A stretch of 43,638 bases of DNA from Akkermansiaceae bacterium (GTDB taxonomy: Bacteria; Verrucomicrobiota; Verrucomicrobiia; Verrucomicrobiales; Akkermansiaceae): positions 1-43,638 of the forward strand of contig JAKMGP010000167.1 of the NCBI GenBank assembly GCA_022424905.1, written 5' to 3'. Positions within the stretch are counted from its first letter, which is position 1, and every line of letters starts with the position of its first letter. The notes under the pieces were generated by a model. It had not been told where the DNA came from and made no database searches. It was given only the letters and a program-made list of their open reading frames with translations. The position numbers and the translations under genes are program-made. This document shows positions 1 through 43,638 of this stretch, piece by piece.

Positions 1-3000
1 TGGATCAAAGTCAAAGATTACCTCGCAAGCCTCCCTTCCGGCGACGCAACCTTGGCCTTCCGTCAAATGGTCACCCAACTCAACGCGCCAGTCACCGTCC
101 GTCCGCGCAAAGAACTTACCAGCCTTGGTGCTAAACAACACCAGCAACAACAATATCTCCGGCCCGAAGAATTTCTTGCCTTAACCGACGCCTCACAGAA
201 GGCTCCAGACAACTCTGTTCTTCCCCAGCTCGCCACCTTAATCAAAGGTGAGCGAAAGCCTCCACCCGACTTCTTTGCAATCCTCGCAAAAGGAACTCGT
301 TATTTTGGTCTTAGCGACGAAGAAACAAGATCCCGTACCGCTCGACTCTTGATTGAGGCCGGACATCTCGACGAAACCATCATATTTCTTCCCTCACTCA
401 AAGTGGCCAAGGAAAAGAAAAACCACGCTGCCCTAAACCTTCTTGGTCGCTACTATGCCGAATCTTACTCCGTGGGTCGTGATGGCGAGCATCTTGAAAA
501 CGGTTGGCAAATTTCGCTTGGAATCATTCGCGACAAAAAAGCCCCACTCAACGAACGGGCTGAGGCCCTTTACCGAGCCCTCGCTCTCGTCCCTAATCTC
601 GAAGACGGCACCGGAAGCGACTGGCTGACCGAAACATTCTCCAGCGCATCTACTGAGGGATTTGAAATCCTCGCAACCGTTGGAACTATGACCGCCCAAG
701 TTCGCGAGCATCGCTCGCCTGACTTCCGGCTCGAACAACTCAAGCTCCAAACCGCAGCAGTCGCAGCGCTTACTTCCAATGAGGAAATCGACCTCAAACC
801 ATGGCAAGAAATCCTCACTCTTTACGTTCGTAACTGGAATGCCGAAGCCAAACGCTCCTACCAACTCGACACCTCAAACTCGATGCGCCCGCAGGCCCAA
901 GTCGATGCCTATGGAAATCTTTTCTACTCCCGCTACAAGCCACCGGTTCAGCAAAGCAGTTCCCGCACCATCCCGGCAATTCCTTCCGGCGACCTACTTC
1001 GCACTCGCCCCAGCGAGCAATGGCTCACGCAGGTCGATTCCGCAGTACGGCTCGAAAACGTCGTTCTCTCCGCTAAGCTCTTCCTCAAAGTAAAAGAAGA
1101 AGAGAAGGCATTCCCAATCCTCAAGAAACTTGCAAAGATAAAGCCTGACGAAAGTAAGGAATTAGTTCGCGAAATGATCCGAGTGTGGGCCGAGAACAAC
1201 AACCCAAACCAAAAAAGTCGCTACCGATCAAGCTACTCTTATTACTACGGATACAACCAAAGAGCCGAGACCATCCCACTCACCCGCTCAAAGCAGGAAC
1301 GTAACCTTAAACTTTTAGCTAAGATGGTTTCGGAAGTGAAAGCACTTGGACTCGATGAAAACTTTCAAGAGGAATTTGCCGACGCCTTCATTCGGGCTCA
1401 CTCTCAAGCCGAAGTCTGGCGAATTGAAGCTCTTACATCTGTTTTTGGAGAAACCTCCAAGCTCGACGCCGGCACGACCACCTCGCTCCTCCGTCGCATG
1501 CGACAAAATCTCGCTCTTCTCTGGCCCAACCCCAAACTACAAGAGCAGGCTAAAACCAACCGGAAAGACAAGGAACTCATTGCTCAAATTTTCAAAGGCT
1601 ACGCCGCTGCCAAAAACCTATGCCTCGACGCACTTGATCAGCACCCCGACAACTGGGCGCTGAAGTTACAACTTGCTTCAATTAAATATGAAGAGTCTAA
1701 CTACAAGGCGGGACTTGCCTCACACCCCGAACACTCAACCACCAAGGGCTTCGCGCTTGAAGACCTCGCCACTGCCACTTCAGATTACATTTCCACCCTT
1801 CCTCTTGAGGACGAGGATGAGGAATCCACCGAAGCCTTCACCACTTGGTTCTATGCCGCACTGGGTTCCCCTGATCTTGCCGCCCTCAAAGCTGAGCACC
1901 AACCTATACAAGCAGAATTCGTGAAAATAAAAGCGGCACTCGAAAGCATCCCTGAATCTTCCCGTCAACGTCACCTTGACGAATTTGCCAACACGCTCAA
2001 TTCACGCCTCGCCAACGTTAAAGCAGATCTCAAATACCGCTTTTTAGAAGCCGCCCTTCAAATCACCGGCAAGCACGAACGCATCGAGGAAGCCGCGCGC
2101 GTCTTTGAATACTATCAAGATCTAGTCACCGAAATCGAGCTCGATGTGCACCTCGATGGTCCTGACCAGATTGACGCTGATCAACCTTTTGGTCTTTTCG
2201 TCAATCTCCGCCACACCAAGGAAATCGAGCGTGAGTCTGGCGGCTTCCAACGCTACCTTATCAACCAAAACAACTCGCCGTATTCATACAACTACGGCCG
2301 TCCTACCGAGGACTACCGGGACAAGTTCGAAAAAGGCGCTCGCAGCGTTCTTGAGGAGCATTTTGAGATTCTCTCACTCACCTTCCATAACTCAAAGGTC
2401 ACCTCCCGGACTGATGCCCAAGATGGTTGGACTGTTACTCCTTACGCTTACTTCCTCCTCAAGCCAAAGGGCCCCGAAATCGATGCCGTTCCACCACTCA
2501 GGATAGATCTCGATTTCTTAGACACCTCCGGCTACGTCGTTCTCCCTATCGCTTCCGCCGCAATACCGATCGATGCCAGTGGCAAAACTCCAGCACGTCC
2601 TTACCGAGACCTTTCGCTCGCTATGATTCTCGACCAACGCGAGACGGGGAAGGAGGGAACCGTGACCCTTGAAATCCGGGCCTCTGGACACGGGCTTGTT
2701 CCCGCAATCGGAGAATTGATCAAGCTTCCTATCGAGGGCTTTGAGGTCTCCTCTACCGACGACCGCGAATTGCAAGTCGATGAACTCGATGCCCGGACTG
2801 ATGATGGAGCCCCCATCTCGACTCACGAATGGCGCCTCGTCCTCGAGTCAAAATCTGAAAATCTACCTGAAAACTTCACCTTCCCTGAGGTATTGGCCAA
2901 TCTTTCGACACGAGAAGATGAAGGTCTCACTCTTCAAAAATACGAGGATGTTGATCTTGTTGCGGTGGAGCAAACAACTCCAATTCAGGGTGGCTCCTCC

Positions 3001-3327
3001 AAATCTCCACCCTACCTCTTGCTTTTAACCCCACTACTTCTTGTGATCTGCATCTCAACCTACTTCCTCTTCTTTAAAAAAAGGGAGGAGATTGCCCTTC
3101 AGAATAGACCGGAGCTTCCAGCCACCCTCACCCCAGTCAGCTTGTTAGCTTTTCTCGAAGATCTACACCGTGATACTCAGCTATCAAAAGAAGCGCGGGC
3201 AAAAATCCAAAAATCCATCAAATCCCTTAAAGATCGCTCCTTTGGACCGGAGAGCGATATTCCGACGATCGACGAATTGAGGAAAATTGCCGAAGGTTTG
3301 ATCAATCCACTCCAACAAGCTGGTTAG
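1..3327 (+). CDS. Large membrane-anchored protein of unknown function, 5' end outside the window
   Basis: The frame is open from base 1, so the true start lies upstream; a TTG at 52 is inside the frame and need not be a start. About 1108 residues are visible. The N-terminal two thirds are helix-rich and contain TPR-like stretches (around 1600-1700, a segment with DALDQHPDNWALKLQLASIKY), suggesting a solenoid. A Tyr-rich patch lies near 1230-1260. The later part is beta-rich. One strong transmembrane helix (about 3007-3080) precedes three basic residues and a cytoplasmic tail of about 80 residues. By the positive-inside rule most of the protein would face the periplasm. I do not recognise the family. 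The next gene, an efflux adaptor, starts 69 bases downstream on the same strand. Confidence 0.8.
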   Translation, partial: WIKVKDYLASLPSGDATLAFRQMVTQLNAPVTVRPRKELTSLGAKQHQQQQYLRPEEFLALTDASQKAPDNSVLPQLATLIKGERKPPPDFFAILAKGTRYFGLSDEETRSRTARLLIEAGHLDETIIFLPSLKVAKEKKNHAALNLLGRYYAESYSVGRDGEHLENGWQISLGIIRDKKAPLNERAEALYRALALVPNLEDGTGSDWLTETFSSASTEGFEILATVGTMTAQVREHRSPDFRLEQLKLQTAAVAALTSNEEIDLKPWQEILTLYVRNWNAEAKRSYQLDTSNSMRPQAQVDAYGNLFYSRYKPPVQQSSSRTIPAIPSGDLLRTRPSEQWLTQVDSAVRLENVVLSAKLFLKVKEEEKAFPILKKLAKIKPDESKELVREMIRVWAENNNPNQKSRYRSSYSYYYGYNQRAETIPLTRSKQERNLKLLAKMVSEVKALGLDENFQEEFADAFIRAHSQAEVWRIEALTSVFGETSKLDAGTTTSLLRRMRQNLALLWPNPKLQEQAKTNRKDKELIAQIFKGYAAAKNLCLDALDQHPDNWALKLQLASIKYEESNYKAGLASHPEHSTTKGFALEDLATATSDYISTLPLEDEDEESTEAFTTWFYAALGSPDLAALKAEHQPIQAEFVKIKAALESIPESSRQRHLDEFANTLNSRLANVKADLKYRFLEAALQITGKHERIEEAARVFEYYQDLVTEIELDVHLDGPDQIDADQPFGLFVNLRHTKEIERESGGFQRYLINQNNSPYSYNYGRPTEDYRDKFEKGARSVLEEHFEILSLTFHNSKVTSRTDAQDGWTVTPYAYFLLKPKGPEIDAVPPLRIDLDFLDTSGYVVLPIASAAIPIDASGKTPARPYRDLSLAMILDQRETGKEGTVTLEIRASGHGLVPAIGELIKLPIEGFEVSSTDDRELQVDELDARTDDGAPISTHEWRLVLESKSENLPENFTFPEVLANLSTREDEGLTLQKYEDVDLVAVEQTTPIQGGSSKSPPYLLLLTPLLLVICISTYFLFFKKREEIALQNRPELPATLTPVSLLAFLEDLHRDTQLSKEARAKIQKSIKSLKDRSFGPESDIPTIDELRKIAEGLINPLQQAG

Positions 3328-3396
3328 AAGCTGTTCAAAAACGATTGTTAGACCCTGCTCGCCTTTTGCGTAATTAGGGCTACCCTTACACCTCGT

Positions 3397-4614
3397 ATGT
3401 CACAGTTGATTCGCATTATTCTTCCCATCGCCGTTCTGGCCGTGGGATACTTTTCGTTTCATCAACTCTCTGACGAAAAAGAAATGCCGCCTCCTCGCAT
3501 CGGTGAACGAAGACTCATTGAGGCCCAAGCCAACCCCCTCCAGAGAGAAGACTACCAAGTCGTCCTACAATCTCAGGGTTTAGTACAACCCCACAATAGA
3601 ACCTCTTTAACGCCAAGGGTTGGTGGCCGGGTTCGTGAAATCTCACCAAATTTTGAGAGCGGATCATTTTTCAAAAAAGGGGAGACCCTCCTAGTTCTAG
3701 ACCCCACCGATTTCCAGACTGCTAAAACGGCGGCTCTTGCCCGCCTTGCGAGAGCAGAAGCGAGCCTTGCTCAGGAAGACGCACGTGCTAAGCAAGCCCT
3801 GCTTGATTGGAATGATCTCGGCTACACTGAACCACCCACCGACCTTGTCCTTCGGAAGCCTCAACTCAAGGAAGCAAAAGCAAATGTAAAGGCTGCTCAA
3901 GCAGATCTCGATGACGCTATTCGTGATCTTGAACGCACCGAAGTTATTGCTCCGTATGCTGGTCGAGTAAGGCAACGATTGGTCGGCTTAGGACAATCCG
4001 TAAGCTCCGGGACAGTCCTCGGCGAAATTTTTTCCACCGACTTCGCGGAAGTTCGTTTATCTCTTTCCGCGAAGGAACTGATCCACGTTAAGCTCCCCGA
4101 TAACCCAGAAGATCCACCTGTCGATGTCACTTTAGTCGATGCCTTGACCGAAGGATCCGAGAAAACTTGGGAGGGTGAAATTGTTCGCACAGAAGGGATT
4201 CTCGACGCTAAATCACGCAAACTTTTTGTGATCGCCCGGGTAAACGATCCCTTTGGCTTGGAGGGGTCTGAAAACAAAAGCAATAACGAACCCCTTCGAA
4301 TTGGCCAGCCAGTGCGGGCCATCCTTGAAGGAGCCACTATTCCGGATGTTTTTGTCATACCTCGTAAGACCCTATATCGGCCAAATGAAATTCTCACCAT
4401 CCACCCGACTGAGTTCACCCTAAAGCGGCAGAAGATTACTCCTATCTGGACCGACCCTGAGAATCTCGTCGTCAGCAAGAATCTTATCGAAGGCTGGTAT
4501 CTGGTTACCAATAGGCTAACAGCAGCTCCGGAAGGAGCCAAAGTTGAGATTGTTGAGCCAGAAGAGGTGCCCAAAGCGGCTCTCAAGAAAGAGGACCCAA
4601 AGCCAGCGGCCTAA
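3397..4614 (+). CDS. HlyD/RND-type periplasmic adaptor (membrane fusion protein)
   Basis: A 405-residue protein with an N-terminal membrane anchor (about residues 4-22) and the usual adaptor layout. A first lipoyl half (about 60-110) is followed by an Ala/Glu-rich coiled-coil hairpin (about 110-180), a second lipoyl half around VIAPYAGRVRQRLVGLGQSV, and beta-barrel and membrane-proximal domains to the end. Proteins of this family bridge an inner-membrane transporter to an outer-membrane channel. No RND pump, ABC transporter or TolC homologue lies beside it, so the partner must be encoded elsewhere or in the unseen upstream DNA. The C-terminus is Lys/Glu/Pro-rich. The ATG at 3397 precedes a plausible anchor; no clear Shine-Dalgarno sequence is visible. 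Confidence 0.85.
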   Translation: MSQLIRIILPIAVLAVGYFSFHQLSDEKEMPPPRIGERRLIEAQANPLQREDYQVVLQSQGLVQPHNRTSLTPRVGGRVREISPNFESGSFFKKGETLLVLDPTDFQTAKTAALARLARAEASLAQEDARAKQALLDWNDLGYTEPPTDLVLRKPQLKEAKANVKAAQADLDDAIRDLERTEVIAPYAGRVRQRLVGLGQSVSSGTVLGEIFSTDFAEVRLSLSAKELIHVKLPDNPEDPPVDVTLVDALTEGSEKTWEGEIVRTEGILDAKSRKLFVIARVNDPFGLEGSENKSNNEPLRIGQPVRAILEGATIPDVFVIPRKTLYRPNEILTIHPTEFTLKRQKITPIWTDPENLVVSKNLIEGWYLVTNRLTAAPEGAKVEIVEPEEVPKAALKKEDPKPAA

Positions 4615-4665
4615 AAATTGCTAGATCAAGCCAGGAGCTGATAACCGTTTCTTTTTTGTCTCGCC

Positions 4666-5265
4666 ATGACCTTTGATCTTGAAGCCATTCCTCCTGGCGA
4701 TCGCTATCGTATTCTCGCCTCGCTGATCACACCTCGGCCTATCGCTTGGGTCACAACTCAGGATCGCGAAGGCAAGATCAACGCCGCCCCCTTTTCTTTT
4801 TTTAACGTCTTTGGATCCAATCCACCACTTGTTGCATTTGCTCCAGGAAACAAAGACCGAAAGACTCCAAAAGATACCGCTCGGAACATTCGTGAAACCA
4901 GAGAATTTGTCATTCATATGGTCGACGAACCGCTTGGAAAAGTGATGGTCGCTACCTCCGCAAGTCTTCCGCATGGCGAGAGTGAGGTCGATCTCAACGA
5001 TCTAACCACTCTGCCCTCTCAAAAAATCACGGTTCCACGAATCGCCGATGTGCCGGTTGCGCTCGAATGCACCGAGCACTCAACAATCGAAATTGGAAGC
5101 AACCGGCTGGTTGTCGGAATTGTCCATTATATTCACGTTCGTGACGGTCTCATGGATAAAAAAGGCTATCTCCTGCACGAAAAATATCACCCACTAGCTC
5201 GCATGGCCTCCCCCGATTGGTATTCCCGCACCAACGATCAATTCAAAATCCCTCGCCCCGACTAA
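4666..5265 (+). CDS. Flavin reductase-like (FMN-binding split-barrel) protein
   Basis: A 199-residue protein of the flavin reductase-like/DIM6-NTAB group. The N-terminal half shows the typical pattern: RPIAWVTTQDREGKINAAPFS, then an FFNVFGSNPP motif and a V-AFAPG strand, followed by a DTARNIRETREFVIH segment, all typical of the FMN-binding split barrel. Members bind FMN and either reduce free flavin with NAD(P)H or act as small oxidoreductases; the substrate cannot be read here. It is soluble with no signal peptide. It starts 51 bases after the adaptor gene and is followed by a nested inverted repeat (5268-5325). Homology to the family is clear; the exact reaction is unknown. Confidence 0.82.
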   Translation: MTFDLEAIPPGDRYRILASLITPRPIAWVTTQDREGKINAAPFSFFNVFGSNPPLVAFAPGNKDRKTPKDTARNIRETREFVIHMVDEPLGKVMVATSASLPHGESEVDLNDLTTLPSQKITVPRIADVPVALECTEHSTIEIGSNRLVVGIVHYIHVRDGLMDKKGYLLHEKYHPLARMASPDWYSRTNDQFKIPRPD

Positions 5266-5267
5266 GC

Positions 5268-5325
5268 TTCGGGTTCGCGGCCTGCACCGGTTATATTTAA
5301 CCGGCGGGACAGTCTGCAACCCGAA
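5268..5325. repeat. Nested inverted repeat behind the flavin reductase gene
   Basis: An outer perfect 8-bp arm pair (TTCGGGTT 5268-5275 with AACCCGAA 5318-5325) encloses a second perfect 7-bp hairpin (CCGGTTA 5287-5293, loop TATT, TAACCGG 5298-5304). It begins 3 bases after the stop codon at 5263-5265. No T-run follows on either strand, so it is not a classical intrinsic terminator. It could be a 3'-end stabilising structure or a small structured RNA. Confidence 0.5.
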
Positions 5326-5450
5326 TCTGTTGCTTACGCGATTGCCAAGGCCCTTCCAAACTCTCAACTTACCCACGTCGCGGCGAACTGTCATTTGCCG
5401 CAAACCGACCAATATTCTCTTAATCAAAACATCAACTAATTCCTAAATTC

Positions 5451-6311
5451 ATGATCACCAAACGCATCACTACTGAGCAAATTCTCGCCAACCTAAAAGC
5501 CAAGGTTGACGCCCGTATTCCCATCATGATTTCCTCGGCGGGATCAGGCCTTGTTGCAAAACTCCAAGAGGTGGCCGGTTCCGACTGCATTAATACTTTC
5601 TCCGGAGCCCGCCTTCGGGCCAACGGGATGGGCACCATGTCCATGATGTGGCCCATTCTCGATTCCAATAAGCAAACCCTCGACTATACCCGCGAGGATA
5701 TTATGCCAGCTCTCAGTGGTAAATCCTTCGTCTGCGCCTGCCTGAATGCCAACGATCCCCTCAAAGATATGCGCATGGTTCTTCAACAATGCAAAGACAT
5801 GGGCGTTCAGTCCGTCTCAAATATCGGACCATCAGTTTCTTATGTAGACCACGATTCCGAGATTTTTAAAGTGATCACTTCCGCCGGTATCACCATCCAA
5901 AACGAAATCGACATGCTCATTCTCGCTAAGGAAGAGATGGATATGGTTTCTGTCGGACTCGCTTTTACTGAAGAGGATTCCTATGCGATCTGCGAGCAGG
6001 CTAAGCCCCATATTTTCTGCTACCACGCAGGCACAACCAAAGGTGGCATCAAAGGCTACGACAACGGCATGACAATCGAAGAGACGGCAGAGCAAACCGA
6101 AAAGGTTTATCAAAAGTGTCGCGAGCTAAGCCCCGATACCATTCTCGTGGCTCATGGTGCTGCCATGGAAACTCCATCCGACGCCCAATACATGCTCAAC
6201 AATACCAGCGGGCACGGTTTTTGGACCGGATCCTCTACCGAACGTCTCCCCATCGAACAAGCCGTCTCAGCAGCAGCCGACGAATTCCGTGGGCTGAGCT
6301 TTGATAAATAA
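5451..6311 (+). CDS. Phosphoenolpyruvate hydrolase-like TIM-barrel protein
   Basis: A 286-residue TIM-barrel protein resembling the PEP-hydrolase/TIM-barrel signal transduction family (PF09370, from memory). Distinctive stretches are an N-terminal strand with PIMISSAGSGLVAKLQEVAG, the D-C-I-N-T-F-SGAR-R motif, PILD, the central VSNIGPSVSYVD, and CYHAGTTKGGIKGYDNGMTIE. Many relatives are encoded next to, or fused with, a Tm-1-like ATP-binding domain; no such partner is visible here. The physiological substrate is not established for most members. No signal peptide or membrane segment is present. The gene is monocistronic in appearance: 185 bases separate it from the upstream gene and a strong terminator follows 47 bases after the stop. 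Confidence 0.72.
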   Translation: MITKRITTEQILANLKAKVDARIPIMISSAGSGLVAKLQEVAGSDCINTFSGARLRANGMGTMSMMWPILDSNKQTLDYTREDIMPALSGKSFVCACLNANDPLKDMRMVLQQCKDMGVQSVSNIGPSVSYVDHDSEIFKVITSAGITIQNEIDMLILAKEEMDMVSVGLAFTEEDSYAICEQAKPHIFCYHAGTTKGGIKGYDNGMTIEETAEQTEKVYQKCRELSPDTILVAHGAAMETPSDAQYMLNNTSGHGFWTGSSTERLPIEQAVSAAADEFRGLSFDK

Positions 6312-6358
6312 GACCCCTTTCGATGAAAGCTTAGGCTTCGTTCCAACACTCTTTAATG

Positions 6359-6392
6359 AAGCCCTCTGCCGTCGATCGGCCGAGGGCTTTTT
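6359..6392 (+). terminator. Intrinsic terminator of the TIM-barrel gene
   Basis: Arms AAGCCCTC (6359-6366) and GAGGGCTT (6382-6389) are perfectly complementary. An inner GCCG/CGGC pair (6368-6371 with 6377-6380) extends the helix past a single mismatch and closes a TCGAT loop. A run of five Ts (6388-6392) follows the GC-rich stem, which makes a strong Rho-independent terminator for the gene ending at 6311. Confidence 0.88.
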
Positions 6393-6492
6393 ACATCACA
6401 CCTATCGCCAATAACCAACATTCTCATCATTTTCTGATAATCACCATTCCCAAGATCTAGTTGGTATGAAAGCACCTTAAAACCACTCAAAT

Positions 6493-6969
6493 ATGTTCTC
6501 CTCTCTCCCCTCGAAAATTATCCTCTGCGTCCTCTCAATGCTCATATTGGGCTCAGCAGGAGGTTTTCTGACTTCCTCATCACTGAAAGACTGGTTTGAA
6601 GCACTAGAGCACCCTCCAGGCCGTCCACCCAACTGGGTATTTGGCCCGGTCTGGTCCACCCTATATTTTATGATCGGCATGGGTTTCGCTATTATTTGGC
6701 ACCGTAACCCGGACCAAATCGGAAACACTAGGCTCACTGTCTTCTTCATCATTCAACTCATCCTCAACCTCGTGTGGACCCCCCTGTTTTTTGGATTCCA
6801 TCAAATCGGAACCGCCCTAGTTGTCCTTATCTCGATGTGGATTTTCATTACTCTTACGATTCTCGAATTTAAAAAATTCTCAAAGTTCGCAGCCTACCTC
6901 TTCATCCCCTACCTCCTCTGGGTCACATTTGCGACCTACTTAAATGGTGGTTATGCCTGGCTCAACTAG
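6493..6969 (+). CDS. tspO: TspO/MBR family membrane protein
   Basis: A 158-residue protein with five predicted transmembrane helices, matching the size and layout of bacterial TspO. The conserved loop after helix 1 is present (residues about 31-55, with WFEALEHPPGRPPNWVFGPV and the following W-S-T-LY), as are the closing WVTFATYLNGGYAWLN residues of helix 5. Family members bind porphyrins and cholesterol-like ligands and modulate stress or pigment responses; in some bacteria TspO acts as an oxygen or light-linked regulator. Nothing near it (no tetrapyrrole or carotenoid genes) indicates the ligand. It starts about 100 bases after the terminator at 6359-6392 and lies 79 bases before the sulfatase start; co-transcription is possible but not shown. 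Confidence 0.9.
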   Translation: MFSSLPSKIILCVLSMLILGSAGGFLTSSSLKDWFEALEHPPGRPPNWVFGPVWSTLYFMIGMGFAIIWHRNPDQIGNTRLTVFFIIQLILNLVWTPLFFGFHQIGTALVVLISMWIFITLTILEFKKFSKFAAYLFIPYLLWVTFATYLNGGYAWLN

Positions 6970-7048
6970 ACTTACCCTGATGATCTCACAAAACAGGACA
7001 CAAATCCGATTCCATGAAAATACGAGTCGGATCATACGTAAACCTCAT

Positions 7049-9235
7049 ATGCAACGGCTTTTAAAATTCCTCGCAACCCTCATCCTTTTGCCTCTCCTCT
7101 CCCAGGCAAATGAACGGCCTAACATTATCATAATCATGGCAGATGATATGGGATACTCCGACATCGGCTGTTATGGTGGAGAAATCAAAACGCCTAACCT
7201 CGACCGTCTTGCCTCCAAGGGGATGCGCTTCACCCAATTTTATAACACTGCCCGCTGCTGCCCCACCCGAGCTTCCCTGCTCACCGGTCTATACGCCCAT
7301 CAAGCCGGGATCGGACACATGACTGGGAACTACGGTATTCCCCAATACCAAGGCTACCTAAACAAGAAATGCGCCACAATTGCTGAAGCGCTCAAACCTG
7401 CTGGTTATCGCGCCTATATGGCTGGGAAATGGCATGTTACTCCAAAGATCTCTGCTAACGATCCTAAAGACAACTGGCCCCGCCAGCGTGGATTCGACAA
7501 ATTCTTTGGCACTATCCACGGCGCCGGCTCCCTATTCGACCCCAACTCACTCACCCGAGGCAACACCCAAATCACTCCTGAGAACGACCCGGAATACGAT
7601 CCAGAAGGGACTTGGTATTACACCGACGCCATTTCAGACAACACCGTCAAACACCTTAAATCTCACTTCAAAAGCCACGCCGACAAACCTTTCTTCCACT
7701 ACGTCGCTTACACCTCCGCTCACTGGCCTATGCACGCCCTTCCTCAAGACATCGCTAAATACGATGGCAATTACGATGGCGGTTATGCCCCAACTTACCA
7801 AGCCCGCCTCAAAAAGATGAAGCAGCTCGGACTCATCGATTCCAAGTGGGAAATTCCCGGACCCGTGGGTGATTGGTCAAAAATCGAACTGAAGGAATGG
7901 GAGTCCGCTTGCATGGAAGTCTATGCCGCGATGGTTGACAACATGGACCAAGGTATCGGCCGAATCGTCAAATGCCTCGAAGAACACAAGCAACTCGACA
8001 ATACCCTCATTTTTTATCTTCAGGATAACGGAGGCTGCGCCGAAGGCTTTGGCCGGGGCAAGCTTGTCGGCCCGCTTAAACGTCCATCCAAGCCTACCCT
8101 CAAACCTATGGGGAAGAACGAACTTCAAACTAATATGATTCCCACCCAATCTCGTGATGGCTATCCGCTTCGCCGCGGCAAAGGCGTCATGCCTGGGCCT
8201 CCTGAAACTGAAATCGGATACGGCGAAAACTGGGCTAATGTCTCAAACACTCCTTTTCGTGAATACAAACACTGGGTTCACGAAGGGGGCATTTCCTCTC
8301 CTCTCATCGCTCATTGGCCTGATGGCATCAAGGCTCCAGTGGTTCTCTCTACCAACCCAACTCTCAATCCCTATTCACGTAACTCAGCCGAGCCCACGCA
8401 CCTTATCGACCTAATGGCTACCTGCCTTGATCTCGCCAAGGCTACCTATCCGAAGGATAAGATTCCGGTTGAAGGAACTTCCCTTGTCCCAATTCTCAAG
8501 GGTCAGGCCCTCAAACGGGGTAAGCCCATCTTCTTCGAGCACGAGGGTAACCGTGCTGTTCGCGATGGTGATTGGAAGCTCGTTGCCAAGAGCGTGAGAG
8601 GAAAATGGGAACTCTACAACATCCCCTCGGATCGTACCGAAATGAAGAACCTCGCCAAAAAGCATCCAGAAAAGGTACAGAAGATGGCAGCCCAATATGA
8701 CCAATGGGCCAAAGAACGAGGTATCGTTCCTTTCGGATCTTGGCGACAAGAACAGAAAAATAAGAAAACCAAACCCTCCGGGAAAAAGATCTTCAACATC
8801 AAACCCGATGATACATTCACTTCTAAAACATCTCCGAACATTGCAAATCGCCCATTCAAGGTCACGGCCGAGATAGAGAAGTTCCCTGCCTCAGGAGTCA
8901 TCCTCTCTCAAGGTGGCTCCAACCACGGTTGGTCTTTCTACCTCAAAGATGAGCACCTCTGCTTCACGGTCCGCCGCGGAGGAAACCAAAAGACCACGTC
9001 CCTCAAAGTTCCCTCCAACTGCAAAGGTCCCTTTGAAGCCATCATTGGTGAAACAAGCATCACCCTTGTGGCCGGTGAAGAACTTAACACCGTGAATCCT
9101 AACGATTTCCGTCTGAGCGCTCAGCCCATCGACATTCTTGAAGTCGGCCGAGACAGTGGTGGAATCGTCGGACACTATAGCCAGGACTTCAAGCTCACGG
9201 TCCCTATCAAATCAGCGACTGTCACCTTAGATTAG
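7049..9235 (+). CDS. Secreted formylglycine-dependent sulfatase with C-terminal beta-sandwich-like domain
   Basis: I choose the ATG at 7049 (728 residues), because a signal peptide (residues 1-20, ending LSQA) then precedes the catalytic domain directly; the frame is open further upstream into tspO. The alkaline-phosphatase-like metal site begins at Asp32-Asp33 (MADDMGYSD). The sulfatase signature RCCPTRASLLTG places the formylglycine-forming Cys at residue 70. Other catalytic features, such as GKWH and a later QDNGG, are intact. Residues from about 610 form an extra C-terminal, beta-rich, lectin-like domain absent from minimal sulfatases. It probably hydrolyses sulfate esters of a polysaccharide in the periplasm or outside the cell; the substrate is unknown. 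No formylglycine-generating enzyme is in the window. Confidence 0.9.
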   Translation: MQRLLKFLATLILLPLLSQANERPNIIIIMADDMGYSDIGCYGGEIKTPNLDRLASKGMRFTQFYNTARCCPTRASLLTGLYAHQAGIGHMTGNYGIPQYQGYLNKKCATIAEALKPAGYRAYMAGKWHVTPKISANDPKDNWPRQRGFDKFFGTIHGAGSLFDPNSLTRGNTQITPENDPEYDPEGTWYYTDAISDNTVKHLKSHFKSHADKPFFHYVAYTSAHWPMHALPQDIAKYDGNYDGGYAPTYQARLKKMKQLGLIDSKWEIPGPVGDWSKIELKEWESACMEVYAAMVDNMDQGIGRIVKCLEEHKQLDNTLIFYLQDNGGCAEGFGRGKLVGPLKRPSKPTLKPMGKNELQTNMIPTQSRDGYPLRRGKGVMPGPPETEIGYGENWANVSNTPFREYKHWVHEGGISSPLIAHWPDGIKAPVVLSTNPTLNPYSRNSAEPTHLIDLMATCLDLAKATYPKDKIPVEGTSLVPILKGQALKRGKPIFFEHEGNRAVRDGDWKLVAKSVRGKWELYNIPSDRTEMKNLAKKHPEKVQKMAAQYDQWAKERGIVPFGSWRQEQKNKKTKPSGKKIFNIKPDDTFTSKTSPNIANRPFKVTAEIEKFPASGVILSQGGSNHGWSFYLKDEHLCFTVRRGGNQKTTSLKVPSNCKGPFEAIIGETSITLVAGEELNTVNPNDFRLSAQPIDILEVGRDSGGIVGHYSQDFKLTVPIKSATVTLD

Positions 9236-9278
9236 AGACAGCCCTTATTTTACGACTGTCTTCTTAACCAAGTATTGG

Positions 9279-9347
9279 GACCTGCCAATGTCCTGCCCAC
9301 GAAGAGACTAGGCTTTCCCGCAAGCGTGTGGGTCTGACTGGCAGGTC
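9279..9347. repeat. Layered inverted repeat between the convergent sulfatase and map genes
   Basis: Perfect 9-bp outer arms GACCTGCCA (9279-9287) and TGGCAGGTC (9339-9347) enclose CCCAC/GTGGG (9296-9300 with 9328-9332) and GCTT/AAGC (9312-9315 with 9322-9325), giving one long interrupted hairpin. It lies between the stop of the sulfatase (9235, +) and the stop of map (9398, -). This is where a bidirectional transcription end would be expected, but neither side has a proper T-run. Confidence 0.5.
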
Positions 9348-9397
9348 GAACCGGTCATTTAAAATCCGATCGATGAGGCAGCTTAAGTCTTTTGCCT

Positions 9398-10204
9398 CTA
9401 ACCTAATGGGGGGATACCAAGCTGCTCTGGCAGGGCTGTTCTTGGGCGCCAAGTCAAAATCTCAGGATCACCATTAGTCACTAGTACAGTGTGCTCGAAA
9501 TGACTCGACGGCCGACGATCCGAAGTCGAAACCGTCCAACCATCATCCAACCAATCAACCGTTCCCACACCTGCATTGATCATGGGTTCAATCGCCAAAA
9601 TCATCCCGGCCTTTAAAATGGGTGATTTGCCGCCAGGGTGGTAATTAGGCACTTGGGGCTCTTCGTGTAATTGGCGTCCAACGCCATGACCCACCAGATC
9701 TCTAACGACGGTAAAACCAAATTTGGTGACATAATCTTCAACAGATCCACAAAGATCATAAAGCGCAGCACCTGCCCGGGCATGAGAAATTGCCACAAAA
9801 AGAGACTCTTCTGTCACCGCGAGAAGCCGCTTCTGCTCGCCATTGATTTTACCAACCGGCACTGTAAGGGCGTTATCGCCGATCCATCCCTGCCGTTTCA
9901 CTCCTACATCGAGCTTCACTAGATCTCCATCCTTGATGACGCGATCCCCACCAATCCCATGCACCACCTCCTCATTCATTGAGATGCAAGTATAGCCCGG
10001 GAAATCACGATATTTATAAAAAGCGCTCTTCACCTTGTGCTCTTCTATCAAAGACAAGGCATATTCATCTACCTCGCCGGTTGTTTTTCCAGCTGCAATG
10101 AATCCAGCCGTCCGCTGTAAAACATCACTCGCCACCTTACCAGCTTCCCGCATCATCACGATCTCCTGCTTGGTCTTAATGGGAATCTTAGAATATTTGG
10201 CCAT
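9398..10204 (-). CDS. map: Methionine aminopeptidase, type I
   Basis: A 268-residue protein of full type I length. It removes the initiator methionine from nascent proteins whose second residue is small. The pita-bread active site is complete: His82 (VVHGIGG), Asp99 (KLDVGV), Asp110 (GDNAL), His173 (GHGVG), His180, Glu206 (AIEPM) and Glu237 (HFEHT). It is the last gene of the long translation operon, 94 bases after adk, an arrangement (secY-adk-map) common in bacteria. In many genomes infA, rpmJ, rpsM, rpsK, rpsD, rpoA and rplQ follow; here the operon ends and a convergent sulfatase begins. Confidence 0.97.
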   Translation of the reverse strand: MAKYSKIPIKTKQEIVMMREAGKVASDVLQRTAGFIAAGKTTGEVDEYALSLIEEHKVKSAFYKYRDFPGYTCISMNEEVVHGIGGDRVIKDGDLVKLDVGVKRQGWIGDNALTVPVGKINGEQKRLLAVTEESLFVAISHARAGAALYDLCGSVEDYVTKFGFTVVRDLVGHGVGRQLHEEPQVPNYHPGGKSPILKAGMILAIEPMINAGVGTVDWLDDGWTVSTSDRRPSSHFEHTVLVTNGDPEILTWRPRTALPEQLGIPPLG

Positions 10205-10298
10205 GGCAACAGGAGTTAACGACTAGGCGCCCAACGGTCAAGACGTAGAAAATCATCCCGCTTCTTACCACCATTGAAAAGTAAGCAATAGGCCGTCG

Positions 10299-10907
10299 CT
10301 ACCCCTTCACCCTCCCATAAACCTCATCAGGAGAGCCCATTCCATTAACGATGCGCGCCCGCTGTTGATCGCAATAGTAAGTCACAGCGGGAATGACCAA
10401 ACGCCGATATTCGGCCAAACGACTTTCAAAATTTTCAGCCGCATCATCCGCCCTAGGTTCAAGTTTACCCTGACATTCAGGGCACAGTTGCCCCTCACCT
10501 TCACGAGCAACTCTATGACACTCCACGCACTCGAGACGACATCTTACCCGCCGCCGCAATTCATCATCCGGGACGTGCAAAATGATTGCTAAAGGTTTTA
10601 CCTCAAGCAGGGAATCAAGCGCTTCTACTTGAGGGACAGTGCGCGGAAACCCATCCAACAACCATCCGTCGCCTTGCTCACCAACCCACTCCAACACCAT
10701 CGGGATCATGATTTTGTCGGGCACATATTCGCCACGATCTAAAAAAGACCGCGCCTCCTGACCGAGCGCCGTATTGTCACGAAGAGCACCTCGTAAAAGC
10801 GCGCCTGTCGAGAGGTAAGCTAAATGGTTTTCCCTAGCCAGGCGCAGGCCTTGGGTCCCTTTCCCCGACGCCGGAGGGCCGAGGAAGACCAAGTGCCGGG
10901 ACTTCAT
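10299..10907 (-). CDS. adk: Adenylate kinase with a short cysteine (zinc-type) lid
   Basis: A 202-residue kinase that interconverts ATP + AMP and 2 ADP. The P-loop is GPPASGKGT (residues 10-18), the AMP-binding segment STGALLR is at 33-39, and DGFPRT is at 85-90. The lid carries Cys127-x2-Cys130 and Cys142-x2-Cys145, a four-cysteine set likely to bind zinc, and is compact compared with the usual Gram-positive lid. RADD (152-155) and the following Arg residues are present. Its ATG follows the secY stop with no spacer (TAG directly followed by ATG), implying translational coupling. It supplies nucleotide balance; its place between secY and map is the standard one. Confidence 0.95.
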   Translation of the reverse strand: MKSRHLVFLGPPASGKGTQGLRLARENHLAYLSTGALLRGALRDNTALGQEARSFLDRGEYVPDKIMIPMVLEWVGEQGDGWLLDGFPRTVPQVEALDSLLEVKPLAIILHVPDDELRRRVRCRLECVECHRVAREGEGQLCPECQGKLEPRADDAAENFESRLAEYRRLVIPAVTYYCDQQRARIVNGMGSPDEVYGRVKG

Positions 10908-12425
10908 CTACCGCTTAATAAAAAGAGCAACCACCGCAACAATAATGATCATCGCAAGAACCACCCAGAGATATAAAACTGAACTACTGGTCGCTTGCTG
11001 ACCCGAAATTTGACGTTGCTGGCGGCCTTTAATTTTCCCCTTACGGAGAAATCCATCATATTGCCGCTGCAGAAGGTGGGTTTCAATCTGGCGCATCATA
11101 TCGAGCAAGACACCAACCAAAATCAGCAAGCTAGTCCCTCCAAAAAAGGATGTCACGAGACTATTCGCACCCAGATCAAGAGCGAGCCCAATAAAGAAAG
11201 GCATCATAAAGATCAAAGTAAGGAAAAGAGCCCCCGCAAAGGTAAGACGGGTCATAGTGTAGTCGAGAAAGTCCGACGTCGGCTTTCCAGGGCGCACTCC
11301 TGGAATATAGCCACCACCCCGCTTAAGATTTTCAGCAACCTCCGAAGGCTGGAACATCGTCGCCACCCAGAAGAAACTGAAAAAGAAGATCATAAAGCCA
11401 GAGAGGAGGTAGAACCAGATGTCATTCGGAGAAAGGAGCTCACCCATCGTCCTTACCCATGAGGCATCGGTCATTTGGCCAAGCAACTGAGTCGGAAGCT
11501 GGAGAATAGCGGTAGCAAAAATGACGGGCATCACACCGGCATAGTTCACCTTTAGAGGGAGATACTGAGTCCCTCCGGCCATTTCGCGACGCCCTGCAAC
11601 ACGCCGAGCATATTGCACCGCTATCCTTCGTTGACCCTGCGTTATTGTAATCACCGCGGCGATCACGAAGAGGAAAAGCACCACCATAAAGACGATTAGA
11701 AGCGGACTAAACGGGTTATCACCACGCTCGATCACGAAGGTATTCCAAATGGTCACGATAACACCCGGGAGCGACGAAATGATATTCACCGAGATAATTA
11801 GTGAAACCCCGTTACCAATTCCACGTTCAGTAATTTGATCACCAATCCACATAAGGAAAAGTGTGCCTGCAATGATGATAAGAACGGTCTGTGCTACAAA
11901 CGAGCCACCAGCGTTAGCGGCAAAAGCCGGAACGAGATCCTGACCAGTTGCATCGAGTGCCTTTCCGATACCACGCAAAAGGGGATTGCTCTCAGGATTT
12001 TCGAGCGACTTGGCTAAGAAAAACCCCTGCACGGCCGCAATCGCGATTGTTACGAACCGGGTCCACTGGTTGATCTTTTGCTGACCACCATCTTCTTTCT
12101 TAAGGCGGGCCAACTTAGGAACAACCGCACTCAAAAGCTGCATCATGATCGAGGCCGAAATATACGGCATGATCCCCAGGGCGAAGAGGCCCATACTGGT
12201 CAATCCTCCACCGGAGAAAACGTTAAGAATCGCGCCGACACCGCCACCGGCGCCCTCTTCGTTATCCTTTTTGAGAATCTCAAGATACTCGCGGATCACA
12301 TCCATGTTCACACCGGGAAGCGGCAGATGTACGCCGAGGCGCACGATCACGATCATGGCCATAGTAAAAAGGATGCGGTCCCGAAGCTCGGGGATTTTCC
12401 AGGTGTTGGTAAATGCAGAAATCAT
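10908..12425 (-). CDS. secY: Preprotein translocase subunit SecY
   Basis: A 505-residue polytopic membrane protein forming the channel of the Sec translocon. It is longer than the roughly 440-residue E. coli protein; extra length lies in the first periplasmic region (a Gly-rich stretch, about residues 55-70) and in internal loops. The start ISAFTNTWKIPELRDRILFT is typical of SecY, and other expected motifs are GIMPYISASI, the QGQRRIAVQYARR loop and the GGGYIPGVRPGKPT loop. The C-terminus ends in a basic tail. It comes 22 bases after an inserted lipoprotein gene rather than directly after rplO, and its stop codon abuts the adk start. Confidence 0.97.
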   Translation of the reverse strand: MISAFTNTWKIPELRDRILFTMAMIVIVRLGVHLPLPGVNMDVIREYLEILKKDNEEGAGGGVGAILNVFSGGGLTSMGLFALGIMPYISASIMMQLLSAVVPKLARLKKEDGGQQKINQWTRFVTIAIAAVQGFFLAKSLENPESNPLLRGIGKALDATGQDLVPAFAANAGGSFVAQTVLIIIAGTLFLMWIGDQITERGIGNGVSLIISVNIISSLPGVIVTIWNTFVIERGDNPFSPLLIVFMVVLFLFVIAAVITITQGQRRIAVQYARRVAGRREMAGGTQYLPLKVNYAGVMPVIFATAILQLPTQLLGQMTDASWVRTMGELLSPNDIWFYLLSGFMIFFFSFFWVATMFQPSEVAENLKRGGGYIPGVRPGKPTSDFLDYTMTRLTFAGALFLTLIFMMPFFIGLALDLGANSLVTSFFGGTSLLILVGVLLDMMRQIETHLLQRQYDGFLRKGKIKGRQQRQISGQQATSSSVLYLWVVLAMIIIVAVVALFIKR

Positions 12426-12447
12426 GATGATTTAAATGTCGGGAAAG

Positions 12448-12906
12448 TTATTCGATTTTCCCCTCTCCAATTAGAGGGGCCGGGTTATGGTGGGTAATCA
12501 GAGCCTTTTCAAGCTCGTGGGTGTTTCTCCCAGAACGGAAAAGAGATTCCTGGGCCTTCTGGAAAGCAGCAGTTGCTTCCAAAAATTCTGTTTGACCACC
12601 TATACTGGCACGGTCGGATGGTTCGAGCTTCTCGAGAGAGGCAGCGAGTCTGATTTTAAGTTGCTTAAGCTCTTCTCCCAACTCGCTAATTTTGAGAGTA
12701 GCCGAATCTCGATCACCACCATTCGCGACTTCCGATATCACCATGGTCATCTCAGAAAAGACCCGGGTTTGCTCCTTGAGTAACGAGGCAGGGGAATCTT
12801 GGCGATCGCCGCAAGCCGAGAGACAAAGAAATCCCAATAACGCAAAAAACGCTGTAGCCCGGCGAACCGGGCCCAACGTGGAAATTTCGTGAAAAGATTT
12901 CTTCAC
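12448..12906 (-). CDS. Small predicted lipoprotein inserted between rplO and secY
   Basis: A frame of 152 codons read from a GTG at 12906. Longer upstream starts would overlap rplO and give an unlikely Arg-rich leader. With this start the product has a basic N-terminus, a hydrophobic core and a lipobox L-S-A-C with the lipidated Cys at residue 32, followed by GDRQDS. The mature part is charged and helix-rich (repeated E/K/L heptad-like pattern), so probably a coiled coil. I recognise no family. It lies 19 bases after rplO and 22 before secY, so it is transcribed with the ribosomal genes. The start is uncertain: no Shine-Dalgarno sequence is evident, and a TTG at 12876 is an alternative that keeps a shorter signal. 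Confidence 0.72.
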   Translation of the reverse strand: MKKSFHEISTLGPVRRATAFFALLGFLCLSACGDRQDSPASLLKEQTRVFSEMTMVISEVANGGDRDSATLKISELGEELKQLKIRLAASLEKLEPSDRASIGGQTEFLEATAAFQKAQESLFRSGRNTHELEKALITHHNPAPLIGEGKIE

Positions 12907-12925
12907 CAGTATGTCCGAGAAGCGA

Positions 12926-13372
12926 CTAGGAAAGCTCCAAAGAGCCTCCAGCCTTCTCGATCTTTTCTTTTGCGGAATTACTTGCTTGATCAACCGAGAC
13001 CTTGAGAGCCTTAGTGATTTCGCCTTGTCCGAGAACCTTGATCTTGTCGCACTGGCCCTTGACCAGCTTAACCTGACGGAGAGCCTCCTCATTCACTTCA
13101 GTATCGGCATCGAAATACTGTTCCAACTGGGAAACATTGACGATGGCGATGGTGTCGCGAAATTGAAGGTTGGAAAACCCACGCTTGGGAAGGCGACGGG
13201 CAAGTGGCATTTGACCACCTTCGAAGCCAGGACGGACGCCACCGCCGGAACGGGACTTCTGACCCTTGTGGCCTCGACCAGAAGTCTTTCCAAGACCGGA
13301 GCTCTCTCCGCAACCAAGACGCTTTTTGCGATGCTTAGCTCCAGGATTGGGCTTGAGATTATGAAGATTCAT
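12926..13372 (-). CDS. rplO: 50S ribosomal protein L15
   Basis: A 148-residue protein of normal length. The N-terminus MNLHNLKPNPGAKHRKKRLG and the Gly/Arg-rich segment with GLGKTSGRGHKGQKSRSGGG are diagnostic of bacterial L15, which binds 23S rRNA and stabilises the large subunit during assembly. It starts 36 bases after rpsE; the rpmD gene (L30) that sits between rpsE and rplO in E. coli is absent. Confidence 0.97.
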   Translation of the reverse strand: MNLHNLKPNPGAKHRKKRLGCGESSGLGKTSGRGHKGQKSRSGGGVRPGFEGGQMPLARRLPKRGFSNLQFRDTIAIVNVSQLEQYFDADTEVNEEALRQVKLVKGQCDKIKVLGQGEITKALKVSVDQASNSAKEKIEKAGGSLELS

Positions 13373-13408
13373 TTTTTGAAATATGTTTCGGGATTTAGGA
13401 AAGCTGAG

Positions 13409-14128
13409 TTAGATCGCTTTCTCTTTTTTCTTTCCGCGGAGCGCGTTGATGTCGTCTTTGTTGCGGAGCATGGTGAGCGCCTTGATGGTCGCCTTAACTA
13501 CGTTGGCGTGGTTATTGGAACCAATTGACTTTGCAAGAACATCGTGAATACCAACAGCCTCACAGACGGCACGAACACCGCCACCAGCAATCACACCAGT
13601 TCCGGGTGAAGCAGGTTTGAGGAGAACTTTGCCACCACCAAATTCGGCGTAAACTTCGTGAGGTATAGTGGGTCCGTTAAGTTTGACCTTCTGAAGGCTC
13701 TTGTTGGCAACGCCAGAAGCTTTCTTAATGCACTCGGCAACTTCGTTTGCTTTTCCAAATCCAACACCAACAGCCCCCTTTTCGTTCCCCGAAACTACAA
13801 GAGCTGAGAAACTAAAGCGACGTCCACCCTTCACCACTTTAGAACAGCGATTGATGAACACGACCTTCTCAGTGAGTTCGTTGCCTTCGGAGTCAGTAGG
13901 AGCGGCCTCGCGCTGACGTCCACCGAAACCACCGCGGTTACCACCACCTTGGCCGGGACCGCCACCGCGGTTACCACCACCGCCGCGATTATCACCGCCA
14001 CGGTTATTTGAATTTTTGTCAGCTGGTTTTTGATCAGCGGCCTTTGCTTCCGCTGGCTTTGCTGCTGCATCTTCGGCGGGCTTTGCCGCTGCATTTTCAG
14101 CAGGCTTGGAGTCTTCGTTATTTGCCAT
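13409..14128 (-). CDS. rpsE: 30S ribosomal protein S5 with long RGG-like N-terminal extension
   Basis: A 239-residue protein, against about 167 in E. coli. The S5 core begins near residue 86 ([20 protein letters not shown]) and includes the double-stranded RNA-binding fold and the [14 protein letters not shown] loop. The first 85 residues are an added tail: an Ala/Lys/Pro/Glu repeat region (about 8-37) followed by a Gly/Arg/Asn-rich region with repeated NRGG units (about 41-71). S5 helps form the mRNA entry channel and affects decoding fidelity. The ATG at 14128 is 18 bases after the rplR stop, and no closer start avoids the tail except ones inside the core, so the extension appears genuine. 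Confidence 0.96.
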
Positions 14129-14146
14129 TTTAGTTCGGAGCAGGAA

Positions 14147-14503
14147 TTAGAATTTAAGGCCACCTTCGCGGGCAGCATCGGCGAGGGCTTTGACCTTACC
14201 TGTGAAGAAGAAGCCACCTCGATCGAAGACAACAGCCTCAATCTTGGCGTCAGCAGCACGCTGGGCAACTAGCTTACCAACGGCTTCGGCGGTCACTTTG
14301 CTTGCCCCAGTCTTCTCGATGGATGAATCAAGAGTAGAAGCAGCACAAAGAGTCGTGCCTGAGTTGTCGTCAATGACCTGTGCATAAACGTTTTTGTTTG
14401 AAAAGTGGACAGCAAGGCGTGGACGCTCGGCAGTCCCGGAAACTTTCTTCCGGATGCGACGGTGGACCTTGCGGCGAAGTTCCTTTCGATTGAGAGTGCT
14501 CAT
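14147..14503 (-). CDS. rplR: 50S ribosomal protein L18
   Basis: A 118-residue protein of standard length that binds 5S rRNA in the central protuberance with L5. The basic N-terminus ([20 protein letters not shown]) and the segments [20 protein letters not shown] and [20 protein letters not shown] are typical. It sits between rplF and rpsE, the conserved spc order. Confidence 0.97.
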
Positions 14504-14537
14504 TTGTAAATATGGAGTTCTGGGTTTTCGTCAGGAT

Positions 14538-15074
14538 TTACTTAACAGACTTACCGGCCTTACGGCGGACGTATTCGCCAACATAGCGAACACCTTTACC
14601 TTTGTAGGGCTCAGGTGGATAATAGTTACGAACTTCAGCGGCAAATTGGCCAACGAGTTGCTTATCGATTCCTTCGACCTTAATCTTCGTGTTCTCAGTA
14701 ACAGTTACTGTGAGACCATCTGGAATGGGGTGGAGGATTGGGTGTGATTTTCCAAGGCTGAGGTCAAGGGCTTTGCCCTTGACTGCCGAACGAAAACCGA
14801 CGCCTTGAATTTCAAGTTCCTTCACGAAGCCCTCGTTCACCCCAATGATGAGATTCTGCACGAGGCTGCGGAAGGTTCCGTGAAGAGCGCGCAAATGACG
14901 CTGCTCTGAAGCACGGTTAACATTGATCGCTCCGTCGGCCACCTCAACAGTGATGCCTTCGGGAAGATCTAAGGAAAGTTTACCTTTGGGCCCTTCTGCA
15001 TTGACGGTGTTACCATCGACAGTGACGGTTACCTTATCGACTGCGGAAATTGGTTTGAGTCCTACTCTTGACAT
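14538..15074 (-). CDS. rplF: 50S ribosomal protein L6
   Basis: A 178-residue protein of normal length with the duplicated L6 fold. Recognisable parts are MSRVGLKPI at the start, the EGPKGKLSLDLP segment, the ALHGTFRSLVQNLIIGVNEG helix, and the C-terminal PPEPYKGKGVRYVGEYVRRK. L6 binds 23S rRNA near the sarcin-ricin loop. It lies 27 bases after rpsH. Confidence 0.97.
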   Translation of the reverse strand: MSRVGLKPISAVDKVTVTVDGNTVNAEGPKGKLSLDLPEGITVEVADGAINVNRASEQRHLRALHGTFRSLVQNLIIGVNEGFVKELEIQGVGFRSAVKGKALDLSLGKSHPILHPIPDGLTVTVTENTKIKVEGIDKQLVGQFAAEVRNYYPPEPYKGKGVRYVGEYVRRKAGKSVK

Positions 15075-15101
15075 GGTTCTGTTTTCTGAGTCAGGGATTT
15101 A

Positions 15102-15500
15102 CTACCAAACGAAGGCGATGATCTCGCCACCGACTTTATCCTTCTTGGCCTGATGTCCGGTCATAAGACCTTTAGAGGTCGAAATGAGCGAGATTCCCAT
15201 CCCGTTAAGAACGCGAGGGATTTCTTGGGAACCGGAATACTTTCGTCGTCCACACTTGGAGATCCGCTTGAGATCAGTGAGCGCGGGGACGCCGTCAACG
15301 AACTTGGTCTTAACGACCAGCTCGGGGAACTTTGCCGAGGTGTCGACCTCGTAGTTCCAAATATAGCCCTCCTCCTTGAGGATACGGGCGATTTCCACCT
15401 TCATTTTTGAATGCGGAGCTTTGAATGAATCATTACCAGCGCGTGAAGCATTCTTCAAACGAATGAGAAAGTCAGCGATGGGATCTGTGAGAGTTGCCAT
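15102..15500 (-). CDS. rpsH: 30S ribosomal protein S8
   Basis: A 132-residue protein of standard length. The start ATLTDPIADFLIRLKNASRA and the C-terminal GMGISLISTSKGLMTGHQAK are characteristic. S8 binds helix 21 of 16S rRNA and, in E. coli, represses the spc operon by binding its mRNA around the rplX-rplE junction; a stem-loop lies at the corresponding place here (16180-16214). rpsH directly follows rplE by 26 bases: rpsN (S14), usually between them, is missing. Confidence 0.97.
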   Translation of the reverse strand: MATLTDPIADFLIRLKNASRAGNDSFKAPHSKMKVEIARILKEEGYIWNYEVDTSAKFPELVVKTKFVDGVPALTDLKRISKCGRRKYSGSQEIPRVLNGMGISLISTSKGLMTGHQAKKDKVGGEIIAFVW

Positions 15501-15526
15501 GGTATTAGTTTGTCCAGGTCGTAAAA

Positions 15527-16096
15527 TTAAGCGGCTGCCTCCTCTTTGACATTGTCGCGGAATGGCATGCCGAGGGCTTTGAGCATTGCTTTGGCTTGTG
15601 CATCAGTCTTCGCTGAAGTCACGAAAATGAAGTCAAAGCCAATCTGGCGCTTGATTTGATCAAGCTCGATCTCAGGAAAAATTGCCTGATCCGGGAATCC
15701 AACGGCGTAGTTTCCGCGTCCGTCAAAGGACTTAAAAGGCAGGCCACGGAAATCACGAATGTTAGGACAAGTGATTGCGATGAAACGCTCAAGGAATTCC
15801 CACATACGGGCGCCTCGAAGCGTAACACGAGCACCCACCGCTTCGCCCTCACGGACCTTGAAGTTAGCGACCGATTTCTTGGCAAAAACAACAGAGGCCT
15901 TCTGACCGGTGATCTTTCCGATCTCATCAACCGCATCCTCAACGGCAGCCTTGCGCTCATTGACATAGTGGCCAACGTGAGAGTTGATTGAGATTTTTTC
16001 GAGGCGCGGAACCTCGTTAACATTAGTGAGGCCTAATTCATCTTGGAGAGCCTTGATAAGCTTCTCCTCGTATAGGCACTGGAGTGTTGGTTTCAT
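15527..16096 (-). CDS. rplE: 50S ribosomal protein L5
   Basis: A 189-residue protein, the standard length. It binds 5S rRNA and contacts the P-site tRNA. Family signs are the VPRLEKISINSHVG strand, GQKASVVFAKKSVANFKVRE, VTLRGARMWEFLERFI and a C-terminal FIFVTSAKTDAQAKAML. The gap to rplX upstream is 116 bases, the widest inside the rpsL-secY part of the operon, and contains a stem-loop. Confidence 0.97.
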   Translation of the reverse strand: MKPTLQCLYEEKLIKALQDELGLTNVNEVPRLEKISINSHVGHYVNERKAAVEDAVDEIGKITGQKASVVFAKKSVANFKVREGEAVGARVTLRGARMWEFLERFIAITCPNIRDFRGLPFKSFDGRGNYAVGFPDQAIFPEIELDQIKRQIGFDFIFVTSAKTDAQAKAMLKALGMPFRDNVKEEAAA

Positions 16097-16179
16097 TGTA
16101 TTAGTGGCGGGTCAGCTTGGTTAGAGTGCTTAAGCGCGCGGTTTGTTCCCCTTCCCGATTTGTTCGAGTGGTTGGAACG

Positions 16180-16214
16180 AGCCCGGTTCCTGACACAGTC
16201 AGGGCTTGCGGGCT
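16180..16214 (-). promoter_or_regulatory. Stem-loop at the rplX-rplE junction, candidate S8 translational operator
   Basis: Two perfect 6-bp helices are stacked around a small asymmetric internal loop: AGCCCG/CGGGCT (16180-16185 with 16209-16214) and CCTGAC/GTCAGG (16189-16194 with 16198-16203) around an ACA loop. It overlaps the rplX stop codon, lies 84 bases before the rplE start, and has no T-run, so it is not a terminator. In E. coli the S8 repressor site that controls the spc operon is located at this same junction. The functional reading is inference. Confidence 0.45.
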
Positions 16215-16440
16215 AGACTTTTTTTACATTGGAAAGGTGAATCGGGCCATCAACTTCTTCGATGCCCCCATCCTGATTCTGCTCAGAACGACGAATTGCT
16301 TTTTTCATGACACGAACACCTTCTACAACAACTTGCTCTTTCGCAGCGTTGACAGAAAGGACAGTGCCCTGTTTTCCTTTGTGATTTCCAGAGATCACGA
16401 CGACATCGTCACCTGCTTTCACGTGGGTTTTAATTTTCAT
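16213..16440 (-). CDS. rplX: 50S ribosomal protein L24
   Basis: A 75-residue protein, shorter than the roughly 105-residue E. coli protein, lacking much of the C-terminal part. The KOW core is clear ([20 protein letters not shown], then GKQGTVLSV), followed by a shortened second strand region ending [12 protein letters not shown]24 initiates assembly of the large subunit and lies near the exit tunnel. It follows rplN by 20 bases. Confidence 0.95.
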
Positions 16441-16460
16441 GGATCCGGTAAAGTTTTGAG

Positions 16461-16826
16461 TTAAAGAACCTCGGGAGCGAGGGAGACGATTTTCATGAAG
16501 TTTTTTTCACGAAGTTCGCGAGCGACAGGTCCAAAGATGCGTGAGCCCTTCGGGTTGCCATCCTTGTCGATGATTACGATCGCATTTTCGTCGAAACGAA
16601 GAACCGAACCGTCAGCACGGCGAACAGGATATGCCGTGCGAACGACCACAGCCTTTACAACCGAGCCTTTTTTCACGGCGGCAGTTGGGATGGACTCGCG
16701 AATGTGAGCAGTGATAATATCACCGACACGAGCAGACTTGGTCCGCTTTCCGATGACACCAATCATTTTGGCTTGGCGAGCACCAGTATTATCGGCAACC
16801 GCGACTTTTGATTCCATTTGAAGCAT
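16461..16826 (-). CDS. rplN: 50S ribosomal protein L14
   Basis: A 121-residue protein of standard length. The start [20 protein letters not shown] and the [20 protein letters not shown] and [11 protein letters not shown] stretches identify L14, which contacts 16S rRNA in bridge B8. The first codon at 16826 fits the family N-terminus. It follows rpsQ by 57 bases and begins the part equivalent to the spc operon, with no terminator before it. Confidence 0.97.
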
Positions 16827-16883
16827 GGCGAATTAAGTATCGTTAGAGAGTTTGTATGAATGGCTACTGGAGCCGGGCTTTAA

Positions 16884-17192
16884 TTAGTGGCTCAGAACTT
16901 TGACAAGTTTCCAGCGCTTGAGCTTCGAGATCGGAGTCGTCTCCTCAATACGAACCTTGTCGCCGACAGCGGCTTCACTAGCTTCGTCGTGAGCATAAAA
17001 CTTCTTGGACTGCTTGATGATTTTCTTGAACTTGGGGTGAGGAACACGGTTAGTATATTCAACAACAATTGTCTTTTCCATACCTGTTGACTTAACGATT
17101 CCAACGCGTGTTTTTTTGTTCGCGGTGGATCCCTCGGATGGGACAAAGTCTTTTTTGGCCGGGACCGCTTGGGCTTCCTGATTTTCGGACAT
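16884..17192 (-). CDS. rpsQ: 30S ribosomal protein S17 with a short N-terminal extension
   Basis: A 102-residue protein whose OB-fold core starts around residue 26 (KKTRVGIVKSTGMEKTIVVE) and ends ISKLKRWKLVKVL. Typical S17 is about 80-85 residues; the first 25 residues (E/A/P/K-rich) are extra. S17 binds 16S rRNA helix 11 early in assembly. It lies 40 bases after rpmC. Confidence 0.95.
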   Translation of the reverse strand: MSENQEAQAVPAKKDFVPSEGSTANKKTRVGIVKSTGMEKTIVVEYTNRVPHPKFKKIIKQSKKFYAHDEASEAAVGDKVRIEETTPISKLKRWKLVKVLSH

Positions 17193-17232
17193 CTTTTTTA
17201 AATTGGTTAAAAGTTGGTTTCGATCAGGCTTC

Positions 17233-17433
17233 CTAGGAGGACTTACGCTGATTAATGGCGGTTTTCACCTGTGCAATTTCTCGACGGACAATACTGCGGC
17301 GAGCAGTATTTTCGAGTTGTCCAGTGGCCTGTTGGAGACGGAGTTCGAGTCCCTCCTCCTTTAGCTCACGAAGACGAGTCGAGAGTTCATCGGGACTCAG
17401 CTCGGAAATTTCAGAAAATTTTACTTTGGGCAT
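17233..17433 (-). CDS. rpmC: 50S ribosomal protein L29
   Basis: A 66-residue two-helix protein, the normal size. ELSPDELSTRLRELKEEGLE and the closing RREIAQVKTAINQRK match L29, which sits at the polypeptide exit site beside L23. It lies between rplP and rpsQ as in the classical S10 operon. Confidence 0.95.
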   Translation of the reverse strand: MPKVKFSEISELSPDELSTRLRELKEEGLELRLQQATGQLENTARRSIVRREIAQVKTAINQRKSS

Positions 17434-17484
17434 GACGTGATTCCTTTCGGTCAGTTCAGTGGTTAAAGCTTGATCAGATCAGGC

Positions 17485-17901
17485 TTAGTGATTGTTGCGG
17501 GAAACGAAACGGGTTTCAAATCCAAGCTTATAAGATGCGAGGCGCATGGCTTCGCGAGCTTGGGACTCAGGGACACCACCAACCTCGAAAAGCATGGTGC
17601 CAGGACGAATGACAGCAACCCAAGCATCTACCGAGCCTTTACCCTTACCCATACGAGTTTCAGGTGGGCGGCGAGTGATCGACTTGTGAGGGAAAACCCG
17701 GATCCAGGTCTTACCTTTACGCTTGAGGAAGCGGTTGATGGAAATACGGCAAGCCTCGATCTGACGGTTCGTCATCCATCCACGGCCGAGGGCCTGGAGT
17801 CCGAAGTCACCGAAGCTCACATCGGTGCCACGCTGGGCATTACCACCCCGATTGCCACGGTGTGACTTTCGGAACTTGGTTCTTTTGGGCATTAAAGGCA
17901 T
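17485..17901 (-). CDS. rplP: 50S ribosomal protein L16
   Basis: A 138-residue protein of usual length. [13 protein letters not shown] at the N-terminus and [16 protein letters not shown] in the second half are diagnostic. L16 organises the A-site region of 23S rRNA. Two ATGs three codons apart compete (17901 and 17892); the Shine-Dalgarno sequence at 17910-17915 is 8 bases from the first, which supports 17901. Confidence 0.97.
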
Positions 17902-17909
17902 AATTCTAT

Positions 17910-17915
17910 CCTCCT
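17910..17915 (-). promoter_or_regulatory. Perfect AGGAGG ribosome binding site of rplP
   Basis: On the minus strand AGGAGG is followed by an 8-base spacer and the ATG at 17901. Few genes in this operon have a full Shine-Dalgarno sequence, so this one stands out and decides between the two in-frame ATGs of rplP. Confidence 0.8.
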
Positions 17916-17946
17916 AAATTCTTGGTTTTACGAAATGGGTTATTGT

Positions 17947-18747
17947 CTAGGAAGCAGCTGGCTGGCTTCCACCTTCAGCGGGCTTGTTTTGATTATTATC
18001 CGGGCGGCCACCTCCACCACCACGGCGATCACCACCGCCACGGTTTCCTCCTGGACCTCCTGGACCTCCTGGACCGCGGCGACGCGGGCGATCATGACCT
18101 GGAGGGCGTGCCCCTTTATCCGAATCCTCGTTTTTATTGATCCAGCACTTTACGCCAATAATTCCATAAACAGTCTTGGCTTCCGCGAAACCATAGTCGA
18201 TGGGAACGCGAAGAGTTTGAAGAGGCACCTTTCCTTCGCGATACCACTCAGCACGAGCAATATCAGCACCACCGAGACGACCGGCGCAACGGATACGAAT
18301 TCCGTTAGCCCCAAAGTCCATCGCAGTCTGAACAGCGCGCTTCATCGCACGACGGAAAGCGATTCGGCGTTCGAGCTGGATGACCACCTGCTCGCAGACG
18401 CATTGGGAATCGAGCTCAGGTTTGCGAATCTCAACAATATCGATCTTAACCTGTGAACCCCCAGCGATTTTGGAGATTGCGTTGGTCATAAGCTCGATCT
18501 CAGACCCCTTACGTCCGATAACAAGACCTGGACGAGAGGTATGAAGAGTAACACGCACGCTATTCCAAGCGCGCTCGATGATCACTTTGGCAAGGGCGGC
18601 GCCCTGAAGGCGGCCGGCGATGTATTTCCGGATCGTCAGATCTTCGTGGAGCTTATTCGTGTAGTCTTCGCCTTCGGCATACCACTTGGAGCGCCAGTCT
18701 TTGTTGACCGCGAGGCGGAAACCGATTGGATTAACTTTTTGTCCCAT
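17947..18747 (-). CDS. rpsC: 30S ribosomal protein S3 with Gly/Arg-rich C-terminal tail
   Basis: A 266-residue protein. The core (residues 1 to about 203) has the MGQKVNPIGFRLAVNKDW start, the KH domain with PGLVIGRKGSEIE (73-85), and the C-terminal domain with GANGIRIRCAGRLGGADIAR (146-165). S3 lines the mRNA entry channel and contributes to the ribosome's helicase activity. Residues 204-266 are an extension rich in Gly, Pro, Arg and Asn, with repeated GPGG, NRGGG and DRRGGGGG units, ending in a Pro/Ala/Gly/Ser segment. Many bacteria carry variable S3 tails, but this RGG-like composition parallels the one on S5 in the same operon. The gene lies 31 bases after rplV. Confidence 0.96.
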   Translation of the reverse strand: MGQKVNPIGFRLAVNKDWRSKWYAEGEDYTNKLHEDLTIRKYIAGRLQGAALAKVIIERAWNSVRVTLHTSRPGLVIGRKGSEIELMTNAISKIAGGSQVKIDIVEIRKPELDSQCVCEQVVIQLERRIAFRRAMKRAVQTAMDFGANGIRIRCAGRLGGADIARAEWYREGKVPLQTLRVPIDYGFAEAKTVYGIIGVKCWINKNEDSDKGARPPGHDRPRRRGPGGPGGPGGNRGGGDRRGGGGGRPDNNQNKPAEGGSQPAAS

Positions 18748-18778
18748 GATTCTATAGAGGTAAATTGTTCAGTTTGGC

Positions 18779-19309
18779 TTATTCAGCGGACTCTTTGGCG
18801 GCTTCAGTTTCTTCGACGACCTCAGCAGGAGCTTCAGTTTCTTCGGCAGGAGCTTCAGTTTCTTCGGCAGGAGCTTCCTCTTTCTTAGCAGCAGGCTTGG
18901 CACCAGCCCCAAAGAGAGATTTGATGGTATCGCGTTTCTTGGGTTTGCCAGAGCGTTGCTTTTCTTCAGGAGCCTCGAATTCGTCGGTCAGAGTGATGAA
19001 AATATGACTTTGGCGTTTGCGAATTGCACCAGCGGAACCGCGAGCACGGGGCTTGAAACGCTTCAGAGTGGGTCCTTCCCCTACAACCGCTTCCTTCACG
19101 ATGAGTTCATCGGCCGAGAGCTCATGGTTGTTCTCGGCGTTAGCAATCGCGCTTTCCAAGGTCTTAAAGATGAGGCGAGCAGATTTCTTAGGAGTATATT
19201 TCAACGCGTCAAGAGCATCGGAGACGGGAAGCCCCTGAATTTCGCGAACAACGTGTCGTGCTTTTTTCGGAGAAATCCGAGCGTATTTTGTGGTCGAACG
19301 AACTAACAT
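18779..19309 (-). CDS. rplV: 50S ribosomal protein L22 with acidic repeat tail
   Basis: A 176-residue protein, against about 110 in E. coli. I choose the ATG at 19309: the family N-terminus (RSTTKYARISPKKARHVVRE) starts there, whereas a longer start would overlap the upstream gene. The core (1 to about 112) includes the RFKPRARGSAGAIRKRQSHI hairpin that reaches into the exit tunnel. Residues 113-176 form an extension: a basic part (about 117-143, with GKPKKRD) and then an acidic Glu/Ala/Pro/Thr part with repeated ETEAPAE units. The tail starts from the end of L22 on the ribosome surface near the tunnel exit. It follows an inserted secreted-protein gene by 19 bases. Confidence 0.95.
   Translation of the reverse strand: MLVRSTTKYARISPKKARHVVREIQGLPVSDALDALKYTPKKSARLIFKTLESAIANAENNHELSADELIVKEAVVGEGPTLKRFKPRARGSAGAIRKRQSHIFITLTDEFEAPEEKQRSGKPKKRDTIKSLFGAGAKPAAKKEEAPAEETEAPAEETEAPAEVVEETEAAKESAE
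18831..18872. repeat. Tandem 21-bp repeat in the rplV tail
   Basis: Two adjacent identical 21-bp units (GCTTCAGTTTCTTCGGCAGG plus A on the plus strand) encode the repeated seven-residue ETEAPAE motif on the minus strand. A diverged copy precedes them (18801-18830). The array keeps frame and explains how the acidic tail may expand or shrink by slippage. Confidence 0.85.
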
Positions 19310-19328
19310 CAGTTTGTCGGGTGAGATT

Positions 19329-20036
19329 TTATAGAGTAATGATTTTTGCGAGGTCACCGGGTTGAACCGTGACATCAGGATTGTTGAGGGGAAGCAAGAG
19401 GAGTCCGCTTACATCGGCCCTGACGAGACCAACCGAAGAGTCACAAATGTGTGTGCCAGAGCGTTCGATGCGAAAACGCATTCCGACTCCAACATCTGCA
19501 TCGGAACCCGCGTTGATCACAACGAGGCCAGATTCGGAATCAACTGTAACAACGCGAGCTTCCCGGATACTGCCTTTCTCGATCTTGCGCTTAGGCTGCT
19601 GACGCTGTCCAAGCGCAACTTCGAGTTCGCGAAGCTTAACCTCTACTTCCTTGCGGAATTCAGGATTCGAAGCAACAGCGGTGCGCAGATAGTTTTTAAT
19701 GATCGGTAGAAGGCTGCCAAGAGAATCCTCGAGCTGGACGAGGTTCTCGCGCGCAACTTGATAATCAGAAACGGCGTTAAGCAGCTTGGTGTCGCGGTCC
19801 TCAAAGAGATCCCTGCCCCGTAGAGCGAGATATTCGCGAATCTCTTTCAAAGCCTTCGTCTTGCTGTCCTCTCTTTCGAGCGATGCGCTCAAGCTCGTAT
19901 TCAAATTCGCTAGCTGAAGTTTCAACTGACGATTCTCGCGCTCAAGCTTTTCGGACATGGTCTCCTGAGCACCAGCTACCATTGCACCGAGAGCAAAAAG
20001 CCCGGTGAGGAGTAACTTGGTGGATGGAAAACGCAT
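19329..20036 (-). CDS. Secreted coiled-coil protein inserted between rpsS and rplV
   Basis: A 235-residue protein read from the ATG at 20036. This start gives a good signal peptide (MRFPSTKLLLTGLFALGAMV, cleavage expected after A-G-A at residue 23); upstream starts overlap rpsS. The mature protein has a long heptad-like helical region (about 28-150, with EKLERENRQLKLQLANLN) and a C-terminal beta-rich domain (about 165-235, with VVTVDSESGLVVINAGSDAD, then VGVGMRFRIER, and a closing QPGDLAKI). The end domain resembles small beta-barrel modules such as the FlgT C-terminal type; that resemblance is a guess. It is exported and has no evident ribosomal role, yet is spaced 19 bases from each neighbour in the S10 gene order, so co-expression with ribosomal proteins is expected. 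Confidence 0.8.
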   Translation of the reverse strand: MRFPSTKLLLTGLFALGAMVAGAQETMSEKLERENRQLKLQLANLNTSLSASLEREDSKTKALKEIREYLALRGRDLFEDRDTKLLNAVSDYQVARENLVQLEDSLGSLLPIIKNYLRTAVASNPEFRKEVEVKLRELEVALGQRQQPKRKIEKGSIREARVVTVDSESGLVVINAGSDADVGVGMRFRIERSGTHICDSSVGLVRADVSGLLLLPLNNPDVTVQPGDLAKIITL

Positions 20037-20055
20037 AATGAAGGTTTCTAGAAGC

Positions 20056-20325
20056 TTACTTTTTACCAATTCCGCCGTGAGCCTTGAAAATACGAGTAGG
20101 CGAAAACTCACCTAGCTTGTGGCCCACCATGTTTTCGGAAACGAAAACAGGAATGAAGGTTTTTCCGTTGTGAACGGCGAAGTTGTGACCGACGAAGTCC
20201 GGAGTAATCATGGAGCGGCGGCTCCAGGTCTTGATGGGCTTTTTATTGCCCGACTCGACTGCGGCATCAATCTTGAGCAGAAGCTTCTGATCGACGTAAG
20301 GACCTTTTTTCAATGAACGTGCCAT
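20056..20325 (-). CDS. rpsS: 30S ribosomal protein S19
   Basis: An 89-residue protein of standard length. [18 protein letters not shown] at the start, the [15 protein letters not shown] segment and [19 protein letters not shown] are diagnostic. S19 lies in the 30S head and contacts the A-site and P-site tRNA region with S13. It follows rplB by 33 bases; rplV does not follow directly because a secreted-protein gene intervenes. Confidence 0.97.
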
Positions 20326-20358
20326 AATGAAATTTTGTTAAGTGACTTGCAGTTTAAA

Positions 20359-21201
20359 TTACTTGCGCTTGGACTTGCGACGGTCTTCCACAATGAATGT
20401 TGAATTCTTGTGCTTGCGGCGAGTTTTCTGCCCCTTGGTGTGTCCCCAAGGAGATTTGAGGTGTTGACGACCACCCCCTGATTTAGATTTACCTTCACCA
20501 CCGCCATTGGGGTGATCGACAGGATTCATACACATTCCACGAACGGAAGGACGCTTGCCCTGCCATCGGGTCCGCCCAGCCTTGCCAGAAACCTCGTTCA
20601 TGTGATCGCGATTACCGACCGTGCCGATAGTTGCGTAGCTTTCTTGGTGAAATTTACGAAGTTCACCTGAAGGCATCTTAACGAATGCATAACCCTCATC
20701 GCGAGAAGCCAGAATCGCTTGCTGACCAGCAGCACGAGCAATCTTACCACCGGATCCGGGACGGATTTCGATATTGTGAATGGCAGTTCCGAGAGGAACA
20801 TTTTTGAGAGGCATAGCATTACCAACCTTTGGCTCAACGCTTTCCCCAGCCTCAACCTTGTGTCCATCAGTGAGACCAGATGGGGCAAGAATGTAGGACT
20901 TGGTTCCATCCTTATATTCCAGGAGTGCGATGCGGCAGGTTCGATTAGGATCGTATTCAATCCCGACTACAGTCGCGACCTCGTCGCGCTTAGTTCTCTT
21001 GAAGTCGATGAGACGATACTTCTTTTTATGGCCACCGCCGATGTGGCGCATGGTGATACGGCCCTGGTTATTGCGACCACCGGAGCGTTTTTTGACTTCG
21101 AGGAGGCTTTTTTCAGGCTTTGACTTGGTAATCTCGTCAAATCCCGGAAGCATCTTGTAACGATTTGCGGGAGTGACGGGCTTAAAACTTTTCAGAGGCA
21201 T
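20359..21201 (-). CDS. rplB: 50S ribosomal protein L2
   Basis: A 280-residue protein of normal length. [40 protein letters not shown], the [20 protein letters not shown] region and the strictly conserved [21 protein letters not shown] (with the functionally important His near the peptidyl-transferase centre) are all present. It ends in the usual basic tail. It follows rplW by 40 bases. Confidence 0.98.
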
Positions 21202-21241
21202 TAGAATGATCCTTTCTGAGTGGGGTTACTAAAATTATAAA

Positions 21242-21526
21242 TTAGAAGAGGCCGAGGGAGTCACCGTCCTTAAGGCGGACGATGGCTTTCTTCCAGGCGG
21301 GAGTGCGTCCAGCATCAGCGCGACGACGGCGCTTAGCCTTACCTGCACAATTGGCAGTGCGGACACCGAGAACTTTCACTTTGAAGTGCTTCTCGACGGC
21401 ATTTTTAATCTCAATCTTGTTGGCGTGACGATCGACCTTTAAGGTGTAGGCGTTCTCCTTCTCCTGAAGAAGAGTGGCCTTTTCCGACATGCGGACAGTA
21501 TCGATGATGCGGTAAATATCTCTCAT
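21242..21526 (-). CDS. rplW: 50S ribosomal protein L23
   Basis: A 94-residue protein, the usual length. The N-terminal IDTVRMSEKATLLQEKENAY and the loop with a Lys/Arg-rich AGKAKRRRRADAG identify L23, which sits at the tunnel exit and docks trigger factor and SRP. The first ATG (21526) fits the family pattern better than the internal Met at residue 13. It is 15 bases after rplD. Confidence 0.95.
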   Translation of the reverse strand: MRDIYRIIDTVRMSEKATLLQEKENAYTLKVDRHANKIEIKNAVEKHFKVKVLGVRTANCAGKAKRRRRADAGRTPAWKKAIVRLKDGDSLGLF

Positions 21527-21541
21527 GGCTAGCTGAATGGT

Positions 21542-22147
21542 TTAGGCGGTGCGTTGAGCGAGGGTTTCGAGGGCGTCATCAACGATAATAACATCACCCC
21601 AAAAGAGGAGCTCTTCCACGTTGACGTTCTCGGCGGTTTGTAGGAGTGCCCATGTTAAGTTGCGCTCGGCACGGTAAGTTTCTTCACTAAAGGACTTCCC
21701 AACGATGATCACGCGAGCGGCGTCGGAAACTTCACGAATAGCCGTGACGATGTCCTTCGTTTTTCCAGAAGCAACCTCGAAGGAATTGACGCTATGGACC
21801 ACACCTTCATTTATTTTTTCTCCAAGAACGCGGCGCAAAGCGAGAGTGCGGACTTTCTTGGAAACCGTTTTAGCGTAGGAGCGGTTGCGAGGCCCGAAAG
21901 CAACGCCACCCCCGACAAAGATCGGAGCTTTCCGATCCCCGTGGCGGGCACCACCGGTGCCTTTCTGACGATACATCTTTTTACCAGTTCCGCGGACCTC
22001 TCCGCGAGTCTTGGCTTGAGCGGTTCCGGAACGGCGATTGGCTTGGTATGCAACGACGAGGTCGTGCACGGCTTGGCTGCCCTTGGAACCATCAGCGATG
22101 AGCTGAATCTTGGCCTTTTCGGCGTCTTGAATTGTGAATGCTGACAT
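21542..22147 (-). CDS. rplD: 50S ribosomal protein L4
   Basis: A 201-residue protein of standard length. The extended tunnel loop is recognisable by GTAQAKTRGEVRGTGKKMYR and QKGTGGARHGDRKAPIFVGG; the C-terminal part has the VIIVGKSFSEE region. In E. coli L4 also represses its own operon, but no S10 leader equivalent is placed directly upstream here because rpsJ follows fusA. It lies 27 bases after rplC. Confidence 0.97.
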   Translation of the reverse strand: MSAFTIQDAEKAKIQLIADGSKGSQAVHDLVVAYQANRRSGTAQAKTRGEVRGTGKKMYRQKGTGGARHGDRKAPIFVGGGVAFGPRNRSYAKTVSKKVRTLALRRVLGEKINEGVVHSVNSFEVASGKTKDIVTAIREVSDAARVIIVGKSFSEETYRAERNLTWALLQTAENVNVEELLFWGDVIIVDDALETLAQRTA

Positions 22148-22174
22148 GGATCAGGTTCTTTCTAAAACTGGGAT

Positions 22175-22828
22175 TTACTTGGCTGCGGTTCTTTTAAGAG
22201 CTGGACGAACGGTGACATAAGCACCGTTGTGTCCGGGAACCGAACCGGAGATGAGGAGGACTCCGTCTTCCTGACGGACTTGAACAATTTTGAGATTTTG
22301 GGTGGTGCGACGGACAGTCCCATCATGTCCGGGCATCTTCTGGTTTTTCCATACTCGAGCAGGGGTCGAGCCAGCACCAATCGCACCAGTTCTCCGGTGC
22401 ATCATGTGCCCGTGACCGTCAGGCTGACCATTGTGGCCGTGACGCTTCACGTTACCTTGAAAACCTTTTCCTTTTGTGGTTCCGATCACGTCAACCCACT
22501 GACCGTCCTCGAAAAGAGCAGCGCCCGGATGACCCTCTTCCTTATTAGGAAGATCGGCATCGCTGTCGAAGCGAAACTCTTTAATGAGTTTTTTGGCACC
22601 GGTCGCCCCTTGCTTTGCCTGGTGAGTGCGCTCAGGAAGATTGACGCGGCGCTCCTTCTGATCGTCATATGCGACCTGAATAGCAGAGTAGCCATCAGTC
22701 TCCGTGGTTTTCACCTGAAGCAATTCATTTCCGTTCACGTCGACGACAGTGACGGGGATCATGCAGCCTGCCTCTGCGTCAAAAACGCGAGTCATACCGA
22801 CTTTTTTACCGAGGATTCCGAGTGACAT
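22175..22828 (-). CDS. rplC: 50S ribosomal protein L3
   Basis: A 217-residue protein of usual length. SLGILGKKVGMTRVFDAEAG opens the protein, and VIGTTKGKGFQGNVKRHGHN and RRTGAIGAGSTPARVWKNQK form the conserved central region that reaches the peptidyl-transferase centre. The Gln in the GHNGQPDGHG segment is a candidate target for PrmB-type methylation. It follows rpsJ by 43 bases. Confidence 0.97.
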   Translation of the reverse strand: MSLGILGKKVGMTRVFDAEAGCMIPVTVVDVNGNELLQVKTTETDGYSAIQVAYDDQKERRVNLPERTHQAKQGATGAKKLIKEFRFDSDADLPNKEEGHPGAALFEDGQWVDVIGTTKGKGFQGNVKRHGHNGQPDGHGHMMHRRTGAIGAGSTPARVWKNQKMPGHDGTVRRTTQNLKIVQVRQEDGVLLISGSVPGHNGAYVTVRPALKRTAAK

Positions 22829-22871
22829 GGGTCTAGGTTCCGTTTGGATAATTTAGTTTAAAGAGGAAAAA

Positions 22872-23177
22872 TTAAATGTGGATCTGAATATCAACACCAG
22901 CGGGAAGATTCAGCTTCTTGAGCTCATCAACAGTACGGGCAGTGGGATCAACGATATCGAGGAGGCGCTTGTGTGTGCGAACTTCAAACTGGTCAGCAGC
23001 CTTTTTGTTGACGTGAACCGAGCTATTAACGGAAAATTTTTCGATCCGTGTTGGCAGAGGGACAGGGCCGGCGACTTTAGCACCGGTGCGCTTAGCAGTC
23101 TCGACAATCTCGACAGTGGAGCGATCGATAGCCCGGTGGTCAAATGCGCGAAGGCGGATGCGGATTTTCTGGTTCAT
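22872..23177 (-). CDS. rpsJ: 30S ribosomal protein S10
   Basis: A 101-residue protein, the usual length. [40 protein letters not shown] and [15 protein letters not shown] are diagnostic. S10 lies in the 30S head and also, in E. coli, pairs with NusB in antitermination. It follows fusA by 43 bases; the tuf gene that commonly separates fusA and rpsJ is not present. Confidence 0.97.
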
Positions 23178-23220
23178 GATGAAAAGGTTTCTGGTGGGAT
23201 GATTGTTATTTTAAGTAGGC

Positions 23221-25380
23221 TTAGTATCCGCCACCGCGTTCGGCGACGAGTTTATCAACTACGTTGCGAGGCACTTCCTCGAAGCACTTAGGCTCCATCG
23301 AATAAGAAGCACGGCCGGATGAAAGGGTGCGAACGTCCGTGGAATATCCGAACATCTCGGAAAGGGGGACGGTTGCGGAAACATTAGCAACAATGCCTTT
23401 GGTCTTGATCTCTTGAATTTGACCACGGCGGCGATTAAGATCACCCATGATGTCTCCTTGAAACTCGTCGGGTGTCGCAATTTCGACATCCATGATAGGC
23501 TCCAAAAGAATAGGCGAAGCCGCCTTCAAAGCCTCCTTGATCGCAAAGATAGCGGCAATCTTGAATGAGTTGTCACTGGAATCGACTTCGTGGAAGGAAC
23601 CGCCGGTAACGCTTGCGTGGACATCAACAACCGGATAGCCGGCTACCAAACCGTTCGTAAGGGCTTCCTTGATCCCCTTCATGATAGCCGGGATGTATTC
23701 TTTTGGAAAATCGCTCGCGGAAGCATTATCCTCGGTAGTGATCCCCTCACCTTGTTTGTTAGGCGAGAGGCTGAGAGTGACATGACCGTATGCCGCCTTG
23801 CCAGCAAGAGCAGCATCACGGATGAATTTTCCATCGCCCTGAGCAGTTGCAGATACTGTTTCGCGATAAGCGATTTGTGGTTTACCCACATTCGCCTGCA
23901 CCCCAAACTCACGTTTGAGGCGATCGATGATGACTTCGAGGTGAAGCTCGCCCATTCCAGCAATGATGGTCTGCCCAGTCTCCTCGTCAGTCTTGACCAC
24001 AAAGGTAGGATCTTCGTCAGAAAGGCGATCGAGTCCGATGACCATCTTGTCCGAGTCAGCCTTAGTTCTGGGCTCAACAGCCATCGAGATCACAGGCTCA
24101 GGAAAACTTGGTGGCTCTAAGAGCACGCCGGCTTGTTGGTGGGAAAGAGTGTCACCAGTTTGAACATTCTTGAGGCCAACGAGAGCCGCGATGTCACCAG
24201 CAAAGCAGGTCTCAATTTCTTCGTGCTTATCAGCCTGAACCTGAATCAAACGACCCACACGCTCCTTGGTTTGCGTCCGCGGATTATAAATCATGTCTCC
24301 CTTGGAGACGGTTCCACTGTAAATTCGGAAAAAAATAAGTTTACCGAAATATTTGTCAGCCCAAAGCTTGAACGCGAGGGCACAGAACTTAGCGTCGTCA
24401 GTCGTCTCAACCTTGACGATCTTTTCTTCGCTTTCAGGATCAAGCCCTTCGGCGGCAGGAATCTCTAGTGGACTTGGAAGATAGTCAACAACCGCATCGA
24501 GGAGATACTGGACTCCCTTGTTTTTGAAAGCTGAACCACCAGCGATTGGCACCAACTGGTTGGCGATTGTAGCGCGGCGAAGACCAGCCTTGAGATCAGC
24601 AACCGAAATCGGCTCCTCCATGAGGAACATCTCGCCAATCTGCTCATCGACATCTGCAACAGCCTCGAGTAGTTCCGAATATGCCTCCCCAGCAAGGGCG
24701 AGCTGATCGGCGTCCAAATCAGCGACGTCGTAAGTCGAACCAAGGATGTCATCATCCTTGTAAAGAACAGCTTTTTTATTGAGAACGTCGATTTGACCCC
24801 GAAGATTTTCCTCAGAACCGATTGGAATCAAAATGCGAACGGTGCGTGCACCGAGCTTTTCCTGGACTTCTTTGACCGCAGCGTCGAAATCAGCCCCAAT
24901 TCGGTCCATCTTGTTGACGAAGACGATACGGGGAACATTGTAAGTGGTTGCCTGGCGCCAAACTGTTTCGGATTGGGGTTGGACTCCGGCAACTCCACAA
25001 AAAACGACAATTGCACCATCCAAAACACGAAGCGATCGTTCTACCTCTGCCGTGAAATCAACATGACCGGGGGTATCGATAATGTTGATACGCTGGTTGT
25101 CACCGGTAAAGAGCTTTGAGACCCCGTCTTCTTTTTGCTGCATCCACTGGCAAGTGACAGCAGCTGAAGTGATGGTGATCCCGCGCTCCCGTTCTTGTTC
25201 CATATGATCAGTGGTGGTTGCACCATCGTGCACCTCCCCGATCCGATGGATCATTCCTGTGTAGAAGAGTATACGCTCGGTAAGCGTGGTCTTTCCCGCA
25301 TCGATGTGCGCAGCAATCCCAATGTTCCGTGTCCTCTCAAGAGGAACGGGACGGGTTGGGGATTGCGCAACTTTGCTCAT
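23221..25380 (-). CDS. fusA: Elongation factor G
   Basis: A 719-residue translational GTPase that catalyses translocation. GTPase motifs are complete: AHIDAGKT (residues 24-31), the switch I region with RERGITITSAA, DTPGH (102-106) and NKMD (156-159). Domains II to V follow, including the domain IV loop near the end that enters the decoding site and the closing region with SGRASYSMEPKCFEEVP. It has the usual length and start (MSKVAQ then NIGIAAHID). It lies 20 bases after rpsG and 43 before rpsJ. Confidence 0.98.
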   Translation of the reverse strand: MSKVAQSPTRPVPLERTRNIGIAAHIDAGKTTLTERILFYTGMIHRIGEVHDGATTTDHMEQERERGITITSAAVTCQWMQQKEDGVSKLFTGDNQRINIIDTPGHVDFTAEVERSLRVLDGAIVVFCGVAGVQPQSETVWRQATTYNVPRIVFVNKMDRIGADFDAAVKEVQEKLGARTVRILIPIGSEENLRGQIDVLNKKAVLYKDDDILGSTYDVADLDADQLALAGEAYSELLEAVADVDEQIGEMFLMEEPISVADLKAGLRRATIANQLVPIAGGSAFKNKGVQYLLDAVVDYLPSPLEIPAAEGLDPESEEKIVKVETTDDAKFCALAFKLWADKYFGKLIFFRIYSGTVSKGDMIYNPRTQTKERVGRLIQVQADKHEEIETCFAGDIAALVGLKNVQTGDTLSHQQAGVLLEPPSFPEPVISMAVEPRTKADSDKMVIGLDRLSDEDPTFVVKTDEETGQTIIAGMGELHLEVIIDRLKREFGVQANVGKPQIAYRETVSATAQGDGKFIRDAALAGKAAYGHVTLSLSPNKQGEGITTEDNASASDFPKEYIPAIMKGIKEALTNGLVAGYPVVDVHASVTGGSFHEVDSSDNSFKIAAIFAIKEALKAASPILLEPIMDVEIATPDEFQGDIMGDLNRRRGQIQEIKTKGIVANVSATVPLSEMFGYSTDVRTLSSGRASYSMEPKCFEEVPRNVVDKLVAERGGGY

Positions 25381-25400
25381 CAGACTCGCGGGAAAAAAAA

Positions 25401-25874
25401 TTAGAAGCGGAAGTGGGCGAAGGCACGGTTTGCCTGGGCCATTTTGTGCACGTCGTCGCGTTTGCGAACCGAGTTGCCGGTATTGTTGGCAGCATCCTTG
25501 ATCTCGTTGGCGAGAGCGACGTGCATTGGGGTACCCTTCTTGGCACGAGCGAAAGTGATAATCCAGCGCATGCCGAGGGACTCGGAGCGATTTGAGTCCA
25601 CCTCTAATGGCACCTGATAGGTGGCTCCACCGACACGACGTGATTTAACCTCTACGCGGGGCTTCGCATTCTCGATAGCGCGATTGACGATCTCAAGAGG
25701 ATCAATCGTATCAGTGCCTTCGTTGGCGCGATCGATAGCGGCATAGACGATACGCTCTGCGAGGGAACGTTTGCCATCTTTCATCACTTTCGAGATCAAG
25801 CGACCGACAACTTGACTGTCGAACTTGGGATCCTTGTAAACTTTGGCTGGGTAGACTCTTTTTCTGCGTGCCAT
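25401..25874 (-). CDS. rpsG: 30S ribosomal protein S7
   Basis: A 157-residue protein of standard length. ARRKRVYPAKVYKDPKFDSQ, the PRVEVKSRRVGGATYQVPLE hairpin and a basic C-terminus with RKRDDVHKMAQANRAFAHFR are diagnostic. S7 nucleates assembly of the 30S head and, in E. coli, represses the str operon at the rpsL-rpsG junction. Here that junction is only 30 bases, too short for the E. coli-type operator to fit between the genes. Confidence 0.97.
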   Translation of the reverse strand: MARRKRVYPAKVYKDPKFDSQVVGRLISKVMKDGKRSLAERIVYAAIDRANEGTDTIDPLEIVNRAIENAKPRVEVKSRRVGGATYQVPLEVDSNRSESLGMRWIITFARAKKGTPMHVALANEIKDAANNTGNSVRKRDDVHKMAQANRAFAHFRF

Positions 25875-25904
25875 GAAATTGGTTGGTCAGAGATTAAAAT
25901 AAAA

Positions 25905-26276
25905 TTATTTAGGCTTTTTGGCACCATACTTTGAGCGCCCCTGTTTGCGGCCGTCCACCCCAAGGGTATCGAGTGAGCCTCGGACGATGTGATAACGCAC
26001 ACCTGGCAAATCCTTCACTCGACCACCACGGATAAGAACAATCGAGTGTTCTTGGAGGTTATGACCCTCACCGCCAATGTAAGCGATGACTTCATACCCG
26101 TTGGTAAGGCGGACCTTGGCAACCTTACGAAGCGCGGAGTTAGGCTTCTTTGGTGTGCGAGTGTAAACTTGGAGACAAACGCCACGGCGCTGTGGGCAGT
26201 TATTCAAAGCCGGTGACTTGGACTTGGTTACTGCTTTCTTACGACCTTTGCGGACGAGTTGATTAATGGTGGGCAT
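25905..26276 (-). CDS. rpsL: 30S ribosomal protein S12
   Basis: A 123-residue protein of standard length and the first gene of the long operon. The decoding loops are wild-type with respect to streptomycin: [11 protein letters not shown] retains the lysines at 43-44, and GRVKDLPG retains Lys88, next to Asp89, the residue that is methylthiolated in many bacteria. Upstream lie a candidate promoter and a long stem-loop. The ATG at 26276 opens the family N-terminus ([13 protein letters not shown]). Confidence 0.98.
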
Positions 26277-26345
26277 AATGCGATCGTTTTGGGATGGCGG
26301 TTAAGCGGGTTTGTAAAGTATTGAGGAATTGTAAAATTGTGGCAT

Positions 26346-26422
26346 GCGCTGGTTCTCAACCGGAAAAGTGCGCCGGGAGGTCCAGCGAGATTCCTCGCAA
26401 GAGCCATTTTTCCGGTGAGCGC
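26346..26422 (-). promoter_or_regulatory. Long stem-loop in the rpsL 5' leader
   Basis: Complementary arms ACCGGAAAA (26359-26367) and TTTTCCGGT (26408-26416) are flanked by further pairing (GCGC at 26346-26349 with GCGC at 26419-26422, and CTC 26355-26357 with GAG 26417-26419, partly as alternatives). They enclose a perfect hairpin GCGAG/CTCGC (26385-26389 with 26394-26398). It starts 70 bases before the rpsL ATG and would be in the leader mRNA if transcription starts near 26499. No T-run follows, so it is likely a structural or regulatory leader element. Confidence 0.5.
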
Positions 26423-26505
26423 CCGATAGTTGATTTCCTAACAAAGGGCCTTAATCGTTGAATTCTCAATGAATTCATGATGTCAGGCCCGATTTGCGGG
26501 CCGCG

Positions 26506-26562
26506 ACTCTAGAAATAAAAAGGCATCTGGCAAGGGGTTTCTCGAAAATTTTCTAAAAAAAG
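26506..26562 (-). promoter_or_regulatory. Candidate promoter of the ribosomal protein operon
   Basis: On the minus strand, TTGCCA (26528-26533, five of six matches to the -35 consensus) is followed by a 16-base spacer and TAGAGT (26506-26511, four of six matches to -10). Upstream of the -35 box is an A/T-rich tract (26543-26562) like an UP element, and downstream of the -10 is a GC-rich discriminator, a combination typical of growth-rate and ppGpp-responsive ribosomal promoters. Transcription would begin near 26499, giving a leader of about 220 bases. A GC hairpin (GGCCCG/CGGGCC, 26486-26502) overlaps the predicted start. Confidence 0.5.
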
Positions 26563-26665
26563 TTCGGAAATGCCCCTAGCGTGACAAAAAAGAGCTCCAG
26601 CCATTTGATTATAAGCGAATTCTATTCCACGAAGGACCATTGGAATATTAATTAAGGTTAACTAC

Positions 26666-26722
26666 CTGGTGGGCAACCCTGAAAAAGGAGGGAGATCCGC
26701 TAAAAGTCGGCAAGGCAACCAG
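26666..26722. other. Unexplained structured stretch with repeated GGCAACC
   Basis: In the 541-base gene-free stretch 26277-26817, this part holds GGCAACC twice (26672-26678 and 26714-26720), enclosed by complementary CTGGT (26666-26670) and ACCAG (26718-26722). A GGG-CAA-CCC mini-hairpin is at the first copy, and GGAGGGAGATCC lies between the copies. It looks like a compact folded RNA, but I recognise no family and no gene is placed to be controlled by it. The rest of the gene-free stretch holds the rpsL promoter and leader and the terminator at 26754-26787. Confidence 0.3.
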
Positions 26723-26753
26723 TTGTCCCAATTTGAGAAAACTAGTTTTAACG

Positions 26754-26787
26754 AAAAAAACGCCCGACTACAAGAAGCAGTCGAGCG
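26754..26787 (-). terminator. Intrinsic terminator of the small secreted protein gene
   Basis: Arms CGCCCGACT (26761-26769) and AGTCGAGCG (26779-26787) pair with one mismatch around a 9-base loop. On the minus strand they are followed by seven Ts (26754-26760). It lies 30 bases behind the stop codon at 26818 and separates that gene from the rpsL promoter region. Confidence 0.8.
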
Positions 26788-26817
26788 AGTTAAAAATTAC
26801 AAAGCTAGGCGAACTTT

Positions 26818-27240
26818 TTAGTCGGTGTATTTTTCGTGACCATCTTTCTTAAGATCCTTAAGTTCACCCTTGATCTCATCTGCTTTGTCCTCGTCCCCAG
26901 CAAGGTAAGCCATTTCCAGCTCACAAAGCTTCGCATAGGTCAGGCCGATAAGCCTTTTGTAATCTGCAGTTGCTTTGGCCTTCTCCTTCTCATCCTTGAT
27001 ATCCTTGAAGACCATCGGGGAATATTGGAGAGACTTAATGGTCGCTTTTTGAGCAGCGTGAACCAACTCGACCTTCTCAGCGGCAGTTTCAGCTTTGCGG
27101 AGCCTCTTAAGCGAGCCGCTTAAAACATCCATTTCCTCGGCGAGCGGAGTTTCGTCATCGTCAGCGTGAATAGGAGAGAGCAATCCGAGGCTCAGAACAG
27201 AAGTGACCGCAAGAGTCTTAATTGAAAAGTTGAATTTCAT
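26818..27240 (-). CDS. Small secreted helical protein of unknown function
   Basis: A 140-residue protein starting at the ATG at 27240. A signal peptide (MKFNFSIKTLAVTSVLSLGL, cleavage near P-I-H-A at residue 26) is followed by an acidic DDDE segment and a charged, helix-rich mature region with many Lys, Glu and Ala residues. No cysteine pair, metal motif or known domain is visible, except a single Cys near the C-terminus in AKLCELEMAYLAG. Upstream in-frame ATGs give no better signal. It is transcribed divergently from the HAD phosphatase (82 bases between starts), so the two may share a control region, and it has its own terminator. Function unknown. Confidence 0.78.
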   Translation of the reverse strand: MKFNFSIKTLAVTSVLSLGLLSPIHADDDETPLAEEMDVLSGSLKRLRKAETAAEKVELVHAAQKATIKSLQYSPMVFKDIKDEKEKAKATADYKRLIGLTYAKLCELEMAYLAGDEDKADEIKGELKDLKKDGHEKYTD

Positions 27241-27322
27241 GTCGGGAGAACTACTCCCAAAACTTTTCGTATCTGTCAAAACAAGGCTCGGAAAATCCGC
27301 TCACACCAACTATCGCACCTCC

Positions 27323-27958
27323 ATGATCCGCGGATTGATCTTTGATCTTGATGGTACGCTTGTTGATTCCCTTCCTGGAATCGCCATTGCTCTCAACCAT
27401 GCTTTGGACGACATTAAGCTGCCTAACCATCCGCAAGATGTCGTGGAAACCTTCATTGGCGACGGCTTACTTAATCTCATCACGCGAGCCCTTGGCCCCG
27501 ATCACTTCAACCAGCAAGACGAACTTCTATCTGCTTTTCAGAAGCACTATTCCGAGGATTGGAAAAACGGAACTTCTCCATACCCTGGTATGACCTCCCT
27601 TCTTGAAGAACTCCACCATAACAACATCCCGATGGCCGTACTTTCCAACAAACCTCATGGATACACTGTCGAGATCGTTAAGACGCTTTTCCCGCAAAAC
27701 ATTTTCAGCCAGGTTCGCGGCCATCGAGACGGATACCCGAAAAAACCAGACCCTACCACGGCCCACCAAATCATTAGTGATTGGAATCTTAAAGCGAAGG
27801 AGGTCGCTTACATCGGAGACTCTACCGTCGATCTAGCCACCGCCCGGAACGGCGACATGAAGCCACTTATTTTTTCTTGGGGCTATGGCACACCCACCGA
27901 CTTCCCTCTCTTGGACTCGGTTGATGATTTAAGGAATGCCATTCTCGAGGCAAGTTGA
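27323..27958 (+). CDS. HAD-superfamily phosphatase, phosphoglycolate phosphatase-like
   Basis: A 211-residue protein from the ATG at 27323; the frame is open upstream, but this start puts motif I at the N-terminus as usual. Motif I is FDLDGTLVDS (Asp8 nucleophile, Asp10 acid/base), motif II is the Ser of AVLSNKP, motif III is the Lys of KKPDP, and motif IV is GDSTVDLATARN. The cap is the small helical type of the Gph/PGP group. It probably dephosphorylates 2-phosphoglycolate arising from DNA repair or oxygenation, but HAD substrate ranges overlap, so the assignment is to subfamily only. The stop codon is TGA, which matters for judging the in-frame TGA at 35495. Confidence 0.88.
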   Translation: MIRGLIFDLDGTLVDSLPGIAIALNHALDDIKLPNHPQDVVETFIGDGLLNLITRALGPDHFNQQDELLSAFQKHYSEDWKNGTSPYPGMTSLLEELHHNNIPMAVLSNKPHGYTVEIVKTLFPQNIFSQVRGHRDGYPKKPDPTTAHQIISDWNLKAKEVAYIGDSTVDLATARNGDMKPLIFSWGYGTPTDFPLLDSVDDLRNAILEAS

Positions 27959-28087
27959 GTTCCCCTTATACGAATCTCGAATTTTAAGGAATCCTTATCA
28001 CCAGCCAAGAAAGCAGCTTTGTCCCTTACTTAGTTTTGCGATAATTCCGCATGGCCTTGTGACCTTCAGAAGGCTAGCATCCTTCTC

Positions 28088-28885
28088 GTGACCATCTTTC
28101 AGGCAACTGGCCGAGTCCTCCTGACCTTTATCAACTACCTCGGGCAACTCGGATTATTGACGCGTGAAATTTTTTATTCACTGACGAAAGGTCAGAAGCG
28201 TTGGCGCAAAATGTGGGAGCAAGTTGCCGAAATTGGAGCACGCTCCCAAATCGTAGTTGGAGTAACCGGAGCGTTCACCGGCGCAGTACTCGCTGCCCAA
28301 ACTCTTTTCCAATTCAAACTCTTTGGCCTTGAGACCGCAGCCGGCGGACTAGTTTCAGTTGCAATGCTTCGCGAGCTAGGTCCAACGATAACAGGCCTCA
28401 TGATGGCAGGTAGAGTAGGCTCTGCAATGGCCGCGGAAATCGGGACTATGAAGGTGACAGAACAAATCGACGCTCTTCGTTCGATGGCCGTCAATCCAGT
28501 AGACTACTTAGTTACCCCACGATTTCTCGCGATGCTCATTTCAGTGCCCCTTTTGATTGCAGAATCAGCAGCACTCGGGATGATCGCCTCATATATTGTC
28601 GGAGTAGGTGTCTTTCACGTTGAATCCTCCTACTGGATTGATAACATGAAAGGCTACGTTGACCTCACCGACCCCACCATCGCTCTAGTCAAGGGCCTCT
28701 TCTTCGGGATTTTAATCGTGATAATTTCCTGTGATCAAGGACTGAAAGTTAAGAATGGAGCGGTTGGGGTTGGCCGAGGAACAACTCAAGCGATGGTTTA
28801 TTCATCACTCGCAATCCTAGTGGTCAATTTTTTCCTAACCCTGATCATGCAAATTATTTTCCCTGCTTCCTTGTTTTCCAACTAA
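28088..28885 (+). CDS. MlaE-type ABC transporter permease
   Basis: A 265-residue inner-membrane permease of the MlaE/YrbE family, which with an MlaF ATPase and MlaD substrate-binding protein moves phospholipids between membranes. Diagnostic parts are IGARSQIVVGVTGAFTGAVL, the ALLREL-like LRELGPTITGLMMAGRVGSA, the coupling loop GTMKVTEQIDALRSMAVNPV with DYLVTPR, and several hydrophobic helices to the end. The start is a GTG at 28088, just after a small perfect inverted repeat (AGAAGG 28068-28073 with CCTTCT 28081-28086). No ATPase or MlaD gene adjoins it: upstream is the HAD gene and downstream are the pyruvate dehydrogenase genes. It may be an orphan of a split locus. Confidence 0.88.
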   Translation: MTIFQATGRVLLTFINYLGQLGLLTREIFYSLTKGQKRWRKMWEQVAEIGARSQIVVGVTGAFTGAVLAAQTLFQFKLFGLETAAGGLVSVAMLRELGPTITGLMMAGRVGSAMAAEIGTMKVTEQIDALRSMAVNPVDYLVTPRFLAMLISVPLLIAESAALGMIASYIVGVGVFHVESSYWIDNMKGYVDLTDPTIALVKGLFFGILIVIISCDQGLKVKNGAVGVGRGTTQAMVYSSLAILVVNFFLTLIMQIIFPASLFSN

Positions 28886-29109
28886 TCTAGATTGCAAAAA
28901 CGATCTCTCGAAGGAGGGCTCGCGCCTGATCGCCACAAGGCAAGGTGGTCGTTTCTCAAATTTCACCGAAAAATAGAGACCGGCGAAAGGCCGGCGGCAC
29001 TCGATTAGAGGTTTCATCGATAAAAATGCACATCAGGAGTTTGTTTTTATCCGATTTGGGACAGAATACACCCGCCGCATTAGACTTGCCGCGACTCGCA
29101 GAGGCCGCT

Positions 29110-30225
29110 ATGTCGGCCCTCGAAAAATCTTTCGCCATGGAAACTGCCAACAGCCCAAATCATTCCCCGCTCAACTTTGCGGGCTCGCCGATTAACAAAA
29201 CGCTTTCTGCCGAAGAGAAACTTGAAACCTTTCGCCAAATGGTTCGAATTCGACGCTTTGAGCAGGCTGCGCTAAAGAATTATCAAAAGGACGGCACGAT
29301 GGGCGGCTTCCTTCACCTCTATATCGGACAGGAGTCCGTTGCTGTTGGAGCAGCTTCCCTCATGGGCGATCATGATCACATGATCACAGCTTATCGGTGC
29401 CATGCCCACGCTCTTGCGGTCGGCATGAACATGAACGAGTGTATGGCCGAGCTTTATGGCAAAGCCACTGGTTGCTCAAAGGGCAAAGGTGGTTCGATGC
29501 ACTTTTTCGCTCCCGATAAAAACTTTTGGGGTGGTCACGGCATTGTTGCAGGCCAAACCCCCCTCGGTTTGGGGCTCGGCTACGGTCTTAAATATAAAGG
29601 TCTCGAAGGCTGCGCACTTTGCTTCCTTGGAGACGGGGCTATCAATCAGGGTGCCTTCCACGAATCGCTCAACATCGCAGCCCTCTTCGGGATTCCCGTC
29701 GTCTACATAATTGAGAACAATGGCTACTCGATGGGAACTTCACAGAAACGCTCGAGTGCCTACAAGGACTGTCTTGCCCAACGCAGCGAAGCTTATGACA
29801 TGGATTGGGATGTCGTGAACGGTGAAGATTTTTACGAAGTTAGAGCCAAGACTCACATCGCGATGGAGCGGGCCCGCAAAGAGCACAAGCCCACCATACT
29901 CGAAATCATGACCTATCGTTACTACGGCCACTCAGTCGCCGATGCGAATCACAAGAAATATCGTTCACCAGAAGAGATTGCAGACTACAAAAAAAATCAT
30001 GATCCCATAAATCTTTGGCGAGCCAAACTTATAGAAGAGGGGGTTCTCACCGAAGAATCAGCTAAGACAATCGATACCGAAGCAAAACAAGAGGCCACCG
30101 CTTCCACCCAATTTGCAGAAGAATCCCCTGCTCCCACCATCGAAGATATTACGAACGATGTTTACTGGGAAACAGACAACAATACCGAAGCTTCCCAAAT
30201 CGGACGCCATTTCTTTAACGATTAA
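29110..30225 (+). CDS. pdhA: Pyruvate dehydrogenase E1 component, alpha subunit
   Basis: A protein of about 371 residues that, with the beta subunit, decarboxylates pyruvate using thiamine diphosphate and acetylates the lipoyl group of E2. The core begins FRQMVRIRRFEQ and includes GFLHLYIGQESVAVG, YRCHAHALAVGM, GKGGSMHFF and the ThDP-binding motif from GDGAINQGAFHESLN to IENNGYSMGT, as well as the phosphorylation-loop-like YRYYGHSVAD. The start is uncertain: the ATG at 29110 has AGAGG five bases upstream, while 29137 and 29026 are also in frame. A Glu/Ala/Thr-rich stretch lies near the C-terminus. pdhB follows 18 bases later; E2 and E3 genes are not in the window. Confidence 0.93.
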   Translation: MSALEKSFAMETANSPNHSPLNFAGSPINKTLSAEEKLETFRQMVRIRRFEQAALKNYQKDGTMGGFLHLYIGQESVAVGAASLMGDHDHMITAYRCHAHALAVGMNMNECMAELYGKATGCSKGKGGSMHFFAPDKNFWGGHGIVAGQTPLGLGLGYGLKYKGLEGCALCFLGDGAINQGAFHESLNIAALFGIPVVYIIENNGYSMGTSQKRSSAYKDCLAQRSEAYDMDWDVVNGEDFYEVRAKTHIAMERARKEHKPTILEIMTYRYYGHSVADANHKKYRSPEEIADYKKNHDPINLWRAKLIEEGVLTEESAKTIDTEAKQEATASTQFAEESPAPTIEDITNDVYWETDNNTEASQIGRHFFND

Positions 30226-30243
30226 TTTTTCACCTAAAATATT

Positions 30244-31227
30244 ATGCGCGAAATCGAATACCGTGACGCTCTCAACGAGGCCTTCGACGAGGAACTTGCC
30301 CGCGACGAAAACGTCGTCCTCATGGGCGAAGAAGTCGCCCAATACAACGGGGCCTACAAGGTCACCCGAGGCCTCTGGGATAAATGGGGTGACAAGCGGG
30401 TCGTTGACACCCCAATTTCCGAAGCTGGTTTTATTGGCATGGGTATCGGCGCCTCCATGCTTGGCATCCGTCCAGTCATGGAATTGATGTTTTGGTCTTT
30501 CCACTCGGTAGCTTTTGACCAACTCGTGAACAACGCCGCCTGCTGCCGCTATATGTCCGGCGGACTTATTAATGTCCCCATCGTGATGCGCGGACCTGCT
30601 AACGGCGGCACTAATGTGGGGGCGACCCACTCACACACTCCCGAGGGCCTTTTCGCCGCTTTCCCCGGCCTCAAGGTCTGCTCGCCCGCCACTCCAGCCG
30701 ATGCCAAAGGAATGATGAAAACCGCAATCCGTGATAACGATCCTGTTTACGTCATGGAAAACACAACCCTTTACGGGAACACGGGAGAGGTCCCTGATCC
30801 AGCCGCTGGAGATTTTCTTATTCCTCTTGGGAAAGCTGACATCAAACGTGAAGGCTCCGATATCTCGCTCATTGCCCACGGAGCCAGCGTCCTTCGATGC
30901 CTTGAAGCAGCTGACATTCTTGCCAACGAACATAACATTGATGCTGAGGTGGTCGACCTCCGCTCCATTCGTCCGCTCGACCAGGACGCTATTATCGAGT
31001 CTGTGAAAAAGACTAACCGAGCAGTCCTCGTTGACGAATCAAAGCCCTTTTGCGGAGTTTCCGCGCAAATCACGACTCTCATTCAAGAATACGCCTTCGA
31101 TTATCTCGATGCTCCTGTAAAGCGGGTCTGCACTATTGATGCGCCCGCCATTTACTCGCCGCATGTTGAACCGGACCAACTTCCCAATGCCAAGCGAATT
31201 GTTGCTCAAGTTCTGACCATTGCCTAA
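30244..31227 (+). CDS. pdhB: Pyruvate dehydrogenase E1 component, beta subunit
   Basis: A 327-residue protein of normal length for the alpha2-beta2 type E1. REIEYRDALNEAFDEELARD at the start, MGEEVAQYNGAYKVTRGLWD, DTPISEAGFIGMGIGASMLG, the cation-binding central region and DLRSIRPLDQDAIIESVKKT are typical. It forms the active site with the alpha subunit and binds E2. It is translated 18 bases after pdhA, clearly as one operon. A methyltransferase gene begins 11 bases after its stop, so that gene is probably co-transcribed. Branched-chain specificity cannot be excluded from sequence alone, but the similarity is closer to the pyruvate type. Confidence 0.93.
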   Translation: MREIEYRDALNEAFDEELARDENVVLMGEEVAQYNGAYKVTRGLWDKWGDKRVVDTPISEAGFIGMGIGASMLGIRPVMELMFWSFHSVAFDQLVNNAACCRYMSGGLINVPIVMRGPANGGTNVGATHSHTPEGLFAAFPGLKVCSPATPADAKGMMKTAIRDNDPVYVMENTTLYGNTGEVPDPAAGDFLIPLGKADIKREGSDISLIAHGASVLRCLEAADILANEHNIDAEVVDLRSIRPLDQDAIIESVKKTNRAVLVDESKPFCGVSAQITTLIQEYAFDYLDAPVKRVCTIDAPAIYSPHVEPDQLPNAKRIVAQVLTIA

Positions 31228-31238
31228 TCTAAGGAATC

Positions 31239-32003
31239 ATGGACGAAGAGATCTTTAATAGGGTTAAAAAAGATCTCAAGAGAGACGAAGCCTACCTCCG
31301 AAATCACGAGCACCGCTTCCGAGTCAGCGCGGATTCGGTGCGATCGGTGAGCTCTGAGATTCCTCGGCTTCTCGATATTGGGTGTTGGCCTGGTTATCTA
31401 TCCCTATATTTCCAGCGCAGCGGCTGGGAGGTTACCGCAATTGATCTCAAGCCCGACCGCCTCCCCATCATTAGTGAGGCTGGCATCAATTTAATCGACC
31501 ACAATTTAAACGATCACCCCAGCCTCCCTTTTCCGGAAAATCACTTCGACACTATTCTCTTCACCGAAGTCTTTGAGCACCTGAATCCGGACTCTTTTGA
31601 CGAGCTCTTCAAAGGGATGGAGCACTGTCTAAAACCAGGCGGCCGCCTTATCTTGACAACCCCAAATCGGCGGGCCCTTAACAAAAACTTCTTCATTCCA
31701 AATCGATGGGAAGAACCCGAGGTTGATGATGAAGGTCATGGGCACTGGAAAGAATATACCGTTGCAGAGGTTTTGGAATGCTTTAGCAACAGTTCCCTAG
31801 GTATCATAAGAAGCGAAACCATCTCATTTTACTCTCACCTTGGCCGCTCCAACGAGACTGGTTATTTCCCCCTCCGCGACTGGAAATCTCATCCCAACAA
31901 GCTTCGCAACCTTGCAAAATTCGCAGTGAACCCCATTCGGAATCTCCCTTTCTTTAGGGATAGTTTAGTGATAGTCGCACAAAAAGATAAAGGGATCCGA
32001 TAG
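31239..32003 (+). CDS. Class I SAM-dependent methyltransferase
   Basis: A 254-residue protein with the Rossmann-type methyltransferase core. Motif I is LLDIGCWPGYLSLYF (around residues 47-61), motif II is the acidic end of VTAIDLKPDRL, and motif IV is FDTILFTEVFEHLNPD, then LKPGGRLILTTPNRRALNK. This resembles methyltransferase type 11/12 proteins including UbiG-like and polysaccharide-locus enzymes; the substrate is not readable. The C-terminal part has aromatic and basic residues without a known domain. It is joined closely to pdhB (11 bases) and converges on glgB, whose stop is 25 bases beyond. Its last codons fall within a possible terminator of glgB. Confidence 0.82.
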   Translation: MDEEIFNRVKKDLKRDEAYLRNHEHRFRVSADSVRSVSSEIPRLLDIGCWPGYLSLYFQRSGWEVTAIDLKPDRLPIISEAGINLIDHNLNDHPSLPFPENHFDTILFTEVFEHLNPDSFDELFKGMEHCLKPGGRLILTTPNRRALNKNFFIPNRWEEPEVDDEGHGHWKEYTVAEVLECFSNSSLGIIRSETISFYSHLGRSNETGYFPLRDWKSHPNKLRNLAKFAVNPIRNLPFFRDSLVIVAQKDKGIR

Positions 32004-32028
32004 CATCAAAAGATCCTCCGACGATCCC
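31992..32028 (-). terminator. Possible terminator of glgB inside the convergent methyltransferase end
   Basis: On the minus strand GGGATC (32023-32028) pairs with GATCCC (31992-31997) across a 25-base loop and is followed by a T-rich run (31981-31991, reading TTTATCTTTTT). It begins directly after the glgB stop. The loop is long, so the call is weak; the sequence overlaps the last codons of the plus-strand methyltransferase gene. Confidence 0.35.
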
Positions 32029-33987
32029 TCAATCCTTACGCGCGAACACCAAGATAGTTCGACAGGGCAAATAGATCTTCATCCACCCCTTCACGGCAGA
32101 ATAGTCAATTGAGCTGTCTGCCCTATTAGCCCCGCCGAACTTAGGATCGTCCGACGACAAGATCAACCGATAGCTCCCCTCTTGATGAACCGGGAATTCA
32201 TAATCAACCACCGAACTCGAAGGACTCAAATTCACCGCAAAAATGAGATCACCTCGTTCAAACTGAATGCACTGGTTTACTTGATCCAAATTCAGCATTT
32301 TGGCCCCCGATGCGGCGAGAACCTTGTCTGCAATATTCATCATAGCTTCATCAAAAGCCTCCAACTCACGGTATTTTAGATCAGGATGATCCACCAGAGA
32401 CCACTGCCGTCGGGTATATTTATAACTCCAATCATTCCCTTCACGGGGGAAATCAACCCACTCAGGGTGGCCAAATTCATTACCCATAAAATTGAGGTAG
32501 CCTTCCCCACCGAGGACCAAAGTCATGAGACGAAGGATCTTGTGCAGTGCCATTCCCCGATTGATCACCACATCATCATCGCCTTTCTTCATGTGATGAT
32601 ACATCGCGGCATCCATTAGTCGGAAGGCGAGAGTCTTGTCACCCACCAAGGCTTGGTCGTGACTCTCAGCATAAGCGATGGTCTTTTCCCCGCAGCGACG
32701 GTTTGTGAGGGTATGGTAAATCTCATCAAGGTTCCAGTCCTCATCTCTAATGTGCTCAAGCAACTTAATCCAATAGTCAGGGATGCCCATCGCAAGACGG
32801 AAATCAAAACCGATTCCCCCTTCATTTAGAGGGCGGCAAAGCCCTGGCATTCCGCTCATATCCTCCGCGATACTCAGAGCATCAGGATTGATCTCATGGA
32901 TTAATTGATTCGCTAGCTGCAGATAAGTCACCGCTTCCCAATCCACGCCATCGTGAAAGTATTTATCGTAGTGATCAAAGTTAATATTCCCATGATGATG
33001 ATAGAGCATGGAGGTTACGCCATCGAAACGGAAACCATCGAAACGATACTCGGTCATCCAATACGCCAGATTTGAAAGTAGGAACTGGCACACCTCAGAA
33101 CGACCATAATCAAAAAGTCGTGAATCCCACTCCGGGTGGTCGCGCTTGTGAAAATATAGCCCTTCCTCCCCGTCAAACGATGATAAGCCTTCCGAAAAAT
33201 TTTTCACCGAATGCGAATGGACAATATCCATTAACACCGCGACCCCCATCCCATGAGCTGAATCGATGAGATATTTTAAATCCTCGGCTGACCCACATCG
33301 CGAACTAGGCGCAAAATAATTAGCTACATGATACCCAAACGATCCATAATAAGGATGCTCAGCAACCGCCATGAGCTGAACTACATTGTAGCCCAACCGA
33401 GCTAGGCGCGGTAAAACTTGCTCCGCAAATTCGCGATAGGTTCCTACTCGAAACTCCTCGGTAGCCATCCCGACGTGGGCTTCGTAGATTTTAGGATGTT
33501 GCACGGCCGCTGGAGCAGCATTTTCCCAAGAATATTTAGACGATTCCTGCACTTGGGCTGAAAACTCCCTAGTTTCCTCATCTTGGACCACAAAAGTAGC
33601 ATGAGAAGGAATGCGGTCGTGTGCACCATTCACTCCCTCGATATGAACTTTATACAAATCGCCATGCCTTAGTGCATTCCCTGCAACCCTCACCTCCCAG
33701 ACTCCCTGTTCCGATAGACGCCGTAAAGGATAGTCCTTCCGTGACCACCCACAAAAATCTCCAGTGAGGAAAAGTGCCCTGGCCCTTGGGGCCCATTCCC
33801 GAAATACCCAATCATTGCCCTCGCGATGAAGACCTAATTTCTGATGACTTGTCGCAAATTCCAGCAGTGGTCCAAATTCGTGCAAACGTTCCTTAAATCT
33901 TGCAATCCGATCTCCGATCTCCGTGGAATATGGCTCTAGCCAAGGATCAACTGCCACCAACCCAAGAACTTTTTTTTCTCCACTCAC
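32029..33987 (-). CDS. glgB: 1,4-alpha-glucan branching enzyme, eukaryotic-like (GH13_8-type)
   Basis: A 652-residue enzyme that makes alpha-1,6 branches in glycogen. An N-terminal CBM48-type domain (about 55-150) precedes the GH13 barrel. Catalytic residues are Asp322 (GFRFDGV), Glu375 (SIAEDMSG) and Asp444 (ESHDQ). Long stretches match the eukaryotic branch rather than classical bacterial GlgB: EAHVGMATEEFRVGTYREF, NVVQLMAVAEHPYYGSFGYH, MDIVHSHSVKNFSEGLSSFD and FDGVTSMLYHHHG all have close counterparts in human GBE1. Such GH13_8-type enzymes also occur in some bacteria. No glgA or glgC adjoins it. Its start lies 85 bases from the divergent membrane protein gene. The stop is TGA. Confidence 0.93.
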   Translation of the reverse strand: MSGEKKVLGLVAVDPWLEPYSTEIGDRIARFKERLHEFGPLLEFATSHQKLGLHREGNDWVFREWAPRARALFLTGDFCGWSRKDYPLRRLSEQGVWEVRVAGNALRHGDLYKVHIEGVNGAHDRIPSHATFVVQDEETREFSAQVQESSKYSWENAAPAAVQHPKIYEAHVGMATEEFRVGTYREFAEQVLPRLARLGYNVVQLMAVAEHPYYGSFGYHVANYFAPSSRCGSAEDLKYLIDSAHGMGVAVLMDIVHSHSVKNFSEGLSSFDGEEGLYFHKRDHPEWDSRLFDYGRSEVCQFLLSNLAYWMTEYRFDGFRFDGVTSMLYHHHGNINFDHYDKYFHDGVDWEAVTYLQLANQLIHEINPDALSIAEDMSGMPGLCRPLNEGGIGFDFRLAMGIPDYWIKLLEHIRDEDWNLDEIYHTLTNRRCGEKTIAYAESHDQALVGDKTLAFRLMDAAMYHHMKKGDDDVVINRGMALHKILRLMTLVLGGEGYLNFMGNEFGHPEWVDFPREGNDWSYKYTRRQWSLVDHPDLKYRELEAFDEAMMNIADKVLAASGAKMLNLDQVNQCIQFERGDLIFAVNLSPSSSVVDYEFPVHQEGSYRLILSSDDPKFGGANRADSSIDYSAVKGWMKIYLPCRTILVFARKD

Positions 33988-34072
33988 ACCTCCACCCTAG
34001 CAAAGGACAGGCCAAAAAACCTAGAGAATCTCAGACATTCTCTTTATTTTTTCAAATCATTTAGTTATCTTA

Positions 34073-34996
34073 ATGATCTCGATGAGCAATCGTAGACTTC
34101 CCAGCAAACTCAAGAAGAGCTCCCGCTCCCGCCGGAAGCGCCGTGCCAGTTGGGGTGCAAGTCTGCTGAATGTTCACCAGCGAGCCCAAATTCAGGTCAA
34201 TCTTCGAGGCGATCGCAGACGCCGCGGCATGACCCGTCAGGCTGCCATCGCTGACACCGCGAAAGCGAGTGATCTTTACGAGGACGAGTCACTCAGCCTC
34301 CCGCTAACCCGCCGCATTCTACATTGGGGACTTGGAATCTTGCTGATGCCACTCTGCTTCATCACGGCCATTACTCTTATGAAAGAAAGCGGTGAGGAGC
34401 GCATTTTTCAGACGATTTGGTATTCCACCGAACTTCTTTGCTTTATCGCAGGAATTGGTTCGATGATCAGTTGGTTTATCGCCGGGATCGCCAATGACCG
34501 TCTTCTATACCTATACGTTCTTGGACACGAAATGACCCACGCGATGTTTGTTTACGTCTGCGGTGGGCGCATCAGCGCGATTCACTTCAGCACGGAAGGA
34601 GGGTACGTGATGACGAATAAGTCCAATATTCTCATCGCTCTTTCTCCTTACTTTATTCCTTTTTGGTCAGCGGTCCTCATCTCCCTTCACAGCTTTATTA
34701 GCCTCTGGTGGAACATCCCAGCCGGAGGCTTGATCCTAACCGGACTGCTTGGCTTCACCTGGACTTTCCACATTATTTGGACCGTCTGGATGATCCCCAA
34801 GGACCAACCCGATCTCAAAGAAAACGGCACCTTTTTTTCCCTGATCATTATCATCTTCGCCAATCTCATTCTCTTCACCTTAATCCTATGCGCCACGTCA
34901 AGAGAAGTTCAACTCAGCAGCTTTCTCTTCCAATGGTGGAACAACTTCCTTGACCTTGTCGAGTCGCTCCTCCGCCTTGTCCCGTCATACACTTAG
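34073..34996 (+). CDS. M50-like membrane metalloprotease with long basic N-terminus
   Basis: A 307-residue membrane protein. The first 56 residues are strongly basic (runs such as RSRRKRR and RGDRRRR) and presumably cytoplasmic. About five or six hydrophobic helices follow from residue 82. The zinc-binding HExxH motif is in a membrane segment: YVLGHEMTHAMFVYVCGG with His152, Glu153 and His156, followed by GGRISAIHFSTEGGYVMTNKSN as in site-2-type (M50) proteases and their relatives. A candidate third metal ligand is the Asp in IPKDQPDLKE (about 241-250), which is less certain. Substrate and regulation are unknown. It diverges from glgB, with 85 bases between them. An ATG at 34082 is an alternative start. 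Confidence 0.7.
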   Translation: MISMSNRRLPSKLKKSSRSRRKRRASWGASLLNVHQRAQIQVNLRGDRRRRGMTRQAAIADTAKASDLYEDESLSLPLTRRILHWGLGILLMPLCFITAITLMKESGEERIFQTIWYSTELLCFIAGIGSMISWFIAGIANDRLLYLYVLGHEMTHAMFVYVCGGRISAIHFSTEGGYVMTNKSNILIALSPYFIPFWSAVLISLHSFISLWWNIPAGGLILTGLLGFTWTFHIIWTVWMIPKDQPDLKENGTFFSLIIIIFANLILFTLILCATSREVQLSSFLFQWWNNFLDLVESLLRLVPSYT

Positions 34997-35110
34997 ACCT
35001 TTCCTGACGCGAACGACTTCACTTTTCAGAGAGGCCGATCATCTTGAGCCTGAACTCATAATTTTTAAGACAAAATCACCACACAGCTTCGTTTTTCAGT
35101 AGTATAGGCC

Positions 35111-35800
35111 ATGAAAAAAACCATCTTAACAACCATCGCATCACTTATGTTGGCAGGCCTCGGCCCAGCCCGCACTTGGACTAGTGCTGATGGCTCCAAA
35201 ACTTTCGAAGGGGACTTAGTCTCCTGCGGTGATAATTCGGTGACCGTTAAGCTCGGTATCAAGCAGATGACCTTCAGCCTCGCCCTCCTTTCTGAGGAGG
35301 ATCAAAAATGGGCCAAAGAAGAGGGGGTTAAAATTGCAGCAGCTGAAGAAAATAAGGAGGAAGCCGCTCAATTCATGGATGGCGACTTTGGGAAGGCTCT
35401 CAAAAAGCTGCAAAAACTCGATGGAGAAGCCTTTGTCGATTACGAACTAGAGGATGCTCCTAAATATTTCCTTCTCTACTTCTCGGCTAGCTGGTGACCA
35501 CCTTGTCAAAAAGGAGCTCCTCAGTTTGCGGAGCAATACAATAAGGAAATTGGCCCTAATCCTAATCTTGAGATGATCCACATCTCTATGGACCGCGCCG
35601 AAAATGATGCTCTGAAATGGGCCAAGTCCTTCAAGCAACCATGGCCCATTATGCTACAAAAGGACACCAATCAAAAAAAATTGGTAACGCCTTACAACGT
35701 TCGGGGAGTCCCCACCTATATCCTTGTGGATCGGGAAGGCAAGGAAGTCGCCCGTGGCAAAGCTGCAGCCCTTGCCGCAGCCAAAAAAGACGAAGCCTAA
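35111..35800 (+). CDS. Thioredoxin-like protein, probable selenoprotein (in-frame TGA at the active site)
   Basis: Read through one in-frame TGA (35495-35497) the frame encodes 229 residues. A signal peptide (about 1-20) is followed by an SHD1-like domain (RTWTSADGSKTFEGDLVS to about 72), then a thioredoxin fold from about residue 90. The TGA is codon 129 and gives FSASW-U-PPCQKGAPQFAEQY, that is, the active-site motif W-C-P-P-C with its first Cys replaced. The fold continues normally past it, including LEMIHISMDRAEN and the cis-proline loop VRGVPTYILVDREGK, and ends at a TAA. TGA is an ordinary stop elsewhere (27956, 32029). Selenocysteine is favoured by its exact position and by the stem-loop at 35501-35546. 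A sequencing error or pseudogene is the alternative. The oxidoreductase would act in the periplasm. Confidence 0.75.
35501..35546 (+). promoter_or_regulatory. Candidate bacterial SECIS element behind the in-frame TGA
   Basis: An upper helix GCTCC (35516-35520) with GGAGC (35530-35534) is capped by a C35522-G35528 pair closing a five-base loop AGTTT (35523-35527), with a G in the second loop position. A lower helix TTGT (35503-35506) with ACAA (35538-35541) is separated by an internal loop, and CCTT/AAGG (35501-35504 with 35543-35546) is an alternative base pairing. The loop starts 25 bases after the TGA, within the range usually given for bacterial SECIS loops (about 16-37). The element overlaps coding sequence, as bacterial SECIS elements do. 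Confidence 0.6.
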
Positions 35801-35822
35801 GCCCCAAGCAACTCCCTTAAAT

Positions 35823-35856
35823 ACGACGATCGAGATTTTCCCGATCGTCGTTTTTT
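35823..35856 (+). terminator. Strong intrinsic terminator of the thioredoxin-like gene
   Basis: A perfect 10-bp stem ACGACGATCG (35823-35832) with CGATCGTCGT (35842-35851) closes a 9-base loop and is followed by six Ts (35851-35856). It sits 22 bases behind the TAA at 35798-35800, beyond the in-frame TGA. This shows that the transcription unit ends after the full-length frame, not after the TGA. Confidence 0.92.
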
Positions 35857-36008
35857 GCTTCATAAATAGAGCAATTCTATGGTGGCTTGCATCCTCAATT
35901 AGCCTTCACCTTCCACATGACCCCTGGCGCCGGACATGGAACTGGGGAAGCTCCCCACTTCCGCCGCAAACGTATCGAGTTCTTCCAGCAGCACCTTCAA
36001 TAGACCAG

Positions 36009-37382
36009 ATGCCATTAGTTCGAAAAATCCTCCCCTTTCTGATTATCGTTGGTTCGCTTTCCGGGGCGACTCCAAATGTCGTCATCATTATGGGTGACGA
36101 TTGGTCCTGGCCACACGCCTCCATCCTCGGAGACAAAACTGTCAAGACCCCCAACTTTGATCGTATCGCCCGAGAAGGTGTTCTCTTTGAATACGCCTTC
36201 ACGCCCGCTCCCTCCTGCACTCCGTCCCGTCATGCGGTCGTCTCAGGACAATACCACTGGCGACTGGGTGAAGGAGTAAACCTTGGCGGCTCAATTCCCA
36301 AAAAAACGTCAGTCTACCCTGATTTTCTTGCCCAGCGGGGATACCAGACCGGCTTTTGCCGAAAAGGAACCTCCCCCAGCAAACTCACCTTTCGTGGGAA
36401 CGACCCCTTCGGAAAACGATTCAAAAACTTCAACGAATTTATCGGCCATATAGATCCCGCTGCCCCCTTCTGCTTTTGGTATGGCGCAGGCGAACCCCAT
36501 CGCCCCTACAAGTGGCAAGGATCACTCAAGAGCTCTCTCGATCTTACATCGATCGAAGTTCCTTCCTACCTTCCAAACAACGAGACGATACGAACCGACC
36601 TTGGCGACTACTACCTGAAAGTGCAGAAGCTCGATGAACTCGCCGGTCAAATCCTTCAGAAACTTACCGACCTCAGAGAACTCGAAAACACCATCGTGAT
36701 CATGACCGGCGACAATGGTATGCCCTTCCCTCGCGCCAAGGCCACTCTCTACGACTCCGGAACCCGCGTTCCCCTCGCCATCCGCTGGGGAAAAAACATC
36801 CCACCCGGCAGGAGCATCAGCGACTTCGTCTCGCTCACTGATCTCGCCCCCACCATTCTAGAAGCATGCGGCCTGCCAAGTCCCGATTCCATGACAGGGA
36901 GATCCCTTCTTCCTCTTCTAATATCAGAGAAGTCTGGACTGATCGATTCCTCACGCGATTTTGTTCTCACCGGCATGGAACGTCACGTCTACCCAAACCC
37001 CTCCCGGGCGCTCCGAACGAAAGATTATCTCTACATCATAAACTACGATCCCGCAGAGTGGCCGACCGGACTCGTTTCTAACAAAAAACCAATCTACGAC
37101 TTCCTCAAAAGTCCGTGGCCTACTGAAAAGGGAGCTTTTTCCTACAACATCGACCCCAGCCCATCCAAACAGTGGATGCGCCATCACTCCTCACCTCAAA
37201 ACAGCTATTCTTTTCAAAAGCGCCCCTCCGAAGAGCTCTACGATCTTAAAAAGGATCCACATCAATTACTTAATCTGCTTCTCAATGAAAAGCGCCCACC
37301 TGAAATCGAAACAATCCGTCGAACTCTTAATAAACGCCTTTCTCGCCTTCTCCGCGAAAGCAGAGATCCACGAACCCCATAA
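36009..37382 (+). CDS. Secreted sulfatase, N-sulfoglucosamine sulfohydrolase/arylsulfatase-like
   Basis: A 457-residue protein from the ATG at 36009, chosen because it starts a signal peptide (residues 1-20, ending SLSGA); the frame is open upstream through the preceding terminator. Metal-site residues are in IIMGDDWSWPHASILGD (Asp30-Asp31). The signature APSCTPSRHAVVSGQ places the formylglycine-forming Cys at residue 70, and the later MTGDNGMPFPRAK supplies the second metal-site region. The layout, with SCTPSR and a compact C-terminal part, recalls heparan N-sulfatase-like family members, but substrate prediction is weak. It leads a plus-strand group with the LamG/DUF1592 c-haem protein (50 bases apart) and DUF1552 protein. 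It likely acts on a sulfated glycan in the periplasm. Confidence 0.88.
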   Translation: MPLVRKILPFLIIVGSLSGATPNVVIIMGDDWSWPHASILGDKTVKTPNFDRIAREGVLFEYAFTPAPSCTPSRHAVVSGQYHWRLGEGVNLGGSIPKKTSVYPDFLAQRGYQTGFCRKGTSPSKLTFRGNDPFGKRFKNFNEFIGHIDPAAPFCFWYGAGEPHRPYKWQGSLKSSLDLTSIEVPSYLPNNETIRTDLGDYYLKVQKLDELAGQILQKLTDLRELENTIVIMTGDNGMPFPRAKATLYDSGTRVPLAIRWGKNIPPGRSISDFVSLTDLAPTILEACGLPSPDSMTGRSLLPLLISEKSGLIDSSRDFVLTGMERHVYPNPSRALRTKDYLYIINYDPAEWPTGLVSNKKPIYDFLKSPWPTEKGAFSYNIDPSPSKQWMRHHSSPQNSYSFQKRPSEELYDLKKDPHQLLNLLLNEKRPPEIETIRRTLNKRLSRLLRESRDPRTP

Positions 37383-37432
37383 ATTTAAGCTCTCACTGTA
37401 AGTCCCCATCGACCATCCTCGTTCTTATCTCA

Positions 37433-39952
37433 ATGGTCCGGCCCCTTCTTTTCACCTTCACCTTCGCCTGCAATGCCGTGGCGGCGACCAGACCGATTGT
37501 TCTATACCAATTTGACCGCGATACGAAAACTCAGATCATAGACTCCTCGGGCGTCAATCCCCCGGCCCATCTCGAGATCCCTAACAATGGAGCTCTTAAA
37601 CGAACTCCCGGAGCCCTGACCCTTGTTCGCCCGACTCTTCTCACCACAAAAGCCCCTCCCGCCAAGCTCATCAATGCGGTGCAAAAATCCGGCGAAATTA
37701 CCATCAGCGCCTGGATCACTCCTGCCAACCTAAATCAAAACGGCCCCGCTCGCATCGTCACTCTCTCCCGCGGCTCCTCTAATCGCAACGTCACCCTTGG
37801 CCAGGACGCATCCAAGTTTGACGCTCGCTTCCGCACCGAAAGAACCGGCCCCAATGGCATCCCCTCCCTCTCTTCCGGCAAGGTTATAAAAAAGCTTACT
37901 CATATCGTCTTCACCCGCTCACGAAATGGCCTCGGAACGATGTTTATCAACGGACGTCAATCCGGCCAACGTAGTTTCGCAGGCTTGCTAAAGAACTGGG
38001 ACCACAACTACCGCTTCGCTCTTGGCAACGAGCTCACTCATGACCGCCCCTGGCTCGGAACCTTTCACGAGGTCGCTATTTTCCCGACGGCCCTCATCCC
38101 AACGGAAGTGGTCACCCTATTTAAAAACGGACACGCTCCGGCAACGCCTCCCAAGCCTCAGACTCCTGCAGACCGTAGCCGGTATCTTTTCGTCAATCAT
38201 ATCGAACCTATCCTTGCCAAACATTGCCTCGAGTGCCACGACTCGACCACCCTCGAAGGAGATCTCGATCTTTCTCACCAGAAAACAGCCTTCCTCGACC
38301 CCGATATCATTGCCGCCGGCAATCTCAAAAAATCTCTCGTCTGGGAATCGGTCGAATCCGACGAGATGCCTGAAGAGCGCCCTCCTCTCTCTTCAGAAGA
38401 AAAAGTCAAGCTTCGCGAATGGATTGCAACCGGCGCTGTTTGGAACAGTGAGCATATCGACCCCGCCGCCCACCTCCTCATTACCAAACCAAAAAAGTTC
38501 CCCCGCCGTCTCACCACTCCGGAATACATCGCCACCGTCAAATCAACCACCGGGGTCGACATTGGAAAGGATGCCCTTGATCTTCTTCCAACCGACCTCC
38601 GAACCGACGGTTTCAGCAACACCGCTTATAACTTGGGCGTCGACCTCAAGCATGTCGAAGCCCATGCCCAACTCGCGAACCTCATTGTCTCCAAGCTCGA
38701 CATTAAAAAGTTCGCCGCCCGCTTTTCCCGGAATCGTAGCACAACCCAGAAACCCATTCGCGCTCATATCCAATCGGTCGGCACCTGGCTTCTTCGCGGC
38801 CCGTTGAGTGATCGCGAGATCGACCTTTATCAGGGGGTCGTAACCAGCGTCGGGGCTTCAGGTGGCAACTTCGACGATGCTTTCGCCTATATCCTGCGTA
38901 GCATGCTGCAATCCCCCCGTTTCATCTACCGGATCGAAGGAGAAGGCTCACCGGATGCCTACGAACTAGCCTCCCGACTCAGCTATCTCGTGTGGGGTGG
39001 TCCACCCGATCAAGCTCTCTTCAGCACTGCAAAAAACAACACCCTCCACGACCCAGTCATCTTAAAAAAACAGGTCGCACGCATGCTCCAAACTCCAGCC
39101 GCAATCAGCCATTCACTCACCTTCATCACCGAGTGGCTCAACCTAAACCACCTCAAGAATCTCCAACCCAATCGCAGACAGTTTCCCGATTGGAAGCCCA
39201 AACTCGCCGAAGACATGCGTCGCGAAACCCTCGCCTTTGCCAAGTATCTTTTTTGGGACGAAAAACGCCCACTTAGCGATCTCCTCAACGCCCGCGTCAC
39301 CTTCCTCACTCCCGAACTCGCAAAACACTACGGTCTCAAACCGCAGGGCAACGGATTTACGAAGTATGATCTCTCCAACACCCCACGGGGTGGAATCCTA
39401 ACTCAGGGAAGCCTGCTCACCATTGGGGGAGACGAAGCATCCATGGTCACCCGAGGACTCTTCGTTCTGCACGACCTTCTTCGTGGCTCGGTCAAGGATC
39501 CACCTTCCGGAGTCGACACCACTCCCGTTCCTTCAGCACCCGGACTTTCACAACGAAAAGTCGCGGAACGCCGCATGCTCGATCAATCCTGCGGCGGTTG
39601 CCACGCTAAATTTGAACCTCTCGCTTTCGGCCTAGAGCAATATGACGGACTGGCCCGATATACCACCCGCGACCACTTTAAAAACGAACTCCGTCAAGAT
39701 GGCAAAATCCTAATTCCCGGCACCACGGCACCCGTCAAATACAAGACCACCCGCGAACTCATGGATCTTCTCGCCAAGAGTCCCCGGGTGCGCCAAAATA
39801 TCATTTGGAGGCTCGCGCAATTCTCATTAGGGCGTCCCATCGCAACTACCGACCGCCTTCACCTCGACAAGCTTTTTGAAAAGGTCCGAGATAAAGAAAG
39901 TTATCAAAACGTCCTCCTCCACCTCGCTACTTCCCCTCTTATTACCGAGTAA
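37433..39952 (+). CDS. LamG plus c-type haem DUF1587/1592/1588/1585 protein
   Basis: An 839-residue exported protein. A signal peptide (about 1-18) is followed by a LamG/concanavalin-like domain (about 20-235, with SAWITPANLNQ and a late WLGTFHEVAIFPTAL), then a planctomycete cytochrome C-type domain with CLECH (Cys265, Cys268, His269), a DUF1587-like region (RRLTTPEYIATVKSTTGVDI), DUF1592 (SRLSYLVWGGPPDQALF, about 500-625), and DUF1588/DUF1585 with CGGCH (Cys720, Cys723, His724) followed by KFEPLAFGLEQYDGLA. The two C-x-x-C-H motifs are likely haem c attachment sites. This domain series is abundant in Planctomycetota and Verrucomicrobiota; its reaction is unknown, with electron transfer in the periplasm assumed. 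It is 20 bases upstream of its usual partner, a DUF1552 protein. Confidence 0.9.
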   Translation: MVRPLLFTFTFACNAVAATRPIVLYQFDRDTKTQIIDSSGVNPPAHLEIPNNGALKRTPGALTLVRPTLLTTKAPPAKLINAVQKSGEITISAWITPANLNQNGPARIVTLSRGSSNRNVTLGQDASKFDARFRTERTGPNGIPSLSSGKVIKKLTHIVFTRSRNGLGTMFINGRQSGQRSFAGLLKNWDHNYRFALGNELTHDRPWLGTFHEVAIFPTALIPTEVVTLFKNGHAPATPPKPQTPADRSRYLFVNHIEPILAKHCLECHDSTTLEGDLDLSHQKTAFLDPDIIAAGNLKKSLVWESVESDEMPEERPPLSSEEKVKLREWIATGAVWNSEHIDPAAHLLITKPKKFPRRLTTPEYIATVKSTTGVDIGKDALDLLPTDLRTDGFSNTAYNLGVDLKHVEAHAQLANLIVSKLDIKKFAARFSRNRSTTQKPIRAHIQSVGTWLLRGPLSDREIDLYQGVVTSVGASGGNFDDAFAYILRSMLQSPRFIYRIEGEGSPDAYELASRLSYLVWGGPPDQALFSTAKNNTLHDPVILKKQVARMLQTPAAISHSLTFITEWLNLNHLKNLQPNRRQFPDWKPKLAEDMRRETLAFAKYLFWDEKRPLSDLLNARVTFLTPELAKHYGLKPQGNGFTKYDLSNTPRGGILTQGSLLTIGGDEASMVTRGLFVLHDLLRGSVKDPPSGVDTTPVPSAPGLSQRKVAERRMLDQSCGGCHAKFEPLAFGLEQYDGLARYTTRDHFKNELRQDGKILIPGTTAPVKYKTTRELMDLLAKSPRVRQNIIWRLAQFSLGRPIATTDRLHLDKLFEKVRDKESYQNVLLHLATSPLITE

Positions 39953-39972
39953 ACTCTTCATATTTAAATCTT

Positions 39973-41364
39973 ATGACCCGCCGTACTCTTCTTCGCTCTC
40001 TTGCCGGAACTACCGTTGGCCTTCCCTACCTCGAAGAGATGTCTGCTGCTACAAATGCCCAGGACGTCGCCATCCCGATGCGTGCCTTCAATCTTTTCTT
40101 TGGCCTTGGTATTCCCTCGGCCCTTCAAAAAGAAGGGTTCAATGGTGTCATGGAACCCCTCAAACCGCTCGCCGACAAACTTCTTATTATGCGGGGTGTT
40201 GATCACGTCCGCGCTGATCAATCCGGTATAAATGCACACTTTGACGGATCCTCCGCCGCCTTCACCGCCACCGCACCAAACGGAGAAGCCCGCGCCGGCG
40301 GAGCTTCCCTAGATCAACTTCTGCGGCAGGCTCACTATCCCAAAGGCCAGCCTGATGTTATTGTTCCCACTTTGGTTGCAGGAACCTTCTTCCGCCGCAG
40401 CCGAATCTCTCGCTACGTTCATTCCTACCATTCCGACGGGACCGTCGCTGCAGCGATGCAAGAAAGACCCATCGACCTTTTTAGCCGAGTCTTCGGTCGA
40501 ATTGAAAGCAATGGCAATCTCGACAAGCGTCTGCAACGGAGCGTCCTCGACTCGGTCCTCGAGCAATACCGCCACTACTCCGGCAATAATTCGCCACTCG
40601 GTTCCGCATCCAAGGATCGTTTCAAAAACCATCTCGACCGCATCCGCGAATACGAACAACGGGCCTTCCGATTTGAAGTTGCCAAAGACGCGCCACCTCG
40701 CCCCACAACCTCGCGGCTCCCTCATGGAGGAAAGGCCGATCCCGGCGGCCAAGGCATCGACATACAACTCAGCGACTTAGTCCGCGAGTGGCGCCTGATG
40801 TCTGAACTCTATGCCCTCGCAATTCAAACTGATCGCGCCCGCTTTGGCTCGCTCACTTTCCTGGCTGCCGGCGAACGACTTCGCATCAAAGGTGACTACA
40901 TTTACAACGGTGAAAAGCGCTTCTCCTTCGACGATTCCGCCCAGCTTCGCGCCTCCGGAGACAAGGGCTGCTCCCACGAGTGGTGGCACAAGTTTAATGA
41001 GAAAAAGAAAAACGAACAACTCCGCGCCCACGCCCATATGAAGATGCGCGAAGTGGCTCACTTCCTCTCTCTCCTCTCCACTGACGAGGCCCGTGAAGCC
41101 AACGGAAAAACTATTCTCGAAAACGCTATGATCACCGTCTCCACCGAATCCGGTGATGGCCGGCACAACAACACTAAGAGAGAACTCTCAGGCGTTTTCC
41201 ACGCGATCACCGGAGCAAACGGCCTCCTCAAGACCGGAAAAATTCTCGATATCGACGCCCAAGGCATCGACGTCTACAACACCATGGCTTGCACCACGGG
41301 AACGACAGCTAAACTCGGGCCACAAAACCGCCCAGTTAAATTAATCGACAAGATTATCACTTAG
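39973..41364 (+). CDS. DUF1552 protein, Tat-type export signal
   Basis: A 463-residue protein. The N-terminus TRRTLLRSLAGTTVGLPYLE has twin arginines and resembles a Tat signal, suggesting export in folded form, perhaps with a cofactor. The family features include FGLGIPSALQKEGF, LKPLADKLLIMRGVDHVRAD, HFDGSSAAFTA, LDRIREYEQRAFRFEVA and SDLVREWRLMSELYALAIQT, a conserved histidine-rich segment (GCSHEWWHKF) and STESGDGRHNN. Its chemistry is unknown. It is nearly always paired with DUF1587/1592-type c-haem proteins, as here with a 20-base gap, so the two probably act together in the periplasm. The next gene starts 183 bases later, possibly from its own promoter. Confidence 0.88.
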   Translation: MTRRTLLRSLAGTTVGLPYLEEMSAATNAQDVAIPMRAFNLFFGLGIPSALQKEGFNGVMEPLKPLADKLLIMRGVDHVRADQSGINAHFDGSSAAFTATAPNGEARAGGASLDQLLRQAHYPKGQPDVIVPTLVAGTFFRRSRISRYVHSYHSDGTVAAAMQERPIDLFSRVFGRIESNGNLDKRLQRSVLDSVLEQYRHYSGNNSPLGSASKDRFKNHLDRIREYEQRAFRFEVAKDAPPRPTTSRLPHGGKADPGGQGIDIQLSDLVREWRLMSELYALAIQTDRARFGSLTFLAAGERLRIKGDYIYNGEKRFSFDDSAQLRASGDKGCSHEWWHKFNEKKKNEQLRAHAHMKMREVAHFLSLLSTDEAREANGKTILENAMITVSTESGDGRHNNTKRELSGVFHAITGANGLLKTGKILDIDAQGIDVYNTMACTTGTTAKLGPQNRPVKLIDKIIT

Positions 41365-41547
41365 TGGCCTCTTGAGAACTGATCTGAAGCCTTCATTTCT
41401 GCGCACCATCATTCTTGCGGACCACGATTATTCCCAAACGTTTAGCACGTAAAGGGTGGCAAAATCAGAAAAGCCGGGGATTTGGCAAATCTCACCACTG
41501 AAATTTCAAACTTCACTCCTTCCTCTTCAACCTTCACCATTTCCTTC

Positions 41548-42558
41548 ATGAGTTCACTCAAAGTTCACAACGCCATGTGGCCCGGTCTTGTAGGAAAAGA
41601 AGAAGGCACCGACCACCCCCCCATCTCCCTCGAGCGTATGCTTGAATTCACAGCCAATGCCGAAGTCAACGGCCGGAAATATGACGGCATCGACTACTTC
41701 CTGTTTCACCCTCACACCGACCCAGATGCTTCCGAAGATGATTTGAAAAAGATTGCCGATCTCATTGCCTCCAAAAATCTCAAGGTTGGAACCCTCGTCG
41801 CGCCTATTTGGGAAGGAACTGTTGGAGGCCCTGCTTTCGGTTCACCATCTGACCGAGACAACTTTGTCCTCGCGGTTGAGAAAGCCTGTCGCGTTGCCAG
41901 CATCTTTAGGACACACGGAGTTCGCGAATACGGATCTATTCGCATCGACACCGCCGGCGGTGTCGAGGACTGGGCTAAAGACCCTGCTGGAAATACTGCC
42001 CTCGCTGCCGACACCATCCAACGCGCTGCAAAAATCGCCGCAGACAACGGCGAGCGCCTTGCTATGGAAGGTGAAATCTGCTGGGGCGGAATCCACTCTT
42101 GGAAAGACACCCTCGATCTCCTCGAAACCATCAACATGCCCGAAACAGTCGGTTTCCAGTCAGATCTCGCCCACACTTATCTCTACCTTCTCGGCTACAA
42201 CGCTCCCGAGCATGCACTCGTCAAAGAAGACCACACCAACGAAGAATTTTGGGCAGCTTATCGCCCTATGGTCGACAAACTCCGCCCCTGGACCATCGAC
42301 TTTCACGTCGCTCAAAACGATGGCACCGTAAACGGGTCTGGCGCCCACGATAAAACCGGTCGCCACTGCCCTGCCGATGATCCAAACGGAAAACTTGACA
42401 TTGTTGCCTGCTCCTCCGAGTGGCTTAAGAATCACGCCGACCGAAAAATCGAACATATTTGCTGGGACGGCTGTATGTTCTCAAACGAGCTACTCGAAGA
42501 GCCCGAGACTTGGAACACTATCCTCGACACCATGCTCGAGGTCAGCGACGCCCAATAG
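41548..42558 (+). CDS. Sugar phosphate isomerase/epimerase-like TIM barrel protein
   Basis: A 336-residue protein read from the ATG at 41548, which opens the typical core [17 protein letters not shown]; upstream in-frame starts only add a Ser/Thr-rich stretch. It belongs to the xylose isomerase-like TIM barrel superfamily (AP endonuclease 2-like). Metal-binding-type residues include the Glu in [15 protein letters not shown], the Asp and His in [14 protein letters not shown], the His in DFHVAQNDG, and a His-rich [10 protein letters not shown] segment. Members isomerise or epimerise free or phosphorylated sugars or inositols. It precedes a Gfo/Idh/MocA oxidoreductase by 73 bases; this pair is common in sugar and inositol catabolism and suggests joint processing of a sugar released from a glycan. 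It is cytoplasmic, with no signal peptide. Confidence 0.83.
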
Positions 42559-42631
42559 CGACAATGGGCGAAACGGCCGCTCTCCAAATTACCCTTGCCC
42601 CCTCCCCTCCCTTTTCTAATCTGTCACACAG

Positions 42632-43638
42632 ATGAGCAAAAAACCTGTCCGCATTGGCGTTGTTGGTTACGGATTCATGGGCCGCACCCATTCGAATGCC
42701 TACTCCCAACTTGATCACTTTTTCGACACTGAACATGTTCCTGTCAAGCAGGTGATCTGCGGCCGCTCTGAAGATAAAGTGAAAGCCTTCGCGGAGAAAT
42801 GGGGCTACTCCGACACCGAGACCGATTGGCGTGAATTGGTCAAACGAGACGATGTAGATGCCATTGATATATGCACACCCAATAACTCCCACTTCGACAT
42901 CGCCATGGCCGCCATCGAAAATGGTAAGATGATCCTTTGCGAAAAGCCCCTCGCCCTCGACGGGACACAGGGGATCCAAATGGTCGAAGCAATTGAAGCC
43001 GCCGGCCTTCCCAACCTTGTTTGGTATAACTACCGTTTTCTTCCCGCCGTCACCCTTGCTAAGCAGATCGTCGATCGCGGCGACCTGGGCCGAATCTACC
43101 ACTACCGCGCAAACTTTCTCCAAGATTGGACGATGTCCGAGGAGCTCCCTCAGGGCGGCGAAGCCCTTTGGCGTCTTGACGCCGCCACGGCTGGTTCAGG
43201 TGTTACCGGCGATCTCCTTGCCCATAACATCGACTGTGCCCGCTGGATTAACGGCGATATCGTCAGCGTTTCTGCTATGACCGAGACCTTTATTAAAGAA
43301 CGCGTCCACCAAGAGACAGGCGAAAAGCACCCTGTCACAATCGATGACGCCTGCGCTTTCCTTGCTCGCTTTGAAAACGGCTCCACTGCTATTTTCGAAT
43401 CTACCCGCTATGCTCGCGGCCATAAAGCACTCAAGACCTTCGAAATAAACGGGCATAACAAATCCATCTCCTGGGATCTTCACGACCTCAATCGTCTCTC
43501 ATACTTTGACCACGAGGTTCCCGGCGAAACACGAGGCTGGTCCAGCATCCACGTCTCCGATGGCGACCATCCATACACAGGGAACTGGTGGGTTCCCGGC
43601 CTATGCCTCGGTTACGAGCACTCCTTCGTCCACGGTGC
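42632..43638 (+). CDS. Gfo/Idh/MocA family oxidoreductase, 3' end outside the window
   Basis: The ATG at 42632 opens a frame that runs to the window end (335 residues plus two bases). The Rossmann motif is [20 protein letters not shown], and [20 protein letters not shown] with ILCEKPLAL gives the conserved EKP of the NAD(P) site. The GFO/IDH C-terminal domain follows ([20 protein letters not shown], with the catalytic-type Asp and His). Such enzymes oxidise or reduce sugars and inositols with NAD(P). The protein likely ends within about 50-60 residues beyond the window. It follows an isomerase/epimerase gene and has no signal peptide, so it acts in the cytoplasm. The substrate is unknown. Confidence 0.9.

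Follow-up and report, generated by a model that had tools for sequence, protein, structure and literature searches.

The stretch of DNA analysed, here called the window, is 43,638 nucleotides long and corresponds to contig C323 of its source genome. The gene of interest occupies positions 35111-35800 of the forward strand, which also carries every feature of this gene described below. Standard ORF calling ends the gene at 35497. However, the initial annotation held that the frame runs on past this point, and that the stop replaces the first cysteine of a W-C-P-P-C motif. Both proposals are borne out. From the ATG at 35111 to the TAA at 35798-35800, the sole interruption is a TGA codon at 35495-35497. 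This has 128 codons on its 5' side and 100 sense codons, which encode the rest of the thioredoxin domain, on its 3' side. Judged by frame translation and full-length relatives, the complete product would have 229 amino acids, with selenocysteine (Sec) as residue 129. Readthrough gives an active site of W-U-P-P-C, so that U129 takes the first active-site position. The predicted resolving cysteine, C132 (TGT, 35504-35506), is invariant in 35 aligned sequences. A cis-proline loop had also been claimed; V-P-T at residues 200-202 (P201) is of this type, as assigned by sequence. We conclude that 35111-35800 is very probably one gene, encoding a thioredoxin-like selenoprotein that is probably exported.

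With minimum lengths of 60 codons 5' and 40 codons 3', the window has 34 further places where a TGA separates two open stretches (judged by eye). Hence, a lone TGA of this kind is common by itself and the case for Sec rests on homology. TGA also terminates other frames of the window. As noted previously, these include 27323-27958 (stop at 27956-27958) and 32029-33987 (minus strand, stop at 32029-32031). As a stop codon TGA is rare here: 17 hand-picked ORFs of the window end in TAA (7), TAG (9) or TGA (1). A terminator-like hairpin followed by a T run (35823-35856, -15.7 kcal/mol; absent from the pattern-scan listing) is positioned directly 3' of the TAA. Hence, the mRNA probably spans the part of the gene beyond the TGA.

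The domain make-up of the protein was examined next to that of its relatives. Residues 118-211 (35462-35743) match Pfam Thioredoxin_8 (PF13905) with an E-value of 2.6e-16 and 60.2 bits, against a cut-off of 27, and the TGA falls near the start of the domain. The hallmarks of Thioredoxin_8 are present, with UxxC at 129-132 and P201 at the cis-proline place by sequence. Further Pfam matches are AhpC-TSA, Thioredoxin_2, Thioredoxin and Redoxin. Of the named NCBIfam families ResA, StoA, DsbE and TlpA, the best reached 46.6 bits against a curated whole-protein cut-off of 170. By sequence and fold, the closest solved relatives are tryparedoxin, ResA, StoA and TlpA, and the structural matches cover mainly residues 87-229. 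The thioredoxin domain is of the TlpA/tryparedoxin type. Residues 1-20 (35111-35170), read by eye, resemble a signal peptide, as do the N-termini of relatives; the protein is probably exported.

Between these parts, at residues ~21-75 (35171-35335), lies a small putative beta domain, with four strands predicted within residues 21-56. The initial annotation called this domain SHD1-like. The name finds support among relatives, since 10 of 35 match SHD1 (PF03983) with E-values of 1 or less (best 7.6e-7), but not in the window copy, which gave no hit even with the E limit raised to 10. When ten relatives were scanned singly, the best SHD1 score was 20.9 bits against a cut-off of 23.7. The SHD1 label is plausible by comparison with these relatives. 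A PHROGs search gave no match. Three other proteins of the source genome (L106, L107 and L108) share the SHD1-like N-terminal piece; in one, a SASA esterase domain follows.

The family sample has 195 genomes. In 158 of them the protein was matched at E 1e-8 or better, and at least 64 of the 195 have a TGA copy. We read codon 129 at 101 homologous places in fetched loci. The codon is TGA at 77 places, TGC at 20, TGT at 4 and nothing else, although the places are not a random sample: 20 loci were fetched because their match rows had no stop, and all 20 have TGC or TGT. Consistent with expectation, Cys homologues thus exist at 24 of the 101 places. Eleven named loci duplicate others in the set. 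After removal of repeats, 66 distinct coding sequences carry TGA and 24 carry a Cys codon, four of the latter coming from distant Bacteroidota loci (L061-L064). Homologues with TGA at this residue include some with as little as ~37% identity across almost the entire length, or ~31% in the case of tandem copies. The 11 close named relatives comprise three Akkermansiaceae and others of the Verrucomicrobiales, with two classified only as Verrucomicrobiia or Verrucomicrobiota; five further named matches are Bacteroidota. Many of the related MAGs are likely to be marine. In G160 and G095, both counted among the 64 TGA-form genomes, the matched stretch contains an additional stop. The G160 copy (G160:C13:42665-43346; L031, L055) is broken 5' of the TGA, with its two parts in different frames, and is either a pseudogene or a MAG error.

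In a tree of 84 rows, the 64 Sec forms and 20 Cys forms are separated by one branch with support of 98/98; the tree is midpoint rooted and gave a long-branch warning. In the phylum sample, a threshold of E 1e-20 was passed by 24 of 288 genomes, with TGA confined to rows of the source family. This pattern, which is based on match rows and few sampled Sec-using genera, fits a Cys ancestor with one gain of Sec.

Codons 3' of the TGA were compared between the window gene and 10 relatives by the Nei-Gojobori method. Here, dN/dS ranges from 0 to 0.23, and is lower after the TGA than before it in four of the five computable pairs. The pair with L028 shows the opposite (0.233 after versus 0.111 before). 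The 100 post-TGA codons differ from those of L021 by 15 synonymous and 4 nonsynonymous changes. In aligned relatives, conserved residues reach into the C-terminal part. By these measures, purifying selection acts on codons 3' of the TGA. The comparison with L022 is uneven, with 35.5 synonymous and 18.5 nonsynonymous differences upstream of the TGA and 5 and 0 downstream. Such a contrast suggests intragenic recombination, or else a mosaic created by assembly.

The source genome is a MAG of 4.05 Mb in 347 contigs, 92.8% complete and 5.3% contaminated. The components of Sec insertion were sought there, as the initial annotation had suggested, and all were found. Profile searches placed selA on C165 (487.8 bits), selB on C16 (312 bits) and selD on C8 (381.4 bits). 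The tRNA-Sec gene (selC) is on C58, with 54.4 bits, above the Rfam cut-off, and an ARAGORN call of tRNA-SeC(tca). The Rfam model alone does not discriminate, because it matched in 14 of 14 control genomes, five times above cut-off; those matches are presumably serine tRNAs. Hence, ARAGORN was used on the best match in the source genome and selA for comparison across the family. The selD gene carries its own in-frame TGA, at the site A-S-C-G-G-U-A-S-K (L018:1531-1575). All the sel genes are on contigs other than that of the window. Contamination is an unlikely source of them, since selA occurs in 25 of the 27 genomes of the genus in the family sample, source genome included.

Across the family sample, selA was found in 70 genomes, in 69 of them above cut-off. 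We compared its presence with the form of the thioredoxin gene, using match rows that cover residue 129. Among the matches listed, selA is present in 58 of 64 TGA-form genomes and in 0 of 51 genomes with the uninterrupted form. The latter were judged by match row, with codon 129 itself read in the fetched ones. Genomes with mixed rows (G044, G073) were scored as TGA; G150, with TAG, and G072, where a contig end truncates the match, were excluded. Because a single branch divides Sec from Cys forms, the association with selA represents one evolutionary event rather than many. Six TGA-form genomes have no selA (G060, G095, G106, G110, G115 and G151). In five of these a selD with TGA scores above cut-off, and in G106 there is a broken fragment with TGA. 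Hence, incomplete assembly is the likely reason for the missing selA. Conversely, 12 selA genomes have no TGA copy among the matches listed. Two genomes outside the selA list, G161 (L110) and G101 (L111), have an uninterrupted full-length selD above cut-off, which perhaps serves selenouridine or another selenium use.

A putative SECIS hairpin (GCUCCUC-AGUUU-GCGGAGC, 35516-35534, with one U.C stem mismatch) begins 21 bases 3' of the U of the UGA. Folded as a single sequence, it has a z-score of -1.96. Of the six counted stem pairs, all six form in 23 of the 66 distinct Sec genes, five in 42 and four in 1. The five-base loop is A-G-U-U-N in 64 of these genes and A-G-G-U-U in two, and so begins with AG in all 66. 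To place the pair count against coding constraint, synonymous recodings were scored. In 29 distinct Sec hairpins the mean is 5.24 of 6 pairs, versus 3.17 +/- 0.17 after recoding, and 0 of 1000 recodings reach the observed value; the structure counted was picked from single folds of the same sequences. For 23 distinct Cys hairpins, the corresponding values are 3.39 and 2.71 +/- 0.19, with 1 of 1000 recodings. The loops of the Cys genes are varied, the commonest being ACAGC (7 of 24). RNAalifold detected no common structure in a gapless 54-base alignment of the 66 Sec genes, and mean folding energy does not separate Sec from Cys genes (-11.6 versus -11.4 kcal/mol). Taken from loop conservation and the recoding control, a stem-loop with a guanosine in its small apical loop sits just 3' of the UGA, as looked for in a SECIS. 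The selD site was located in 21 of 28 loci. There, the hairpin loop begins 35 bases after the UGA and reads AGUUU in 12, AGUCU in 6 and otherwise in 3, the last two classes read by eye. In the source genome, selD and the thioredoxin gene share the AGUUU loop in their post-TGA hairpins.

Arrays of two or three copies are the least ordinary feature of this thioredoxin family. In 15 fetched loci, Sec thioredoxin genes stand head-to-tail with one in-frame TGA per gene. Fourteen arrays have two genes (L040, L041, L042, L045, L046, L048, L049, L066, L067, L068, L069, L071, L072 and L083) and one has three (L081). With ORFs as drawn, spacing between the arrayed genes is 20-64 bases in 13 of the 15 loci. 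The first gene itself terminates in TGA in 12 of 15.

Upstream of the thioredoxin gene, 34073-34996 encodes a protein of 307 amino acids with no Pfam match. In five close relatives, a homologue with 86-96% identity adjoins the thioredoxin gene. In total, 8 of 40 loci (L021-L060) have it, representing five genomes, and in many loci the flanking sequence ends too early to judge. These loci are L021, L022 and L031, their named twins L050, L051 and L055, plus L056 and L057. The neighbouring sulfatase has a counterpart at the same place only in L022/L051 of L021-L060, where the contig ends inside it; in L033 and L047, sulfatase frames lie far off at other positions. Elsewhere in the window, genes are closely packed and mainly small across 9398-26276 of the minus strand; their size and order point to a probable ribosomal protein operon. 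Within it, the SelB model touched a 719-aa gene (23221-25380) at 24859-25326. Hence, this gene probably encodes elongation factor G.

Decoding of the UGA as Sec is well supported by these comparisons of sequence. SelB, carrying Sec-tRNA and GTP, would bind the hairpin at 35516-35534 and insert Sec at the UGA. The alternatives to this decoding differ in what they make of the TGA. Given that the source is a MAG, a sequencing or assembly error might have made TGA from a Cys codon. We consider this extremely improbable: the same TGA recurs in separate assemblies of the same genus, and 66 distinct coding sequences from separate assemblies share it at this position. The gene might instead be a pseudogene, or its true product a 128-aa protein truncated at the TGA; in favour of this, a standard ORF ends at 35497, and the relative's copy in G160 is broken at another point. 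Against it stand purifying selection past the TGA, residues conserved into the C-terminal part and a terminator-like hairpin 3' of the TAA, which make both versions very improbable. The frame would likewise stay open if the TGA were decoded as Trp, as some other standard amino acid, or by general suppression. However, TGA terminates other frames of the window, is replaced by Cys codons only, where read, and accompanies selA, and the genome has tRNA-Sec(TCA). We find this scarcely credible.

The preferred reading remains a selenoprotein, and its likely function is that of an envelope disulfide reductase. With less certainty than the decoding, the protein may work in the cell envelope, where the U129 selenolate would attack disulfides or similar oxidised groups. 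Resolution of the selenenylsulfide could then fall to C132, and re-reduction of the selenoprotein to a membrane protein of the DsbD type. The SHD1-like domain may provide attachment or substrate choice. Alternatively, the main work of the selenoprotein could be something else, such as peroxide or methionine sulfoxide reduction. Peroxide chemistry suits Sec, and AhpC-TSA and Redoxin models match too. Set against this are U-x-x-C plus cis-proline, and the closest solved relatives, all of them disulfide oxidoreductases. We judge this second function unlikely, but a serious candidate.

For annotation, the consequence is that standard gene calling halves these genes, and leaves that of the window truncated. 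Since it splits TGA copies in at least 64 of 195 family genomes, part of their redox proteins is misread. More broadly, the chances seem to us evenly balanced that this is a lineage-wide, undescribed exported family, combining SHD1-like and UxxC thioredoxin domains, that marks Sec-using Akkermansiaceae. After a single Cys/Sec exchange, some genera would have multiplied the Sec gene into head-to-tail sets of two or three, whose members perhaps act on each other or on separate partners in the envelope.

Selenoproteins of the UxxC Thioredoxin_8 kind are already known. A thiol-disulfide isomerase-like example came from the Sargasso Sea in 2005 (PMC1088965), and UxxC selenoproteins are tabulated under pfam13905 Thioredoxin_8 in a 2022 review (PMC9312934) and under cd02966 in a 2026 review (PMC13188914). 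One deposited Thioredoxin_8 example named in the 2022 review is MAK15852.1. The 2005 protein shares UxxC, Thioredoxin_8 and, probably, marine bacterial hosts with ours; compared by description only, the portions of the account consulted mention no SHD1-like N-terminal domain. The GOS survey (PMC2398784) reported Trx-like 1 selenoproteins (COG0526, UxxC), which share the thioredoxin-like class and UxxC. However, Trx-like 1 is a pooled class, and the fusions named in the portions consulted (Prx, UGSC, Prx-like 3 and SelD) include no SHD1-like one. The Sec version of the SHD1-thioredoxin architecture had been called undescribed. That holds for the fusion, which, like tandem Sec thioredoxin copies, was not met in the open-access literature searched, but not for UxxC/Thioredoxin_8 selenoproteins as such. 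In the same literature, judged by listing, no related report was found on selenocysteine in Akkermansiaceae or a selenoprotein with SHD1.

Among Cys proteins, the ResA/TlpA group is exported. ResA, StoA, TlpA and DsbE, together with tryparedoxin, share the thioredoxin fold with a C-x-x-C site. They differ in having Cys rather than Sec, and the window protein scores far below the NCBIfam cut-offs. Cys homologues of the same family, from genomes without selA (19 loci, L086-L104), have similar length and domain order. Their active site is W-C-(G/P)-P-C, and their codon 129 is TGC or TGT. Because one architecture exists as both Sec and Cys forms in related genomes, it becomes possible to test when Sec is retained and when it is lost.
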